64,000 bases of DNA from Oribacterium sp. oral taxon 078 str. F0262 (lineage in GTDB: Bacteria; Bacillota; Clostridia; Lachnospirales; Lachnospiraceae). The position numbers and the translations under genes are program-made. Location of the stretch: the NCBI RefSeq assembly GCF_000160135.1, contig NZ_GG729936.1, forward strand, positions 1-64,000, given 5' to 3'. Positions 1 through 64,000 of the stretch are shown here, piece after piece. Below the pieces are notes generated by a model, which did not search any database, had not been told where the DNA came from, and saw nothing but the letters and a program-made list of their open reading frames with translations. The first letter of the stretch is position 1, and the number at the start of each line of letters is the position of its first letter.

Positions 1-279
1 GCACTTGCCGCAGACAGAGCAGTAACGAACCCGCGCTTTTTCCGGTGAACATGCCTTGCAGACGCCGGAAATCCGGCATCCCTTGCGGTTGATGCAGTCA
101 TTGAACGGCCTGCCGTAGGCTCCGCTTTTCTTAAATACCAGGTGAGAGCGGACCTCTTTCGAGACGGTGGAGCAGTCCTTACCGATCCTCTCGCCGATGC
201 CCTTGAAGGAATTCCCCTCCTTGAGACCAGCCTCGATCAAGAGCCGATCATCAAGGGTAAGCTGCTTATATTTAGTCAT
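1..279 (-). CDS. IS30-family transposase, N-terminal part (cut by window edge)
   Basis: The frame starts at an ATG at 277-279 preceded by AGGAGG and stays open to base 1, giving 93 residues. It begins MTKYKQLTLDDRLLIEAGL and continues with a helix-turn-helix (about residues 20-45, with ERIGKDCSTVSKEVR) and then paired cysteines (CINRKGC, CKAC, CSVCGKC). This is the usual N-terminus of IS30-family DDE transposases of Clostridia: an HTH that binds the terminal repeats, followed by a Cys-rich linker. The DDE catalytic core lies outside the window, so activity cannot be judged. It is transcribed in the same direction as the damaged helicase gene it interrupts. Confidence 0.85.
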   Translation of the reverse strand, partial: MTKYKQLTLDDRLLIEAGLKEGNSFKGIGERIGKDCSTVSKEVRSHLVFKKSGAYGRPFNDCINRKGCRISGVCKACSPEKARVRYCSVCGKC

Positions 280-380
280 GGATCCTCCTGTTCTGGTCGG
301 AGCAACAGGTGGTGGACCAAGACCTCCATTATAATACTTTTTCAGAAGAATTAACTTCCATCCCATTCTTCGGAAGAATT

Positions 381-413
381 AAGTTCCACCTTTCAGATTT
401 CCAGGTGGAACTT
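381..413. repeat. 11-bp inverted repeat at the IS30 outer end
   Basis: AAGTTCCACCT (381-391) and AGGTGGAACTT (403-413) are perfect inverted arms around an 11-nt loop. A third related site (GGAAGTT on the minus strand) lies at 353-359. The position at the IS/helicase junction suggests transposase-binding terminal repeats. Confidence 0.6.
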
Positions 414-2771
414 CGAATAGCAATTAACATAAAGATATTCGCAAGCTCCAGGATCCCATTTCCATTGCCGTCCACCCGGTTGACCAGCTGGCGGATGTTG
501 TCTGTCAGAACACCAACATTCTCCGGATATTCTGCCTTCAGCCAGGCAATGGTATCCGCAAAGACACGACCACGTCCAATCGGCGGCAGCTGATTCGGAT
601 CTCCGATCAGAATCAGACGCTGTACACTGTTCCAGTTGATCGCCCGGAGAAGTGTCGCAAACAGATTCAGGTCGATCATGGAACACTCATCAACAATGAT
701 CATCAACAATGATAGTGTTGACATCCTGGCTGAGCTTTCCCCCGGATCTCTTCAGAGTGAAATTGTTATTGATCCATCCGTTGGAAGCCAGGAAAGAGTG
801 GATTGTAGTAGAACGCTCACCGGTCTGTGTTTTGATGCGTTCAGCAGCTTTGCCTGTCGGGGCCATAAGAAGAAAACCTGTGCTCTCTCCATGGACACGC
901 TTGATATTTTCCACAATAGCCCGGATAACCGTGGTCTTGCCGGTGCCCGCCGCACCAGAAAGAACGCAGAGAGGTTTGGTGAAAATCTTCATACAGATTT
1001 CGGCCTGTTTGTCCAGAATCGCCTCATACTGTCGTCCTGCCTTGGATATCAACTTTGAATCCTTCTTCTTCAGGCGCTCCTTAAACTTCTCTGCACTGAT
1101 TGCCCGTTTCAGGACAATATCCGGCCGATCCGTCAAAGCTTTGAAGGCGTCTTCAATGCACCGCTCATCTTCATAGACGGACCGCAAATACAGATACAGC
1201 GTATTATTCTCATCACGACGCAAATATAGAGCTTCTTCCAGTACCTCTGTCTCTATATCAAAATTTTTCAGCTTGTAGGTATATCTTTTCCACTCCGGCA
1301 TCCGATCCAGTCGATGATTAACAGACTCCAGAATGGTCGCTGTCTTTCCAAAAGAATGTGCTGCGATGCGGTTCAGCTCATCCACGCAAAAAGCGCGGAG
1401 ACGCTCGGTTGAGCCCTCATCCAGCAGGTTATCCAGTCCAAAGTCTGGCGATGCCAGAATACCGTTATCGATCTTATAAAACGGTATGACATCATCGACA
1501 TCATAGCCCTGGTACTGTTCAAAAATGATATACGGATCTGCCAGTATTTCTTCGAGAGAAACTGTGATTGATACGTTTTCCCTGTCCTCACTGAGGATAG
1601 CCTGCATCTGGCCTGCCGTAAGAGCAAATCTCGGCAGGATATCAAGTAAAAGCTTCTGTTCAGGCTCCTCTCGCAGTTTATATTCCCGGCGGATCTTCTT
1701 CAGCTCTGCTGCAGGTAATGCCTGTCCCCATACGTCATCGCGTTCTCCAACCAGCAAATCACATACCTGGTCCCGAAACGCTTTCATATCACTTTCATTT
1801 GTAAGGCGCAGATATGTGGCTTCAATGCTGCCAAGTCCAAGGTTTTCCAGCACAGAAGCAAATCCGGGATACGGCCCACGGGCAATCCATAACTCATTAA
1901 GGACGCTGCCCAGCCAGTCGCGGCGCAGCTTCCAGTTTTCTGTGGTGTCTCCTATCTCTATCAGCACTTCAACTGCGTTTACCAGCTGATTTACGATCTC
2001 TATAGCATCATCGTCCGTGATCTCCCTGGATCCGTACTTAAACGGTGCCCTGTGCAGCGGCTTGATAACCAGCCTCTCCAGAACATCTTCATTATCCATG
2101 TATTTCCAATAGGGGATACAAAACCCCTCATCTGGGTATGCTGAAGTAACCGCCTTCTGCCATACGATGCCGCCGGCATATTTCTTCCGTATTTCTTCAG
2201 AGATATTCTGGTAATAATGAAAATCTCCCATCTTCTTCAGCCGGGAAATACCAGCAACCACATAATTGTTTTCTTCATTTTCCGAGAAGGGATTGCTGTA
2301 ACCGGCATAATAAAAGACCAGGGATTTTCCCTCTTCAAACTGAGCAAAGTACTGCTCTGCCTTCCGGCTTCGCTCTTCATAATCATATTTCTGAGCTGTC
2401 CCGGACTTATTCAGGACATCATCGCTGTACATGAATTCATAGCACCAGGTACACGCTGTAGATGGCGGCAGTGTAAGCAGCGCAGGGTCTGCATCTCCCT
2501 TTCCCCACCAGCTTGGAGGATCAATCTGAATCTGAATGGTATCTTTGCCAAAAGCATTCACACTGCATCCGCACGCAGCCTTACAGGGATGAGAAGAGCA
2601 TGCCTCTCCGGCATGTTTCGTCTCATAGTCCAGATCCCTGTTTTCTGCAATCAATGTTCCGGGATAAGAATACTGCCCTACACAGTATGTATTGCCGCAA
2701 GGGTTCTTACAGATATGACCGTTCCACCCATCGCTATGCCATGCAAGGCGCAGGCTCATATGCATTGCCAT
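414..2771 (-). pseudogene. RecD-like superfamily 1 helicase with Cys-rich N-terminus, frameshifted and 3'-truncated
   Basis: The gene starts at ATG 2769-2771, eight bases after GGAGGAG and 27 bp after the sacsin-like gene. About 690 residues are in frame. The first ~90 are cysteine-rich (CKNPC, CGNTYC, CSSHPCKAACGC), followed by ~500 residues of unrecognised sequence. A RecD/UvrD-type ATPase domain follows with Walker A GAAGTGKTT near residue 603. The frame then breaks inside Walker B at 688-713. A second frame downstream continues the same domain (IIVDECSMID, then LILIGDPNQLPPIG, the typical SF1 motif III region). The coding stops near 414, where IS30 sequence begins, so the C-terminal helicase domain (UvrD_C_2 in relatives) is missing. 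The protein is almost certainly non-functional as sequenced. An AAA/RecD2-like helicase is the best family match; its function in the island is unknown. Confidence 0.8.
688..713. repeat. 13-bp tandem duplication causing a frameshift
   Basis: The 13-mer CATCAACAATGAT occurs twice back to back (688-700, 701-713). Removing one copy joins the two helicase frames and restores VNTIIVDECSM, a normal Walker B. Thirteen is not a multiple of three, so the second copy shifts the frame. Confidence 0.95.
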
Positions 2772-2798
2772 GCCACCATCTCCTCCGAAAATGTATTA

Positions 2799-5700
2799 TC
2801 AAATCAAAGTCAGAAAACCCTTTTTAAACGCATCCGGAAGTGGAAATTTCTTCTCTCCTGCTTTTGGGAAACTAACACCCATATAAGGGCCGTCTATGTA
2901 AGTAATCACACCGTCTCCAAATGCCTTATGACGGACTTTTGCGCCAACTTGCGGCTTTGACTGCGATGCTGGTTTCTGACCATTTGTTATATTGCTTCTC
3001 TCCTCCTGTCGCGGAGGCTGCGGAACCATTGGCTTCCGCTCCGGCAGGGGCCTTTCAACAGGTCTTTCCCGCCTCTGGTCGTCTCTCCTGTGATCAACGA
3101 TATATACCTGTTTTCTCTCACGCTGCGGATGAGCCAAGGGGCCAGTAACATTCTCCCGAATCTGAGATACAGGCTTTGCTACCGGTTCCGGATCTTCCTG
3201 ACCGGGAATCCCATACTGCTCTAGGAGAGAAAGTATTTCTTTCACCTCCGCCAGATGCGTCTGGGTAAAGTGAACCGTAGCGTCAGAAGAAAGCTCGATT
3301 TCATAATCTTCTGCCGGCGTTCCGATGTCGATATTCCGAAGTGCTCTTGTCATTTCTTCCTTGAACTTCTCTTTGCTTCCATCGCGGAACTGCTTATATC
3401 GCGAAGAACAGTTTTTGCAGAGGCAGAGGTTCAGCTGCGGCATCTCGATCCCGTAATTCGCAATTTCGGTCACATCCACATACGGTGCTGCCTTTTTGCA
3501 CATCTGACAAATCTGTGTATCGCTCTCATTCACATACATACCCAGCGTATAAGCACGAATTGTTTTCGGCGACTTGCTGGTTCTGATCTGCCGGAGCACT
3601 TTCTGATAGCGTACCGGATCTGCACAGAAGAATTCCTGACGAACATGCTCGATTAAGCTGTCCAAATTTCGCACCCTGCGCTGAGGAAACTCTTCCGACT
3701 GCCAGGCATTCGGATCAAATGTCCCTCTGTCATCCTCATCTTCCGTAGGCTGAATCCTGCCAATATCTGAAATATCAAATCCGAGTTCTTTAGCCAGCTG
3801 ACGGAACATGATCGTCTTATCACGCCGGTCCAGGGCGCCGACCATTTCAAAAGTATCCGCCTTGGCATCTGCCTCTTTCTCCACAAAGCCAAGAACTGCA
3901 AAAGCTTCCTTCTTATTCGGCAGCTCACTATAAATCTCTTCATCCAGGTCATAGCGAGATATCTGCGAGGGCCGATGCAATTCCCCATTTTTATCAAACA
4001 GCCAGTCATTATAGCTCAGTCTCCATAAAAAGCTGGCATTTTCATGGCTATCATAGGGATTATTCTTCCGCTTCCTGACAACGCCGCTCAGTTTTCCGCT
4101 GATAGAAAGCAACAGTTTCATCAGTTCTGCAGACTTTCTCTTAGCCAACTCCTCCTTGGGATGATATTCAATATACTCAATATTCTCATCCAAGCCATCG
4201 ATTTGCATGTTCGGACAGAATTCACCCAGCGCTCTCCAGTAACCATCACCAGTTCCGCTGTAGTCCGCCCGCTCTCCCTCGATCACCGGCGTAGTGATCA
4301 ATCCAAGCTTCTTCAGTTTCGACAGGGATATTCCATGGTCCTCATAAAACTCCCGGTCTATCTGATAATGGTCGAAATTATATGGATCCCCATCCTCCAT
4401 AATCGGCCTGTCGTTTTCTTCGTCATAATCCACTTCATATGCTTCACATACCGGCGCATAGTAGGTCAGGAGGTCTATGCCCTCATCGGAGGTATCTACA
4501 TATACGGCATGGGGGAAAGCAAAGGAATTATTCCCGTCTTCTGTCTTGATCTTGATGATATAAGCATTCCGCAGAAGAGCCATAACTTCTGCCGTATTCC
4601 CAGATTCTTCGATCAGATCCAGAAGCTGCTGGATGTCTTCAATATATTCCCGTTCAAAGTGAGCATCGTCTTCGAAATGAATCTTCTCATCATCGCCCTG
4701 AATATACTTTTTAATGATCTTTTCTTTGACGAACTGATAGTTATCAAATTCTGCGATCTGAAAACCATCCTTGAAAAGAGACTCATAGTCCTGCGCCACC
4801 TTCGTACTGACAATGGAAGAAGGCCGAAGGGTACGATACCGGCTGGAGGCATTCAGATATACGGATAACGCATTCTCTTCATATGTCGGCACCAGATCAT
4901 TTTCTGCATTCAAAATCACAGGCGCCTTGCGAAGATGCGGCCAGGCTTTTGGCAGGCAGGCTCGAATGGCCAGTTCATATGCTCCACCTCTGGTATAGGT
5001 CAAATTGGACCGATACAAGCTTTCTCGATAGTCGGAAAGGAAACTATACAGAGCTTTCAGGGATTCCAGATACATCTCCGAAGTAGAAATGCTCTGCACC
5101 GGCAGTTTCCCAAGTTCGATTGCCCAGTGAGATAAGTCGAAGGTCCGGATGCAGAGATCATCCCGGAGCCAGGAAAAATACTCGGTAAAGTTCCTTTCTC
5201 TCTCATTGTTAAAGGCAACAAAATGATCCACTGCATAGAATGATTCCTTCCAAAGGACGGAATCCTTTAAATCGGCCATCTGAAAAGGAACAGAAATAGC
5301 CAGTTCATTTTTATTGCGATAGTCTCCGAGGCGGTCAGGTAAGATGCTTTCCTCCGAAAACACCTTTGTAATCTTATCCTTCAGCCCCCTGATTGTCCCA
5401 TTCTTTGCTTCATCCTGAAAGGCAGAAAGAACGACGCGGCGCAGAAACACCTGAGTGATCAGGTTTCTTTTTGCAAGATCCATCATCGATTCTGCAATCA
5501 AATCTCCCAGCCTGCCAAACAGACTGTCATTGAAGGTGGACGGCGTCATCAGTTTTTCTCGGGAAACAGCTGTCTCGAAGCTGCCATGAATCAGGAACGG
5601 CAGATCTGTCATATCCCGTGTAGGAAAGTACACCCACACCGGTGTATGCTCCATCTCATTGATATTCCTTGCCTGAACATTCAACCTGTATGCGACCGCC

Positions 5701-6518
5701 ACCTCTGCGGACTTCATATCAGGATGGTCAAATACCTTTTTGTAGCGGAGATAACGGGAAATCTCTTCTTTTCCATCACTTTCGGATCCGATAATCCTGC
5801 AGGTCAGGAGCTGATCATCTCCATTTGCATGGCTCAGCGTAATGTGGACGTATTTCCCGTTTTCTTTATTGATCCAGTACAGGTTACGTATATAGGTCAG
5901 AAACAGCAGAATCTCGCCGGACAAGCTGTTTAGTTTGTCCAGGACATCCTTACCGCTGACGGCAACCAGCTCTCCTTTTTCATTGCGTTTCTTGAACGGG
6001 ATGACGATTTTTGTCAGGTGCTGCGTATTGGCAAATGGAAGATATTTCGTTCCATCTCCGTCCGGATAAGCCAGGGTGCTCTTCAAACCCTGAAAGTCCC
6101 AGTGGCTGTCATTTTCCACAGGAAGCAGATAATTCTTGATGATAAAGGCTTCTTCATCCGAATAAATCTCCGGCTGATAGGTGTATTTGAAAACAGATTT
6201 AAAGCCCATGCCGAATCTTCCGATGGTCTGAGCATCGTTTCTGTCTTTTGTTCCCATCAGCATAGATGACACACCACGCACATCATCTTCATCGAAAGGA
6301 TCCCCATTATGATAGAAAACGAGCTGATCCTTATAGAATTCAATGACGACCTTTGTCGCTTTTTCATCCTCTGCATTCTGCAAAAGTTCATAGACAAAAT
6401 GATTGCTGTCCGAATAGTGCCCGGCCAGAAGAGCCTCATATTTCTGGGGCTCTCTGGTTAGTGCTTTCCACTCATCCTGATTCGTCGCATAGATCTTCTG
6501 ATAATCTATTCTGCCCAT
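2799..6518 (-). CDS. Sacsin-like GHKL (HSP90-type) ATPase, 1239 aa, with zinc-ribbon and Tudor-like tail
   Basis: The N-terminus carries a GHKL/HSP90-type ATPase: the N box in HFVYELLQNAEDEKATKV (about residues 40-57) and the G2 box IGRFGMGFKSVF (about 105), as in sacsin-repeat and MORC-like proteins. The long middle is helical and unrecognised. A cysteine cluster at about 1004-1038 (CQMC, then LCLCKNC) looks like a zinc ribbon. A proline/arginine-rich linker follows. The last ~48 residues (GAKVRHKAFGDGVITYIDG and onward) resemble the small Tudor/SH3-like tail of UvrD/PcrA helicases, which binds protein partners. The gene sits between a SNF2 helicase (14 bp away) and a RecD-like helicase (27 bp away). 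I infer an ATP-driven conformational switch in a defence complex. Sacsin-like ATPases recur in defence islands, but the substrate is unknown. Start: ATG at 6516-6518, with AAGGAG ten bases upstream. Confidence 0.75.
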   Translation of the reverse strand: MGRIDYQKIYATNQDEWKALTREPQKYEALLAGHYSDSNHFVYELLQNAEDEKATKVVIEFYKDQLVFYHNGDPFDEDDVRGVSSMLMGTKDRNDAQTIGRFGMGFKSVFKYTYQPEIYSDEEAFIIKNYLLPVENDSHWDFQGLKSTLAYPDGDGTKYLPFANTQHLTKIVIPFKKRNEKGELVAVSGKDVLDKLNSLSGEILLFLTYIRNLYWINKENGKYVHITLSHANGDDQLLTCRIIGSESDGKEEISRYLRYKKVFDHPDMKSAEVAVAYRLNVQARNINEMEHTPVWVYFPTRDMTDLPFLIHGSFETAVSREKLMTPSTFNDSLFGRLGDLIAESMMDLAKRNLITQVFLRRVVLSAFQDEAKNGTIRGLKDKITKVFSEESILPDRLGDYRNKNELAISVPFQMADLKDSVLWKESFYAVDHFVAFNNERERNFTEYFSWLRDDLCIRTFDLSHWAIELGKLPVQSISTSEMYLESLKALYSFLSDYRESLYRSNLTYTRGGAYELAIRACLPKAWPHLRKAPVILNAENDLVPTYEENALSVYLNASSRYRTLRPSSIVSTKVAQDYESLFKDGFQIAEFDNYQFVKEKIIKKYIQGDDEKIHFEDDAHFEREYIEDIQQLLDLIEESGNTAEVMALLRNAYIIKIKTEDGNNSFAFPHAVYVDTSDEGIDLLTYYAPVCEAYEVDYDEENDRPIMEDGDPYNFDHYQIDREFYEDHGISLSKLKKLGLITTPVIEGERADYSGTGDGYWRALGEFCPNMQIDGLDENIEYIEYHPKEELAKRKSAELMKLLLSISGKLSGVVRKRKNNPYDSHENASFLWRLSYNDWLFDKNGELHRPSQISRYDLDEEIYSELPNKKEAFAVLGFVEKEADAKADTFEMVGALDRRDKTIMFRQLAKELGFDISDIGRIQPTEDEDDRGTFDPNAWQSEEFPQRRVRNLDSLIEHVRQEFFCADPVRYQKVLRQIRTSKSPKTIRAYTLGMYVNESDTQICQMCKKAAPYVDVTEIANYGIEMPQLNLCLCKNCSSRYKQFRDGSKEKFKEEMTRALRNIDIGTPAEDYEIELSSDATVHFTQTHLAEVKEILSLLEQYGIPGQEDPEPVAKPVSQIRENVTGPLAHPQRERKQVYIVDHRRDDQRRERPVERPLPERKPMVPQPPRQEERSNITNGQKPASQSKPQVGAKVRHKAFGDGVITYIDGPYMGVSFPKAGEKKFPLPDAFKKGFLTLI

Positions 6519-6532
6519 TCTCCTGCCGCTCC

Positions 6533-9500
6533 TTAATCGACGTGAAGAACTCCTCTGACAAGAAGGTTGGTATGGATATCCACCTTTGCCACGGTCTCAT
6601 CGACTTTTTTAGTCTGTGCATTGTACTTCTTTGTGATATTCTCCAGCTGGGCGATCCTCATTCGCTTGATCTTATCATCTGTAGCAGATTCGACCTGCCC
6701 GCGGACAATCGCTTCCTGCTGATGGAAGGAGTGTGCCAGCTGCTCCTTCCTGTATTCACACTCATCCCGAACATCTGCGGAATACTGCTCCTTAGAATCC
6801 TGCCAGCGCTTATAATGCAGGTCATCCATCTGGTCCCAGCTACTTTGATGAGTACCGTCATCCTCGTAATACTCGGATGCATACTGGATGAAATTCAGGA
6901 TATTCTTCTCCACAGCAGGATTGCTGCTTACTGCTACCAGACGGATATCCGGCCGCAGGCCAACATATCTCCATGCATAGATCAGGAATTCATAATCTCC
7001 CGGTTCCACTTCCGGATCCGCAATCCGAACTGCAAGGTCGCAGGGGAAATTCCTGCTTTCATAAGCGGCCGCCTGTGCGACAAACGGATGCATCTGTGTG
7101 AAAAATGTCACATCCCGGTTGTCCTTCGCATACTGGCTTTCAAACGTCACGGAAAGTACAGGTTTATCCGATTTCAGATAAGCCTTCCAAAGCTTCGTAG
7201 CATGGTTATTTGTAGAAAGCGGCATCTTCATCAGGTCATCCAGCAGAAGCTGACGCTTATCGGCAGCCAGCCGGAGTGTCTTTCCATCCTGCTTTCCTCT
7301 CAGGTATTCTCCCTGTCCGAGGTAGTCATCCATGAAGATGTTCAAGAGTTCATTGAGACTCTGCGGATTGATCCAGGCATTTTCTGCATCCTGGACATCC
7401 TTATCCATCATGTATTTCGACAGATCAAATCCATACAGAGACTTCTCTTCCTGTTCCAGGCGATGCAGCTCCTGTACCTTCATGACTTCGTTATCCGCCA
7501 TCTGCTCGATCTTCATCTGACGTTCTTCGTCCGTCAGCTCCGGATCAAACATAATCTTGAAAATCTGGTCACTGATATCACCAAGGATTTCAGAACAGTC
7601 ACCGATACTGGCTTCAAAAACGCCGATCTTTGACAGACACCGGTCATAGATAACCGCATCGATGGTCCCCTGCGTAATCATGTTATAGATCTTCACGGTA
7701 TCGCTCTTCTGTCCGCGACGATCGATTCTGCCGATTCTCTGCTCAATCCGCATCGGGTTCCAGGGCAGGTCATAGTTGATCATCGTGTCACAGAACTGAT
7801 AGTCAAGACCTTCACAACCCACTTCACTAAAGAACAGAACATCGACAGCATTCACGTTATCCCGGTCCAGAAGGAACCTCTGGCGAAGCTTATAGCGTTC
7901 CTCATCCGGTACAGAACCATCCACCTGGCCCACACGGATTCCCTGCGCAGTCAGCTTTTCCCGAAGATAGGAAAGCGTATGCCGGAAAGAACTGAAAATG
8001 ATGACACGGTTATTATCCGTCGTCTGCTTCTCCTGAATCACTTCCAACATCCGGTCGAATTTCGGGTCATCCTTGGGAAGATCTCCGGAAAGCTTATCAA
8101 TCTCGTCTGCCAGTTCAAACAGGGAGTTTTCCTCGTCACTGTTCAGTTCAAAATCATATTCGTAAAGCTCTCCATCTTCCTGAATCTGTGAAAGGCGGCG
8201 CTTTACAATATCATTCATAAACGGTGCAAGACCGTAGATGCAGCTAGCAGCCTGCCGCATAATAGTGCACATCATAAACCGCACACTGCGGCTACCATGA
8301 AGCTGTGCCAGCGCTGTGCTTTCAAATTCGATCAGTGCATCATAAAGATCCCTTTGTACGCCGTTGAACGGCACCTCTACCGTTTGTGTTCTTCGGATAC
8401 AGAAGTCTTCAATGTCCTTCCGCCTTGTACGGTTGATCATCGTATGGAAGGAATGCAGGCCCTCTATCTTCCCGATCATCTCGATCCGTTCATCACGTGT
8501 GACCTCTGTCCTGTCCAGGAAGGTAAAGATCTTCTCAAACTCAGGATTGTGCTGAATGACGTTCCTTCCCCATGTCGTGCTAAGAATATTCGCTATCTCG
8601 GCCTTCCCTGCTTCCTGCCATCCTTCCTCCTGGTTCCGGACAATCCGGAGGAGATTGTTGATGAACGCATTGGGTTCAGACATGGTTTTGAAGGTATCTT
8701 TATCAATAATCACATCCGGACGAAGCAGGTTCAGCAGGGTATACAGGTCATTGTTGCTGTTCTGCAGCGGCGTTGCCGTCAGGAAAACTACAGCATCCGC
8801 ATTTCTGCAGAAAAGTTCCACTCCACGATAAGCCCAGGTATTGGCGTTCCGGATGTTATGGGCCTCATCCACGATGACCAGGTCAAAGTGCGGAAGCGGG
8901 TCCAGTTCAGATAAACCGATATCCTTGTGTTTTTTGCCGGATCTGGATCCCCTGCCCATGATGGAATCCTCTCCAAACAGGGAGTACGGAATAATTGTTT
9001 TGCTGTGCCGCTCCGGCCACTCACCATCACGGTCTGTCTCAGAAATACACTCGGCAAGCATTCTACCGTCCAGCTGGGTAAAGTCTTCGTCGAAGCGCTT
9101 CATTTCCAGCTGCCACTTGCGCTCAGCGACCAGCGGTCTTGGGCAGATAACAAGTACAGAGGTAAGACTCGACCTTGCCTCCAGTTCCTTCAAAATCAGT
9201 CCGGCTTCGATTGTTTTACCAACACCGACATCATCCGCCACAAGGACACGCGGGCTGTCTGCCTGGATCATCCGGAGCGCCGGCCGGAACTGATATGGAA
9301 CAAAATCGATTCTGGCAGAGTTCAGAGAATACAGATTCGAAGAGCCGGGGTTATGTATCTGATAAGCAGTCAGAGCAGACCGAACCTTCGGAAGGGATAA
9401 ATATTTATGCTCTTCCTTAGCATTCTGAAGCTGGATCTGCTCCTTGTAATAAGACTGCACTTTTCCATTGACCAGTACAGAATACTTGTTTCCGCTGACT

Positions 9501-10117
9501 CCGATCACTGCGCCGATCACTGACGGATCACTGACGAGGACAACAATGCTTCCAACAGCGATTCCTTCCGGCTGCCCGACAGAGGCAGGGCTCTCTGCAG
9601 CAGGCGCGGCTTCCTTCACAGGTTCTTTCGCCGGAGTTGCATGGATATCCTTATCTTCTTCTACGTCAAAGATAAAGTTCTCCATATCCCTGGTGTCTTT
9701 CATGCTGGCATCAAAAGCCTGCATGAGGGCAATGATGACATTCACATCATCAATCACCTTGGCTTTACTGATATCGTTCGGCGTAATATGAGCCCAGGTA
9801 TTCCTGATCTCCTGCATGGTCCTGATATTGCCCCGCTCTTTGTTATTGATAAAGAAGGTGCTTGTTATCACGAACCAGTTTCTGTCCAGCACGCGAAGAA
9901 GGGCTGCAAGATCCAGCCCTTTGATCTCGTGAATATCATTCCGAAGTACAGTCTCCCGCTGAAGCGGGCTCAGGTTGTTGAACACCAGATCCTGCCACCA
10001 GTCATCAGTGATCTTGGGCAGCTTCTTCTCAAGCCACCCTCCAATCTGCTGGTTCAGCCGGAACATGTACTCATTCATCTTACTGATGATATAGGAAGTA
10101 TCCATATCTTTATCCAT
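6533..10117 (-). CDS. SNF2-family helicase with N-terminal Swt1-like HEPN domain, 1194 aa
   Basis: Residues 1-140 resemble the Swt1-like HEPN domain and contain IRNTWAH, which fits the R-x(4-6)-H ribonuclease motif of active HEPN proteins. Residues about 185-235 look like a small KOW/SH3-like barrel (VGSIVVLVSDPSVIGAVIGV). A two-lobe SNF2/SF2 motor follows: Walker A DDVGVGKTIEAG near 292, DEAH box VDEAHNIRN near 435, motif III FLTATPLQN, and C-lobe motifs (EVGCEGLDYQFCDT, RIEQRIGRIDRRGQ). About 350 C-terminal residues are unassigned. It starts 1 bp after the PIN-like gene without a clear Shine-Dalgarno, so translation is probably coupled. HepA/SNF2-type helicases (brxHII, drmD) are known partners in BREX type 5 and DISARM. 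The HEPN fusion suggests nuclease output as well as DNA translocation. Alternative: HEPN used only for protein contacts. Confidence 0.8.
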   Translation of the reverse strand: MDKDMDTSYIISKMNEYMFRLNQQIGGWLEKKLPKITDDWWQDLVFNNLSPLQRETVLRNDIHEIKGLDLAALLRVLDRNWFVITSTFFINNKERGNIRTMQEIRNTWAHITPNDISKAKVIDDVNVIIALMQAFDASMKDTRDMENFIFDVEEDKDIHATPAKEPVKEAAPAAESPASVGQPEGIAVGSIVVLVSDPSVIGAVIGVSGNKYSVLVNGKVQSYYKEQIQLQNAKEEHKYLSLPKVRSALTAYQIHNPGSSNLYSLNSARIDFVPYQFRPALRMIQADSPRVLVADDVGVGKTIEAGLILKELEARSSLTSVLVICPRPLVAERKWQLEMKRFDEDFTQLDGRMLAECISETDRDGEWPERHSKTIIPYSLFGEDSIMGRGSRSGKKHKDIGLSELDPLPHFDLVIVDEAHNIRNANTWAYRGVELFCRNADAVVFLTATPLQNSNNDLYTLLNLLRPDVIIDKDTFKTMSEPNAFINNLLRIVRNQEEGWQEAGKAEIANILSTTWGRNVIQHNPEFEKIFTFLDRTEVTRDERIEMIGKIEGLHSFHTMINRTRRKDIEDFCIRRTQTVEVPFNGVQRDLYDALIEFESTALAQLHGSRSVRFMMCTIMRQAASCIYGLAPFMNDIVKRRLSQIQEDGELYEYDFELNSDEENSLFELADEIDKLSGDLPKDDPKFDRMLEVIQEKQTTDNNRVIIFSSFRHTLSYLREKLTAQGIRVGQVDGSVPDEERYKLRQRFLLDRDNVNAVDVLFFSEVGCEGLDYQFCDTMINYDLPWNPMRIEQRIGRIDRRGQKSDTVKIYNMITQGTIDAVIYDRCLSKIGVFEASIGDCSEILGDISDQIFKIMFDPELTDEERQMKIEQMADNEVMKVQELHRLEQEEKSLYGFDLSKYMMDKDVQDAENAWINPQSLNELLNIFMDDYLGQGEYLRGKQDGKTLRLAADKRQLLLDDLMKMPLSTNNHATKLWKAYLKSDKPVLSVTFESQYAKDNRDVTFFTQMHPFVAQAAAYESRNFPCDLAVRIADPEVEPGDYEFLIYAWRYVGLRPDIRLVAVSSNPAVEKNILNFIQYASEYYEDDGTHQSSWDQMDDLHYKRWQDSKEQYSADVRDECEYRKEQLAHSFHQQEAIVRGQVESATDDKIKRMRIAQLENITKKYNAQTKKVDETVAKVDIHTNLLVRGVLHVD

Positions 10118-10118
10118 T

Positions 10119-12071
10119 CTATTTCAAGATTTGTAAGTATTCATGAAGCTTCTTTTCATAAACTGATGTTTCATAGTGGTTTGCCTTCTTGTCTATCCAT
10201 CTTCCAATAAACTTCCCACGCGATGTAAGCGTATCAATAATTGAAAGTACAGAAACAATTACAAATGCTATAAGGAAGAGCGATTTCGGTGTGGAAGACA
10301 ACGATCGAAATAGTCCAATTATACACAGTACAGCAATAACAACAAAGGCAATGACTACAGGTATTCTTCTTGTCTTTATGAACTGATTCTTCTTATCACT
10401 TGCATATGTATGAGCTTTTTCTTTTGCGTCTGTTATCTTTTGCTTTTTATCTTCTTCTGCTTTGTTCCTATATATTCTTCGGATTTCTGTTTCTGTATCG
10501 CCTATTAATTTCTGTTTTTGCCTTTGTTGAAGCTTTTCTATATACTTATCGTCAATACTCTCGACAGTGGGAAAATATTCAATCCAAAGCTCTCTTTGGG
10601 TCACTCGATCGGCTCTTAGCAACACAGCCTCTTCTTTTGTAATCTTTCCTTCGTTTTCCAATTGACCTAAAATGACTCTGCACTTTTCAATTATTTCCGG
10701 TGCTGGTTGCATTGCAGTATATGAATTGGTTAACAATTGTCTTTCTGGTATATCCGCCCTGACTTCCCCGCCTTTAACCCATGCTATGGCAGATAAGTCA
10801 AAGGACGTTATTACCGGCATTACTCTGTCACCGCCGAAATTCTCTCGGTAAAAACTATTAAACGCATTCGTAAAATCCACATTTGTTGTCACAAAAATAG
10901 CCTTGCATTTTTCTATTTCTCGACTTACCACCCCGTTTCGTATTCTGTGAATTGCTAGTGCAGATGTAACATCGGATCTCAAATTATCATCTGTATAATG
11001 CCTTGTATGACCTCTAACATAGTCCATGGCTTCAACTTCCGATATGTCGATGCTATCCAAATCAACACATCCATCCTCTTTAGTCGCGTATCCCGGCGTA
11101 TTACATAGTTTTATTCCAAACTGTTCTTCTAACGTGTTAACAAAAGTCTTTTTTATTCGAGTAACACCGTCAAAATCGTATCCTTTACTGTCCAAACCTT
11201 CTAACGTACGGGAAGACCGTTGTTCGCCAATCAACGAATGCTGATAAGCGGTTAGAATAGACAGCATTTCTCTCTCGTTTTGTTCAAAGAAGAAAAACTT
11301 AGCACCTTGTTTTTTCAGAAGCATGTGAAGGGTAATTGCAGAATCTGTCTCCTGTTCGCTCTGATACCCAAGCAGCTGAAGTAAAATAGGAGTGTCATAG
11401 TATATATCTGTGTTTTTATACGATGCGGCTTTAATGTTTGCATTATCCACCTGAAGATAGATAGCGGATCTCAAAAAGTAACCTTTTGTTAAATCAAGAA
11501 ATACAGTATATTCAATACTTTCCTTTCTCTTTTGTTCAAAAATATATTGTGCTATAAAATAATTAATTTCATCATGGTTTAATGAAATTGTTTCCGCTTC
11601 AAGTGTATCGAACCCCACTTGTAAGGCAAAAACAGAAAAAAACTCTTGAAGAAACGCTATGCATTGCTCCTTTGAAATAATTCGCGTTCTCTTACAATGA
11701 TTTTTCAAGTATTCGAAAAGACTCTCTCCTATTCTGTCGATCTTCTCCGCGCATTCCTTCTTTCTTAGAGTGAATCTCTCAACCTGCTCATCTAAAGACT
11801 TTGTTAACCTATATTCGCGGTTCTTTTTATCGAAGTGAACTTTATCTCTTGATAAGATCTTTGCAATAACAGATTCCGGGATGTCTACATATCCAAAATC
11901 ATGTCGAATAATATTGGTAACTTTTTGAATATCAATGTTTTCGTTAGGAGATGTAGTCTGTGCTACAGCATAATGAATAAACGGTGTGATGAGATCTATC
12001 ATATCCTTTCTTCTGGAAGACCAAAAAGCTTCAAGAAGTACTGTACCTGTTAATGCTGATTGATTCTGCAT
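10119..12071 (-). CDS. PIN-like protein with two C-terminal transmembrane helices, 650 aa
   Basis: I do not recognise a named family over the full length. Features consistent with a PIN-type nuclease fold are DIYYDTPILLQLLGY (about 223-238, first acidic residue), an acidic/helical stretch with DVTSALAIHR, and IFVTTNVDF (about 390, typical fourth strand). The tail has two hydrophobic helices (RIPVVIAFVVIAVLCIIGLF near 570-590 and SLFLIAFVIVSVLSIIDTL near 598-616), preceded by a charged coiled coil, so the protein is probably anchored with its nuclease-like part in the cytosol. Base composition is strikingly AT-rich (11,521-11,580 is 13/60 G+C, against 35/60 for 9,001-9,060 next door), which suggests separate acquisition as cargo. 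Start: ATG after AGAGGCGG. It lies 41 bp after pglZ and 1 bp before the helicase. Confidence 0.6.
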   Translation of the reverse strand: MQNQSALTGTVLLEAFWSSRRKDMIDLITPFIHYAVAQTTSPNENIDIQKVTNIIRHDFGYVDIPESVIAKILSRDKVHFDKKNREYRLTKSLDEQVERFTLRKKECAEKIDRIGESLFEYLKNHCKRTRIISKEQCIAFLQEFFSVFALQVGFDTLEAETISLNHDEINYFIAQYIFEQKRKESIEYTVFLDLTKGYFLRSAIYLQVDNANIKAASYKNTDIYYDTPILLQLLGYQSEQETDSAITLHMLLKKQGAKFFFFEQNEREMLSILTAYQHSLIGEQRSSRTLEGLDSKGYDFDGVTRIKKTFVNTLEEQFGIKLCNTPGYATKEDGCVDLDSIDISEVEAMDYVRGHTRHYTDDNLRSDVTSALAIHRIRNGVVSREIEKCKAIFVTTNVDFTNAFNSFYRENFGGDRVMPVITSFDLSAIAWVKGGEVRADIPERQLLTNSYTAMQPAPEIIEKCRVILGQLENEGKITKEEAVLLRADRVTQRELWIEYFPTVESIDDKYIEKLQQRQKQKLIGDTETEIRRIYRNKAEEDKKQKITDAKEKAHTYASDKKNQFIKTRRIPVVIAFVVIAVLCIIGLFRSLSSTPKSLFLIAFVIVSVLSIIDTLTSRGKFIGRWIDKKANHYETSVYEKKLHEYLQILK

Positions 12072-12112
12072 ATATCTAACCGCCTCTTTAACAATTCCTG
12101 ATTAATATCTTG

Positions 12113-14635
12113 TCACATTTCTGCAATATCGATTGTGAATTTGTACTTCTGGTGGATCTGAGATTCATCATCCATATCCGCCAGCACAAGATAATAGTCC
12201 TGACCGGTCCGGTACTTCCCACTTCTTAGCGTGAACTTCTCCGTAATCAGGCGCTTACTTGCCTCTTTATCCCGGATATTGGCGATGATCGGTACATCAA
12301 AAGATATCTTCTTTCCGGTCTCATCCACAAAGAAGGCTACCAATTTTCTCGGTTTATCCTTGTCTGTTACCGGCGTCATCTGCATGAAATCCAGTTTGAA
12401 TTCGGTGTTCGTAATTCTGGAGATGAAGGAACTGATCTCCACGTTCACATAGCCGGTATCCTGCTTTCCTTTTGCCGTAATAACTTTCACCACCGGAACG
12501 ATCATCTCCTGCAGGGAAGAACCGCCATGAACATAGTTCATACCTCCAGCCTGTTTCTTGATAATATCCGTTCCCATGGGGGTCGTGACAAAGATACGGT
12601 TAAAAGCACTGAGGTAAGCCAGGGATCTGCTGATAAGAGCATCATTCTGATACTCACTGTTGGAGAGCAAATACCTGTAATTGGTCTTAGGAATATCTGA
12701 CTTATCAATGGAGATCTTATCGCTCTCCGTCAGCTTATCCCGCTTATAAATAAATCCATGGTCCGAAGTCACCAGGAACCTTGTGGCAGATACATAGCCT
12801 GTGAGCCGGTGGATCAGCGTCTGGATCTCCTTGACTGCCTCTTCGCAGGCATTGAAGGCTTCATTTTCGGATCTTCCGCCTTCCCCTCTCTGGTCGATCT
12901 GGTTCTGATAAACATAAACCACATCCTTATCCTGTAGGAGATCCCGGATTTCGCTCTGTTTTGCTGTCATCAGGCGGTCAAAGTCCACACAGATAGAGCG
13001 CGGAATCTGGCTCTGCAGGATCTTCTGCCGATCTAATGTGCTATTGCCGCACTTCATTCCATCCACTGTAATATTCAGTTCTGCATCCACCTGAATATCT
13101 TTATTTGGCAGCAACGATGCCATACCAAGCGTAGTTTCTGAAGGAAGAACACTCAACATATGGTTCATGCGGACCGTGCACTTTTCATCTAACTCCAGGT
13201 TTTCGAACAGTTCCCGACCACATTCATAACGCATACCATCGGAGATGATAACGATCACACGGCCTTCTCTTCCATCCTCTCTCATGAACGGACGGACAAA
13301 GTCCGCATAGAACTGCTCCTGCCTTCTTCCTGCATAGTCCTTATAAGCTTCATCCGTAAGAATCTGATTCCACTTAAAGGAGAAATCTGTCAGGAATTTG
13401 TTGGTATAGATATTTTCGACCAGATCCCGGAGCTTTTCTGTCTCCACCGTCATGCCAACCGCATCCATGTAGTAATAAAATTTGCGATAGTTCCGGTCGA
13501 TCTGATAGGTGTTTTCGGTATAGTCCTGGACAACCTCCGTAAGCGTGGGCTTGAAGGAGTGCAGCGACACTCCCTTTAACACATGCCACGCATGATAGAT
13601 CATCTTGTAGCGTTCGCCGTACCGTTCATTATAGTGATAGCAGGGCTTTATCCGCTCTTCACAGATCTGCGGGATGGAAAGGCCGGCAATCTTTTCATCC
13701 AACATGCCGTCTTCAATCTTTGCGATCATCCAGCTCAGCAGGTTTTCATCAAAATCAGGCAGCGCATCACACTCCAGGATATCCTCCAGGCGGATCTGTC
13801 GGATCATGGTGGGAGCCTTCAGTTCTGCGGAAACTTTCTCGGCAAACCCATCATAGAAAGCCTTGCTCTCATCGTTATTCATCAGGTTCTTAACGAATAC
13901 GACTGCATCATTCTGTCTGGCGGAAAGGAACGTTTTCCACCCTTTCGGGATATTCCCGCCCGTGACGGTATCCATATAGGTCACGATCATCGTGCAAAGG
14001 AGCTCGGATATGGTCGGTGTCAGATCCTTATATCCCAGATTCTTCTCGCAGAGATCCCAAAAGATCCGGTCAAGTCTCTGACTTTCCATTCTCTTCAGAA
14101 TGGTGTTATCCTCTGCCCCTGCAAGGACAGTCTTTTTCAGAAGTTCATCAAAACTCAACGTCTTCACGCCGGCAAGGACGCACAGCATGCCAAGATGCAG
14201 CCTTTCCTTCGTAATATCCTCGATGGAAAGCTTCCGGAATTTATCGATATTACCGCTGGTCCAGAATTTCCGGAAGCGCTTGACCTCGTCCTGGCACTCC
14301 GTGGGAATTCCGAGTTCTCCCATGATCTGCACCAATTTGTCGGAGTAAAAATGCTGCGAATAATAGAAAATATCCGCCAGGAAATTCTCCCTGTCATCCG
14401 GACGGGAAAATGGTGCATAGAGCAGGTAATTACCCTCCGGATCCCGCTCTTCAATCTGAAGCTTTGTCTCAAACCAGTTGGATTCTGTGACGATCCAGAG
14501 CTTTATGCCTTCTGCCAGCGCAAAATCATGGATATTCTCCTCATATGAGCCATCATCGTCATACCAGAAAACGAGTTTCCTTCCCATTCCGGTAAGCATG
14601 GCATTCAGTTTTTCCTGTATTTCTGTCAGATCCAT
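12113..14635 (-). CDS. pglZ: BREX alkaline-phosphatase-fold protein PglZ (type A)
   Basis: PglZ is a core protein of BREX phage-defence systems and works with the PglX methyltransferase. The 840-residue length and the opening (MDLTEIQEKLNAMLTG, then KLVFWYDDDG and YLLYAPFSRPDDRENFLADI) match the BREX-1 PglZ type A family. The metal-binding phosphatase core is visible: VIVIISDGMRYECGRELF (about 455-475), SVLPSETTLGMASLLP, and FLVTSDHGFIYK (about 620), with the D/S-T/DH residues expected of the alkaline phosphatase superfamily. Start: ATG 14633-14635 after AGAGGT, 22 bp downstream of the pglX remnant. The gene looks intact although its partner pglX is truncated, so any remaining role would be outside canonical BREX. 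Confidence 0.9.
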   Translation of the reverse strand: MDLTEIQEKLNAMLTGMGRKLVFWYDDDGSYEENIHDFALAEGIKLWIVTESNWFETKLQIEERDPEGNYLLYAPFSRPDDRENFLADIFYYSQHFYSDKLVQIMGELGIPTECQDEVKRFRKFWTSGNIDKFRKLSIEDITKERLHLGMLCVLAGVKTLSFDELLKKTVLAGAEDNTILKRMESQRLDRIFWDLCEKNLGYKDLTPTISELLCTMIVTYMDTVTGGNIPKGWKTFLSARQNDAVVFVKNLMNNDESKAFYDGFAEKVSAELKAPTMIRQIRLEDILECDALPDFDENLLSWMIAKIEDGMLDEKIAGLSIPQICEERIKPCYHYNERYGERYKMIYHAWHVLKGVSLHSFKPTLTEVVQDYTENTYQIDRNYRKFYYYMDAVGMTVETEKLRDLVENIYTNKFLTDFSFKWNQILTDEAYKDYAGRRQEQFYADFVRPFMREDGREGRVIVIISDGMRYECGRELFENLELDEKCTVRMNHMLSVLPSETTLGMASLLPNKDIQVDAELNITVDGMKCGNSTLDRQKILQSQIPRSICVDFDRLMTAKQSEIRDLLQDKDVVYVYQNQIDQRGEGGRSENEAFNACEEAVKEIQTLIHRLTGYVSATRFLVTSDHGFIYKRDKLTESDKISIDKSDIPKTNYRYLLSNSEYQNDALISRSLAYLSAFNRIFVTTPMGTDIIKKQAGGMNYVHGGSSLQEMIVPVVKVITAKGKQDTGYVNVEISSFISRITNTEFKLDFMQMTPVTDKDKPRKLVAFFVDETGKKISFDVPIIANIRDKEASKRLITEKFTLRSGKYRTGQDYYLVLADMDDESQIHQKYKFTIDIAEM

Positions 14636-14657
14636 TCCGTCAACCTCTTTCAGGCTT

Positions 14658-15286
14658 TTAAATCTTTGCCAACAGGTCTATCGTCTGCTTCTTCTTTCCT
14701 TCCGTCGAAACCTCCACGCCCTGGAACAGCTGATAGTTCTTCTTCACGCCATCATCCAAATCCATCGGAATCCGCTGCAGTGCAATATGGGATAAGGCCT
14801 GATAATACGGACGCAGCTCGTTCAGCTGTTTCACATACTTATCCTTCTTTCTGATCTCCCGTGCCCGTTCCGTCGCGCTGGTAGTCGTGGAAATAATGTA
14901 CTCCGAATTCTGCAGGGAATTCTGGATTGCCGCCTGTGCATTATGCAGGTACACTGAACGGATCAGGCCAACGGTGTCCGGTGTGTAGCGATGGATATAG
15001 ATCAGCGCCTTAAATCCATTCTGCTTGCCAGAATCAAAGAGCCAGTAGATTGGACGCTTGCCGGATCCCGTAACAGAATAGGTGTTGCAATGATCCTTGT
15101 AGAAATCATTCAGGAAATAATTCCGGATCACTGCTCGCGGTGTATCGCCTTTGTTTCCAAGTGCATCTGCGATGAACTTCAGGTTCTCCTCCAGTGTCTC
15201 CTCTCCATAGACGACGCGTATGAAATCAATAAACCTGGCTACAATATCATCCTTGAAATACTCTTCGTAGTCAAGTCCAAATTTGT
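14658..15286 (-). pseudogene. pglX: C-terminal remnant of BREX adenine methyltransferase PglX
   Basis: About 209 codons remain in one open frame, running from FGLDYEEYFKDDIVARFIDF through VIRNYFLNDFYKDHC, KRPIYWLFDSGKQNGFKALI and YIHRYTPDTVGLIRSVYLH to a normal stop just before pglZ. The KRPIYWLFDSGK.NGFKALIY.HRY block is characteristic of the PglX C-terminus. All N-terminal methyltransferase motifs (AdoMet-binding, NPPY) are gone; the upstream side is replaced directly by the end of an IS256-like element. Inference: a deletion anchored at the IS removed the rest of pglX and the upstream brx genes. Confidence 0.88.
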
Positions 15287-15996
15287 GTGTAAATTGCCTT
15301 CAGGTAAAACTGTTGATAACTACGCTGCCAGGAGCGCCGCCTGTACCATAGGCGATCATCAGCGCCTTTGAAACAACGCGGCTGTTCTCTCGTACCTTGA
15401 AATACGTGGCATCGACCGTGAGGAATGGATAATTTCCCTCGATCGGCCGGTTCCGGAATGTCTCGACTTCCTGATCGAGATCCTTGCAGACAGCGGACAC
15501 GGCAGATTTGGAGATCGATGTGCCGCAGAGTGTTTCTACGACCCTTGCGACTTTTCTTGTAGAGACACCGCTTACGACCATTTCCACCATGGAGGCGACC
15601 AGAGCGGCCTCGCTGCGGGAGTAGTTCTCGAAGACCATTGTATGGAACAGTTGGTTCCGATGCCTCGGTACGTTCAGTGTGATCGTTCCGATTCGTGTCT
15701 TGAGATCTCTGCTCCGGAACCCGTTCCGGCTGTCTGTACGGACGTCTGAACGCTCGTATGGGGCGGCTCGGAGCTGCTCCTGCGATTCGATCTTAAGGAT
15801 CGAATTCAGGCTGTCCTGAAGGAGGATCCGGAAAGCGTCCTCGCGGTCGACGGAAAGTAACTGTAGAATTTCGTCCTGATTCAATGTAATATTGAGTCGA
15901 GCCATTGGTTCTCCTTTCGGTACTATGTTGAATGTTGCGATTCTCATTATACCTAAAGGCTGAGCCGCTGGCTCTTTTGAATTATCGAATTTACAC
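15287..15996 (-). mobile_element. Internally deleted IS256-family (Mutator-type) element, about 710 bp
   Basis: The segment is bounded by 9-bp perfect inverted repeats, GTGTAAATT at 15287-15295 and its complement at 15988-15996, typical of IS256-type ends. Inside is only the first half of a transposase, so about 600 bp of the usual ~1.3-kb element has been lost. The flanks (AGTCCAAATTT on the left, CATTATATGG on the right) show no target duplication, which suggests the element marks a deletion junction rather than a simple insertion. Confidence 0.75.
15300..15905 (-). pseudogene. IS256-family transposase, C-terminally truncated
   Basis: Start: ATG 15903-15905 after AAAGGAGA. The ~201 residues cover the N-terminal DNA-binding half and enter the catalytic domain: SRSEAALVASMVEMVVSGVS, TRKVARVVETLCGTSISKSA and FLTVDATYFKVRE, the last containing the first catalytic Asp. 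Shortly after KALMIAYG the frame runs into GSVVINSFT and a stop; the second Asp and the Glu, normally in the next ~150 residues, are absent. It is inactive unless complemented in trans. Confidence 0.88.
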
Positions 15997-16009
15997 CATT
16001 ATATGGGCA

Positions 16010-16246
16010 TTACCGGTTCTCCCTTCTGTACTGATCTCTTAAATACGCATCAAATAAATCCCTCCGGACCCGATAGGTAGTTTCGATCTTATAAAGAGCT
16101 CCTGCTTCCCTCGCCATGCGAAGAATCACCTTTTCCGTCAGTCCGTAATACTCATATCCCGATCTCAGATCGAAGAACTGTTTCTGTGCAAAGCGAATGT
16201 CGGTTTCATCCAATCGATCTGAAATCTTCCATAAATTACCCTTCAT
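16010..16246 (-). CDS. Small excisionase-like / DUF6462-related protein, 78 aa
   Basis: A short basic protein (MKGNLWKISDRLDETDIRF, then YYGLTEKVILRMAREAGALY and RRDLFDAYLRDQYRR). It has the same layout as its upstream neighbour: a predicted helix, a 'REAGALY' turn resembling 'DECGAIY', then a basic strand and 'RRDLFDAYL' resembling 'NRDIFDAYL'. This pattern fits winged-helix excisionase/DUF6462 proteins found beside integrases of Lachnospiraceae mobile elements. It overlaps the neighbour by 11 bp, suggesting translational coupling, and ends 14 bp from the IS256 remnant. No integrase is left in the window. Confidence 0.55.
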   Translation of the reverse strand: MKGNLWKISDRLDETDIRFAQKQFFDLRSGYEYYGLTEKVILRMAREAGALYKIETTYRVRRDLFDAYLRDQYRRENR

Positions 16247-16559
16247 CCTTCGCCTGCTCCCAGCGGTTTCTCACCTTACGAACCTGCCCTTGGGTGAGAG
16301 GCTCCTGCCGGAACTTCTCCAGATAGGCATCAAAGATATCCCGGTTGATGAGGACAACCCCATCGAAGCGGTAGATCGCCCCGCACTCATCAGCCAGCTT
16401 CAGAAGTTTCCTGTGCTGCAGGCTGTAGACTATCTCGCATTCCCTCCAGGTCAGGAATTTCTTCTTCAGCCGCCCTGCCTCCGCCTTGATATCTGTCCTT
16501 CGTTCCAGATCGTAATACTCATCCGTCATCAGTTCCTCACCAATCCTGGTCTTACTCAT
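16236..16559 (-). CDS. DUF6462-family small protein (excisionase-like), 107 aa
   Basis: Start: ATG 16557-16559 after AAAGGAGA. Key segments are FLTWRECEIVYSLQHRKLLK, LADECGAIYRFDGVVLINRD and IFDAYLEKF. They predict a short helix-turn-helix with a basic wing, as in Xis/DUF6462 proteins of integrative elements. With its homologue downstream it forms a two-gene cassette of related paralogues. Role (inference): control of excision or transfer of a now-degraded element that carried the BREX island. Confidence 0.6.
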   Translation of the reverse strand: MSKTRIGEELMTDEYYDLERRTDIKAEAGRLKKKFLTWRECEIVYSLQHRKLLKLADECGAIYRFDGVVLINRDIFDAYLEKFRQEPLTQGQVRKVRNRWEQAKDEG

Positions 16560-16638
16560 TGCACTTCTCCTTTCGCTTTGGATTTGTGGTATCCCTTGTC
16601 TTGGATTCTGTAGTTAACAGTTACTTCGGGGCCATCTC

Positions 16639-16766
16639 GCATCAAAGATGCTCGATGTCGCGCTGGTCTACGCTCCGCTTCGGTCCGCGCAGAACCGATG
16701 TCCACTGGACATCGTGCGCCGCGCTATCATCTGTGCCCATAAAGCATCTCGCCATGCAAGCATGGC
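16639..16766. other. Non-coding cluster of palindromes upstream of the excisionase-like genes
   Basis: The gap 16,560-17,008 has no convincing gene. It holds three clean inverted repeats: GCATC-aaa-GATGC (16639-16651), CGATGTCCA-c-TGGACATCG (16696-16714) and GCCATGC-aa-GCATGGC (16751-16766). The clustering next to Xis-like genes suggests binding sites for recombination or repressor proteins, or a structured RNA. Confidence 0.5.
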
Positions 16767-16810
16767 TCCCTGCTTTCTGTGCCCATCTGACCCCGCTCGT
16801 AGTTCCGCGC

Positions 16811-16853
16811 AAAAAAGGCACTTTCTTCAGAATCTCTTCTAAAGAAAGTGCCT
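16811..16853 (-). terminator. Rho-independent terminator downstream of lysS
   Basis: A perfect 12-bp stem (AGGCACTTTCTT at 16816-16827 with AAGAAAGTGCCT at 16842-16853) is followed on the minus strand by a run of six T. It lies about 155 bp past the lysS stop and before the DUF6462 genes, insulating the island from greA-lysS. Confidence 0.85.
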
Positions 16854-17008
16854 CAATGGGTACTATATGATTTCTGTCTTGCTACATGTCAGAATCTGTA
16901 ATTTTTTATCAAAAACTGCGGATTCGTTGCAACCATGTTGCAATTCATGTCCGGGAATTTATCTGGGTCTGCAACTTGTTACACAAATCCAAGTACTTTT
17001 CGGCCGGA

Positions 17009-18979
17009 TCAGTACAGCTTCGCGCCTGCCGGGATGTGGTTGTCCACCATCAGAAGGTGAAGCTCTTCTTCATCGCTGTCCTTCTTGTTATTGACAGCGG
17101 AGAGAAGCATTCCGCAGGAATCGATGCCCATCATCTTTCTCGGAGGGAGATTGGTGATGGCGATCAAGGTCTTTCCAACCAGCTCTTCCGGCTCATAATA
17201 AGCATGAATTCCGGAAAGAATGATTCGGTCGGTGCCAGTTCCGTCGTCCAGAACGAACTTCAAGAGCTTCTTTGACTTCGGAACTGCCCCGCAGGCCTTG
17301 ACCTTAACAGCTCTGAAATCAGACTTACTGAAGGTATCGAAGTCTACTTCTTCCTCAAACAAAGGCTCGATCTTCACATTAGAGAAGTCGATCTTGTCAT
17401 TCGGGGTGAAGAATCCGTTATTATCAGATGCTGCTTCCTCGTCCTTTTTGTCCTCATGTACTTGAGTGTTATCCTTGGACAAGCTCTTGAGTGTCGGGAA
17501 GAGAAGCACATCGCGGATCGCAGGCGTATCCGTGAAGAGCATGACCAGACGATCGATGCCGTAGCCGATCCCGCCTGTGGGGGGCATGCCGATCTCCATC
17601 GCATGGAGGAAATCCTCATCCGTGTGGTTGGCCTCTTCATCACCGGCGGCAGCCAGCGCATCCTGTGCCAGAAAGCGCTCCCTTTGGTCGATCGGGTCGT
17701 TCAGCTCGGAATAGGCATTGCACATCTCTCTGCCGTAGATATAGAGCTCAAAGCGCTCGACCTTCGAGGGATCCTCTGGCTTTCTCTTTGTGAGCGGAGA
17801 GATTTCGACCGGGTGATCCATGATGAAGGTGGGCTGGATGAGCTTCTCCTCGCAGAACTCCTCAAAGAAAAGATTCTCGATATCCCCGATTCCGTGGCGC
17901 TCCTCAAAGGGAATATTTCTCTCCTTTGCAAGTCTTCTGGCCTCCACCAGCTCCTTTATCTCATCAAAATCAATGCCGGTGGCCTCCTTCACCGCCTCTG
18001 TCATCGTGAGTCTCTGAAAGGGTTTTCCGAGATCGATCTCCGTCCCCTGGTAGGAGATAAGGCTTGTCCCGCAGACCTTCTCTGCGATATGACGGAAGAG
18101 AGATTCCGTAAGCTCCATCATTCCGTTATAGTCGGTATAGGCCTGATAGAGCTCCATCAGCGTAAACTCCGGATTATGGCGGGTATCGAGTCCCTCGTTT
18201 CGAAAGACTCTCCCGATCTCGAAAACCCGCTCCAGTCCGCCGATAATGAGACGTTTCAGGTAGAGCTCAAGAGAGATCCGAAGCTTCACATCCTCGTCCA
18301 GCGCATTGTAATGCGTCTCAAAGGGTCTTGCGGCCGCTCCGCCCGCATTGTCCACAAGCATGGGAGTCTCGACCTCGATAAAATCCCGGTCCGCGAGAAA
18401 GCTGCGGATCTCATGGATGATCCGGGAGCGCTTCACGAATACCGCTCGGCTGTCCTCGTTCATGATGAGATCCACATAGCGCTGACGGTAACGGACATCC
18501 GTGTCCTGCAGGCCGTGGAATTTCTCCGGCAGCGGATAGAGGGACTTGGAGAGGAGCGTGAGCTTTTCCGCATGAATGCTGATCTCCCCCATTTTCGTGG
18601 TGAAGGCAAAGCCCTCCACGCCGATCAGATCACCGATGTCCAGCTTTTTAAAGCCGCGGTACCTGTCCTCCCCGAGGGAGTCCCTCGTGACATAGACCTG
18701 TATCTTCCCCTCCCGGTCCTGGAGATGCAAAAAGCTCGCCTTTCCCATGACTCTCTTCGAGAGGATGCGCCCCGCCACGGAGACCGTCTTCCCTTCAAAG
18801 GCTTCCGGGTGTTCCCGGATCTCCAGAGAATGCTCCCTCTGGTCGAATTTTGTGATCAAAAAGGGGTCCTCTCCCGCTCCCTGAAGCTCCGAAAGCTTGT
18901 CGCGGCGAGCCCTTAAGATATGATTCATATCCACCGGCTCCGCGCCCTGCCCTTTTAATTCCTTCTGCTTCTCTCCCAT
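17009..18979 (-). CDS. lysS: Lysyl-tRNA synthetase (class II) with C-terminal tRNA-binding (Trbp111/EMAP-II-like) domain
   Basis: Charges tRNA-Lys with lysine in the cytosol. Residues ~60-160 form the OB-fold anticodon domain (GKTVSVAGRILSKRVMGKAS). The class II catalytic core follows, with motif 1 around FIEVETPML, motif 2 FEIGRVFRNEGLDTRHNPEF and motif 3 GIGYGIDRLVMLF (~485). Bacterial LysRS normally ends near residue 500. Here an acidic linker (about 500-540) leads to a ~110-residue domain (FSKSDFRAVKVKACGAVPKS, then LPPRKMMGIDSCGMLLSA) typical of the tRNA-binding domain more often found on MetRS, giving 656 aa. It starts 14 bp after greA, with AGGAGG before the ATG, and shares its operon. 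Confidence 0.95.
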   Translation of the reverse strand: MGEKQKELKGQGAEPVDMNHILRARRDKLSELQGAGEDPFLITKFDQREHSLEIREHPEAFEGKTVSVAGRILSKRVMGKASFLHLQDREGKIQVYVTRDSLGEDRYRGFKKLDIGDLIGVEGFAFTTKMGEISIHAEKLTLLSKSLYPLPEKFHGLQDTDVRYRQRYVDLIMNEDSRAVFVKRSRIIHEIRSFLADRDFIEVETPMLVDNAGGAAARPFETHYNALDEDVKLRISLELYLKRLIIGGLERVFEIGRVFRNEGLDTRHNPEFTLMELYQAYTDYNGMMELTESLFRHIAEKVCGTSLISYQGTEIDLGKPFQRLTMTEAVKEATGIDFDEIKELVEARRLAKERNIPFEERHGIGDIENLFFEEFCEEKLIQPTFIMDHPVEISPLTKRKPEDPSKVERFELYIYGREMCNAYSELNDPIDQRERFLAQDALAAAGDEEANHTDEDFLHAMEIGMPPTGGIGYGIDRLVMLFTDTPAIRDVLLFPTLKSLSKDNTQVHEDKKDEEAASDNNGFFTPNDKIDFSNVKIEPLFEEEVDFDTFSKSDFRAVKVKACGAVPKSKKLLKFVLDDGTGTDRIILSGIHAYYEPEELVGKTLIAITNLPPRKMMGIDSCGMLLSAVNNKKDSDEEELHLLMVDNHIPAGAKLY

Positions 18980-18993
18980 CTCCCCTCCTGTCT

Positions 18994-19482
18994 TCAGTCC
19001 TCCAGATTTGCCTTTTCCACGCTGAGGACAGTGAATTGAAGGACACCATTCTGCGTCTCTACCTCCACGGTATCCCCCTCCCTGTGATGGAGGAGCGCCT
19101 TCCCCACCGGGGATTCATTGGAAATCTTCCCCTGCAGCGAATTCGCCTCCGTGGATCCGACGATGGTATATTCCACCTCCTCGTCGAATTCCTTATCGAG
19201 AAGCTTCACATGGCAGCCGATATTGATACTGCCCTCTTCCGTGTCGTCCACGACCTCCGCATTTTTCAAAAGCAGCTCGAGCTGCACGATGCGCTCCTCG
19301 ATCTCCCGCTGCTCATCCTTTGCCGCATCGTATTCCGCATTTTCAGAGAGATCTCCCTGTTCTCTTGCTTCCTTGATCTTTCCCGCGATCTCCTGCCGGC
19401 GATTCACCTTTAAATCATGGAGCTCCGCCTCATACTTGTTGAGACCGGCCCTCGTCAGTAAATTTTTCTTCCCCTCAGCCAC
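18994..19482 (-). CDS. greA: Transcription elongation factor GreA
   Basis: GreA enters the RNA polymerase secondary channel and stimulates cleavage of backtracked RNA. The 162-residue protein has the N-terminal coiled coil with the tip acidic pair (GDLSENAEYDAAKDEQ, about 42-58), then the FKBP-like C-terminal domain (VEYTIVGSTEANSLQGKISN, SPVGKALLHHREGD). The start is a GTG (19480-19482), the first residue of the conserved MAEGKKNLLT opening, with AAAGGA upstream. First gene of greA-lysS. Confidence 0.95.
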   Translation of the reverse strand: MAEGKKNLLTRAGLNKYEAELHDLKVNRRQEIAGKIKEAREQGDLSENAEYDAAKDEQREIEERIVQLELLLKNAEVVDDTEEGSINIGCHVKLLDKEFDEEVEYTIVGSTEANSLQGKISNESPVGKALLHHREGDTVEVETQNGVLQFTVLSVEKANLED

Positions 19483-19760
19483 GTCGATTAGTCCTTTCGA
19501 TCCTTTTCCCTATTGAACTTTTTTCTGTTGATCTTTGATCTGTTTCCGAAATCCCCGGAAAAAGTCCGCTTCCGTTCTGTCCTTGTTCCTCGCTGATATC
19601 ATAAAACAGGCGAGAGCATACTCTGCCGGGCGGATAAAACGGCAGACAAAGCGGTATCACTTTTGCCTCACAGCGCTTGTCCCGCCAGATGCCGGAACGG
19701 ACGCTCGTGCAAACACGGCGTCCATTCTGTCGCCCGGCGGGGACTTATACAGTAAAAGCC

Positions 19761-19784
19761 CGGCTTCCAGGTTTCTGGAAGCCG
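19761..19784 (-). terminator. Hairpin, probable terminator of the zinc operon
   Basis: A perfect 10-bp stem, CGGCTTCCAG / CTGGAAGCCG, with a 4-nt loop. On the minus strand it is followed by GGCTTTTACTG, a short T-run. It lies in the 664-bp gap between the DUF1980-like lipoprotein gene and greA. Confidence 0.6.
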
Positions 19785-19855
19785 AACGGAATCAGGAGCT
19801 TTTTACAGTAAAAGTATTCTACCCATCTCCGCAGGCTTTGTCAACTGCCGGGCGG

Positions 19856-20007
19856 GCGAAGAAGCCTGCTTTCAGACAGATTCCAGCTGTCCGGCGAAGA
19901 AGTCTGCTTTCAGGCAGATTCCAGCTGTCCGGCAATGAAGTCTGCTTTCAGACAGATTCCAGCTGCCCAGCGAAGAAGCCTGCTTTCAGGCAGATTCAAA
20001 GTGTCCA
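19856..20007. repeat. Four tandem copies of a 38-bp repeat
   Basis: Units start at 19856, 19894, 19932 and 19970. Each contains a small hairpin of the form (C/T)CTG-CTTT-CAG(A/G) followed by CAGATTC; the first three continue CAGCTG. There are no spacers. A more diverged relative lies near 20059. The array sits between the lipoprotein gene and greA and contains no supported gene. Confidence 0.9.
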
Positions 20008-20146
20008 TAAGTGCTTTTCTCGGAGAAATGCTTCTTCCATGAAGCCAGGTTCCGAACAGGGAAGTCTGCCTTCTGACAGGCCTGACAGACTCGGAGCGAT
20101 CCTTCTGTGCCGGTGACATCAGGATCAGGGTGCGAAGAAGACTTTC

Positions 20147-20956
20147 TCAGTCTGTCACAGTATCCAAGCCGACCTCCGGTAGCTCTGTGAGCTCAAGTGC
20201 CTCTATATAGTATATCTTCTGCGTCGCATTCTCCGTGAGATAAAAGGTTCCCTCCCGGAGGATACCCTTCACCCGGATCCAGGATTTTTCGGAGCGGAGC
20301 TTCGAGAGATCCTGATCGGATTTGAATTCGAAATTCACATAGCCCCCGGTGCAGTAGGGACAGCTCGGGCCGCGGCGTCCCACCAGGGTATAACCGCCAA
20401 AATCCATGTAATAGCCCTCGATCTCCACCGTCTTTCCGTCATAGTCCTTGAAATTCGTATAGAAGTCGTTGATCTGCGTCGCGTAGTGGTGATCACCGAT
20501 CCGGATATCGATCTTCCCCGGGTCAAAACTTTTTCTGTCCTTTTCGATGTCATAGGGATACTCGTCCCGCGGATAAACCTCTCCGTTCGCCCCGATCGAG
20601 GTCTCGATCGTCGGGACCGGAGGAAGGCTCGCGCCGTCATTTCCCGCTGCCTTGGAAGTCTCGATCGACTCTCCGGATGCCGCCGCGCTCTCCGCCCGGG
20701 AGGCGTCCAGGCTCGACTGCTCCTTCGCTTCCAAAGAGTCCAGCTCCGCGGCCATCGATGCGGCCTCCTTTTCTGAAACAGCGCCCTCTGAGGAAGCTGC
20801 GGCCTCCGAGATCGACTTCCGGGAGGGGGCGGCCCCCGGTACCGTTCGGACGTCACTGCTCTTTTTGCAGCCGCTCAGCGCTGAAAGGGCGAATGCGGTC
20901 AAAAAAACAAGAAGACAGCTGCGCCGAAACGGCGCTCCGCTTTTCTCCATTTCCAC
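20147..20956 (-). CDS. Lipoprotein with DUF1980/YcgQ-like C-terminal domain, zinc-operon member
   Basis: Signal peptide and lipobox (LLVFLTAFALSALSGC, Cys at about 29) indicate a membrane-anchored, exported protein of 269 aa. Residues ~30-110 are a low-complexity Ala/Ser/Glu linker. The C-terminal ~150 residues (NDFYTNFKDYDGKTVEIEGY, then SCPYCTGGYVNFEF and WIRVKGILREG) resemble the OB-like C-terminal domain of the TIGR03943/COG3689 proteins, which in other Firmicutes occur with zinc-responsive genes. The CPYC pair could bind metal. It follows znuB by 23 bp and is the last gene of the zinc cluster. Inference: an accessory zinc-binding or zinc-delivery lipoprotein at the cell surface. Confidence 0.65.
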   Translation of the reverse strand: MEMEKSGAPFRRSCLLVFLTAFALSALSGCKKSSDVRTVPGAAPSRKSISEAAASSEGAVSEKEAASMAAELDSLEAKEQSSLDASRAESAAASGESIETSKAAGNDGASLPPVPTIETSIGANGEVYPRDEYPYDIEKDRKSFDPGKIDIRIGDHHYATQINDFYTNFKDYDGKTVEIEGYYMDFGGYTLVGRRGPSCPYCTGGYVNFEFKSDQDLSKLRSEKSWIRVKGILREGTFYLTENATQKIYYIEALELTELPEVGLDTVTD

Positions 20957-20979
20957 TTCTCCTTTCCGTCTCCCTCTGT

Positions 20980-21798
20980 CTACTTCCTCTCCCGCAGCAT
21001 TTCCACCGCGGAGAAGAAAAAGAAGAGGAGGATGTCAATCACAACGATGGACGCCCCGGTCGGAATCGAGTAGAGGTAGGACAGAATAATTCCCACGAGA
21101 AAGCCCGAAAGCGAGAAGAGTGCCGACATCAAAACCGTCCAGCGAAAGGTCCTGCAGATCCTCATCGCCGTGAGAGAAGGAAAGACGATGAGGCTTGAGA
21201 TCAGGAGAGTTCCCATCATCCGCATTCCGAGTACGATCGTCACCGCCGTGAGCAGCGCGATAACCATGTTGTAGAGCCGGGTATTGGTTCCGCTCGCTTT
21301 TGCAAAGCTTTCATCGAAGGTCACGGCGAAGATCCTGGGATAAAAAAGAAGGTAGAGGAGCAGTACGATGATGCTGAGCACCACGGAGAGCTCCACATCG
21401 GAGGGGCTCATGGCGAGGATGCTTCCGAACATATAGTTGCACACATCGGTATTCATCCCCGTCGTGAGAGAGATCGTCATGACGCCGACAGCGAGTGCGC
21501 CGCTGCAAAGAAGTGCCGTCGCGGCATCCCCCTTGATCTTTGCATTCTCTTCCAGCTGCAAAAGAAAAAAGGCGGCGATCACGCAGACCGGGATGGACAG
21601 CGACATCGGCGCAAGATTCAGGGCATAGGCGATGGCGAGAGCCGCAAATCCCACATGGGACAGTCCGTCCCCGATCATGGAATAGCGCTTCAGCACAAGG
21701 CTCGTCCCAAGGAGGGACGCGCAGAGCGAGACGAGGCAGCCCACGATGAGCGCCCGCACGAGAAAGGGGTAGGACAGCATCTCCAGCAGTGTTTTCAT
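20980..21798 (-). CDS. znuB: Zinc ABC transporter permease
   Basis: A 272-residue integral membrane protein with about eight hydrophobic helices, of the ABC-3 (ZnuB/MntB) family: FLVRALIVGCLVSLCASLLG near the start and GDGLSHVGFAALAIAYAL (about 43-60, the family signature with the coupling region). It overlaps the ATPase gene by 1 bp. Specificity for zinc rather than manganese is inferred from the Zur-like regulator and operator at the head of the operon. Confidence 0.9.
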   Translation of the reverse strand: MKTLLEMLSYPFLVRALIVGCLVSLCASLLGTSLVLKRYSMIGDGLSHVGFAALAIAYALNLAPMSLSIPVCVIAAFFLLQLEENAKIKGDAATALLCSGALAVGVMTISLTTGMNTDVCNYMFGSILAMSPSDVELSVVLSIIVLLLYLLFYPRIFAVTFDESFAKASGTNTRLYNMVIALLTAVTIVLGMRMMGTLLISSLIVFPSLTAMRICRTFRWTVLMSALFSLSGFLVGIILSYLYSIPTGASIVVIDILLFFFFSAVEMLRERK

Positions 21799-22502
21799 TA
21801 CTCTCCTCCCTTCAAAAATCCTTTCCCGAGCTCTGTCTCGAGATACTCCTCCCTGCCTCCGAAGAAGAGCTGCTTATGGGCGAGGTGCAGGACCTTGTTC
21901 GCATAGGGAAGCGCCTGCCTTACGTCATGAGAGACCATGATGATCGTGATGTGGAGCTTTCGGTTCAGCTCCCTCACGAGCTCATAGAGCTCCAGCTGAG
22001 CCCTCGGGTCAAGACCGGAAACCGGCTCATCCAAGATCAATAGCTTGCTGGTCGCACAGAGCGCTCTCGCAAGAAGCGTCCTCTGCTGCTGTCCTCCCGA
22101 AAGATTCCGGTAGCAATGCTTCCGGAGTCCTGTGATCTTCAAATACTCCATCGCCTGCTCCGCCCTCTCCCTCTCCTTTCTTCGGTAAAAGGGGAAGAAG
22201 GAGAGACGGTTCAGGCAGCCGGAGAGGACGACCTCCCACACGCTCGCAGGAAAGTCCCGCTGGGTCTGCGTCTGCTGCGGGAGGCATCCGATCTCCGAAT
22301 TCGAAAGTCCGTCCCCGAATAAGATCTGTCCGCCGGAGGGCTTTTTCAGGCCGAGAAGGCCCTTTAAAAGAGTGCTTTTTCCGGCTCCGTTTTCTCCGAC
22401 GACGCAAAGGTAGTCGCCGTCGGAAAGCTCGAAGCTCACACCCGAAAGAACCATTCTTCCCTCATAGGAAAAGCTTACATCTTTCAGGGAGATCAGACTC
22501 AT
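21798..22502 (-). CDS. znuC: Zinc ABC transporter ATP-binding protein
   Basis: 234 residues with Walker A GENGAGKSTLL (about 36-46), signature NLSGGQQQRTLLARAL (about 133-148), Walker B KLLILDEP and switch MVSHDV. It belongs to the metal-ion ABC-3 group, energises uptake through the adjacent permease, and sits one base downstream of the substrate-binding lipoprotein gene. Confidence 0.92.
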   Translation of the reverse strand: MSLISLKDVSFSYEGRMVLSGVSFELSDGDYLCVVGENGAGKSTLLKGLLGLKKPSGGQILFGDGLSNSEIGCLPQQTQTQRDFPASVWEVVLSGCLNRLSFFPFYRRKERERAEQAMEYLKITGLRKHCYRNLSGGQQQRTLLARALCATSKLLILDEPVSGLDPRAQLELYELVRELNRKLHITIIMVSHDVRQALPYANKVLHLAHKQLFFGGREEYLETELGKGFLKGGE

Positions 22503-22503
22503 C

Positions 22504-23619
22504 TTAGTTTAATGCCTCCTTCAGCGCTGGCACATTCTTCTCCATAAGATCCACATAGGTCACGCCGGCCTTGAAATCCTCGTCCGTGACATTGTGAATC
22601 GCGTTCAAGAGCTCCTTCTTCGCACCGGTATCCTTGCAGATCGCGTCCGCCATCTGCTCATTGCTGAGCTCAATGTGGAAGACCACGGGGATCTGATCCT
22701 CCTTCACCTTGTCCTGGAGGAAGGCGATGGTCTTCGCGGAAGGCTGTGTATCCGTTGAGCAGCCCGGGAAAGCGGCGTAATAGCTGAGCCCATATTCCTT
22801 ACAGAAGTAGGTAAAGGGGAAGCGGTCTGCAACGATGATCTCCTTCCGCTTTCCGCTGTTCACAACGTCCCGGAACTCCTGATCCAGCTTCTTGAGCTTT
22901 CCGATATAGTCCTCGGCGTTCTTCGAAAAGCTCTCCTTCTTCTCCGGATCCAGCTTCTCCATCGTCTCCGCGAGCTTCTCTACGATCTTTTCCGCATTCA
23001 CGGGAGAGGTCCAGACATGCTCATCCATCTCTGGGCCCTCTTCCTCCTCGGACTCCGCCTCTTCGGAAGCGCTCTTCTCCGAAGCGGACTCCCCTTCCGA
23101 AGCGGCGCTCTTCTTCGCGGCAGGCTCCTCTTCCTCCTTCTCCGGCTCCATGCCCTCGGAGTGTCCCTCCTCGATCAGATCCACCGCGTCCATGAGCTTA
23201 AAGATCGTCATATTCTTCGTATCCATGGACTTCAGCATGCCGGCGACCCACTCGTCGGAGTCCCCGCCGACATAGAGAAAGAGATCGCTCTTTTGAATCT
23301 TTATGATATCCTCCGGCGTCGGCTCATAGCTGTGGCTCTCCGCCCCCGGCTTTAAGAGCATCGTGATATCCGCCTGATCCTTTGCGATCGCCCGGACGAA
23401 ATCATACTCCGGGAAATTGGTACAGACGATATTCAGGCGTTTTCCGCCCTCCGCCTTCTCCGTTTCCGCCTTCTCCGATTCCTTCGGAGCCTCCGTCTTC
23501 TCCGGGGAGCTCTCCTTCTTCGCCTCCGTGCTTTGTGTTCCGCCCTGGGTGCAGGCTGAGAGCAGAGCCGCTCCGGAGCATGCGATAACAAATGCAGACA
23601 GCAATTTCTTCAGCTTCAT
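22504..23619 (-). CDS. znuA: Zinc ABC transporter substrate-binding lipoprotein
   Basis: Start: ATG 23617-23619 (MKLKKLLSAFVIACSGAALL, lipobox LLSAC) after AAGAGGT. The cluster A-I metal-binding fold is shown by NIVCTNFPEYDFVRAIAKDQ, then GAESHSYEPTPEDIIKIQKS (first His ligand), DEHVWTSPVNAEKIVEKLAE (second His) and DRFPFTYFCKEYGLSYYAAF. Between the first and second His lies a ~60-residue, very acidic Ser/Glu/Ala-rich insert in the place where zinc transporters usually carry a His-rich loop. Delivers zinc to the ZnuBC pair. Confidence 0.92.
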   Translation of the reverse strand: MKLKKLLSAFVIACSGAALLSACTQGGTQSTEAKKESSPEKTEAPKESEKAETEKAEGGKRLNIVCTNFPEYDFVRAIAKDQADITMLLKPGAESHSYEPTPEDIIKIQKSDLFLYVGGDSDEWVAGMLKSMDTKNMTIFKLMDAVDLIEEGHSEGMEPEKEEEEPAAKKSAASEGESASEKSASEEAESEEEEGPEMDEHVWTSPVNAEKIVEKLAETMEKLDPEKKESFSKNAEDYIGKLKKLDQEFRDVVNSGKRKEIIVADRFPFTYFCKEYGLSYYAAFPGCSTDTQPSAKTIAFLQDKVKEDQIPVVFHIELSNEQMADAICKDTGAKKELLNAIHNVTDEDFKAGVTYVDLMEKNVPALKEALN

Positions 23620-23684
23620 CTTGACCTCTTTCTTGAAAATATCAGCTCCTTCGATGCTCCCGCTAAAATCCCGGGAAAGGAAGC

Positions 23685-24098
23685 CTAATCCCGGCAGTCC
23701 CCGCAGATCCCGTAGAAGACCGTGCGCATCGGATTCCAGGAAAAGCCATGCCGGCTGAGAAGATGCTCTTCGATCAGCTCCATCTCCCCGCAGTGAAGGT
23801 GGATCAGCTTCCCGCATTTCTCGCACTTACAGTGAAAGCAGCTGCCGCTCTCCCCCCTCCCGCCTCCGACGTACTCGAAGCAGGCCGGGCTATTCTGATC
23901 GATCACATACTTCTTTACAAGACCCGCATCGATCATGCGCTCGAGCTGCCTGTATATGGTGCTCGTCCCGATGGGCCTTCCCTGCTCCCGAAAATGGGCG
24001 CAGATATCCGCCGCCGTCATATGCTTTCCCGGGACTGACTCCAAATAGGCGTCGATCTCCGCTCTTTGCTGGGTCTTATATCTTGTCTTTTCGCTCAT
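23685..24098 (-). CDS. zur: Fur-family zinc-responsive repressor (Zur-like)
   Basis: 137 residues. The N-terminal winged helix (TAADICAHFREQGRPIGTST, then IYRQLERMIDAGLVKKYV) is followed by a dimerisation/metal domain with CFHCKCEKCGKLIHLHC and a terminal CGDC, giving the two CxxC pairs of the structural zinc site. It heads the znu genes (65-bp gap to znuA) and has a Fur/Zur-type palindrome over its own promoter, so a zinc-sensing role with autoregulation is the simplest reading. PerR or Fur activity cannot be excluded from sequence alone. Confidence 0.85.
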   Translation of the reverse strand: MSEKTRYKTQQRAEIDAYLESVPGKHMTAADICAHFREQGRPIGTSTIYRQLERMIDAGLVKKYVIDQNSPACFEYVGGGRGESGSCFHCKCEKCGKLIHLHCGEMELIEEHLLSRHGFSWNPMRTVFYGICGDCRD

Positions 24099-24111
24099 GG
24101 CTCACCTTTGG

Positions 24112-24132
24112 ATTTGAAAACCATTTTCATAT
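24112..24132. promoter_or_regulatory. Fur/Zur-type operator
   Basis: Palindrome of two 9-bp arms around 3 bp, core TGAAAA-CCA-TTTTCA, with one mismatch in the outer arms. It abuts and slightly overlaps the -10 element and covers the start-site region, so repressor binding would block transcription of zur-znuACB. Confidence 0.75.
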
Positions 24133-24158
24133 TCTAGCACGATTCCGTAAGAAGTCAA
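24131..24158 (-). promoter_or_regulatory. Promoter of the zur-znu operon
   Basis: -35 TTGACT (24153-24158), spacer exactly 17 bp, -10 TAGAAT (24131-24136), read on the minus strand. It is about 33 bp before the zur ATG. Confidence 0.8.
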
Positions 24159-24225
24159 GGGAATCCGAAGAGCCGGCTCCGGATCCATCCGGCAGCAGCT
24201 TTGGATCTGGTGCCGGATGCATAAA

Positions 24226-24255
24226 GGCACAGCCAAGATCTCTCATGGCTGTGCC
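24226..24255 (-). terminator. Terminator of alaS
   Basis: Ten-bp perfect stem, GGCACAGCCA / TGGCTGTGCC, with a 10-nt loop. It is followed on the minus strand by TTTATG and lies about 60 bp past the alaS stop. Confidence 0.7.
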
Positions 24256-24312
24256 AAAATCAATATTAGCTTCGCTAAAATCAGTATCTCAGGGCCGGGC
24301 AAAAGATGGCTC

Positions 24313-26961
24313 CTAGGCCTTCAGCTGCTCCTTCGCAATTTCCCGGGCCTTCTCCAGAGCCTCCGGGATTCTGCTCGTATCCTTTCCGCCGGCCTGCGCC
24401 ATATTCGGGCGTCCGCCCCCGCCTCCGCCGAGGATCGGGGCCACAGCCCGGATCAGTGCCCCGGCATCCGCGCCCTTCTTCACAGCCGAGTCCGCGGCAG
24501 TTGCCATGAGGCAGGGCTTTCCCCCCTTGTCCGACGCCAGGACGATAAACGCATCGGGATAGCGCTCCTTCAGCTGGTCTCCGAGCTCACGGAGAGAATT
24601 CCCGTCGGCGCCCTCCAGCGCCTTTGCGAGGAAGCTGACTCCGGAGATCTCTTCGACCGAAAGCTCTCCCATAGACTCCTTTGCAAGCTTCGCTCTGAGG
24701 CTCTCCGCCTCGGCCCGGCTGTCCTTTAACTCCTTTTCCAGGGCCAGGATTCTCTCCGAAAGATGCTTCGGCTCGGTCTTCAGAAGCTTTGCCGCCTCCC
24801 GGAGAAGCTCCTCCTCCTCCGAAAAATATGCCATGAGGTTTTCCGAGGTGAGCGCTTCGATCCTCCGGACACCGGAGGCGATCCCCTGCTCGGAGAGGAT
24901 CTTTAAGCCCTGGATCTCCGCGGTGTTTGCGACATGCGTCCCGCCGCAGAGCTCCTTTGAGAAGTCGCCGACGGAGACCACGCGGACCCTGTCTCCGTAT
25001 TTCTCTCCGAAAAGCGCGACCGCACCGGATTTCTTCGCGTCCTCCAGGCTCATCTCCTCCGTCTTCACCGGGGTGAGCTTCGAAATCTCCCGGTTCACGA
25101 TCTCTTCGACCTTCCGGATCTCCTCCTCCGTCAGAGCTTCAAAATGGGTAAAATCAAAGCGAAGGCGCTTGTCGTCGTAGTAAGCTCCGGCCTGCTCGAC
25201 ATGATTTCCCAGCACCTCCCGAAGCGCCTCATGGAGAAGGTGTGTAGCCGTGTGATTTCTCGCGGTCCTCTCCCGGCGTATAGGATCGACCCGGAGCTCC
25301 GCTTCCTCTCCCGCCTTGAGCATTCCGGAGCGCATGGTACCAATCTCAGCGATCTTCCCCCCCTGGAGATGAATCGTCTCCTCGACGGTGAAGTCTCCCT
25401 CTCCTCCCAAAATCGATCCCGTGTCTCCCACCTGTCCGCCCATCGTCGCGTAGAAGGGGGTCCTCTCCGTGAGAACCGCTCCTCTCTCCCCGTCCGTCAG
25501 GACATCCACGATTTCATCCTCCCCATCCTCCGGGGCGAGGCGCACAAGCGCGGTGATTTTCGATCGCTCCGTGAGGCTGTGATAGCCTGTAAACTCTGTC
25601 CGGAGCTTCGGGTCAAGCCTTTGATAGATATCGTCTCTCCCCATATAATTCGTGGATTTCCGGGCGGCCCTTGCGGTCTCCCGCTGCAGCCGCATCGCCT
25701 TCTGGAAGCCCTCCTCATCGATGCTCTGCCCCTTGTCCGAGAGAATCTCCCTCGTAAGATCCGGCGGAAAGCCGAAGGTATCATAGAGGCGGAAGGCGTC
25801 CTCACCGGACAGAACCTTCTCCCCCCTCTTCTTCATCTCTTCCTGAAGCTCTGAGAGAATCTCCAGCCCCTTGTCGATCGTATTCTGGAATCTCTCCTCC
25901 TCCTGCTCGATGACGCGGAGAATCATCTCCCTCTTCTCCTCGAGCTCCGGATAACCGTCCTTTGAGAGCTCGATCACCTTCTGAGAGAGCGCGGCCATGA
26001 AGCGGCCCTTGAGTCCGAGGATCTTTCCGTGTCGGGCGGCCCGCCGAAGCAGTCTCCGGAAGACATAGCCCCGTCCCTCATTGGAGGGCAGGATCCCGTC
26101 GGAGGCCATGAAGGTACAGCTCTTCACATGGTCCGCGATGATGCGGAAGGAGACATCCTTTTCCGGATCCTCCTCGTAGCGGCAGTGCGCGAGCGCTCCG
26201 ATCTCCTCCATCATCGCCCGGTTCGTATCGACATCAAAGAGGGAGAGCACGTCCTGACAGACGACCGCAAGCCGCTCCAGTCCCATGCCCGTATCGATGT
26301 TTTTATGCTCAAGCTCGGTATAGACGCCGTGTCCGTCATTATTGAACTGAGAAAAGACGATGTTCCAGACCTCCATAAAGCGGTCTCCCTCGCCTCCCAT
26401 GACATCCTCCGGTCCCGTGCCGTATTTTTCCCCGCGGTCATAGTAGATCTCCGAGCAGGGGCCGCAGGGGCCCGCTCCGTGCTCCCAGAAATTATCCTCT
26501 TTTCCGAAGCGGTAGATGCGCTCCGGGGCGATGCCGATCTCCTCCTTCCAGATCCGGAAGGCCTCGTCGTCATCCAGATAGACGGAGGGATAGAGCCGGT
26601 CCGCCGGTATCCCCACCCTCTCCGTCAGAAACTCCCAGGCCCAGTGAATCGCTTCCTCCTTAAAGTAATCTCCAAAGGAGAAATTGCCCAGCATCTCAAA
26701 GAAGGTGCCGTGCCTCGCGGTTTTCCCGATATTCTCGATATCCCCTGTGCGGATGCATTTCTGACAGGTAGTGACCCGCTTCCTGGGCGGGATCTCCTGC
26801 CCCGTGAAGTAGGGCTTCAGGGGGGCCATGCCGGAATTGATCAGAAGGAGGCTTTTATCATTGTGGGGGACCAGAGAAAAGCTCTTCATCCTGAGGTGCT
26901 GCTTCTCCTCAAAAAATTCAAGAAACATCCGCCTCAGCTCATTGACGCCGTATTTTTGCAT
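24313..26961 (-). CDS. alaS: Alanyl-tRNA synthetase
   Basis: Class II synthetase of 882 aa, full length for the family. The N-terminal catalytic domain begins YGVNELRRMFLEFFEEKQHL and SLLLINSGMAPLKPYFTG. The editing domain shows HTATHLLHEALREVLG (about 568) and CGGTHVANTAEIQGLKI (about 670). The C-terminal DHHA1/C-Ala domain has GGGGGGRPNMAQAGGKD near 850. The ATG follows GGAAAGGAAG and has its own promoter. No T-box leader is visible in the 67-bp upstream gap. Confidence 0.96.
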   Translation of the reverse strand: MQKYGVNELRRMFLEFFEEKQHLRMKSFSLVPHNDKSLLLINSGMAPLKPYFTGQEIPPRKRVTTCQKCIRTGDIENIGKTARHGTFFEMLGNFSFGDYFKEEAIHWAWEFLTERVGIPADRLYPSVYLDDDEAFRIWKEEIGIAPERIYRFGKEDNFWEHGAGPCGPCSEIYYDRGEKYGTGPEDVMGGEGDRFMEVWNIVFSQFNNDGHGVYTELEHKNIDTGMGLERLAVVCQDVLSLFDVDTNRAMMEEIGALAHCRYEEDPEKDVSFRIIADHVKSCTFMASDGILPSNEGRGYVFRRLLRRAARHGKILGLKGRFMAALSQKVIELSKDGYPELEEKREMILRVIEQEEERFQNTIDKGLEILSELQEEMKKRGEKVLSGEDAFRLYDTFGFPPDLTREILSDKGQSIDEEGFQKAMRLQRETARAARKSTNYMGRDDIYQRLDPKLRTEFTGYHSLTERSKITALVRLAPEDGEDEIVDVLTDGERGAVLTERTPFYATMGGQVGDTGSILGGEGDFTVEETIHLQGGKIAEIGTMRSGMLKAGEEAELRVDPIRRERTARNHTATHLLHEALREVLGNHVEQAGAYYDDKRLRFDFTHFEALTEEEIRKVEEIVNREISKLTPVKTEEMSLEDAKKSGAVALFGEKYGDRVRVVSVGDFSKELCGGTHVANTAEIQGLKILSEQGIASGVRRIEALTSENLMAYFSEEEELLREAAKLLKTEPKHLSERILALEKELKDSRAEAESLRAKLAKESMGELSVEEISGVSFLAKALEGADGNSLRELGDQLKERYPDAFIVLASDKGGKPCLMATAADSAVKKGADAGALIRAVAPILGGGGGGRPNMAQAGGKDTSRIPEALEKAREIAKEQLKA

Positions 26962-26996
26962 TTCCCAATCTTCCTTTCCATAGACATTCCATGGGG

Positions 26997-27025
26997 ATTA
27001 TACTTTTCCGGGAGATCCTGCGCAA
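26997..27025 (-). promoter_or_regulatory. Promoter of alaS
   Basis: -35 TTGCGC (27020-27025), 17-bp spacer, -10 TATAAT (26997-27002) on the minus strand. The leader is short, about 30 nt. Confidence 0.75.
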
Positions 27026-27028
27026 GCC

Positions 27029-27574
27029 CTAGTCTGAAAGCTTGTCCAAAATCTCATAGCAGCGCTCCCGCGTGAGCTCCGTGTACTTCTTCAGGTAGTC
27101 GATATTCTCGGTGCTCCCGCTCTTTTTCTCGCTGAGCTCCTTCTTTGCATCCTGCGCGCGCTCGAGGAGGAAGCGGCTCTGCTCGATCTGGAAGTCCTCC
27201 CTCTCCTTGCCGTAGAGCTCTCCGGAGACATCGGAGGCAATCTGCCGCATCTTGGCGTCCCAGATTTCGGAGATCCTCTGCCTCCTCTCCCGGAGGGATG
27301 TCCCTCCCTTTTGGGAGAGAAGCTCCTCCGTCTCCCGATCCAGCTCAAAGAGCTCCCGCTGAAAGCGCTTCTTCGGGCTCTCGCGGGGATCGGACTCCCT
27401 CGTCTCCTCCCCCGAAAGCATCAGCGGTGCCGTCCCCTCCTCGCCCTGCCTCCCCTGTGCCCCTCTCTCGTCGTAGCGGCGGAGCTGCTCTCTGAGATAA
27501 AGGCGGAAGAAAAGACTCGACAGCACGCAGAATATCATTAAAAGCACGATTCCGACCGCCGCTTTCCTGTTCAA
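27029..27574 (-). CDS. Small exported or membrane-anchored protein, LprI-like C-terminus (unknown)
   Basis: 181 residues. An N-terminal hydrophobic helix (AAVGIVLLMIFCVLSSLFF) works as a signal anchor, followed by a charged coiled-coil-like region rich in Arg/Glu. The C-terminal third (FQIEQSRFLLERAQDAKKEL, then YTELTRERCYEILDKL) recalls the 'aW...R..a.....Y......TR.RC..L' pattern of LprI/DUF1311-type extracytoplasmic domains, but the match is weak. It lies between livF (55 bp upstream) and alaS, on the same strand. I assign no function. Confidence 0.55.
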   Translation of the reverse strand: MNRKAAVGIVLLMIFCVLSSLFFRLYLREQLRRYDERGAQGRQGEEGTAPLMLSGEETRESDPRESPKKRFQRELFELDRETEELLSQKGGTSLRERRQRISEIWDAKMRQIASDVSGELYGKEREDFQIEQSRFLLERAQDAKKELSEKKSGSTENIDYLKKYTELTRERCYEILDKLSD

Positions 27575-27629
27575 GCATCCTCCCTTCCGCTCCCCGGGAA
27601 AAGCATCCGAAAAAACGATCCGGAAAAAC

Positions 27630-28343
27630 TCACTCCGAGAGATAAGCTGCCTTTACCCTCTCATCCCGGAGAAGCTCCGACGCCTTCCCCTCGATCGTGA
27701 TCCTCCCCGTCTCGAGCACATAGGCGCGGTCTGCGATCGAGAGCGCCTTTGCGGCATTTTGCTCGACGAGAAGCACCGTCACCCCGGAAGCGTGGATCTT
27801 CTCTATGATCGAAAAGATCTCATTGACATAGATCGGGGAAAGGCCCATCGAGGGCTCATCCATAACGAGCATCTCCGGCTTTGACATGAGTGCCCTTCCC
27901 ATCGCGAGCATCTGCTGCTCCCCGCCGGAGAGCGTCCCCGCCATCTGCTGCTTTCGCTCGAGAAGCCTCGGAAAATGCTGATAGATCATCGAAAGACTCT
28001 CCTCGATCTCGGATTTCTTCTTCCTTGTATAGGCGCCAAGCATCAGATTCTGATAGACGCTGAGGCTCGAAAAGACGCGCCTCCCCTCGGGGACGTGGGC
28101 AAGTCCCTGCCGAACGAGCGTATAGCCCGGGGCCCTCGTGATCTCCTTTCCCTTGTAGAGCACCCTTCCTCCCCGGGACGGGATCAGTCCCGTAATGGTC
28201 TGAAGCGTGCTCGTCTTTCCCGCGCCGTTTGCGCCGATCAGGCTGACGATCTCGCCCCTGTTCACATGGAAGGAAATCCCCTTCAGCGCCTGAATCACGC
28301 CGTAGCAAAGCTCCAGATTCTCCACCTCCAAAATCGCGCTCAT
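27630..28343 (-). CDS. livF: Branched-chain amino acid ABC transporter ATP-binding protein LivF
   Basis: Start MSAILEVENLELCYG at 28343 after GGAGGAG, 10 bp past livG. Walker A GANGAGKTSTL (about 38-48), signature GTLSGGEQQMLAMGRALMS, Walker B MLVMDEPSMGLSP and switch LLVEQN are all intact. The 'LVEQNA' switch and 237-residue length are typical of LivF. Second ATPase of the LivHMGF importer, and the last gene of the liv operon. Confidence 0.92.
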   Translation of the reverse strand: MSAILEVENLELCYGVIQALKGISFHVNRGEIVSLIGANGAGKTSTLQTITGLIPSRGGRVLYKGKEITRAPGYTLVRQGLAHVPEGRRVFSSLSVYQNLMLGAYTRKKKSEIEESLSMIYQHFPRLLERKQQMAGTLSGGEQQMLAMGRALMSKPEMLVMDEPSMGLSPIYVNEIFSIIEKIHASGVTVLLVEQNAAKALSIADRAYVLETGRITIEGKASELLRDERVKAAYLSE

Positions 28344-28353
28344 CTCTCCTCCT

Positions 28354-29112
28354 TCATTCCCCAAGATATGCCTTCACAACCTCGGGGTCGTGGAGAACCT
28401 CCGCGGTCTCTCCCTGCTTCAGAACCTGCCCGAAATTCAGGACGGTCAGACGGTCGCAGATGCCGCTCACGAGCTTCATGTCGTGCTCGATCAAAAGGAT
28501 GGTCATGTCGAAGCGGTCCCGCACGAGACGGATCGTCCCCATAAGCTCCTCCGTCTCATTGGGATTCATGCCCGCGGCGGGCTCATCCAGAAGCAGAAGC
28601 TTCGGCCCCGTCGCAAGCGCCCTTGCGATCTCGAGCTTTCTCTGCTTCCCGTAGGGGAGATTTCCCGCACGGCAGTCCGAAACCTCCGAGAGCTCAAAGA
28701 CGGAGAGAAGCTCCTCCGCTCTTTTGTCCATCTCCTTCTCCTGCCTGAAGTAGCGCGGCGTATGAAGAACAGCGTCCAGGAGGGAATAGGGAAAATGATG
28801 GTAAAAGCCCGCCTTGACATTATCGAGCACGCTGAGCTGATGGAAGAGCCGGATATTCTGGAAGGTCCTCGCGATGCCCCTTTGATTGATCTCGACACAG
28901 CTCTTTCCGGCGATGTTCTCGCCGTCCAGGAGGATTCTGCCGCTCTCCGGACGGTAGACACCGGTCAGAAGGTTGAAAATCGTGGTTTTCCCCGCGCCGT
29001 TTGGCCCGATCAGGCCATAGAGCTCCCTTTTCTCGATCTCGATATGAAAATCATCCACGGCCTTCAGTCCCCCGAAGGAGATGCCGAGCGCCTCTGCCTT
29101 TAAAACCGCCAT
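28354..29112 (-). CDS. livG: Branched-chain amino acid ABC transporter ATP-binding protein LivG
   Basis: 252 residues: Walker A GPNGAGKTTIFNLLTG, the LivG-typical INQRGIARTFQNIRLF, signature NLPYGKQRKLEIARAL (the degenerate 'YGxQR' form usual in LivG), Walker B LLLLDEPAAGMNPNE and switch LLIEHDM. One base separates it from livM. Confidence 0.92.
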   Translation of the reverse strand: MAVLKAEALGISFGGLKAVDDFHIEIEKRELYGLIGPNGAGKTTIFNLLTGVYRPESGRILLDGENIAGKSCVEINQRGIARTFQNIRLFHQLSVLDNVKAGFYHHFPYSLLDAVLHTPRYFRQEKEMDKRAEELLSVFELSEVSDCRAGNLPYGKQRKLEIARALATGPKLLLLDEPAAGMNPNETEELMGTIRLVRDRFDMTILLIEHDMKLVSGICDRLTVLNFGQVLKQGETAEVLHDPEVVKAYLGE

Positions 29113-29113
29113 A

Positions 29114-30190
29114 TCAGGAGACCTCCCTTCCGTCCTTCCCCCTCCCGCGAAGCCGGAGAAGAAGCTCCCTCCGGAAGGAAAGAAAGCTTGGAGAAGAGGT
29201 GAAAAGCATCATGAGAATCAGGACAACCGCATAGATCAGCATGCGGTAGTCGTTCAGGGAGCGGAGGAGCTCCGGAAGCAGGGTCAGGAGCACGGCGGCA
29301 ATGACAGAGCCCCGCATGTTTCCGATCCCGCCGAGGACCACAAAGACGAGAATCATGATGGACTGATTGTAGCCGAAGTTCTTCGGAAGAGCCTGCAGGG
29401 AGCTCAGATTATGGGCATAGAGCACCCCCGCCGCGCCGGCGATAGCCGCGGAAATCGTGAAGGCAAGAAGCTTAAGCCGCGCGGCATCGAGACCGATGGA
29501 TTCCGCGGCGATTCGATTGTCCCGGACCGCCGCAATGGCCCGGCCGGTCCTGGAATTCATGAGCCGGAGCACAAGAAAAAGCGAGAGGAGGAGCAGGATG
29601 ATCCCGACCGTAAAATTCGAAAGCTTCGGGGTCCCGGTGATCCCCTGCGCTCCCTTAATGATGATCCTCCCGCCGCCTGCAAGCTTAAGCGCAGCTCCAT
29701 CCTTCAGGGAAAAGTGTGCCCCCCTCTCGTCCACGCCGAAGTAGAGGGCATTGATCAGGTTTTTGATGATCTCCCCGAAGGCGAGCGTCACGATCGCGAG
29801 GTAGTCTCCCTTCAGGCGGAGCACCGGGATTCCGATCAGAAAACCGAATACCGCCGCAGAAAGCGCGCCGATCACGATCGCAAGGAAAAGGCAGAGCCCG
29901 TTTGGAAGCCCCTGTCCCTTCATCAGCATCGAAAAGCTCGCCGAGCTGAAGGCCCCGATGCACATGAAGCCCGCGTGCCCGAGGGAGAGCTCCCCGGAGA
30001 TCCCGACCACAAGATTCAGGCTCAGCGCCATGATGGAATAGATGCAAAGGGGCACCAAAAGTCCCTTAAAGAGGGAGCCCGCCGCGCCGCTTCTCAAAAA
30101 AAGCTCCGCCGCGAGATAGGCAGCGAGAATCATGGCATAGCTCGCCATATCGCTCTGAAAGATCTTTTTTCTTCGACCGTTTCCGTTCAT
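29114..30190 (-). CDS. livM: Branched-chain amino acid ABC transporter permease LivM
   Basis: 358 residues with eight or more hydrophobic segments. LCIYSIMALSLNLVVGISGE and LSLGHAGFMCIGAF are the LivM/LivH family signature, and GDYLAIVTLAFGEIIKNLIN is the cytoplasmic EAA-like loop contacting the ATPases. Forms the channel with LivH. The start at 30190 has a poor Shine-Dalgarno, suggesting coupling to livH 9 bp upstream. Confidence 0.9.
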   Translation of the reverse strand: MNGNGRRKKIFQSDMASYAMILAAYLAAELFLRSGAAGSLFKGLLVPLCIYSIMALSLNLVVGISGELSLGHAGFMCIGAFSSASFSMLMKGQGLPNGLCLFLAIVIGALSAAVFGFLIGIPVLRLKGDYLAIVTLAFGEIIKNLINALYFGVDERGAHFSLKDGAALKLAGGGRIIIKGAQGITGTPKLSNFTVGIILLLLSLFLVLRLMNSRTGRAIAAVRDNRIAAESIGLDAARLKLLAFTISAAIAGAAGVLYAHNLSSLQALPKNFGYNQSIMILVFVVLGGIGNMRGSVIAAVLLTLLPELLRSLNDYRMLIYAVVLILMMLFTSSPSFLSFRRELLLRLRGRGKDGREVS

Positions 30191-30199
30191 CGCTGCACC

Positions 30200-31084
30200 C
30201 TACACCTTCTCCGTGATCTTCTTCCCCAGGATTCCGCTGGGCTTCACAAGAAGCACCAGGATGAGGACGGAAAACACAATCGCATCGGAAAGCTTGGAGG
30301 AAATATAGGCCTTCGAGAGATTCTCCAAAATCCCCAGAATCACTCCACCGAGAAAGGCCCCGGGTATGGAACCGATCCCCCCCAGCACCGCGGCGACAAA
30401 GGCCTTGATTCCGGGCATCGCCCCTGTCGTCGGTGTCAGGCTGGGATAGGCGGAGCAAAGGAGGATGCCCGCCACTGCGGCGAGGGCCGAGCCGATCGCA
30501 AAGGTCATCGCGATCGTCGCATTGACATTGACGCCCATGAGCGTGGCTGCCCCCTTGTCCTCGGAGACCGCGAGCATCGCCTGTCCCGCCTTCGTGCGGT
30601 GGACAAAGAGGAGAAGTCCCGCCGCGACGATAAGTCCCGTCAGTATCGTCGCTATGGTCTCTCCCGGAATCGTGAGCGCGCCTCCGGCAAGATGCAGAGG
30701 CTTAATCGGGATAAAAGACTGGAAGCTCTTCGGATTCGCGCCAAAGATAAGGAGGGCGAGATTTTGCAGGAGGTAGGAGACGCCGATCGCCGTGATCAAA
30801 ACGGCGAGAGAATTCGCCCCGCGAAGCGGCTTATAGGCGATCCGCTCCGTCAGAATACCCGTGAGCGTACAGACGATGACGGCGAGAAGCGCCGAGGCCG
30901 GAATCGGAAGGCCGAGGCTGTTGAACGCGATAAACGCTGTATAGGCTCCCAGCATAAGGATGTCGCCGTGCGCAAAATTCAGCATCTTCGCGATGCCGTA
31001 CACCATCGTATAGCCGAGTGCGATGATGGCATAGACCGCTCCCAGGCTGATGCCGTTCAGCAAATAAGAAAAAAAACTCATCAT
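30200..31084 (-). CDS. livH: Branched-chain amino acid ABC transporter permease LivH
   Basis: Start chosen at MMSFFSYLLNGISLGAVYAI (31084), because the preceding frame codes through a hairpin and has no membrane-like character. About 294 residues, eight helices; family signature YTMVYGIAKMLNFAHGDILM near residues 28-47 and LGGIGSIPGAFLGGVILG near the C-terminus. Partner of LivM in the inner channel. Confidence 0.9.
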   Translation of the reverse strand: MMSFFSYLLNGISLGAVYAIIALGYTMVYGIAKMLNFAHGDILMLGAYTAFIAFNSLGLPIPASALLAVIVCTLTGILTERIAYKPLRGANSLAVLITAIGVSYLLQNLALLIFGANPKSFQSFIPIKPLHLAGGALTIPGETIATILTGLIVAAGLLLFVHRTKAGQAMLAVSEDKGAATLMGVNVNATIAMTFAIGSALAAVAGILLCSAYPSLTPTTGAMPGIKAFVAAVLGGIGSIPGAFLGGVILGILENLSKAYISSKLSDAIVFSVLILVLLVKPSGILGKKITEKV

Positions 31085-31139
31085 GGATACGTCCCCCTCC
31101 GATGCACTCTGCCGCGCCCCCGGAGCGGGGCAGAGTCTG

Positions 31140-31170
31140 AAAAAAAGGGCAGCCACTTAGCAGCCCTTTT
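31140..31170 (-). terminator. Intercistronic terminator between livJ and livH
   Basis: The arms AAAAGGGC and GCCCTTTT pair around GC-rich inner pairs, and the minus strand continues with T residues. A second GC-rich hairpin (ACTCTGCC / GGCAGAGT, 31106-31136) lies just after it. A leaky terminator here would favour the binding protein over the membrane genes. Confidence 0.65.
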
Positions 31171-31206
31171 CTCCCTTTTCATAAATCCGCAAAAACTATG
31201 CCTTTT

Positions 31207-32388
31207 TTATTCCGCAGAGACATAGCTTCCGTTTTCGACCCGCACAGCCTTCGGCTCCTTATCCACATCCCCCTCCGCGCTCCAGCGCATTCCGGATCCC
31301 GTGAGCCCGTCGAGCTGGATCTCCGTCATCCCCTTCTCCAGCCCGTCGCCGATCTCGGAGACAGACAGGGAGGGCTTTAAATCCTCCTTCTCCGCCGCCG
31401 CCTTGATGGCATAGACCGCGTCATAGGCGTCTGCCGCAAACTGAATCGGCGTATCTCCGTACTGCGCCTCATAGCTTTTTACGAAATTCTTTGTCCGCTC
31501 ATCCTCCGCGTCCGCCGAATACGGAGTGAGGAGCATCAGTCCCTCCGCGAGGGAGCTGTCAAAATTCTCGACATCCAGAAGTCCGTCCATCCCGTCGCAG
31601 CCGAAGAAAATCGGCTTGTAGCCCATGGTATTCGCCTGCTTCAGCACGAGAGCCGCCTCGGTATAGTAGAAGGGCAGGAAGACGAGATCCGCACCGGCAT
31701 CCCTCAATTTCTGGAGCTGCGTGGAAAAATCCTTGTTGGAGTCCGCCGTGAACTGCTGATCCTCCGTGAGCTCTATTCCCTGCTTTTTGGCCTCCTCCAC
31801 AAAGGCATCGCGGATGCCGGAGGAGTAGACATCAGAGGAATCATAGAGGACGCCGACCTTCTTCCCCAGCTTATGCTCTCCGATATACTGTGCGGACTTC
31901 GTGCCCTGCGCCGGATCCGAAAAGCAAACCCGGAAGACATTCTTCGGCGCCGTGCATTCCACCGCGGAACCGGTCGGAGTCAGAACAAAGAGATTATCGG
32001 CCTCCGCCTCGCTGCCGACCGCGATCGTGGGGGCAGAAGTCGTCGGTCCCACCAGGACCTGCATGCCCCAGTCCTTTAAGCTGTTGAAAGCATTGACCGC
32101 CTTCTCCTGATCATGCTCATCATCGGCCTTCTTGAATTCAATCTGATAGCCGTTGATCCCGCCCTTTTCATTGATTTCCTTCACCGCGAGCTCCGCGCCG
32201 TTTGCAACGGCATTGCCGTAGACGGCCGCCCCGCCGCTGAGAGGTCCCTCTGCACCGATCTTCCACTTCGCGCTTCCGCCCGCCGCCTTCTCCGAAGCTG
32301 TGCTCTCGGACTTTGCGCCGGAAGAAGCGCAGGCCGTGAGCGACAGAAGCATCGCCGCCGCAAGAAGCATACTGCTCTGCTTTTTCAT
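31207..32388 (-). CDS. livJ: Branched-chain amino acid ABC transporter substrate-binding lipoprotein
   Basis: Start MKKQSSMLLAAAMLLSLTAC at 32388, with lipobox LTAC. Type I periplasmic-binding fold (Peripla_BP_6): KWKIGAEGPLSGGAAVYGNA, ELAVKEINEKGGINGYQIEF, VLVGPTTSAPTIAVGSEAEA and KKVGVLYDSSDVYSSGIRDA. About 393 aa. It captures Leu/Ile/Val-type ligands outside the membrane for LivHMGF. Exact ligand specificity is not readable from sequence. Confidence 0.92.
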   Translation of the reverse strand: MKKQSSMLLAAAMLLSLTACASSGAKSESTASEKAAGGSAKWKIGAEGPLSGGAAVYGNAVANGAELAVKEINEKGGINGYQIEFKKADDEHDQEKAVNAFNSLKDWGMQVLVGPTTSAPTIAVGSEAEADNLFVLTPTGSAVECTAPKNVFRVCFSDPAQGTKSAQYIGEHKLGKKVGVLYDSSDVYSSGIRDAFVEEAKKQGIELTEDQQFTADSNKDFSTQLQKLRDAGADLVFLPFYYTEAALVLKQANTMGYKPIFFGCDGMDGLLDVENFDSSLAEGLMLLTPYSADAEDERTKNFVKSYEAQYGDTPIQFAADAYDAVYAIKAAAEKEDLKPSLSVSEIGDGLEKGMTEIQLDGLTGSGMRWSAEGDVDKEPKAVRVENGSYVSAE

Positions 32389-32466
32389 ACTCTCTATCCC
32401 TCCGCTTATCTCCCGCATCCCTCCCCGGGATGCCGCTTCTTCGCCGGGGCGTAAAGAGCCGCCCCG

Positions 32467-32479
32467 CTTAAGTCTTAAG
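32467..32479. promoter_or_regulatory. Candidate operator at the liv promoter
   Basis: CTTAAG-T-CTTAAG, a perfect 6-1-6 inverted repeat that is also a direct repeat, starting two or three bases past the -10 on the transcribed side. The position suits a repressor, but no known regulator motif is assigned. Confidence 0.5.
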
Positions 32480-32481
32480 GT

Positions 32482-32509
32482 ATTATAACAAAGCGGCGGG
32501 CCCTGTCAA
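32482..32509 (-). promoter_or_regulatory. Promoter of the liv operon
   Basis: Perfect -35 TTGACA (32504-32509) and perfect -10 TATAAT (32482-32487) on the minus strand, with a 16-bp spacer. Directly upstream is an unusually AT-rich stretch (32510-32575) that could act as an UP element. Leader to livJ about 85 nt. Confidence 0.88.
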
Positions 32510-32620
32510 TTCTTTTTATAACCAAATATGAATTTATATTGAATATATATAACTTTCAGGAATATCAGCTATTTTTCGGAGCCTCGTCCATCGTCGAAAA
32601 AAGGCGAAGACCAAGCTTTC

Positions 32621-33646
32621 CTATATACTGTCCTCCAGGCGGATCGAATAGGAGACACCATGGCTCTCTGCCCGGCGGTCCCGGAGCATGAGCTCGCGGA
32701 CGGCGAGCTTTGGGGCCTTCCCCTGGAATAAAACCGCGTTGACCTCCCCGACGATGGGAAGCCTGACTTCATATTTCTTCCCCAGCTCCTCCCCCGCCCT
32801 CGCGGCGTAAACTCCCTCCACGACCTGTCCGACCTCCCGCATGGCCTCCTCGGCGGAGGCCCCCCTTCCGATCAGGATGCCGGCCCTTCGGTTCCTGGAA
32901 TGCATGGAAGCGCAGGTGACGATGAGATCCCCGATGCCGGAGAGCCCCGCAAAGGTCTCCAGCTTACAGCCCATCCTGACGCCGAGACGGGCGATCTCCG
33001 CAATTCCCCTTGTGATGAGAGCGGCCTTCGTATTATCGCCGTAGCCAAGTCCGTCCGCGATGCCCGCGGCGAGAGCTATGACATTCTTCAGTGCGGCCCC
33101 GATCTCGATGCCCAGCATGTCGGAGTTCAGGTAGACGCGGAAGCTTTCATTCATAAAGGCATCCTGTATCCTCTTTGCGCTCTCCTCGGAATGGGCGCCG
33201 ACGACGATGGTGGTCGGAAGAAAACGGGAGACCTCCTCCGCGTGAGAGGGGCCGGAGAGCACCGCCGCATCCGCCGCGGGAATCTCGCTCTCGACGACCT
33301 CCGTCATGGTGAGAAGCGTCCCCTCCTCGATCCCCTTCGAGGCGACGACGATGAGCTGCCCCTCCCTCACGAAGGGGGCCATGGCCTTCGAGAGAGAGCG
33401 CACGGCGATGGAGGGGACTGCGAGAAGCAGAAGCTCATTCTCCGTAACCGCCTCCCTGAGATCCGTTCCCGGGCGGATCTCCTCCGGGAGTATGACCCCC
33501 GGCAGATTCCTGTGGCGCCGCAGACTCCGAAGGGACTCCGCCTCTGAAATAGAGCGTGTCCAGAGCGTGATTTCATGATGATTCCGGGACAGATTGACGG
33601 CGAGGGCGGTCCCCCAGGTTCCGGCTCCGATTACCGCGATCTTCAT
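32621..33646 (-). CDS. gpsA: NAD(P)-dependent glycerol-3-phosphate dehydrogenase
   Basis: Makes sn-glycerol-3-phosphate from dihydroxyacetone phosphate for phospholipid synthesis. Start MKIAVIGAGTWGTALAVNLS at 33646 after GGAGGAG; the GAGTWG loop is the Rossmann nucleotide site. The catalytic part shows ALKNVIALAAGIADGLGYGD (Lys of ALKN) and GLSGIGDLIVTCASMHSRNR. 341 aa, full length. Downstream of plsY, which uses its product. Confidence 0.95.
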   Translation of the reverse strand: MKIAVIGAGTWGTALAVNLSRNHHEITLWTRSISEAESLRSLRRHRNLPGVILPEEIRPGTDLREAVTENELLLLAVPSIAVRSLSKAMAPFVREGQLIVVASKGIEEGTLLTMTEVVESEIPAADAAVLSGPSHAEEVSRFLPTTIVVGAHSEESAKRIQDAFMNESFRVYLNSDMLGIEIGAALKNVIALAAGIADGLGYGDNTKAALITRGIAEIARLGVRMGCKLETFAGLSGIGDLIVTCASMHSRNRRAGILIGRGASAEEAMREVGQVVEGVYAARAGEELGKKYEVRLPIVGEVNAVLFQGKAPKLAVRELMLRDRRAESHGVSYSIRLEDSI

Positions 33647-33671
33647 GCTCTCCTCCTTCAAAATATCCTCT

Positions 33672-34328
33672 TTATCCGTCCTGTTTTTTCTTTTCTCCGA
33701 TCTTGTTTTCCGTGCCGTTTAAAAGCCTTCCTATATTGGAGCGATGCTGGAAGACGCAGAGGCCCGATATCAGAAAGCTGAGGATGCAGCATTCCCTATA
33801 GATCGCGGAACTCATGGGGAGAAAGCCTGTCTTCCCAAAGAAAAGCACAGAAAGGAAGAAGCAGGAGGCCGCGATCATGGAGCCAAGGCTCACATAATGC
33901 GTGAGCATCACGATCAGGATAAAAAGGGCGAGCAAAAGGAGCGCGAGCCTCCAGTCAAAGGCGAGAAGCAGCGCCCCCGTGCAGGCGACTCCCTTCCCCC
34001 CCTTGATCCCGGGGAGCAGCGGATAGTTGTGCCCCAGCACCGCTCCAATCCCCGCAAAGAGGGTGATGAGGCTCTGCATATCCTCCGTCTCCGGCTTCCA
34101 GTAAAGACTCAGGAAAAAAATCGGAAGGACCGTCTTCGCGATATCCATGAGCAGTACCGTCGCCCCGGCCTTCTTCCCGAGTGTGCGGAGAACATTGGTG
34201 CTGCCGGGATTTCCGGAGCCCGCATGGTAGATGTCGACGCCGTGGAGCTTCGCGTAGAGATAGCCGCTCGGAAGATTTCCGAAGAGATATCCGACGAGGA
34301 GACAGATCAGCATTCTCACAGGGCTCAT
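33672..34328 (-). CDS. plsY: Acyl-phosphate:glycerol-3-phosphate acyltransferase
   Basis: Membrane protein of 218 aa with about five to seven helices; adds an acyl chain from acyl-phosphate to glycerol-3-phosphate. Conserved motifs: NLPSGYLYAK, GSGNPGSTNVLRTLGKKAG and LGHNYPLLPGIKGGKGVACT. The start codon overlaps the der stop by 4 bp. The adjacent gpsA supplies its acceptor substrate; plsX is not in the window. Confidence 0.95.
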   Translation of the reverse strand: MSPVRMLICLLVGYLFGNLPSGYLYAKLHGVDIYHAGSGNPGSTNVLRTLGKKAGATVLLMDIAKTVLPIFFLSLYWKPETEDMQSLITLFAGIGAVLGHNYPLLPGIKGGKGVACTGALLLAFDWRLALLLLALFILIVMLTHYVSLGSMIAASCFFLSVLFFGKTGFLPMSSAIYRECCILSFLISGLCVFQHRSNIGRLLNGTENKIGEKKKQDG

Positions 34329-35650
34329 TCCTTTTCCCCCCTCTCCCGGATGATAAAGCGAAGCGGCGTTCCGCGAAAACCGAAGGCCTCCCGGATCCGG
34401 TTTTCGAGATACCTTGTGTAGGAAAAATGCATGAGCTCCCGGTCATTGACGAAGATCACAAAGCTTGGCGGTCTGACGGAAACCTGCGTGATATAGAAAA
34501 GACGGAGGCGCTTTCCCTTGTCGGAGGGCGGCTGCTTCATCGCCGCCGCCTTCATCAGGATCTCATTTAAGAGTCCCGTCTTCACGCGGAGCATCTGGTT
34601 TTGGTGCACCATGTCGATGAGCGGGAAGAGCTTTGTGAGTCTCTGCCCGGTTTTCGCGGAGAGAAAGAGGTACTCCGCATAGTCCATATAGGACAGCTTT
34701 TCCCTCAGCTTCTTCGTAAAATCCCGCATCGTCCTGTCGTCCTTCTCCACCGCGTCCCACTTGTTCACGGCGATGATGACGCCCTTCCCGGACTCATGCG
34801 CGATGCCCGCGATATGGACATCCTGCTCGGTGATTCCCTCTATGGCATCGATCAGTACGACGCAGATATCGGCCCGGTCCACGGCGGAGACCGTGCGGAT
34901 CACCGAGTATCTCTCGATCTCATCCGTCACTCTTCCCTTTCGCCGAAGCCCCGCGGTGTCGATGAAGATGTAGCGCTCTCCATCGTGGACGATCTCCGTG
35001 TCGATCGCATCTCTTGTGGTCCCCGCGATCTCGGAGACAATGACGCGGTTTTCCCCGAGGAGCTTATTGATCATAGAGCTCTTCCCCACATTCGGCTTTC
35101 CGATGAGGGCGACCCGGATCCGATCATCCTCCGCTTCCTCCTCCAGACCCTTCGGGAAATGCTTCAAAAGCTCATCCAGCAGATCGCCGAGCCCCAGCTG
35201 ATTCACGGAGGACACACCGAAGGGATCCCCGAGCCCCAGCTGATAGAACTCATAGATCTCATTCCCCAGCTTCTGGAAGGAATCCACCTTGTTCACACAG
35301 AGCACAATCGGCTTATGGGATTTCCGGAGCAGCTCCGCGACCGCATAGTCCGCGTCCGTCACACCGCTTCGCACATCGACGACAAAGAGGATGACATCGG
35401 CCGTCTCGATCGCAAGCTCTGCCTGTGATCTCATCTGGCTGAGAAGAACGTCCCGGGAGTCCGGTTCGATCCCCCCCGTGTCCACCAGGGTAAAGGGATG
35501 GTTCAGCCACTCACAGTCTGCATAGATCCGATCCCTCGTCACCCCCGGTGTGTCCTTTACGATAGAAATCTGTTTCCCCGCAATTACATTAAAGAGAGTC
35601 GATTTTCCGACATTCGGTCTCCCTACAACCGCCACGATTACCTTTCTCAT
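34325..35650 (-). CDS. der: Ribosome-assembly GTPase Der (EngA)
   Basis: Double-GTPase protein of 441 aa acting in 50S subunit maturation. First G domain: GRPNVGKSTLFN, DTGGIEP, NKVD. Second G domain: GKPNVGKSSMINKLLG, DTAGLRRKG, NKWD. The C-terminal KH-like domain follows (about 355-441). First gene of der-plsY-gpsA. Confidence 0.97.
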   Translation of the reverse strand: MRKVIVAVVGRPNVGKSTLFNVIAGKQISIVKDTPGVTRDRIYADCEWLNHPFTLVDTGGIEPDSRDVLLSQMRSQAELAIETADVILFVVDVRSGVTDADYAVAELLRKSHKPIVLCVNKVDSFQKLGNEIYEFYQLGLGDPFGVSSVNQLGLGDLLDELLKHFPKGLEEEAEDDRIRVALIGKPNVGKSSMINKLLGENRVIVSEIAGTTRDAIDTEIVHDGERYIFIDTAGLRRKGRVTDEIERYSVIRTVSAVDRADICVVLIDAIEGITEQDVHIAGIAHESGKGVIIAVNKWDAVEKDDRTMRDFTKKLREKLSYMDYAEYLFLSAKTGQRLTKLFPLIDMVHQNQMLRVKTGLLNEILMKAAAMKQPPSDKGKRLRLFYITQVSVRPPSFVIFVNDRELMHFSYTRYLENRIREAFGFRGTPLRFIIRERGEKE

Positions 35651-35825
35651 TCCTTACTCCCCGTCAAGTCCCGCCCTATGGCGCAGTGCTCCCCTTCCCT
35701 TCTCTCCCTCTGCGAAGCATTTCACACAGCTTTCAGGCAGTCTGTCTCTTGATCGACACAGGCTTTTCTCAAGAGGGAGGCGGCGTTTCCTCAGCTTCTC
35801 CCCTCTTTAGGGAATGCGAAAAGCC

Positions 35826-35860
35826 GAAAAAGGGAGGCGATGACAGCCTCATCGCCTCCC
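35826..35860 (-). terminator. Terminator downstream of PFOR
   Basis: Perfect 12-bp stem, GGGAGGCGATGA / TCATCGCCTCCC, with a 5-nt loop and a T-run on the minus strand, about 77 bp past the PFOR stop. The rest of the 286-bp gap to der shows no gene. Confidence 0.9.
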
Positions 35861-35936
35861 TAGTGTAGCATCTTTTTTCGCTTCTGAAAAGCCGCGCTCC
35901 GCCGCCCCAAATTTCGGGACGGCCTATAAGCTTAGC

Positions 35937-38900
35937 TTAATTGTTGTAGAGCTCGGCGAGCTTTCTCAGGTGCTCGTAGCGCTCCCTCGCCTCCTTCTCG
36001 TTCTTCTCGTCCAGAGCAGCCGCTCTCTCCGGATTCTTCAGAGAAAGGGAAAGATAACGGACCTCGCCCTTCAGGAAGTCCTGATAGCCCTCGTACTTCG
36101 GCTCCTTGGAGTCGAGGCTGAACTTCTTCTCCGCGAGCGGATTAAAGCGGAAGTTGTTCCAGTAGCCGGCCTCCACCGCGAGCTTCTCCTCGGTCTGCGC
36201 CTTTGCCATCCCCTTCTTGATGCCGTGGTTGATGCAGGGAGAGTAGGCGATGATGAGGGAGGGACCCGGATAGGCCTCCGCCTCCGAGAGCGCCTTCACG
36301 GTCTGTGCCATATCGGCGCCCATCGCGATATGCGCGACATAGACATAGCCGTAGGACATCGCAATCCCCGCGAGATCCTTCTTCTTCGTATCCTTGCCTC
36401 CCGCGGCAAACTGCGCCACCGCACCGGTAGGCGTCGCCTTGGAGGACTGTCCGCCCGTATTAGAGTAGACCTCCGTGTCAAAGACCATGACATTGATATC
36501 CTTCCCGCTTGCGAGCACATGATCCAGTCCGCCGAAGCCGATATCATAGGCCCAGCCGTCTCCGCCGAAGATCCACTGGCTCTTCTTCGCGAGGAAATCC
36601 CGGTTCTTCAGAAGATCCGATGCGATCTCATCCGTCCTCCCGGCCAGAGCACTGAGGAGACGGTCCGTCGCATTTCCATTCGTCGCACCGACGGAGAAGG
36701 TATCGAGGTAGTCCTTCGCGGCGGCCTTCACGGCCTCATCTCCGTCCCTCTCCAGGAGTCTCTCGACCTGCTTTTTCAGCCGGTCGCGGATCGCATTCTG
36801 CGCAAGCAGCATGCCATAGCCAAACTCCGCGTTATCCTCGAAGAGGGAGTTGTCCCAGGCCGGTCCCTGCCCTCTCGCATTCACTGTATACGGCGTCGAG
36901 GGAGAGGAATTGCCCCAGATGGAGGAGCAGCCCGTCGCATTGGAGATGTACATCCTCTCTCCGAAGAGCTGGGTGATGAGCTTTGCGTACGGCGTCTCGC
37001 CGCAGCCGGGGCAGGCGCCGGAGAACTCGAAGAGCGGCTTCTTGAACTGAGAGCCCTTGACCGTATTTTCCTTGAACTTCGCAATGACATCCGCCTTCTC
37101 GGGCAGCTTGACCGCATAGTCGAAATAGCCCTGCTTCCCGAGATTTTCCGCGATCGGCGTCATGGTGAGCGCCTTCTGTCCCTTCATACCCGGGCATACA
37201 TTCGCGCAGGAGCCGCAGCCGACGCAGTCCATGACGGAGACCTTGATGCCGAATTTATAGGCGGGCATGCCGGTCATCGGCTTTGTCACATCCCCCTCCG
37301 GCGCCTTGGAAGCCTCTTCCTCAGTATAGGCGAAGGGGCGGATCGCCGCATGCGGGCAGACGTAGGAGCAGAAGTTACACTGGATACAGTTGTCCGGGTT
37401 CCAGCTCGGAACATTGACCGCAATCCCCCGCTTCTCGTAGGCCGCGGTTCCGGAGGGCGTCGAGCCGTCCGCATAGGGCAGGAAGGCGGAGACAGGCAGG
37501 CTGTTCCCCTCCTGCGCGGAGACTGCGTTCTGGATATTGTTTACAAAGTCCAGCACATCCTTCGCGCCCTCGGTCTTATTCTTGAACTCGAGGCCCTCGT
37601 CCCCGCAGTTCTTCCAGTCCTCCGGCACGGGGATCTCCTCAAAGGCATTGGCCCCGGCGTCGATCGCAGCCCAGTTTTTCTTTACGACGTCCTCTCCCTT
37701 TCTGCCGTAGGTCTTCTGCGCGGCGTCCTTCATGAGCTGGTTCGCATGCTCCTTCGGGATAATTCCGGTCAGGGTGAAGAAGGCGGACTGGAGGATCGTA
37801 TTGATCCTCGTCGGCCCCATGCCGGTCTCGATTCCGATCTTCACGCCGTCGATGATGTAGAAGCGGATATGATGCTCTGCCATATACTTCTTCACCTGCC
37901 CGGGAAGATGCTCTGCGACCTCATCCTTGCTCCAGCTGCAGTTTAAGAGGAAGGTTCCCCCGTCCACAAGCTCCTGCACCATGTTGAACTTCGTCATATA
38001 AGCCGGATTGTGGCAGGCGACGAAATTCGCCCTGTGGATGAGATAGGTGGACTTGATCGGAGACTTTCCGAAGCGGAGATGGGACATCGTGACGCCCCCG
38101 GACTTCTTCGAGTCATAGTCGAAGTAGGCCTGCGCATACATATCCGTATTGTCTCCGATGATCTTGATGGAGTTCTTGTTCGCTCCGACCGTGCCGTCCG
38201 CACCGAGTCCCCAGAACTTACAGTTGACCGTGCCCTCCGGAGTGGTGACGAGGGAGGGGCCGGTCGGAAGGGAGAGGTGGGTCACATCATCGTTGATGCC
38301 GATCGTGAACCTCTTCTTCTCCGTATTCCGGAAGACGGCGACGATCTGGTTCGGCGTCGTATCCTTGGAGCCGAGGCCGTAGCGCCCGGACAGAACCTTC
38401 ACAGAGGAGAAGGCGCTTCCGGCCAGAGCGGCCACCACATCGAGATAGAGCGGCTCTCCGATGGAGCCCGGCTCCTTCGTGCGGTCGAGGACGCTGATGG
38501 TCTTCACGCTCTTGGGAAGAGCGGAAAGGAAGGCCTCCGTCGAGAAGGGACGGTAGAGTCTCACCTTCACGACGCCGAGCTTCGCGTTCTCCGTCTTCTT
38601 CAGATAATCAATGGTCTCCTCAATGGTGTCATTGACGGAGCCCATCGCGACGATGACATGCTCCGCGTCCGGCGCGCCGTAGTAATTGAAAAGCTTATAG
38701 TCCGTGCCGATCTTCGCGTTGACCTTGTCCATATACTCCTGGACGATCGCGGGCATGGCATCATAATAAGGATTGGAGGCCTCCCTCGCCTGGAAGAAGA
38801 TATCCGGATTCTGCGCGGAGCCTCTCTCCACCGGATGATTCGGGTTGAGAGCATTCTTTCGGAAGGCATCAATAGCGTCCCAGTCCACCATGTCCTTCAG

Positions 38901-39470
38901 GTCCTCGTAGTCCCACTGCTCGATCTTCTGAATCTCGTGGGAAGTCCGGAAGCCGTCGAAGAAATTGATAAAGGGAAGGCGTCCCTTCAGCGCCGCAAGA
39001 TGCGCGACCGGAGTCAGATCCATAACCTCCTGGACGGAAGACTCACAGAGCATCGCGGCACCGGTCTGACGACATGCCATGACATCGGAGTGATCCCCGA
39101 AAATGGAGAGCGCGTGACTTGCGACGGCACGGGCAGAAACATCGAAGACACCGGGCAGCTGCTCTCCCGCGATCTTGTAGATGTCCGGAATCATCAGAAG
39201 AAGACCCTGAGACGCGGTGAAGGTGGTGGTCAGAGCTCCGGCCGCCAGAGCCCCATGCACGGCGCCGGCCGCACCGGCCTCGGACTGCATCTCCGTCACC
39301 GAAACCGTCTCCCCGAGGATGTTCTCTCTGCCCTCGGTCGCCCACTCATCGACATGCTCCGGCATGACGGATGAGGGCGTAATCGGAAAGATTGCCGCCA
39401 CTTCAGAGAATGCATAAGAAGCATGCGCAGCAGCCTGGTTTCCATCCATAGTTTTCATTTTTCTTGCCAT
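35937..39470 (-). CDS. nifJ: Pyruvate:ferredoxin (flavodoxin) oxidoreductase, homodimeric type
   Basis: Converts pyruvate plus CoA to acetyl-CoA, CO2 and reduced ferredoxin; the main pyruvate exit in fermentative anaerobes. 1177 aa with all domains in one chain: N-terminal domain I (MDGNQAAAHASYAFSEVAAI), two [4Fe-4S] motifs near 690-760 (CIQCNFCSYVCPHAA and CVGCGSCANVCPG), a further cysteine set at CPGCGETPYAK, and the C-terminal thiamine-diphosphate site (GGDGWAYDIGFGGLDHVLAS, then DTEVYSNTGGQSSKATP). Strong Shine-Dalgarno AGGAGGGA. Feeds acetyl-CoA to the pta-ackA pair at 50-52 kb. Confidence 0.97.
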   Translation of the reverse strand: MARKMKTMDGNQAAAHASYAFSEVAAIFPITPSSVMPEHVDEWATEGRENILGETVSVTEMQSEAGAAGAVHGALAAGALTTTFTASQGLLLMIPDIYKIAGEQLPGVFDVSARAVASHALSIFGDHSDVMACRQTGAAMLCESSVQEVMDLTPVAHLAALKGRLPFINFFDGFRTSHEIQKIEQWDYEDLKDMVDWDAIDAFRKNALNPNHPVERGSAQNPDIFFQAREASNPYYDAMPAIVQEYMDKVNAKIGTDYKLFNYYGAPDAEHVIVAMGSVNDTIEETIDYLKKTENAKLGVVKVRLYRPFSTEAFLSALPKSVKTISVLDRTKEPGSIGEPLYLDVVAALAGSAFSSVKVLSGRYGLGSKDTTPNQIVAVFRNTEKKRFTIGINDDVTHLSLPTGPSLVTTPEGTVNCKFWGLGADGTVGANKNSIKIIGDNTDMYAQAYFDYDSKKSGGVTMSHLRFGKSPIKSTYLIHRANFVACHNPAYMTKFNMVQELVDGGTFLLNCSWSKDEVAEHLPGQVKKYMAEHHIRFYIIDGVKIGIETGMGPTRINTILQSAFFTLTGIIPKEHANQLMKDAAQKTYGRKGEDVVKKNWAAIDAGANAFEEIPVPEDWKNCGDEGLEFKNKTEGAKDVLDFVNNIQNAVSAQEGNSLPVSAFLPYADGSTPSGTAAYEKRGIAVNVPSWNPDNCIQCNFCSYVCPHAAIRPFAYTEEEASKAPEGDVTKPMTGMPAYKFGIKVSVMDCVGCGSCANVCPGMKGQKALTMTPIAENLGKQGYFDYAVKLPEKADVIAKFKENTVKGSQFKKPLFEFSGACPGCGETPYAKLITQLFGERMYISNATGCSSIWGNSSPSTPYTVNARGQGPAWDNSLFEDNAEFGYGMLLAQNAIRDRLKKQVERLLERDGDEAVKAAAKDYLDTFSVGATNGNATDRLLSALAGRTDEIASDLLKNRDFLAKKSQWIFGGDGWAYDIGFGGLDHVLASGKDINVMVFDTEVYSNTGGQSSKATPTGAVAQFAAGGKDTKKKDLAGIAMSYGYVYVAHIAMGADMAQTVKALSEAEAYPGPSLIIAYSPCINHGIKKGMAKAQTEEKLAVEAGYWNNFRFNPLAEKKFSLDSKEPKYEGYQDFLKGEVRYLSLSLKNPERAAALDEKNEKEARERYEHLRKLAELYNN

Positions 39471-39557
39471 AAAAATCCCTCCTGGAAAATGAACGGTATT
39501 TTGGATGCGTTACCCCTATGAAAACCCCTTTTTTCCGGGGATATCATACCGAAATTC

Positions 39558-39585
39558 AGTATAGCATTCTCCCTATGAATTGCAA
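39558..39585 (-). promoter_or_regulatory. Promoter of PFOR
   Basis: -35 TTGCAA (39580-39585), 16-bp spacer, -10 TATACT (39558-39563) on the minus strand. The ~85-nt leader contains a GC-rich CCCC..GGGG hairpin before the Shine-Dalgarno. Confidence 0.7.
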
Positions 39586-39615
39586 AGAAATTCAAAGGCG
39601 TATCCGATTTTATAC

Positions 39616-39651
39616 AAAAATCCACCCTCCGCCAAAGGGCGGGGAGTGGAT
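39616..39651 (-). terminator. Terminator of the vanW-domain gene
   Basis: A 14-bp near-perfect stem whose base is ATCCAC / GTGGAT, with a 4-nt loop and five T residues on the minus strand, just past the gene's stop. Confidence 0.8.
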
Positions 39652-39678
39652 CTTCTTTTACGGGAAAGAGGCGGCTTC

Positions 39679-41742
39679 TCAGGCCGGCGGGCCGTCACTT
39701 ATGATGCTGTCCGAGCTGGACGATCCCACTGTGGGGCCGTCGTTCGAAATGATATCCGAGCCGGGACCGACCGTCCCCTTGTTGTCGGATTTCGTCTCCG
39801 CCTTGCTCTCGGACTTTGTCTCCTTTCCCTCCTTGCTCTCTTTGCTCTCCTTCTCGCCCTGCTGGGTCTGCTTCTTGCTCTCCTTATCATCCTGCTGGCT
39901 TGTCTTCTCGGAAGCGGAGCTCTCGGAGCTGCTCGGACTCTCTGACGCGCCCTGGCTCCCGGAGGAGGCCTTCGCGGCACTGCCCGCGTACTGCTTGGGC
40001 GGATGCCCCTTATAGGTGACGGAGTGATCCTTCACCTTCTCCGTCTTTCCATCCTTTGTGATGATTTTATAGGCCTGCCATTCGGAGCCGGCGGTTCCCT
40101 TGCTCTCCGAGCCCTGATCCGGCGTGATGATCTGGGGGTTCGGGACCGGGAGATCCTTCAGCTTCTCCGAGGTAAGCTCCCAGCTGACGCCGTCCGGGAG
40201 GACGGGAATGCCGTAGACCTGCACCGTAACCTTCTGATCGGAATACGAGGCACGGATCCCTATCGCGTGCCTTGAGCCATTCACAAAGCGGTAGTCCGGT
40301 CCCGGCCAGGAAACCGTCGCATCCATTCCGGGGGTGACATAGTTCGGGGCAAAGGTGTGTGATCTCCGATAGGTGGTAGTGAGTCCGGAGCGAAAGACCG
40401 CATTATAGAGCGTCGTGGAAACCTGACAGATGCCTCCTCCGACCTCCTCCACGACCTCTCCCGCATTGTAGGCGGGAGCGCCGCCGTAGCCCTTCTCCTC
40501 GGTCCTCTGCCCGACCGTTCCGTTGAAGGAAAACTCCTGCCCGGGCTTTACGATCGTTCCGTTCACCGTCTGCGCCGCAAGCTTGATATTCTTATTCCGG
40601 ACCGCGTTTGCAGTGGTCTTTGTGGTATAGCTCCCGATGATCTTATACTTATCCTTGATGGAGGAGAGCGATGCCGGAACCGTCTCCCCGTCCGCGTCGA
40701 CCGCCTCGGAAAAAGCCTTCCGTTCGATGGCATCCATAAGCTTCGCTGCGGTGCTCTGTGCATTCACGGAATAGCCGTCCACCGTGCCGCCAAAGACAAA
40801 TTCTCCGCTGTTTGCATCATAGGAGACGATATCTCCGTTCTCCGGCGCCATATTCCATACGAGCGCGAGCTGATTCATATAGTCCGTGATCCGGGCGCTG
40901 AAATCCGGAAGCTGGAGAACGTAGTCCGCACTCGGAGCGCTGCTCGACTCGGAGCTCTCCTCCGTGCTGCCCTTCTTCTTTTTCTTCGCCTTCTTTGTCT
41001 CCTCCGTGCTGCTCTCCGAAGAGCTCTCCTCGTTTTTCTTCGTATAATCCTCGAAAATCTGAGCGACAAAGCTAGAGATATTCTCCTCGATGAGATCCGG
41101 AACCAGGAACTGTGTCTTGTCCGGCTGGATCGTGATGCCGGAGAGAGAATCCTTGACCTTCACGACCTCCTCCGTACCCTCATTATCCGCGCCGGTCTCT
41201 CCGGCGGAGGCCGCTGTCGTGGTCTCCGACGGCAGGGCGGGCATGGTGAAGGATTTCAAATTCGGATTGGAATTCTTTACGACGAGCCCCCAGCTGTAGG
41301 ATTTCTTCAGGGTATCCTCCACCTGCTCCTTCGTCATCCCCTTCATGTTGAGAAGCTCCGCATTGGGAGAGAAGGCGCTGTAGTCCAGGTAGAGGTCCTC
41401 GTGGATGATATTCGGGTCAAAGGCGGTCGTCTCCGCCGTCGTACTCTCCCTCTTCCCCGCGTGAGAGAAAAGTCCCCGGAAGAGAACGCCCGCGACGCAG
41501 AAGACGAGGATCGCGGCGAGGGCTCCCAGAATCATCGGGCCCTTTCCTCCCCCCTCGGATCCCCTCCTTGCGGACAGCTTCCTCCTCTGCGCGGAATCGT
41601 AGGTCTTGGTATGCCTTCTCGTCCCTCCGCTGCTCTCTGAGTATGATGATGCCGGGGAATATCCGGATCCCGTTCTCCCTCTCGAGCTTCCCCTCGCCCT
41701 GGAGCTTCCCCTTCCGCTTCTGTCTCTGTCCAAACCGCTCAT
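39679..41742 (-). CDS. VanW-domain cell-envelope protein, membrane anchored
   Basis: 687 aa. A basic, Ser/Arg/Gly-rich cytoplasmic N-terminus (1-68) is followed by one transmembrane helix (GPMILGALAAILVFCVAGVL). The extracellular part has a predicted peptidoglycan-binding-like region (about 110-330), then the VanW domain: GQEFSFNGTVGQRTEEKGYG, EVGGGICQVSTTLYNAVFRS and GPDYRFVNGSRHAIGIRASY. The tail (about 600-687) is low-complexity Ser/Lys/Glu. VanW-domain proteins are common, poorly understood envelope proteins in Clostridia; vancomycin resistance is not implied. Confidence 0.88.
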   Translation of the reverse strand: MSGLDRDRSGRGSSRARGSSRGRTGSGYSPASSYSESSGGTRRHTKTYDSAQRRKLSARRGSEGGGKGPMILGALAAILVFCVAGVLFRGLFSHAGKRESTTAETTAFDPNIIHEDLYLDYSAFSPNAELLNMKGMTKEQVEDTLKKSYSWGLVVKNSNPNLKSFTMPALPSETTTAASAGETGADNEGTEEVVKVKDSLSGITIQPDKTQFLVPDLIEENISSFVAQIFEDYTKKNEESSSESSTEETKKAKKKKKGSTEESSESSSAPSADYVLQLPDFSARITDYMNQLALVWNMAPENGDIVSYDANSGEFVFGGTVDGYSVNAQSTAAKLMDAIERKAFSEAVDADGETVPASLSSIKDKYKIIGSYTTKTTANAVRNKNIKLAAQTVNGTIVKPGQEFSFNGTVGQRTEEKGYGGAPAYNAGEVVEEVGGGICQVSTTLYNAVFRSGLTTTYRRSHTFAPNYVTPGMDATVSWPGPDYRFVNGSRHAIGIRASYSDQKVTVQVYGIPVLPDGVSWELTSEKLKDLPVPNPQIITPDQGSESKGTAGSEWQAYKIITKDGKTEKVKDHSVTYKGHPPKQYAGSAAKASSGSQGASESPSSSESSASEKTSQQDDKESKKQTQQGEKESKESKEGKETKSESKAETKSDNKGTVGPGSDIISNDGPTVGSSSSDSIISDGPPA

Positions 41743-41775
41743 TCTGGCATCCCCTGTCCTGCTCTGTAAGCTCTA

Positions 41776-41810
41776 TAAAATAGAAAGCACTGTATCCCGC
41801 AGTGCCTTCT
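41776..41810 (-). terminator. Terminator of leuS
   Basis: An 11-bp stem with one mismatch (AGAAAGCACTG with CAGTGCCTTCT), 7-nt loop, followed by a T-rich stretch on the minus strand. Lies between leuS and the vanW-domain gene. Confidence 0.6.
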
Positions 41811-41883
41811 ATCTTAACATATCTTATGAAATTTGCTATCGTTATTTTAATTAAATCTTTATAACCCAAGGTAAGAAAAGATT

Positions 41884-44304
41884 TCAGTTTTGCACAACTA
41901 AATTGAGGATCTTGCCCGGGACATAAATTTCCTTTCGGACGGTGCCGCGGAGCCTGTCGCCGAGCGCCTCCTTTCCGAGGGAGATGATCGCCTCCCGGGT
42001 CTCATCGGCCGGGACGTGGATCACGAGCTTCGTCTTCCCGTTGATCTGGACCGGAATCTCCAGCTCCTCCGATTTCATGGCCTCCTCATCAAAGGCGGGC
42101 CAGCCCGCGGAAAAGACCGTGCCCTCTCCTCCGAGATCATGCCAGCACTCCTCCGCGATATGCGGGGCAAAGGGGGCGAGGAGAACGGAAAAAATGCGGA
42201 GCGTCTCCCGGTCGATGCCGCCCTCCCTCTTCGCAAGCTCGATGAGCGAGTTGTTGTGCTCCATAAAGCCGGAGACCACGGTATTCAGAGAGAAATTCTC
42301 AAATCTTTGCTCAATATCATGGACCAGCTGGTGTCGGATGCGAAGCATCTCCCTCGTGGGAGAGAGCTCACCCTCCCTGGACTCCTGGACCAGATTATAA
42401 AAGCGGTTCAGGAAGCGGTAGACACCGTCGATCCCCCTCTCATCCCACTCCGCATCCAGCTCCGGCGGCCCCACAAAGAGCTCATAGAGCCGAAGCGCAT
42501 CACAGCCGTAATCCCTGACCAGAGCATCGGGGGAGACGACATTCCCCTTCGACTTCGACATCTTGATTCCGTTCTTTCCGGTGATCATCCCCTGATTGAA
42601 GAGCTTCCGGAAGGGTTCATCGAAGCCGATCACGCCGATATCATAGAGGAACTTCGTCCAAAAGCGCGAATAGAGAAGATGCAGAACAGCGTGCTCTACA
42701 CCGCCGATATACATGTCCACCGGAAGGTAATGGTCCGCCTTTTCCCGGCTCACAAGCTCCTTGTCATTGTGGACATCCACGTAGCGGAGGAAATACCAGG
42801 AGGAGCCCGCCCACTGCGGCATCGTATTCGTCTCTCTCTTCGCCGGGCCGCCGCAGACGGGACAGCGGCAGTTCACCCAATCCTCGATCGCGGCGAGCGG
42901 GGATTCCCCGGTTCCGGTCGGCTCATAATTTTCCACCTTCGGGAGCTCGAGCGGAAGCTCGGACAGCGGTACGGCGACATTGCCGCATTTTTCACAGTGC
43001 ACGATCGGAATCGGCTCTCCCCAGTACCTCTGGCGGGAGAAAACCCAGTCGCGGAGCTTGTAGCTCACGGTCTTTTTTCCAAAGCCGAGCTTCTCGATGA
43101 TATCCGCTGCCTCCTCCTTGAGCCGGGCGGACTCCATGCCGTTCCAATCTCCGGAATGGATCATCGTGCCGGACGCCTCGGTATAGGCCTCCTCCATATC
43201 CGGCGTCTCCTTCCCGTCCTTTGCGATGACCTGGACGATCGGGAGACCGAATTTCTTCGCAAAGGCGAAGTCTCTCGCGTCGTGGGCGGGGACACACATG
43301 ATCGCGCCGGTCCCATGATCTGCGAGCACGTAGTCGGAGATCCAGATCGGAGTCCTCTCTCCATTCATGGGATTTAACGCATAGGAGCCAGTGAACTCTC
43401 CGGTCTTGTCCTTGTCGTTGACAGACATCCTCTCGACATTGGATTTGTTCGCCGCGCACTCGATATAGCGCTCCACGGCCTCTCTTCTGTCCTCCTTCGT
43501 GAGCGTCTTTACCAGCGGATGCTCCGGAGCGAGAACCAGGAAGGTCGCGCCGTAGAGCGTGTCCGGGCGAGTGGTGAAGACCTTGATCTTCTCCGATCTC
43601 CCCTCCGCCGGGAAGTCCACCTCGGCGCCATAGGATCTCCCGATCCACTCGGCCTGCATCTTCTTCACCTTCTCCGGCCAGTCCAGCTTGTCGAGATCCT
43701 CCAGAAGGCGGTCTGCATACTTTGTGATGCGAAGCATCCACTGCCGGAGATTCTTCTTCGTCACCGGTGTCCCGCATCTCTCGCACTTTCCGTCCACGAC
43801 CTCTTCATTCGCAAGACCGGTCTTGCAGCTTGGGCACCAGTTGATCGGAAACTCCTTTTCATAGGCGAGACCGTGCTCAAACATCTTTACGAAGATCCAC
43901 TGCGTCCACTTATAGAATTTCGGATCCGTGGTGCTGAGCTCCATGTCCCAGTCATAGAGCGCATTGATCTGCTTCAGCTGCCGCTTGATATTCTCGATAT
44001 TTTTCTTCGTCGTGATCGCGGGATGGATGCCCATTTTGATCGCATAGTTTTCCGCGGGGAGTCCGAAGGCGTCCCAGCCCATCGGATGGATGACATACTT
44101 CCCCCGGATCAGCTGATACCTCGCCCAGGCATCGGAAATCACATAGCCCCTCCAGTGCCCCACATGGAGCCCGGAGCCGGAGGGATAGGGGAACATATCC
44201 AGACAGTAATACTTCTCCTTCCCTGTGTCCTTCGGATTGACGGGATGCTCCTCCCAGAACTTCTGCCACTTTTTTTCAATCGCTTCATGCTGATATTTGA
44301 CCAT
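41884..44304 (-). CDS. leuS: Leucyl-tRNA synthetase
   Basis: Class I synthetase, 806 aa. Start MVKYQHEAIEKKWQKFWEEH at 44304, preceded by GAGGTG; further-upstream in-frame Mets lie over the promoter. HIGH-type motif PYPSGSGLHVGHW near 43-55, zinc cysteines CPSCKTGLANEEVVDGKCERC, the CP1 editing region with TTRPDTLYGATFLV and VPAHDARDFAFA, and the KMSKS motif in GIKMSKSKGNVVSPD. Has its own promoter inside the uvrC 3' end. Confidence 0.97.
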   Translation of the reverse strand: MVKYQHEAIEKKWQKFWEEHPVNPKDTGKEKYYCLDMFPYPSGSGLHVGHWRGYVISDAWARYQLIRGKYVIHPMGWDAFGLPAENYAIKMGIHPAITTKKNIENIKRQLKQINALYDWDMELSTTDPKFYKWTQWIFVKMFEHGLAYEKEFPINWCPSCKTGLANEEVVDGKCERCGTPVTKKNLRQWMLRITKYADRLLEDLDKLDWPEKVKKMQAEWIGRSYGAEVDFPAEGRSEKIKVFTTRPDTLYGATFLVLAPEHPLVKTLTKEDRREAVERYIECAANKSNVERMSVNDKDKTGEFTGSYALNPMNGERTPIWISDYVLADHGTGAIMCVPAHDARDFAFAKKFGLPIVQVIAKDGKETPDMEEAYTEASGTMIHSGDWNGMESARLKEEAADIIEKLGFGKKTVSYKLRDWVFSRQRYWGEPIPIVHCEKCGNVAVPLSELPLELPKVENYEPTGTGESPLAAIEDWVNCRCPVCGGPAKRETNTMPQWAGSSWYFLRYVDVHNDKELVSREKADHYLPVDMYIGGVEHAVLHLLYSRFWTKFLYDIGVIGFDEPFRKLFNQGMITGKNGIKMSKSKGNVVSPDALVRDYGCDALRLYELFVGPPELDAEWDERGIDGVYRFLNRFYNLVQESREGELSPTREMLRIRHQLVHDIEQRFENFSLNTVVSGFMEHNNSLIELAKREGGIDRETLRIFSVLLAPFAPHIAEECWHDLGGEGTVFSAGWPAFDEEAMKSEELEIPVQINGKTKLVIHVPADETREAIISLGKEALGDRLRGTVRKEIYVPGKILNLVVQN

Positions 44305-44364
44305 TCTACACCTCGGCTTTTCTGTATGGCGGATGGAGCCGCCGCGCGGCATCTCATGTCCGTT

Positions 44365-44392
44365 TAGTATAATTCTTTTCTGCGCTTCGTCA
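44365..44392 (-). promoter_or_regulatory. Promoter of leuS
   Basis: -35 TTGACG (44387-44392), 16-bp spacer, -10 TATACT (44365-44370) on the minus strand. The -35 overlaps the last codons of uvrC. No T-box elements seen in the ~60-nt leader. Confidence 0.75.
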
Positions 44393-46288
44393 AGCGGTGC
44401 TTTCTCCCCGAAAGAAGCGGTAGACGCGTTCTGCCGCGTGGATATCCATGGAGGGGCAGGCCGCAAGACTTTTTATGTCCGCGGTCTTGATGTGGTCGAT
44501 GTCCTTAAATTCTTTCATCAGTGCCTTTTTCCGCACTGCTCCGATTCCGGGGATCTCATCCAGGAGGGAGCGGATCTGTGTTTTTTCCCGGAGGGAGCGG
44601 TGATATTCGATCGCGAAGCGGTGCACCTCGTCCTGGATCCTTGTGAGAAGGCGAAATACGTCCCCGCTCTCCGGAAGCGGAAGCTCTCTGCCCTGGTAGA
44701 GGAGCGCTCTCGTCCTGTGGTGCTCATCCTTCACCATTCCGCAGACTGTGATGCTGCTGATTCCGAGCTCCGAGAGCACCTCCTCGCAGACCGATACCTG
44801 CCCCTTTCCGCCGTCCATCAGAATCAGCTCGGGGAAGACGGAGAAGGAGCCGAGCGCATTATTTCTGCCCCGCTCGGCATTTTGCTCCATTTCGCGAAGT
44901 CCATGGGAGAAACGGCGCGTGAGCATCTCCCGCATGGAGGCATAGTCATCCGGCCCCTGCACGGAGCGGATCCGGAACTTCCGGTAATCGTTCGGCTTTG
45001 CCTTCCCGTCGATATAGACCACCATGGAGCCCACATTGAGGGCCCCGGAGGTATTCGAAATATCGTAGGATTCGATCCTCCGGGGCGGCTTCTCCATCTC
45101 GAGGAGCTTCTGGAGCGTGAGCACGGCCCGCCCCAGCTTCTTCTCCTCCTCCCGATACTTCTCCCGGTAGCGATTCATGAGGATGCCCGCGTTCATCACG
45201 GCGAGCTCCACAAGCTTCTCCTTCCCGCCGATCAGGGGCGTCCTGATATTGACCTTCCTCCCCTTCATTCCGGAGAGCCAGGCGGAGAGGAGCTCTGCCT
45301 CCGGGAGCTCTGTCTGTACGAAAATCTCTCTGGGAATAAAGGGTGTCCCGTTATAATACTGCTTCAGAAAGCCGGACAGAAGCTCCGCGTCGCTCTCCTC
45401 CGGATCGATGTCAATAAACTGGTGATCCCTTCCTATGATTTTTCCGTCCCGGACAAAGAAGATCTGGATCACGCAGTCGGAGCCTTCCCTCCGCATGCCG
45501 ATGATGTCTCTGTCCTCCCCGTCGTATGCGGTGATCTTCTGGCGGCTCTGAACGGCCTCAATGGAGCGGATCAGATCCCGAAGCTCCATCGCGGTCTCGA
45601 AATCGAGATTGTCCGAGGCCCGGCTCATCCTGCGGGAGAGTTCCTTTACGATATCCTCGTACTTCCCGTTCATGAAGTCCAGTGCCCGGGAAACCTGGGC
45701 GAGATAGTCCTCCCTGCTCTGCCTTCCGATGCAGGGGCCGTCGCACTGATGCAGGTCATAATAGAGGCAGGGCCTCGGAAGACGCTTATCCTCCGTGAAG
45801 ACCTTATTGCAGTTTCGGATGCGAAAGCTCTTCCGGAGAAGCTCGATCACCTCATTGACCTGCTCCATGGAGGCATAGGGGCCGAAGTAGCGGCTCCGGT
45901 CGTTCTTTCTCCTCCGCACCGCCCGCACCCTCGGAAAGAGCTCCCCCAGGCTGAAGGCGATATAGGGATAGTTTTTGTCATCCTTCAAAAGCGTATTGTA
46001 GCGCGGCTTGTACTCCTTGATGAGATTGGATTCCAGGATCAGAGCCTCGAGCTCCGAGTCCACGACAATGTACTCAAAGCGCTCCACAAGACTCACCATC
46101 TGCTGAATCTTCACGGATTTCCGATAGGACTTCTGAAAGTATTGTTTGACGCGGTTTTTCAGGACCTTCGCCTTCCCGACATAGATGATCTCGTCCTTCG
46201 GTCCATGCATCAAATAAACTCCCGGCAGAGCCGGGAGTTTTTTAAGTTCCTCCGGGATATTAAAATCAGTTTTCTTTTCCGCCGGCAT
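44390..46288 (-). CDS. uvrC: Excinuclease ABC subunit C
   Basis: Makes both incisions in nucleotide-excision repair with UvrAB. The N-terminal GIY-YIG nuclease (GVYLMHGPKDEIIYVGKAKV, then LKNRVKQYF) and the central UVR motif (ELSRRMSRASDNLDFETAMEL) are followed by the C-terminal RNase H-like nuclease (ESYDISNTSGALNVGSMVVY) and the HhH pair (LLDEIPGIGAVRKKALMKEF). 632 aa, full length; GGAGGGAAGG before the ATG. Confidence 0.96.
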   Translation of the reverse strand: MPAEKKTDFNIPEELKKLPALPGVYLMHGPKDEIIYVGKAKVLKNRVKQYFQKSYRKSVKIQQMVSLVERFEYIVVDSELEALILESNLIKEYKPRYNTLLKDDKNYPYIAFSLGELFPRVRAVRRRKNDRSRYFGPYASMEQVNEVIELLRKSFRIRNCNKVFTEDKRLPRPCLYYDLHQCDGPCIGRQSREDYLAQVSRALDFMNGKYEDIVKELSRRMSRASDNLDFETAMELRDLIRSIEAVQSRQKITAYDGEDRDIIGMRREGSDCVIQIFFVRDGKIIGRDHQFIDIDPEESDAELLSGFLKQYYNGTPFIPREIFVQTELPEAELLSAWLSGMKGRKVNIRTPLIGGKEKLVELAVMNAGILMNRYREKYREEEKKLGRAVLTLQKLLEMEKPPRRIESYDISNTSGALNVGSMVVYIDGKAKPNDYRKFRIRSVQGPDDYASMREMLTRRFSHGLREMEQNAERGRNNALGSFSVFPELILMDGGKGQVSVCEEVLSELGISSITVCGMVKDEHHRTRALLYQGRELPLPESGDVFRLLTRIQDEVHRFAIEYHRSLREKTQIRSLLDEIPGIGAVRKKALMKEFKDIDHIKTADIKSLAACPSMDIHAAERVYRFFRGESTA

Positions 46289-46372
46289 CCCTTCCCTCCC
46301 ACTGTCCGAAAGCCCGCCTGCATTCTCAGCTCCTCTTCCAAAGGAAAAGGAAAGAAAAGATCCGACGCTCTC

Positions 46373-47737
46373 CTATGGGGACGAGGAGGATTCCTTTCCG
46401 GAGCTCCCCGAGGGCAGGAGAGCGGCATCCCTGCTCTCCTGCTCCGCCTTCTGAGAGGCTTCGACGCTCTCCTCCTCTCTCTTCCCCTCCTCCTTGGATC
46501 GAAAGGCATTCCAGTCATAATTGTTCGCCGCGTTCCAGATCAGCCATTCCTCATAGCCGCTGTCATAGACCGCCTGAATCTGCTGGCGGATCTGCTGCGG
46601 GCCGTAGTTGATGTAATGCTGCAAATAGGAGGCCGTGAAGCCCTGGAGCCAGGGGCGGATCGAGGCCTGGTACTGGCCCTGGCTGTAGTCGAGCTGCAGG
46701 TCCTTCCGCGACGCCGCGAGCGCTCCCCGGATCGTCTTATAGGGCTCCATATCCGGGTAGGCTATCCCGAAATTGCCGTTTCCGTAGTGAGAGGGATAGA
46801 TCATCGGAGACATGTAGTCGACCCCGGTGGCCATCAGGGAATAATCCTGTCCCACCGAAATCGTGTCGACATAGGAGCCGATAATCGTCCCGAAGACATC
46901 CGCGGACATGAAGACATTCTTTTTCGCCATGCGGTCCGAGATGAACTGGACAAATTCCATTATGATCTGCGTCTTGTCGAGGCCCTGCGTATCCTCTTCG
47001 GAGTAGACGACCTCGTTCATGCCCTTCTCCGTGCAGAAGCGGACGTAATCGAACTGAATCTCGTCGAAGCCGCTGTCTGCGCAGGCATCCGCGATCTGGG
47101 CGATATACTCCCAGTACTCCCTCTTATAGGGATTGACCCAGCTCATCCCGGAATTATCCCGGAAGACGGATCCGTCCGCCTTTTGGTTCATCCACTCCGG
47201 CTTCACCCCTCCGAGATAGGGATCCCGGAAGGTCACAAGTCTCGCAATCGCATAGATTCCGTGCTCGTGGAGCTTGGAAAGAAGCCCGGGCAGGTCGGAA
47301 ATCGTATTGACCGTCGCCCCCAGCTCCTTCGCAAGAGGAGCATCCAGCTGAGCGGCGATCCGCCCGTGATCATTTTTAATGTCGATGACCACCGCGTTCA
47401 GCTCGGTCTGATCCATGTGGGAAATGATCTCGTCCATCCGTCCGGAGCCCGCCGTATTGTCTGTCAGGTAAATCCCCTTGACCAGGACCCTCTTCTTGCT
47501 GACCTTCTTCTTTTTCCAGATCAGCGCCTCCTGTGCGGCAGCTTCCGATTCCGCCCTCCTGGATTCCTCGATGGACTGCTGGCTCACGGACTCCGCATAG
47601 AGGGATTCCGCGGCAAGCTCGGACTCATACTCCTTCAGCTCGGCTGATTTATTGACATTGTAGACGAGCGGCCCCTGCCCCCGGCAGGCGAAAAGTACAA
47701 GACAGGAAATCAGAAGGAGCATAAGAAGTCGTTTCAT
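46373..47737 (-). CDS. Putative glycoside-hydrolase-like lipoprotein (DUF4015/GHL10 type)
   Basis: Start MKRLLMLLLISCLVLFAC at 47737, matching a lipoprotein signal peptide; the further-upstream in-frame Met would add a non-signal extension. After a coiled-coil Ala/Ser/Glu-rich stretch (about 30-75) comes a TIM-barrel-like domain: KGIYLTDNTAGS, LNAVVIDIKNDHGRIA, YAIARLVTFRDPYLG and the family hallmark GFDEIQFDYVRF. Predicted to act on polysaccharides outside the cell; substrate unknown. About 454 aa with a low-complexity Ser-rich tail. Confidence 0.85.
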   Translation of the reverse strand: MKRLLMLLLISCLVLFACRGQGPLVYNVNKSAELKEYESELAAESLYAESVSQQSIEESRRAESEAAAQEALIWKKKKVSKKRVLVKGIYLTDNTAGSGRMDEIISHMDQTELNAVVIDIKNDHGRIAAQLDAPLAKELGATVNTISDLPGLLSKLHEHGIYAIARLVTFRDPYLGGVKPEWMNQKADGSVFRDNSGMSWVNPYKREYWEYIAQIADACADSGFDEIQFDYVRFCTEKGMNEVVYSEEDTQGLDKTQIIMEFVQFISDRMAKKNVFMSADVFGTIIGSYVDTISVGQDYSLMATGVDYMSPMIYPSHYGNGNFGIAYPDMEPYKTIRGALAASRKDLQLDYSQGQYQASIRPWLQGFTASYLQHYINYGPQQIRQQIQAVYDSGYEEWLIWNAANNYDWNAFRSKEEGKREEESVEASQKAEQESRDAALLPSGSSGKESSSSP

Positions 47738-47837
47738 CTTTGCTCTCCAGAGGAAAAGCGGCGCGCTTCTCACTGCGCTGACCCGCTGCCCCATAAAAAT
47801 GGAAACTCAGGCTAGAATTCCGATAATCGACAGCTGT

Positions 47838-47865
47838 ATTATACCACTTTCCGCCTGATAAGCAA
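47838..47865 (-). promoter_or_regulatory. Promoter of the DUF4015 lipoprotein gene
   Basis: -35 TTGCTT (47860-47865), 16-bp spacer, -10 TATAAT (47838-47843) on the minus strand, about 100 bp before the start codon. Confidence 0.7.
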
Positions 47866-47987
47866 TCTTTTATGGGACAAGCCCCCATTTCCATCGAAAA
47901 AAGGGACCCATGCGGAAATCCCCTGCTCTGCACCCAGGAAGGCATAACCGCATCGGTCCCCTCGCCGCTTCGCTTTATTCGCGGCTC

Positions 47988-49208
47988 TCAGTCTTTTTTC
48001 TCTTCCTTCAAGGAAGAAGCGATGGCATCTGCGAGCTTCTCCATCGCCTCCTCGGAAAAGGCGGCGGAACGAATCGTGAGAAGATCTCCCACATATTCGA
48101 TCCCCTTCATGCTGTCAAAATATTCCTTCATGAGCCTTCCGCTCTGCGGGGCCCAGGAGCCGTTCTCGATGAGAGAGACCTTCTTATTCTGGACAGAAAG
48201 AGCCTTCATATCCAGAAGGAGATCCTCCATCTTCGGGAAAAGGCCATTGTTGTAGGTCGTCCCGGCAAATACCAGATTTGTAACACGGAAGCACTCCGAA
48301 ATGCAGAAGGACTGCTCCGTCTTTGAGACATCAAAGGCGCGGATATTCCGGATCCCCCGTTCTCCGAGCCGCATGCACAGGCTGTTGACCGCGGAATCCG
48401 TATTTCCATAGACCGAGTTATAGAAGAATGTGACGCCTCTCTCCTCTGCCTCATAGCGGGACCAGCTGTCATAGAGACCCAGAATGAAGCTAAGATCCTC
48501 CTCCTTCCTCCAGACCGGCCCGTGCAGAGGACAGAGCATACGGATCGAAAGCTTCGCGGCCTTCTTCATCGCGTTCTGTGTCTGCGCGCCGTACTTTCCG
48601 ACGATATTCGTATAATATCTTCTCGCGTCATCCACAAAGTCCTTTGCGCGGCAGTCGAGTTCATCCGCGAAGAGGTTCCCGTTGTTGCAGCCGAAGACGC
48701 CGAAGGCATCCGCGGTGAAGAGGATCTTCTCCGTCTCGTCATATGTGAACATGACCTCCGGCCAGTGCACCATCGGAGCGAAATAGAAGCTGAGCTTATG
48801 TTTTCCGAGGGAGAGCTCGTCCCCCTCCTTCACCAAGAGCCTTCTCTCCTCCGGAAGAGCATAGAAAAACTGCTCTATCATCTGGAAGGTCTTTGCATTG
48901 GATACGACGAGTGCGGAGGGATACCTCCGGAGCACCTCATCGATCAGGGCGCAGTGGTCCGGCTCCATATGGTTGACGATGAGATAGTCGAGCTTCCTCC
49001 CGGAGAGGGCGTATTCCACATTTTCAAAGTACTGGCGCCCGACGGTCTGATCGCAGCTGTCGAGAAGCGCAGTCTTCTCATCCAGGATGAGATAGGAATT
49101 GTAGCTTATGCCGCGGTCCAGGGGAAAGAGGTTCTCGAAGAGATGAAGCCTCCTGTCCTCCACGCCGACATAGACGATGTCATCTGTTACATTTCTGGTC
49201 GAATGCAT
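47988..49208 (-). CDS. fprA: Flavodiiron protein (FprA-type, oxygen/NO reductase)
   Basis: 406 aa. An N-terminal metallo-beta-lactamase-like diiron domain with HMEPDHCALIDEVLRRYP (H-x-E-x-D-H iron ligands) and FAPMVHWPEVMFTYDE is followed by a flavodoxin domain (VTFFYNSVYGNTDSAVNSLC, the FMN loop, then NLVFAGTTYNNG). Such proteins reduce O2 to water or NO to N2O with electrons from rubredoxin in anaerobes. The rubredoxin gene lies just 6 bp upstream in the same operon, supporting an oxygen-defence role. Confidence 0.93.
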   Translation of the reverse strand: MHSTRNVTDDIVYVGVEDRRLHLFENLFPLDRGISYNSYLILDEKTALLDSCDQTVGRQYFENVEYALSGRKLDYLIVNHMEPDHCALIDEVLRRYPSALVVSNAKTFQMIEQFFYALPEERRLLVKEGDELSLGKHKLSFYFAPMVHWPEVMFTYDETEKILFTADAFGVFGCNNGNLFADELDCRAKDFVDDARRYYTNIVGKYGAQTQNAMKKAAKLSIRMLCPLHGPVWRKEEDLSFILGLYDSWSRYEAEERGVTFFYNSVYGNTDSAVNSLCMRLGERGIRNIRAFDVSKTEQSFCISECFRVTNLVFAGTTYNNGLFPKMEDLLLDMKALSVQNKKVSLIENGSWAPQSGRLMKEYFDSMKGIEYVGDLLTIRSAAFSEEAMEKLADAIASSLKEEKKD

Positions 49209-49214
49209 TTTGAA

Positions 49215-49379
49215 TCACCCCTCAGACGGTTCAAACTGATCCTTACCCACGCCGCAGAGCGGACAGACGAAGTCCTCGGGGACGTCCTCCCATGATGTTC
49301 CCGCGGCGACGCCGGAATCCGGCTCTCCCTTTTCAGGATCATAGATATAACCGCAGACTGTACATACATACTTTGTCAT
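49215..49379 (-). CDS. Rubredoxin
   Basis: A 54-residue protein: [20 protein letters not shown] at the start and [17 protein letters not shown] at the end, the two CxxC iron ligand pairs of rubredoxin. A one-electron carrier, here probably the donor to the flavodiiron protein encoded 6 bp downstream. The ATG at 49377-49379 is preceded by AAAGGAG. A likely promoter (TGGACG, 17 bp, TATCAT) lies about 70 bp upstream. Confidence 0.93.
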
Positions 49380-49583
49380 GACATACTCCTTTCTATTGAT
49401 AGACTCATCGGCCTCTCAGCCGAACCGGAATCATGATACCATCATACGCAGTACGCGTCCAGTGCGTTTCCCCCCGCTTCCTTGTTTTTATCCAAAAACA
49501 GCAGATTGCCGAAGATCCCGCGCAAAATCTCCTGCGGATCTTGTGTAAAGGAGCTCTTCCGGCAATATACGGAAACGGCGATG

Positions 49584-49611
49584 AAAAAGAGCCCCGGATC
49601 TCCGGGGCTCT
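49584..49611 (-). terminator. Terminator of rpmF
   Basis: A 10-bp GC-rich perfect stem (AGAGCCCCGG / CCGGGGCTCT) with a short loop and five T residues on the minus strand, 20 bp past the rpmF stop. Confidence 0.9.
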
Positions 49612-49630
49612 GAGAAATTCCAGGGTAGGA

Positions 49631-49813
49631 TCAATCCTCCACCTTTATGATCTCACGCTTATTGTAAGAACCGCAGGCCTTGCAGACTCTGTGAGGCATA
49701 TGCAGAGCGCCGCACTTTGAGCACTTCACAAGATTCACCGCGCCCATCTTCCAGTTCGCTCTTCTGGAATCTCTGCGAGCCTTGGACGATTTATTCTTGG
49801 GACAAATCGACAT
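49631..49813 (-). CDS. rpmF: 50S ribosomal protein L32 (zinc-binding form)
   Basis: 60 aa: MSICPKNKSSKARRDSRRAN opening and a complete zinc ribbon (CSKCGALHMPHRVCKACG). This is the cysteine-containing C+ form. Start at 49813 after GGAGG. It follows ackA, but the yceD-like (DUF177) gene and plsX that commonly flank rpmF are not here. Confidence 0.95.
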   Translation of the reverse strand: MSICPKNKSSKARRDSRRANWKMGAVNLVKCSKCGALHMPHRVCKACGSYNKREIIKVED

Positions 49814-49960
49814 TGATTCACACCTCCTTCGTCTTAGTCTTTGGACGGTTCGAACTGTCCTATGCAATGATCCCGCAGGATCCGCGCATAGGTTACACTT
49901 TACACTATGGAGGGGAAAAATGCAAGCGAAAAATCATCCCATGCTTCCACTCCTCCCGGC

Positions 49961-51157
49961 TTATCCCAGGACAAGGCGCTTGGTATCCCTCGCGATCGCA
50001 AGCTCCTCGTTGGTCGGGATCAGGAAGATCTTCACCCTGGAATCGTCGGAGGAAATCAGCCTTTCCTCTCCCCTGACATTATTTCTCTCATCGTCGATCT
50101 TTGCTCCCAGATAGCCCAGGTACTCCTCGACGATGCGCTTTCTCGCGTTCTTGTCGTTCTCCCCGACACCGGCCGTAAAGGAGATCGCATCCACGCCGTT
50201 CATCGCCGCCGCATATGCGCCGATATACTTCGCCACGCGATAGCGGAAGGCCTCGAGCGCGACCTTCGCCATATGATTTCCCTCTGCCGCCGCCTTCTCG
50301 ACATCCCGGAAATCCGAGGAGACCCCGCTCATCCCGAGGATGCCGGACTTTTTGTTCAGGATGTTCAGCACCTCGTCCGCGGTCTTATGCTCGTGGTTTG
50401 CGATAAACTGAATGACAGCGCCGTCGACATCTCCGGATCGGGTCCCCATAATGAGACCCTCAAGCGGGGTAAGGCCCATAGAGGTGTCGATCGCCTTCCC
50501 GCCGATGGAGGCGGAGATGCTGGCCCCATTTCCGAGGTGGCATACGATCACCCTGGCCTTCTCCGGGTCCAGCTTTCCGAAGCGGATGGTCTCTCCGGAG
50601 ACATAGGCGTGGCTCGTACCGTGAAAGCCGTAGCGGCGGATGCCGTACTTCTCGTAGTATTCCGTCGGAATCGCGTAGTAATACGCCTTCTCCGGGAGGC
50701 TCATGCCGAAGGTCGTGTCAAAGACGGCGATGTTCTTCTTCCCCGGAACGACCTTTTCACAGGCCTCGATCCCCATGAGATTCGCCGGATTGTGAAGCGG
50801 CCCCAGGTCGAAGCACTCGCGGATCACCTTCTTCACCTCGGGTGTCACGACGCAGGACTGCGTGAACTTATTCGCCCCGTGCAGAACCCTGTGCCCGATT
50901 GCGTCGATCTCGTCGACGGAGCCGACGACACCATGCTCCCCGGTCAGCTCATTAAATACCAGCTTCACGGCGACGGAGTGATCCGGCATCGGGGTTTCGA
51001 TCACGACATCCTCCCGATCCGGGACCTTGTGCGTAAGCTTCGAGCCCTCGATGCCGATTCGCTCACAGAGTCCCTTTGCCGTCACAGTCTCCCGTTCCAT
51101 ATCGATAAGCTGATACTTGAGGGAAGAAGAGCCACAGTTAATTACCAGAATTTTCAT
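49961..51157 (-). CDS. ackA: Acetate kinase
   Basis: Makes ATP and acetate from acetyl phosphate. 398 aa with the ASKHA-fold signatures MKILVINCGSSSLKYQLIDM (N-terminal phosphate loop), FHGTSHAYVSGETIRFGK and IVCHLGNGASISASIGGKAI, then DTSMGLTPLEGL and DAISFTAGVGEND. The ATG follows GGAGAAACG and lies 30 bp after pta. Together they convert PFOR-derived acetyl-CoA to acetate. Confidence 0.97.
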   Translation of the reverse strand: MKILVINCGSSSLKYQLIDMERETVTAKGLCERIGIEGSKLTHKVPDREDVVIETPMPDHSVAVKLVFNELTGEHGVVGSVDEIDAIGHRVLHGANKFTQSCVVTPEVKKVIRECFDLGPLHNPANLMGIEACEKVVPGKKNIAVFDTTFGMSLPEKAYYYAIPTEYYEKYGIRRYGFHGTSHAYVSGETIRFGKLDPEKARVIVCHLGNGASISASIGGKAIDTSMGLTPLEGLIMGTRSGDVDGAVIQFIANHEHKTADEVLNILNKKSGILGMSGVSSDFRDVEKAAAEGNHMAKVALEAFRYRVAKYIGAYAAAMNGVDAISFTAGVGENDKNARKRIVEEYLGYLGAKIDDERNNVRGEERLISSDDSRVKIFLIPTNEELAIARDTKRLVLG

Positions 51158-51187
51158 TACGTTTCTCCTAAAAAAGATATCGTTTCC

Positions 51188-52192
51188 TTAATCAAAGAGC
51201 TGACACTGTACCGAGGTGATTGCGACGACGCCGACGATGTCATCCGCGCTGCAGCCGCGGGAGAGATCGTTCACCGGTCTTGCGATCCCCTGCGTCATGG
51301 GGCCGTAGGCCTCCGCCTTTCCGAGCCTCTGGACGAGCTTATAGCCGATATTTCCGGCGTCAAGATTCGGGAAGATGAGGGTGTTTGCGTGCCCTGCGAC
51401 CTCGGAGGACGGAGCCTTCAGGGCGGCGACAGCGGGGACCAGCGCGGCATCCAGCTGCAGCTCCCCGTCCAGGGCGAGCTCCGGCCTCTCCTCCTTTGCG
51501 ATCCGAACCGCTTCCTGAACCTTCGTGACATCATCGTGCTTCGCGGAGCCCTTGGTCGAGTAGGAGAGCATCGCGACCTTCGGCTCCTTTCCGATCAGGA
51601 AGCGGAAGGAATCCGCGGAGGCCTCCGCGATCGCCGCGAGCTCCTCCGATGTCGGATTCTGGTTGAGCCCGCAGTCGGAAAAGACAAAGCTGCCGTTCTC
51701 CCCGTAGGGACAGTCCGGAACATTCATGACAAAGAAGGCGGACACCAGCTTTGTCCCGGGCTTTGTCTTCAGAATCTGAAGCGCGGGACGGAGTGTGTCG
51801 GCCGTGGAATGGCAGGCCCCGGAGACCAGGCCGTCCGCATCTCCCATCTTCACCATCATCATGCCGAAGTAGGTATTCGATTCTGTGAGAAGCTTCCTCG
51901 CCTCCTCCTCACTCATCCCCTTCTTCTTCCGAAGCTCCGTCAGCGTTTCGACATAGCTCTCCAGCTTTTCGCTCTTTTTGGGGTCCACGATCCGCGCCCC
52001 CTCGAGCTTGTCTCCCAGAGCCGCCGCGTCCGCACGGATCTTCTCCTCATTTCCGAGAAGAATGAGCTTTGCGAAACCCTCCCTAAGGATCCTGTCCGCC
52101 GCATCCAGAGTCCTCCGGTCCTCGGACTCCGGGAGGACAATCGTCTTCAAGCTGCCCCTCGCCTTTTCCTTCACATCATCAATAAAAGCCAT
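51188..52192 (-). CDS. pta: Phosphate acetyltransferase
   Basis: Converts acetyl-CoA and phosphate to acetyl phosphate. The start is set at the second of two close ATGs (52190-52192), because AAGGAG is 7 bases before it but only 1 base before the first. About 334 aa: KTIVLPESEDRRTLDAADRI, DADGLVSGACHSTADTLRPA, FVFSDCGLNQNPTSEELAAI and MTQGIARPVNDLSRGCSADD are typical of the short Pta form. Operon darA-pta-ackA. Confidence 0.96.
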   Translation of the reverse strand: MAFIDDVKEKARGSLKTIVLPESEDRRTLDAADRILREGFAKLILLGNEEKIRADAAALGDKLEGARIVDPKKSEKLESYVETLTELRKKKGMSEEEARKLLTESNTYFGMMMVKMGDADGLVSGACHSTADTLRPALQILKTKPGTKLVSAFFVMNVPDCPYGENGSFVFSDCGLNQNPTSEELAAIAEASADSFRFLIGKEPKVAMLSYSTKGSAKHDDVTKVQEAVRIAKEERPELALDGELQLDAALVPAVAALKAPSSEVAGHANTLIFPNLDAGNIGYKLVQRLGKAEAYGPMTQGIARPVNDLSRGCSADDIVGVVAITSVQCQLFD

Positions 52193-52226
52193 CCCCATTC
52201 TCCTTTCCTAAAAGCAGAACACCCTC

Positions 52227-52559
52227 TTAATACTTCTCAAAGCGGTCCAGCGGGAGGACCATGATCGTCGCGCCGCCGATCTCCACGTTCATCGGCATCG
52301 TCGTGTAGCTGACCATGGAGCTCCCCGAAATATAGGGCATATTGACGGTGATATTCTGTCTCTTCCCGCACTGCTTTTTGATGATCTCTATGCAGGAATC
52401 CACCCGCTCATCCTCGAGGGCGATCATGAGCGTCGTATTCCCCTTCCGGAGAAAGCCTCCCGTCGTGGAGAGTCTGGTCACGGAGAAATGCTCCTTCATG
52501 AGCGCACCGGTCACATCATCCTCATTGTCATTTCGGACAATCGCATAGATCAGTTTCAT
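52227..52559 (-). CDS. darA: PII-like cyclic-di-AMP receptor
   Basis: 110 aa, start MKLIYAIVRNDNEDDVTGAL at 52559 after AAAGGGGG. The whole length matches DarA/PstA (DUF970): FSVTRLSTTGGFLRKGNTTL (T-loop region with the ligand-binding GGF), IEIIKKQCGKRQNITVNMPY and GGATIMVLPLDRFEKY. These trimeric PII-like proteins bind c-di-AMP; downstream targets are poorly known. It is 34 bp upstream of pta, linking a second-messenger sensor to acetate metabolism at least by transcription. Confidence 0.93.
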   Translation of the reverse strand: MKLIYAIVRNDNEDDVTGALMKEHFSVTRLSTTGGFLRKGNTTLMIALEDERVDSCIEIIKKQCGKRQNITVNMPYISGSSMVSYTTMPMNVEIGGATIMVLPLDRFEKY

Positions 52560-52653
52560 TTCGATAGTCCCCCTTTCCGCAGTCCGGCCTCCCCGGCGCG
52601 GCAAAGTCCCGGTTTTTCGCCGGGCGCGGTTTTAAAAAATAAAAAATAAGTTT

Positions 52654-52739
52654 GCGGGGCCCCTCCCCCGCTTCCTGCTCATGTCGGGGCGCGCCCCAAG
52701 CTCTGCCGCCCTGCTTTCTGCAAGCAGCCCGCAGGGCGG
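52654..52739. repeat. 86-bp GC-rich direct repeat, copy 1
   Basis: 81 of 86 positions match the copy at 52822-52907. It contains a hairpin (CCGCCCTGC / GCAGGGCGG). On the minus strand it is followed by a T-rich stretch (52630-52653), so this copy may act as the terminator of the tmcAL transcript. The 422-bp gap 52,560-52,981 has no supported gene. Confidence 0.85.
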
Positions 52740-52821
52740 AGAGTTCTTTGCTCTGCGCATTATGATTCCCGGATTGCTCCGCGCTCTGCGCTCCCGCAAT
52801 CCGCCCCTTCATTCGCACTCC

Positions 52822-52907
52822 GCGGGGCCCCTCCCCCGCTTCCTGCTCATGCCGGGGCGCGCCTCAAGCTCTGCCGCTCTGCCCTCTGCAAGCAGCCCGC
52901 AGGGCGG
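52822..52907. repeat. 86-bp GC-rich direct repeat, copy 2, with long hairpin
   Basis: Second copy, offset 168 bp from the first; the five differences are all C/T changes. Its right half extends into a long hairpin: an 18-bp arm at 52865-52882 pairs with 52899-52916 with one mismatch. Confidence 0.85.
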
Positions 52908-52981
52908 CAGAGCTTGGGCGCTGTAATCATATTGTACACTAGTTTCTGTGGAATTTCTACATTGCGGAGGAGTATTTGGGC

Positions 52982-54133
52982 TTATCTTCGGACGAGAAGC
53001 AGTTTTTGCCGCAGTTCTTCCGGGGCATCCGGATAAATCTGCCGGTAAAGGGAAGCGCCGAGGAGGTCTGTCCGCATCGAAAAGTTCTCTCCGAGGAAGG
53101 CGTCCCGCCGAAGGGCTCTCCCGGGTGAGACTAAAGGAGGTCTTTTGAGGGCGCCGAGCATTTCCCTCCCCTCCTCGCTCACAGAGAGGATGCGGAGGAA
53201 GGGCGCATAGCCTCTCTCCCTCTCTCTTTGGTACTCCTCCGATCGGATGTCGAGAAGGATGTGGAGGAGAGCCCGGGAGATCCTGCTCCAGGTGTAATTC
53301 TTCCCCTTTGCCCTTTCGATCCGCTCCCGAAAACGAAGTCTCTCTCCGGCTCTCTCCAAAATGCGGGCGGAGAGCTCCCCGGAGACATCCTGAAATTCTG
53401 TGAGCGGGATCTTGGAATGGCGGAGCAGAAGGAGGCGGTAGGAGAGCATCTCCGAGAGCATGTCAAGCTCCGCGTAGCAGCGGTGTCCGCAGTCCCTTCC
53501 GCAGCTTTCCATGATATCCTCCCGGATCGAATGCGCGCTCCGAAAGCGCATATTTCTGGGAATCAGACGGAAAGGAAAGGGATTTCCGAGGCTTTTCAGA
53601 GCCTTCAGATATTCCAGCCCGAGGAGGTCATTCGGAGAGAGGGCGAGGGAAAGCCCCGGAAGGAATTCGGACAGGGCCTTCTCCCTCGCGCGGGGAAAGC
53701 TCTGCCCCTTTCGGAGACCATCTCTCAACCGGGCGGAAAATGCTGTCCCCTCCCGATCCTCCCGGAGCAAAAAGGATGCGATCTCCTCCAGTCTCTCTCT
53801 CCTTCCGCTCTCCGAGCCAAAGACAAGCTCATCGACGATGCCGCAGTCCGACAGCATCGAGATCCCGCTCCGCGCGAAATCCTCCGCGGAGGATACGGAA
53901 AAGCAGAGCGGCATCTGAAGAAGGAGGTCGACGCCGCCGAGGACCGCCTTTTCCGCCCGCTCGTACTTCGAAAAAAAGGCGGGCTCCCCCCGCTGTACGA
54001 AGTCCCCCGACATCACGGCGATCACATAGTCTGCGCCGCATTCCTCCTTCGCTGTTCTGAGAAGATAGCGGTGTCCCTCGTGAAAGGGATTAAACTCCGC
54101 CACAACTCCGATCACTTTCTTCCCCCGGAACAT
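52982..54133 (-). CDS. tmcAL: tRNA(Met) cytidine acetate ligase (TmcAL/YlbM family)
   Basis: 383 aa. The HUP-fold nucleotidyltransferase signature is intact: VIGVVAEFNPFHEGHRYLL (the HxGH motif) and VMSGDFVQRGEPAFFSKYER. TmcAL uses acetate and ATP to form N4-acetylcytidine at the elongator tRNA-Met anticodon wobble base. Last gene of the polA-coaE operon, 9 bp after the MBL hydrolase. Confidence 0.9.
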   Translation of the reverse strand: MFRGKKVIGVVAEFNPFHEGHRYLLRTAKEECGADYVIAVMSGDFVQRGEPAFFSKYERAEKAVLGGVDLLLQMPLCFSVSSAEDFARSGISMLSDCGIVDELVFGSESGRRERLEEIASFLLREDREGTAFSARLRDGLRKGQSFPRAREKALSEFLPGLSLALSPNDLLGLEYLKALKSLGNPFPFRLIPRNMRFRSAHSIREDIMESCGRDCGHRCYAELDMLSEMLSYRLLLLRHSKIPLTEFQDVSGELSARILERAGERLRFRERIERAKGKNYTWSRISRALLHILLDIRSEEYQRERERGYAPFLRILSVSEEGREMLGALKRPPLVSPGRALRRDAFLGENFSMRTDLLGASLYRQIYPDAPEELRQKLLLVRR

Positions 54134-54142
54134 CTTCTCTCC

Positions 54143-54940
54143 CTAAAACTCTATGATTTCGGAGACCGCATGTCTCTTCGCGACACTGATGGAAAGCCCC
54201 TCGGAGCGGTTCCCGCTCTCCGATCGGTCGATCACCTCCCGCACCGTCCGAAGGGCAAGCTCCGGAAGATTGTTCTCCTCCGAGAGATGCCCGAGAAAGA
54301 TATGCTTTAGTCCGGGATGCAGGATGGTATCGATGAGCTTCCCGGAGATCTCGTTGGAGAGATGTCCTTTGTCCGAAAGAATCCTCCGCTTAAGGGGAAG
54401 GGGATAGGGTCCGTCCGCGAGCATCCTCGGATCATGATTTGCTTCGATCAGGACAGCGTCCAGATCTCTGAGATGCCCGCAGATGTAATCGTCGAAATGT
54501 CCCAGATCCGTCGTCACCGCCGCGCATTTCTCCCCCGATCGGACGCGGTAGGCGACGGGGTCCGCCGCGTCGTGGTCGATGGAGAAGGGGAGAATCTCCA
54601 GGGAAGCGATCCGGATGCTCTGGTCCGGCAGGATCGGATGGAGAAGGCCGCGGTCGAAGTCGCCGAGGCTCTTCGAGAGCAGTGTCTCCCGAAGCGTTGC
54701 CAGGGTCCCGTAGATCGGAATTCCGTACCTCCTGGAGATCGTCCCGACCGCTCGGATATGGTCGATATGCTCATGCGTCAGGAAGATCCCGTTGATATCC
54801 GAAAGAGAAAGGGAGAGCGCGGAGAGCCCCTCCGTAATCGCCTTCTGCGTGACGCCGACATCGATCAGAATATGCGTCTCCTCATCTCCGATATAGCTTG
54901 CATTCCCGCTCGAGCCGCTTGCAATGCTCGTAAATCTCAT
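54143..54940 (-). CDS. MBL-fold metallo-hydrolase, WalJ/YycJ-like
   Basis: 265 aa, start MRFTSIASGSSGNASYIGDE at 54940, which is the conserved family opening; it overlaps the coaE 3' end by 59 bp in another frame. Metal ligands: GIFLTHEHIDHIRAVGTISR (HxHxDH), SIDHDAADPV, VTTDLGH and IFLGHLSEENN. Relatives are the YycJ/WalJ hydrolases linked to cell-wall and DNA-repair coordination; the substrate here is unknown. Confidence 0.85.
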   Translation of the reverse strand: MRFTSIASGSSGNASYIGDEETHILIDVGVTQKAITEGLSALSLSLSDINGIFLTHEHIDHIRAVGTISRRYGIPIYGTLATLRETLLSKSLGDFDRGLLHPILPDQSIRIASLEILPFSIDHDAADPVAYRVRSGEKCAAVTTDLGHFDDYICGHLRDLDAVLIEANHDPRMLADGPYPLPLKRRILSDKGHLSNEISGKLIDTILHPGLKHIFLGHLSEENNLPELALRTVREVIDRSESGNRSEGLSISVAKRHAVSEIIEF

Positions 54941-55490
54941 CCCTTGTTTCCTCTTCCGATCCCGAATTATCCAGCGTCCAATCCGAAAGTCTCCGGTATT
55001 CCTCATCACTTCTCTGGCTGTCGATGATCCGCTCCGCGTAGGTTCTGCTGTAGCCCCTTCCCTCCCGGAGGCGGGAGATCCGGACCTCCCGCTCTGCATA
55101 GACAAACCAAACCTCTGTACAGGCGCGGAGAAAATGCTCCTCCGGAAGCGCCGTCTCCACCGCGAGGCTCTCCCCCCTCTCCCGGGAAAGGAGCATCCTC
55201 CGCTCGACCTCCTGCCAGACGGCGGGATGTACGATCCCCTCGACCTCTTTTCGAAGCGCCATATCCCCGTAGATCCGCTCCGCAAGCTTCCTTTTATCGA
55301 TTCCCTCTCCGGATGCCGTCCCGATATCCGGAAGGAGACGGAGCAGGGCATGAAAAACCGGATTTCCCCTCTGATAAAGGTCTCCTGCGACCTCATCCGT
55401 GCGAAGGCCGCATACGGAGAAGTCCCGCTCCAGGATGGTGAGCACCGTGGATTTTCCGCTCCCGACGCCCCCGATCACGGCGATCAGCAT
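54882..55490 (-). CDS. coaE: Dephospho-CoA kinase
   Basis: Last step of coenzyme A synthesis. 202 aa: P-loop MLIAVIGGVGSGKSTVL, the CoA-domain helix LRTDEVAGDLYQRGNPVFHA, then IVHPAVWQEVERRM and the lid region with SRLREGRGYSRTYAERIIDS. The start overlaps the preceding small gene by 7 bp. Confidence 0.93.
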   Translation of the reverse strand: MLIAVIGGVGSGKSTVLTILERDFSVCGLRTDEVAGDLYQRGNPVFHALLRLLPDIGTASGEGIDKRKLAERIYGDMALRKEVEGIVHPAVWQEVERRMLLSRERGESLAVETALPEEHFLRACTEVWFVYAEREVRISRLREGRGYSRTYAERIIDSQRSDEEYRRLSDWTLDNSGSEEETRDEIYEHCKRLERECKLYRR

Positions 55491-55795
55491 CCCCCCTCCT
55501 CTCCCGGCCCCGCGCTGTCAAAATATCCGGCCTTCTGCTCGTTCAGCCACTGCCGCGCTCTCTCAAGGCCCTCCTCCGAGAACGAAAAACGCTCCCTTTT
55601 CTTCCGGCTCTCCTCCGTGTGCTCAAAGGCATAGGGCTCCGGCCAGACGGTTGCGAGAAGCTCGCTCCTCTCCTCCCCGTCCTCTCCCGAGGCGCTCTTC
55701 TCCAGGCGATAGCGCATCCCCTCCGAGGAGCCCGTGAAGCAGCTCTTTTTCAAAAAGCCGATGTGCATGATATCCTCTGCCGTGATTTCTTTCAA
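55484..55795 (-). CDS. Small conserved-looking protein of unknown function, 103 aa
   Basis: I do not recognise it. It is an acidic, soluble protein (MKEITAEDIMHIGFLKKSCF, then ELLATVWPEPYAFEHTEESR and EGLERARQWLNEQ) with no signal peptide or clear motif. It lies between polA (18 bp upstream) and coaE (7-bp overlap), which argues that it is real and translated. Possibly a lineage-specific gene of the polA-coaE operon. Confidence 0.6.
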   Translation of the reverse strand: MKEITAEDIMHIGFLKKSCFTGSSEGMRYRLEKSASGEDGEERSELLATVWPEPYAFEHTEESRKKRERFSFSEEGLERARQWLNEQKAGYFDSAGPGEEGGC

Positions 55796-55813
55796 AAGGA
55801 CCTCCCCGCTCTC

Positions 55814-58417
55814 TCAGTGCGCTTCTTCCCAGTTCCTTCCGCGCTTTGCGTCCGCAATCAGCGGAACCCGGAGCTTTGCGGCGTTTTGCATCGAAAGGAT
55901 GAGGAGCTCCTCCACCTGATCCGCCTCCTTCTCGGGCGTCTCCAATAAAAGCTCATCGTGGACCTGCAGCACAATGCGGGCCCGGAAGGCTCCCGCCTTT
56001 AAGGCGCGGGAAACCTCGTTCATCGCCTTCTTCATGATATCCGCCGCGCTCCCCTGGATCGGCGAATTCATCGCAACTCTCTCCCCGAAGCTCCTCCTCG
56101 CAAAATTCGAGGAACTGATATCCGGCACGGGGCGCTTCCTGCCGAAGATCGTCCGGACATAGCCCTGCTTCCTCGCAAGCTCCACCTCCCCGTCCAGGAA
56201 TTTCTTCACGCCGGGATAGGTCTCAAAATATCTCTCGATATACTCCTTCGCCTCCTGCCTGGAGATGCTCAGACCCTCGGAGAGCCCGAAGGCGGAGATC
56301 CCGTAGACGATCCCGAAATTCACGGCCTTCGCGTTTCGCCGAAGCTGCGGCGTAACCTCGGAGAGCGGAACATGGAAGACCTCGGAGGCCGTCACCGCAT
56401 GGATATCGTCCGCATTCTGATAGGCGCGGATCAGCTTTTCATCCCCGCTCAGTGCCGCGAGGATGCGAAGCTCCACCTGGGAATAGTCGGCATCGATGAA
56501 GATCGAGCCCTCCTTCGGGATGAAGACTCTCCGGAAGCGCCGCCCCATCTCCGTCCGGATCGGGATGTTCTGAAGATTCGGATCCGTCGAGGAGATCCGT
56601 CCGGTCGCAGTCACCATCTGATTGAAGTGCCCGTGGATACGCCCGTCCTCCCGGATCCAGGAGAGAAGCCCCTCTGCATAGGTGGAATTCAGCTTGCTGT
56701 AGGTGCGGTACTCCAGGATATCCGATGCAAGCTGGTTCTCCTCGGAGAGCTTCTCCAGGACATCCGCCGCTGTGGAATATCCCGTCTTCGTCTTCCTCCC
56801 CCCGGGGAGCCCCAGCTTTTCAAAGAGGATCTGCCCGAGCTGCTGCGGGGAATTCAGATTAAACTCCTCCCCCGCCTCCCGGTAGATTCTCTCCCGGATC
56901 TCCCCGATCTTCTCCCGGAGCTCCGCACCATAGGAGAGGAGGGCCTCCCGGTCGACGAGAATCCCGCTCTCCTCCATCTCGTGCAGGGTGAAGACCAGGG
57001 GGAGCTCGATCTCACGGTAGAGCTCCCTCTCCTTCTTATCGAGCCGGGAGAGAAGCTTCTTCCCGCTGAGAAGGGAGAGGAAGGCGCGGTACTTTCCCGG
57101 CCTCTCCGAATCCCCGAGCTCCTTCTCAGAGGGGAGGAGGAGCCCGAGATAATCCCTCGATAGGTCATCATAGTCATAGCTGTCCTTTAAGGGATTCAGG
57201 AGATAGGCCGCAAGGGACAGGTCCTGCCAGTTCCCCTTCTCGGATATTTCGGTCCGGGAGAGCTGCTCCTTTAAGGACAGGGTATAGAGCAGGGTCTTTT
57301 CGGAAAGCGCATTCAGCTTCTCCCCGAAGGGGAAGCCGTGAAAGCGGTAGAGCCGGTCCTTCGAGAGGGCAAAGTAGAGGACCTCCTCATCCTCCTCTCT
57401 CGCTAGGAAAAAGCCGGCTGAGGCGGCATTCTCCGCATCCGAAAAGACGATCCCGAAGAGGTAGGGATCCGTCACATCCCGGCATTCCGGAAGGGAGAGC
57501 GTCCCCTCTCCCTCCCCCTTTGAGAGCAGTCCCTCGTCAAAGCGCTTCACGAGGGATTTAAACTCCAGTCTTCTGACCATCGCAAGGGATTCCTCGTTAA
57601 AGAGATTCTCCACCCGGGCATCCCGGAAGTCAAAGTCGATCGGAACCTCCAAAAAGATCGTCGCGAGAGTCTTTGAGAGTCTGGCGGAGTCCCAGTGCTC
57701 GAGAAGCTCCTGCCCCGCCCGGGGCTTCCTCGGGACCTTGAAATCCTCCTCCAGCGCGTGCTCCTTCGCATTCTCTATCGTATGATAATGCTGTATGATC
57801 CACTCCGCCGTCTTCGGCCCCATGCCCGGCACACCGGGGATATTGTCCGAGCTGTCCCCCATCAGCGCCTTCAGATCGATGAACTCCTCCGGACTCACCT
57901 TCCACTCTGCCCTGACATCCTCCGGGAAATAGCTCAGTATCTCCGTCTGTCCGCGGCTCGTCTTCGGCAGACTGATCTTGATGCGGGTATCCGCGAGCTG
58001 GAGGAGATCCCTGTCGCCGGACACGATGACGACTTCTTTCCCCTCCTTCTGCATGCGCTTTGCGATCGTACCCAGGATATCATCCGCCTCATATCCCTCC
58101 TTTTTCAGAATCGGGATATGCATGCTCGAGAGCAGCTCCTGCATCAGCGGCACCTGCTCCCTGAGCTCCTCCGGCATCGCCTTCCTCGTGCCCTTATATT
58201 CCGGAAAGAGCTTATGGCGAAAGGTCGGCGCGGGCAGATCGAAGGCCACCGCGAGGTGATCCGCCTCCTCCAGCTCCAGCTCCTTCAAAAGGATATTCAA
58301 AAAGCCGTATACGGCATTCGTATGCTTCCCCTCGGAGTTTGTGAGCTCCGGGATGCCGTAGAATGCGCGGGACAGGATACTGTGCCCATCGATCAATAAA
58401 AGTCTGTTCTCTGACAT
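55814..58417 (-). CDS. polA: DNA polymerase I
   Basis: 867 aa. The 5'-3' exonuclease domain (LLLIDGHSILSRAFYGIPEL, then EADDILGTIAKRMQ, GDRDLLQLAD and LMGDSSDNIPGVPGMGPKTA) covers 1-300. The 300-460 region has the 3'-5' exonuclease fold position but no visible DxE catalytic pair, so proofreading is probably lost, as in many Gram-positive Pol I. The polymerase core has DYSQVELRILAALSGD, AKAVNFGIVYGISAFGLSEG, IQGSAADIMKKAM and LQVHDELLLE. Gap-filling in repair and replication. Start after GGAGG, 14 bp from the zinc-finger gene. Confidence 0.97.
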   Translation of the reverse strand: MSENRLLLIDGHSILSRAFYGIPELTNSEGKHTNAVYGFLNILLKELELEEADHLAVAFDLPAPTFRHKLFPEYKGTRKAMPEELREQVPLMQELLSSMHIPILKKEGYEADDILGTIAKRMQKEGKEVVIVSGDRDLLQLADTRIKISLPKTSRGQTEILSYFPEDVRAEWKVSPEEFIDLKALMGDSSDNIPGVPGMGPKTAEWIIQHYHTIENAKEHALEEDFKVPRKPRAGQELLEHWDSARLSKTLATIFLEVPIDFDFRDARVENLFNEESLAMVRRLEFKSLVKRFDEGLLSKGEGEGTLSLPECRDVTDPYLFGIVFSDAENAASAGFFLAREEDEEVLYFALSKDRLYRFHGFPFGEKLNALSEKTLLYTLSLKEQLSRTEISEKGNWQDLSLAAYLLNPLKDSYDYDDLSRDYLGLLLPSEKELGDSERPGKYRAFLSLLSGKKLLSRLDKKERELYREIELPLVFTLHEMEESGILVDREALLSYGAELREKIGEIRERIYREAGEEFNLNSPQQLGQILFEKLGLPGGRKTKTGYSTAADVLEKLSEENQLASDILEYRTYSKLNSTYAEGLLSWIREDGRIHGHFNQMVTATGRISSTDPNLQNIPIRTEMGRRFRRVFIPKEGSIFIDADYSQVELRILAALSGDEKLIRAYQNADDIHAVTASEVFHVPLSEVTPQLRRNAKAVNFGIVYGISAFGLSEGLSISRQEAKEYIERYFETYPGVKKFLDGEVELARKQGYVRTIFGRKRPVPDISSSNFARRSFGERVAMNSPIQGSAADIMKKAMNEVSRALKAGAFRARIVLQVHDELLLETPEKEADQVEELLILSMQNAAKLRVPLIADAKRGRNWEEAH

Positions 58418-58431
58418 GGAACCTCCAGGCT

Positions 58432-58821
58432 CTAAACGAAAAAAAAGAGGCAGGATAATACAGGATATCGGAGCTCAATGCCGTGTTTTTGCAAAAGGAT
58501 CCTCCCCAGGAGAAGCAATGCCAGAACAAGGCTCCAAAAGACCGCGGTATCCGCCGCGTAGCGCCCTGTCGTGAGCATGGACAGGCGGATCAGATGGAAA
58601 CGGGACTGCTCCAGACTCTTCCGAAAGGCCCGGTCCAGATTCAGATCATCGTCCTCATTCTCCAGCTTTTCCACGCCGGTGTACACCATATGCGTGATCT
58701 TAAGCTCCTCCATACACTCCGGGCAGTCCTCAAGATGGGAGAGAAAATCCCGCAGCGTGCGCTCATCCAGATCCCTGTTCAGATAATCATACATGCACTT
58801 TCTCGCCTCGAGACAGTTCAT
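58432..58821 (-). CDS. Small zinc-finger (zf-HC2) membrane protein, anti-sigma-like
   Basis: Start MNCLEARKCMYDYLNRDLDE at 58821, the normal opening of zf-HC2 proteins. The HCCC-type motif FLSHLEDCPECMEELK (about 26-40) is followed by a cytosolic linker and one or two C-terminal transmembrane helices (TAVFWSLVLALLLLGRILLQ and a terminal hydrophobic tail). Such proteins are usually anti-sigma factors, but no sigma factor gene is adjacent; the next gene, 14 bp on, is polA. 129 aa. Confidence 0.7.
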   Translation of the reverse strand: MNCLEARKCMYDYLNRDLDERTLRDFLSHLEDCPECMEELKITHMVYTGVEKLENEDDDLNLDRAFRKSLEQSRFHLIRLSMLTTGRYAADTAVFWSLVLALLLLGRILLQKHGIELRYPVLSCLFFFV

Positions 58822-58890
58822 CCCATCGCCTCCCGGAGTACTTGCAAAATATCCCAAAGTATGCTAATTTAATTCCGCTGTTTTCAGCGG

Positions 58891-58969
58891 GCCGCCATGG
58901 CGGAATGGCAGACGCACTTGACTCAAAATCAAGCGGGAAACCGTGCCGGTTCAAGTCCGGCTGGCGGCA
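58891..58969 (+). tRNA. tRNA-Leu (anticodon CAA)
   Basis: The only plus-strand gene found. Acceptor stem GCCGCCA / TGGCGGC with discriminator A (CCA not encoded). Anticodon stem CTTGA / TCAAG with loop CTCAAAA gives anticodon CAA (reads UUG). Variable arm about 10 nt, as in class II tRNAs. T arm GCCGG-TTCAAGT-CCGGC. A CCGCTG-tttt-CAGCGG hairpin abuts its 5' end (58875-58890). Confidence 0.93.
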
Positions 58970-58971
58970 TG

Positions 58972-59005
58972 GAGAGCGATCGGAGTAATGACCGCTCTCT
59001 TTTTT
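58972..59005 (+). terminator. Terminator of tRNA-Leu
   Basis: Stem GAGAGCG (58972-58978) / CGCTCTC (58993-58999) followed by TTTTTT on the plus strand, three bases past the tRNA. Confidence 0.85.
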
Positions 59006-59018
59006 CTTCCCATTTTGC

Positions 59019-59660
59019 CTACTTTGTGCCGAAGATCCGGTCCCCCGCATCCCCGAGTCCCGGGCAGATATAGGCATTTTCATTGAGACAGCGGTCCAGA
59101 TTTCCCACATAGATCTGGACGTCGGGATGAGCCAGAGAGAGCGCCTTGATCCCCTCCGGCGCCGCGATGATGCACACGAACTTGATCTTCCGGCCGCCGT
59201 GCCTCTTGATCTGTGTGATCGCGTCGATCCCGGAGCCTCCGGTCGCAAGCATCGGATCGCAGACCACAATGGTCCTCTCCTCTATGGGATTCGGGAGCTT
59301 ACAGAAATACTCCACGGGCTTATGCGTCTTCTCATCCCGGTAGAGGCCGATATGCCCGATTTTCGCCGAGGGCACCAGGGCCGTGAGCCCGGACACCATG
59401 CCGAGCCCTGCCCTGAGGATCGGAACCACCGCGAGCTTCCTTCCGGCGATCACCTTTGTTTCCGTCTTCTCGATCGGCGTCTCCACCTCCACGCTCTTCA
59501 TCGGAAGATCGGAGAGCGCGACGAAGCCCATCAGCATCGCGATCTCCTCGACCAGCTGGCGGAATTCATTGGTACCCGTCCTTTTATCCCGCAGAATCGA
59601 AATCTTATGCGTGATCAGAGGATGATCCAGCACATATACATTTTCAGGAAAGCCATCCAT
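59019..59660 (-). CDS. upp: Uracil phosphoribosyltransferase
   Basis: Salvages uracil to UMP with PRPP. 213 aa: [20 protein letters not shown] opening, [21 protein letters not shown] loop [17 protein letters not shown] (about 130-146) and the uracil-binding tail [16 protein letters not shown]. The start follows AGGAGG by 10 bases. Confidence 0.96.
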
Positions 59661-59734
59661 TTAAAAAACGCCTCCTCTTCCAAGCTCCTTCTCCTCTTCC
59701 GCTCCTCGGATTTTCACATCCGCGGAAATCCCCT

Positions 59735-60568
59735 CTACTTCGTCTCCGGCTCAAAGCGGATCAGTACATAGCCGCCGAGCTTCTCCGGCAGCGGGACGGA
59801 GAAAATGATGTTCCCCTTCATCGTATAGAAGAAGCTCTCCGTCTTCGGATCCCCCGAAAAGGCCTGCTTCGAAAAAAGCGAAATGTAGTAGGAGCGGTCC
59901 TTGGAATGCAGGTAGTTCAGGATCTCTCCGCTCTCCGACGCATTCTTCTCTTCGAAAAGCAGATCCTTTCCCAGCACATATTCCGCAGCGGTCTCCGGCT
60001 GGAGGAAGTCCTTTAGGTGAACGGACTCTCCCGTCTTTAAATCTACGGTATCCGCAAAAAAGATTTTCGTCTTTCCGTTTAAGAGCCCGCTGTAGATCAC
60101 GCCGAGACGGCTCCGGTCCAGTGTGTTCTGCCTGCAGGAAAGCTCCAGCTTGTCCTTTGTCGCATCGATCGGATAGGCCTTCACAAAGCTGTCCACATGA
60201 CTTTTTAAAAGTGCGTTGACCTTATCCTGCTGCGCGCTGTCCTCCATGCCGGAGAGGACGGGATACTGCAGCTTCACCCCGTCGGAGAGGCTCTCCGTCT
60301 GCATCGAAAGCTCATAGCCTCCCTGCTCTGCCCTGCTCTTTTCCGCGGCGATTCCCTCTGCCCTCTCCGGCGCGCTGCTGCTGCTCTCCGCCCTCTCTTC
60401 CCTGTCTGATTCGTCTCCCGGCTGCACGGTCTGCACCGCGGCCGGACTGCTGTGGATGCTCTTCATCGCGTCCGTATCCGTCTTTCTCGTCATCCTCATA
60501 AAAATCAGTGCGCCGCCGAGCACCACTGCCGCTGCCGCCGCCGCTCCCGCAACTACCCGATTGTTCAT
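59735..60568 (-). CDS. Membrane-anchored protein with RsiV-like (DUF3298/DUF4163) domain
   Basis: 277 aa. One N-terminal signal-anchor helix (VVAGAAAAAAVVLGGALIFM), a Ser/Glu/Ala-rich linker (about 25-80), then an extracellular domain: VKLQYPVLSGMEDSAQQDKV, NALLKSHVDSF, VDLKTGESVHLKDFLQPE and FSVPLPEKLGGYVLIRFEP. This follows the DUF3298/DUF4163 pattern of RsiV, the lysozyme-sensing anti-sigma factor, but the RsiV cytosolic sigma-binding part is absent. Its start overlaps the preceding gene by 4 bp. Function unknown. Confidence 0.7.
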   Translation of the reverse strand: MNNRVVAGAAAAAAVVLGGALIFMRMTRKTDTDAMKSIHSSPAAVQTVQPGDESDREERAESSSSAPERAEGIAAEKSRAEQGGYELSMQTESLSDGVKLQYPVLSGMEDSAQQDKVNALLKSHVDSFVKAYPIDATKDKLELSCRQNTLDRSRLGVIYSGLLNGKTKIFFADTVDLKTGESVHLKDFLQPETAAEYVLGKDLLFEEKNASESGEILNYLHSKDRSYYISLFSKQAFSGDPKTESFFYTMKGNIIFSVPLPEKLGGYVLIRFEPETK

Positions 60569-61263
60569 ATCTCCCTATGTCCTTTCTCTCCTGTTCTTTT
60601 CCGCGCGATCTCTCCCTCACGCTTATAGATGGAGTCGGCATCCACTGTCCCTCGCACGGAGCTCAGAGGATAGATGTTCGTATTCTTTCCGATGCAGCAG
60701 CCCGGGTTCAGGACAGAGCCGCAGCCCACCTCCACAAAGTCCGAGAGTATGGCCCCGAGCTTCTTGAGTCCTGTCTCAATCTCCCCGTCCTCCGCATGCA
60801 CAAAGACCGGTCTTCTGTCCGATTTTACATTGGAGGTCAGAGAGGCAGCTCCCATATGGGAGCGATAACCCAAGATCGAGTCGCCGATATAATTGTAATG
60901 CGGAACCTGCACAGAGTCAAAAAGGATCGAATTTTTCAGCTCACAGCTGTTCCCGATCACACAGCCTCTCCCGACGAGGACGCTTCCCCTTAAGAAGGCG
61001 CAGTGCCGAACCTCGGTCTCCGGGCCGATCAGGATGTGGTCCGAAAGAAAGGCAGAATCATAGACTCTTGCGCTCCGGTGAATCCAGACGGTCGGGCTTC
61101 GCTCCTCATACTCCGAGGGAGGGAGCTCCCTGCCTATCCTCTCGATAAAGGCGGAGAGCTCCGGAAGCGCCTCCCAGGGATAGCGCTTCCCCTCAAAAAG
61201 CTCCGCCGCCTGAGTATAGCGGAGCTCGAACATTTTTTCAATCCGAAGGTCATCCTTCTTCAC
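60565..61263 (-). CDS. Left-handed beta-helix (hexapeptide repeat) protein, GlmU C-terminal-like
   Basis: Start codon GTG at 61261-61263, well placed after GGGAGGAA; an internal ATG (MFELRY) is the alternative. After a ~60-residue helical head come hexapeptide repeats typical of acyl/nucleotidyl transferases: HRSARVYDSAFLSDHILIGP, CAFLRGSVLVGRGCVIGNSC and VEVGCGSVLNPGCCIGKNTN. SVQVPHYNYIGDSILG resembles the GlmU acetyltransferase 'KVPHL.YIGD' segment. No uridylyltransferase domain is present. Probably a sugar-nucleotide acyltransferase-like protein; substrate unknown. Confidence 0.75.
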   Translation of the reverse strand: MKKDDLRIEKMFELRYTQAAELFEGKRYPWEALPELSAFIERIGRELPPSEYEERSPTVWIHRSARVYDSAFLSDHILIGPETEVRHCAFLRGSVLVGRGCVIGNSCELKNSILFDSVQVPHYNYIGDSILGYRSHMGAASLTSNVKSDRRPVFVHAEDGEIETGLKKLGAILSDFVEVGCGSVLNPGCCIGKNTNIYPLSSVRGTVDADSIYKREGEIARKRTGEKGHREI

Positions 61264-61287
61264 TTTGCTTTCCTCCCTCTTTCCGCT

Positions 61288-63222
61288 TTAAAGGCGCATT
61301 GCCTTTACCGCATTTGTCTTCGACCGGACGAAGCGGTCGAGCTTCGCCATATACTCCTCCTCCGTGATCTTCCCCTCCGCCACATAGGAGAGTCCCTTCT
61401 CCCAGGATGCCGTGAGCTCGGGATTCAGAAGCTGCCGGATCGAGGCCCGAAGCGCCGCTGTGACAAGCTCCCCGAGCTCTGTCGGAAAGAGAAGCTGCGT
61501 CTTTTTCTGAAGCTTAAGATATCCGATCCTCTCGAGCTTTGTGAGGATCGCCGCCCGGGTGGCCGAGGTCCCGATGCCGGATCCCCGGATCTGCGCCCGG
61601 AGCTCCTCATCCTCAATCAGATTCCCCGCGTTCTCCATCGCAAGGATCATGCTCCCGGAGCTGTAGCGCTTTGGGGGCGAGGTCTCTCCCTCCTTCAGCG
61701 TAAGGCTCCGAAGGACGAGCTTTTGCCCCTTTCGAAGCTCCTCTCCAAAAGCCTTCCCCTCTCCGCTCTCCTTCCCCTCTCTCTCCTTCTCCTCTCCGTC
61801 CCCGAGGATCCTGAGATAGCCGGGCTCCCGGAGCGAGCGGGAATTTGCATAGAAGCTCTCCCCGGCACATTCGATCCGAAGGGAAAGCCTGTCGTAAATT
61901 GCGGGCGGATAGAAGATCGAGAGAAATCTCCTGACGATAAGATCATAGATCCTCCGGCTGATGGGAGAAAGGGCCGAAAGCTCCCTGAGACCCTGCCCTG
62001 TGGGGATGAGGGCATAATGATCACTGATCTTTTTATCATCCGTATAGCGGCTCTTTTCGATCCTTTGATACTGATTCCCCGCGAGGATCTCCTCCGCATA
62101 CTTTTTGCAGGGCGGATAGGAGAGAAGCCCCCTCAGATTCTTTTCTATCTCCCGCGCGACCGCGGAGGAGAGCACTCTCGCATCGGTCCTGGGATAGGTC
62201 GTGAGCCTCTTCTCGTAGAGCTCCTGCACCGCGGAGAGCGTCCCGTCGGGATCGATCTTCAGGATGCGCGCGCAGTCATTCTGAAGCTCCGCGAGATTAT
62301 AGAGGAAGGGGGGATTCTTCGTCTCCTTCTTTTTTTCGACAGAGCGAAGGACCGCCTCTCTCGGAAGGGGGGAAAAGGAGGCCGCGAACTCCTCCGCGCG
62401 TTCCTTTCGGAGAAAACCGCTCCCCTTATAGAGCTCCGTCATCCGATAGCGCTCCGAGTCCTCCCGGCCCCGAAACTCCGCCTTCAGAATCTCTCCTCCC
62501 TCTGCCTCTGTCCCAAAGTCCCCGAGAAGCTTATAAAAGATGGTCTTTTGAAAGCTCCGGATCTCCTCCTCCCTCCTCACGAGCATGCCCAGCACGCAGC
62601 TCATGACCCTCCCGGCGGATACCACCGTATTCTTCTTCCGCCCGAGCCTCCTGGAGATCTCCTTTCCGTAGCGGAGGGTTAAGACGCGGGAGAAGTTGAT
62701 CCCCATAAGATAATCCTCCTTCGCCCGGGAAAAGGCAGCGGCGGAGAGACAGTCATAGTCCGATTCCGGGCGGGCCTCCCGTATCCCCCTCAGGATCTCC
62801 GCCTTCGTCTGAGAGTCGATCCAGACCCTTCTCCTCTCCTTGTCCTTGACGCCGGCCTCCCTCTCCACCAGGCGGTAGATATACTCTCCCTCTCTCCCGG
62901 AGTCCGTACAGACATAAATCCGTTTGACATCCTCCCTCTTTAGGAGGGAGGAGACGATCTCAAACTGCTTCCGCACGCTCCCGATCACCTCATACTTGAA
63001 TTCCTTCGGGATGAAGGGAAGACTGTCAAAGCGCCACTGCCGGAGCTTCTCATCGTATTTTTCGGGATAGGACATCGTGACCAGATGCCCCACGCACCAG
63101 GTCAGGATATAGTTTTCCGTCTCCAGATAGCCGTCCCGCCCGGAGCCCTTTGGCTTAAGCTCCAGAGCCTCCGCGAACTGCCTCGCGACGGAGGGCTTTT
63201 CTGTGATAAAAAGCTCCTTCAT
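61288..63222 (-). CDS. topB: DNA topoisomerase III
   Basis: Type IA topoisomerase of 644 aa. TOPRIM segment: KELFITEKPSVARQFAEALE and YVCTDSGREGEYIYRLVERE (DxD-type metal residues). Active-site tyrosine in LTTYPRTDARVLS (about residue 330). DNA gate region GIGTSATRAAILTKLERIGY. No C-terminal zinc fingers. The start overlaps the aldose epimerase stop by 4 bp. Confidence 0.95.
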   Translation of the reverse strand: MKELFITEKPSVARQFAEALELKPKGSGRDGYLETENYILTWCVGHLVTMSYPEKYDEKLRQWRFDSLPFIPKEFKYEVIGSVRKQFEIVSSLLKREDVKRIYVCTDSGREGEYIYRLVEREAGVKDKERRRVWIDSQTKAEILRGIREARPESDYDCLSAAAFSRAKEDYLMGINFSRVLTLRYGKEISRRLGRKKNTVVSAGRVMSCVLGMLVRREEEIRSFQKTIFYKLLGDFGTEAEGGEILKAEFRGREDSERYRMTELYKGSGFLRKERAEEFAASFSPLPREAVLRSVEKKKETKNPPFLYNLAELQNDCARILKIDPDGTLSAVQELYEKRLTTYPRTDARVLSSAVAREIEKNLRGLLSYPPCKKYAEEILAGNQYQRIEKSRYTDDKKISDHYALIPTGQGLRELSALSPISRRIYDLIVRRFLSIFYPPAIYDRLSLRIECAGESFYANSRSLREPGYLRILGDGEEKEREGKESGEGKAFGEELRKGQKLVLRSLTLKEGETSPPKRYSSGSMILAMENAGNLIEDEELRAQIRGSGIGTSATRAAILTKLERIGYLKLQKKTQLLFPTELGELVTAALRASIRQLLNPELTASWEKGLSYVAEGKITEEEYMAKLDRFVRSKTNAVKAMRL

Positions 63223-64000
63223 TTTCTCCTCTCCAGCGTAAAGCGGTAGCTGCTGACACTCTCCCAGCGCTCTCCTCCCCGCAGAATGGGACTTAGGAAA
63301 CTCCTTTGGTTCACGCTGTCCGGATAATACTGCGTCTCAAAGCAAAAGCCCGATCTTCTGCCGTAGTCCTTCCCGCCCTTTCCGATTCCTTTCGCGTCCA
63401 TGGAGTTTGCGCTGTAGAACTGAAGGCCCGGAAGGTCAGTGCGAAGCTCCAAGCCGATCCCGGATTCCTCCGAACGGGCCCGGGCGGCGAGTCTCTCCTC
63501 CCTCCCGCTGCCCCTTAAGCAAAAGTTCTGATCATAGCCCCCGGATATGCGAAGAGGCGGGAAATCCGCCTCAATCCGCTCTGATATCCGTCTTTCCTCC
63601 CGAAAGTCCAGCGCTGTCCCGTCCAATGGCGCGATCTCCCCGGTGGGGATGGAGGAAGAGTCGGTCGGCGTATAGCAGTCCGCAAAGATCTGCACATACT
63701 GCCCTCCGATACTGCCGCTCCCCTCTCCATTCAGATTAAAATAGGCGTGGTTTGTCGGATTGAGCACCGTATCCCGGTCTGAGATCCCGAGATAACGGAT
63801 GGACAGAAGATCGTCCTCAGAGAGCGTATAAGAGACGGAGAGCTCCAGGGACGCGGGATAGCCCTGGTCGCCGTCCGGGGAATGGAGGGAAAAGCAGACG
63901 GAATTTTCCTCCCGGGGAAGCTCCGCCCTCCAGAACCTCCGCCCGTAGTAATCCGGGCCGGAGTGAAGGTTGAAGTCTCCCCCGGCGTTCCGCCCGAGGG
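63219..64000 (-). CDS. galM: Aldose 1-epimerase, C-terminal part (cut by window edge)
   Basis: The frame is open from the right window edge to a stop at 63219; about 260 codons are visible. Key segments: FNLHSGPDYYGRRFW, SPDGDQGYPASLELSVSYTL, VLNPTNHAYFNLNGEG (substrate-binding His) and LPGLQFYSANSMD, then the C-terminal Glu region FCFETQYYPDSVNQ. It interconverts alpha and beta anomers of sugars such as galactose. The N-terminus is outside the window. Confidence 0.92.
   Translation of the reverse strand, partial: LGRNAGGDFNLHSGPDYYGRRFWRAELPREENSVCFSLHSPDGDQGYPASLELSVSYTLSEDDLLSIRYLGISDRDTVLNPTNHAYFNLNGEGSGSIGGQYVQIFADCYTPTDSSSIPTGEIAPLDGTALDFREERRISERIEADFPPLRISGGYDQNFCLRGSGREERLAARARSEESGIGLELRTDLPGLQFYSANSMDAKGIGKGGKDYGRRSGFCFETQYYPDSVNQRSFLSPILRGGERWESVSSYRFTLERRK

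Follow-up and report, generated by a model that had tools for sequence, protein, structure and literature searches.

A probable separable module of HEPN-SNF2, sacsin-type GHKL and RecD-like genes at a decayed BREX locus of Oribacterium

Gene content and decay of the locus

The window analysed here is a 64,000 nt stretch of Oribacterium sp. oral taxon 078 str. F0262 and starts at the first base of contig 9 of the genome (2.68 Mb in 12 contigs, 97.4 % complete). In the order of transcription, the minus strand encodes a PglX stump, PglZ, a PIN-like protein, a HEPN-SNF2 protein, a sacsin-type GHKL ATPase and a RecD-like protein (Table 1). Recomputed in the same order, the intergenic gaps are 22, 41, 1, 14 and 27 bp, and both the gaps and the gene list agree with the original prediction for this locus.

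Table 1. Features at the left end of the window
Feature	Position	Strand	Basis or remark
Mobile element cutting the recD-like gene	1..430	-	First ORF 1-282, open at contig start, HTH_38 domain
recD-like SF1B helicase gene, broken (PADLOC PDC-S68)	430..2771	-	Profile match in two frames
13-bp exact tandem duplication	687..712	-	Copies 687-699 and 700-712, within stretch encoding DE(C/S)S motif
Sacsin-type GHKL/Hsp90-like ATPase, 1239 aa, intact	2799..6518	-	SACS and P_loop_sacsin profiles
HEPN (Swt1-like)-RapA/DrmD-like SNF2 fusion, 1194 aa, intact	6533..10117	-	HEPN_Swt1 and SNF2 profiles
PIN-like protein, 650 aa, predicted C-terminal membrane helices	10119..12071	-	Motif reading; fold unconfirmed
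PglZ, BREX-1 type A, full-length	12113..14635	-	TIGR02687
PglX C-terminal stump	14658..15280	-	ORF 14658-15131; profile match 14715-15266; right boundary from reading
Shortened IS256-family element	15281..16005	-	Transposase ORF 15300-15947; ends from short inverted match by eye

The locus is dead as a BREX system. PglZ scores 566.7 bits against TIGR02687 (cut-off 270.35), and comparison with the family genome G079 identifies the PglX stump as roughly the C-terminal 200 of 1222 residues. The stump abuts the IS256-family remnant, beyond which lie a DUF6462 ORF, lysS and greA instead of the remaining BREX genes. A search of the window's genome with the G079 BrxC returned no BrxC, while the same query recovers it at 29–66 % identity in the loci of four other genomes. 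Intact PglX, BrxC, BrxA and BrxB, which a type 1 system requires, are lacking at the window locus. For BrxL, the genome-wide query gave only a Lon-like C-terminal match of 24 bits. The predicted decay of the BREX locus and the absence of BrxL are both borne out.

The recD-like gene is broken as well. One ORF (690-2771) covers positions 1-685 of the 1202 in the PDC-S68 profile and another frame (329-724) matches positions 680-775; the part for the C-terminal PD-(D/E)XK domain is gone. The 13 bp duplication, which is not present in the copy of strain NK3A20, shifts the frame within the ATPase core. Near base 430, a boundary placed by comparison with the reading frame of NK3A20, the gene is cut by the HTH_38 element, which runs off the contig. 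The first ORF of this element is presumably an IS30-type transposase, as is usual for HTH_38. The NK3A20 copy is intact and encodes 1217 aa (L003:11763-15416). Against PDC-S68 the proteins of G079 (residues 9-1242) and of the contig locus L156 match over the full length with 1546 and 1660 bits, respectively, compared with 982 bits for the window part, which reaches only profile positions 1-775 in two frames.

The HEPN-SNF2 and GHKL genes of the window contain no stop. As the BREX core and the recD-like gene are broken, the module in the window is regarded as a relic, even though these two genes still read through. The HEPN motif of the window protein is RNTWAH; all ten proteins examined score above the Pfam cut-off for HEPN_Swt1, and RNxWAH is present in all eight aligned HEPN domains. 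RapA is the nearest solved structure for the SNF2 part, and DrmD the nearest PADLOC profile. The GHKL protein exceeds the cut-offs of SACS (48.7 bits against 32.8) and P_loop_sacsin (90.8 against 50) and matches solved sacsin structures (E 4e-10). Four conserved cysteines near residues 1004-1037 look like a putative zinc site. In relatives the module genes are under purifying selection, dN/dS between near copies being 0.031 for SNF2 (554 codons), 0.085 for RecD (690 codons), and 0.14 (690 codons) and 0.049 (576 codons) for GHKL.

Beyond its helicase part, the RecD-like protein is likely, from its modelled structure, to end in a PD-(D/E)XK nuclease. The best Foldseek matches to the C-terminal model (pLDDT 70.9) are PD-(D/E)XK nucleases or proteins that include such a nuclease, among them R2, DrdV, Bax1 and Hjc, with three at E ≤ 0.001. 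The C-terminal motifs RSKSE/PDF/EHxG occur in 12 of 12 aligned copies, an alignment that excludes the truncated or short sequences of the window, G061 and G764. They are also found in 6 of 6 copies from NK3A20 and the viral collection, the viral ones being drawn from the best 80 of at least 600 matching stretches.

Recurrence of the three genes

Among 397 genomes of the same family, the GHKL profile matched seven at E ≤ 1e-30, the window's included, and four over the full length: the window's, G088, G079 and G061. In all four, a HEPN-SNF2 gene directly precedes the GHKL gene and a PDC-S68-type recD-like gene directly follows it; of the relatives' recD-like genes, that of G079 is intact, that of G088 is interrupted by a single in-frame stop and that of G061 is truncated. 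A phylum-wide sample gave 2 of 398 genomes, again including the window's, the other match being partial. With full-length GHKL in 4 of 397 family genomes, and a partial match in 1 of 397 others of the phylum, the sample is small.

The systems that precede the genes differ. G079 combines BrxA, BrxB, BrxC, PglX, a Tmn-like ATPase, a DUF1016/YhcG nuclease and PglZ with the three genes, at gaps of 33, 40 and 16 bp in the trio region. Its type 1 set lies in one run, with BrxC at 1111 bits (cut-off 400), PglX at 1325 (cut-off 500) and PglZ above the TIGR02687 cut-off. In G088, no BREX gene is found in the 40 kb covered and BrxC has no match; the upstream neighbour, 494 bp away, is a partial TOTE-type primase-helicase. 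Viral contigs were scanned with the HEPN-SNF2 profile, giving six loci over two runs. L156 encodes HsdM, HsdS, HsdR and an Mrr-type gene followed by HEPN-SNF2, GHKL and RecD. In L155, HEPN-SNF2 is preceded by a type III methylase gene and a res gene, and the 3′ side breaks off; over 291 residues this res gene is 96 % identical to the gene that precedes the trio of G061. In L153 McrC stands ahead of the module and a phage portal gene is near, in L154 a Vsr gene follows it, and in L160 it is divergent from an HKD-SNF2/type III methylase set. Prophage genes adjoin the module in L153 and L154, which fits with mobility. The order HEPN-SNF2, sacsin GHKL, RecD-nuclease is thus common to a BREX-1 locus (G079), a locus outside BREX and restriction–modification (R-M) systems (G088), a type III R-M locus (G061) and a type I R-M locus (L156).

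Together these loci make it highly probable that HEPN-SNF2 and sacsin-type GHKL, often with the RecD-nuclease, form a recurring and separable module. A separable module had been predicted, and its occurrence apart from pglX and pglZ in G088, G061 and L156 upholds that part. The check for co-occurrence with and without these two genes likewise gave adjacency of the trio in all four genomes with full-length GHKL, the reverse of a set that almost never co-occurs. The predicted number of four genes does not stand. The PIN-like gene is missing from the trio loci of G079, G088, G061 and L156, and relatives occur in 2 of 195 family genomes, one of them the window's and the other at 22 % identity; a four-gene module that includes it was rejected on these grounds. 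Since G079 provides an intact version without the PIN-like gene, the conserved module consists of three genes. The PIN-like gene, which has 36.6 % G+C against 46–49 % in its neighbours and relatives in unrelated contexts on plasmids, is an independent AT-rich insert outside the module. The putative PIN identity of the 650 aa product comes from motif reading: the protein had no Pfam match above the curated cut-off, none at E ≤ 0.01 in NCBIfam or PADLOC and none in the PDB, and its AlphaFold model (mean pLDDT 49) is too poor for a fold search. Its C-terminal helices look membrane-spanning by prediction.

It could be argued that the genes form no functional unit and that chance and common mobility have brought independent defence genes into the same islands. 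The RecD and PIN-like genes each occur in many other settings; RecD is found without SNF2-GHKL in G035, G689, G174, G764 and several plasmids, and among the best 80 of at least 600 stretches in the viral collection the RecD profile matched L161 (on the L156 contig) and L162-L165 along all or half of its length. RecD does stand third in 5 of the 7 loci readable past GHKL (the window, G079, G088, L156 and, truncated, G061), and not in L153 or L154; G047 and G729 have another SF1 helicase gene in its place, and Ensifer has a RecB-like nuclease there. However, GHKL adjoins a HEPN-SNF2-family gene in all ten loci with a readable 3′ side, at small gaps or with overlap. It is directly downstream on the same strand in nine (the window, L002, of which only the SNF2 end is visible, G079, G088, G061, L153, L154, L156 and L160), and in the tenth, L159, a GHKL fragment is adjacent on the opposite strand; L155 lies outside this count. 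The SNF2-GHKL pairing also spans bacteria and one archaeon. Three of seven plasmid SNF2 relatives, all at ≤30 % identity, have no GHKL match. A GHKL profile scan of the viral collection returned no relative, yet GHKL genes can be read beside SNF2 matches in the same collection, so the scan was insensitive.

The gene trees bear on the same question. For SNF2 and GHKL alike, the window pairs with the non-BREX G088 (support 0.998 each), then with G079 and then with G061, whereas its PglZ groups with those of G079 and G731. RecD falls into two subfamilies about 25 % identical, one with the window, NK3A20, G061 and G689 and the other with G079 and G088, a history that differs from that of SNF2-GHKL. 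As the SNF2/GHKL, RecD and PglZ trees conflict, parts have been exchanged, the RecD member of the module itself among them. Across 13 loci the SNF2 and GHKL trees agree in part, with 6 of 10 splits common and 4 of 10 different (Mantel r 0.37, p 0.049); in the two nine-locus trees the archaeal sequence is placed differently. With constant adjacency and this partial agreement set against the independent life of RecD, a chance gathering is considered improbable.

Relation to brxL and to named systems

Helicases replace BrxL in BREX types 5 and 6, according to the sections available of PMC12839542, which also give BrxL as present in 76 % of type 1 systems. The trio could accordingly define a BREX-1 subtype in which it serves, instead of BrxL, as the restriction arm that unwinds DNA, and a swap for brxL had been predicted. 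In both G079 and the window the trio directly follows pglZ, the usual position of brxL, and neither genome has a full BrxL; in G079 none is encoded in the downstream stretch inspected and the genome search gave only a Lon-like match of 25 bits. TIGR02687 matches 44 of the 397 family genomes at 47 places. Up to about 17.5 kb downstream, contig permitting, was inspected at all 47, and upstream sequence at four. BrxL is encoded at 28 and a BrxL fragment at 5, none is found in ≥10 kb at 9, and at 5 the contig ends too soon. The trio occurs in 2 of the 9 brxL-less loci and in 0 of the 33 with BrxL or a fragment. By hand arithmetic the chance of such a split is about 0.04, a figure not pressed here because the two trio loci belong to one clade. 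That PglZ clade (support 1.000) contains as its third member G731, which has BrxA, BrxB, BrxC, PglX and PglZ, an intact core, and neither BrxL nor the trio. Moreover, it is G088, with neither BREX genes near the trio nor a BrxC match, that has the SNF2 and GHKL proteins most closely related to those of the window, and the module also follows type I and type III R-M systems, which have no BrxL. With 2 of 47 pglZ loci involved and most module settings outside BREX, the swap is weakly supported and a BREX-1 subtype is very unlikely.

The original prediction had found no named system with this gene set, and no name for the trio was found in PADLOC, NCBIfam or the literature searched (mostly open-access papers, few preprints). 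A named BREX subtype was rejected on the type 5 models and the PADLOC and NCBIfam results. Type 1 BREX shares with the window the BREX-1 type A PglZ and the PglX remnant, and with G079 the BrxA, BrxB, BrxC, PglX and PglZ set, but the loci here lack BrxL and carry three extra genes after pglZ that are also found with other systems. Type 5, with BrxHII for BrxL, resembles the locus in that a RapA-like SNF2 gene occupies the place of brxL. Here, however, the SNF2 protein bears a HEPN domain, is accompanied by GHKL and RecD genes, and in PADLOC scores 134.8 bits for BrxHII, 197 for BrxHI/BrxHII and 379 for DrmD; among the NCBIfam matches listed, none is to BrxHII. Scores on the BREX-5 models, 271 bits against 900 for the G079 PglX and 43 against 250 for the window PglZ, are both far below the cut-off.

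The likeness to class 1 DISARM lies in this DrmD-nearest SNF2 protein. On the NCBIfam DrmD model NF038317, the window (295.4 bits) and L156 (310.7) remain below the cut-off of 610, short of equivalog level, and DrmA, DrmB and DrmC genes are not present among the scanned ORFs of the window and the G079 locus. DUF499-centred BREX-related systems (Hma) differ in that no DUF499 ATPase is found among the locus proteins, HmaA being matched by the shared helicase core only. ARMADA, as described in the available part of PMC12458937, likewise has a PglX-like methylase close to a BrxHII/RapA-like helicase and additional helicases, but a YprA-type helicase is not among the genes scanned here. PADLOC lists PDC-S68, of which the RecD-like gene is a member, as a lone candidate; its link to HEPN-SNF2 and GHKL appears, to our knowledge, to be new.

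Several elements of the module are already known, within the portions available of each source: HEPN-SNF2 fusions (PMC3710099), R-M operons with GHKL and SNF2 genes (PMC2292703) and helicases in place of BrxL (PMC12839542). Active Abi2/Swt1-type HEPN domains fused to SWI2/SNF2 ATPases were noted in 2013, the available text describing no sacsin-GHKL or RecD partner (PMC3710099). MORC/paraMORC GHKL genes occur with SWI2/SNF2 helicases and nucleases in R-M operons, where a looping or clamp role has been proposed (PMC2292703). The arrangement of a GHKL gene beside an SWI2/SNF2 helicase, nucleases and R-M settings is the same as here, but the present GHKL protein is of the sacsin type, and sacsin goes unmentioned in the available text of that paper (PMC2292703).

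Possible working and significance of the module

As the module stands beside several different restriction systems, it looks like a shared add-on, not a new type of one defence. From domain content, motifs, adjacency, host settings and purifying selection, enzymatic steps and their coupling can be proposed conditionally. The add-on, placed 3′ of systems that mark or recognize DNA (BREX-1, type I and type III R-M, McrC-linked), would be used beside them. The host system would flag unmarked invading DNA, onto which the SNF2 motor would be loaded. The GHKL ATPase may act as an ATP-gated clamp or scaffold joining complexes, RecD would unwind the DNA and its predicted nuclease would cut it. The HEPN RNase borne by the motor could serve as a fail-safe, cutting RNA and arresting the cell upon stalling of the motor or failure of the attack on DNA. 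This mechanism, a DNA attack with an RNase fail-safe, is put forward tentatively, with the greater chance against it. The whole explanation, a separable three-gene restriction add-on that works in the proposed manner, is the best one available at a little short of even chances.

SNF2 genes without HEPN, followed by sacsin-type GHKL, are found in G047, G729, Ensifer, two Rhizobium plasmids and the archaeon Methanomethylovorans, and no match to a split HEPN was found upstream of those in Ensifer, Rhizobium and Methanomethylovorans. Because such dyads exist, the HEPN RNase is dispensable, a point against the working proposed above. The same point weighs on a different reading, in which the module guards its neighbour, sensing inhibition of an R-M or BREX system and aborting infection through the HEPN RNase, much as PARIS is proposed to sense inhibition of restriction by Ocr (available part of PMC12839542). 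The many kinds of neighbouring system and the RNase motif kept in 8 of 8 domains would suit a guard, and an Hsp90/sacsin-type ATPase could sense protein states; however, several dyads dispense with HEPN, the RecD-nuclease points to DNA attack and no sensor domain was identified. Guarding is therefore an unlikely role. A further and somewhat doubtful reading keeps the add-on and makes it a host-system-independent effector cassette that docks with BREX-1, type I, type III and McrC-type systems alike. If true, those systems would expose a common signal or DNA intermediate read by one shared motor complex.

G079 represents an intact brxL-less BREX locus with a defined candidate restriction arm. 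In L156 this arm accompanies a type I R-M system, which bears on whether different restriction systems share an add-on, and the module places a sacsin-type ATPase in a genetic context in prokaryotes.

Flank of the defence island

The defence island is bordered by greA-lysS in three genomes (the window, NK3A20 and G088, which carries the trio without BREX), which suggests an insertion hotspot adjoining lysS; this flank was found at none of the remaining loci searched.

Coordinates of features at the window locus and its relatives
Feature	Genome	Position	Remark
greA-lysS	window	17009-19482	
greA-lysS	NK3A20	L003:5987-8145	
greA-lysS	G088	L011:9245-11668	
Disrupted RecD-like gene	window	687-712 (lesion)	
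Disrupted RecD-like gene	G088	L010	
Disrupted RecD-like gene	G061	L014	
Second GHKL-like gene	NK3A20	L003:15485-17497	HATPase_c_3 match weak, under cut-off
Tmn-like YobI ATPase	G079	L012:9385-13053	
DUF1016/YhcG nuclease	G079	L012:13192-14259	
PIN-like gene	window	10119-12071	

Accessory genes and related gene sets

In the intact BREX locus of G079, two genes separate pglX from pglZ, one for a Tmn-like YobI ATPase and the other for a DUF1016/YhcG nuclease. The PIN-like family (the window gene and those on L140, L141 and L152) is an orphan that occurs on plasmids and one viral contig; in the two annotated settings with named neighbours, it adjoins recombinase, CBASS-like or type III R-M genes. 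A set that combines genes for an HKD-type SNF2 helicase and a type III methylase with additional helicase genes recurs in G035 (L078), G689 (L081) and the viral-collection contig L160, the HKD and methylase labels having been tested on L160 only. In G035 and G689 the last gene of this set is the same RecD-nuclease.

Lesions in the RecD-like gene

The RecD-like gene is disrupted in three of the five Lachnospiraceae-type copies, by a different lesion in each, yet HEPN-SNF2 is unbroken at all three loci. The RecD gene of NK3A20 is intact and is followed by a second, 670-aa GHKL-like gene. The RecD nuclease arm may carry a cost or undergo phase variation.
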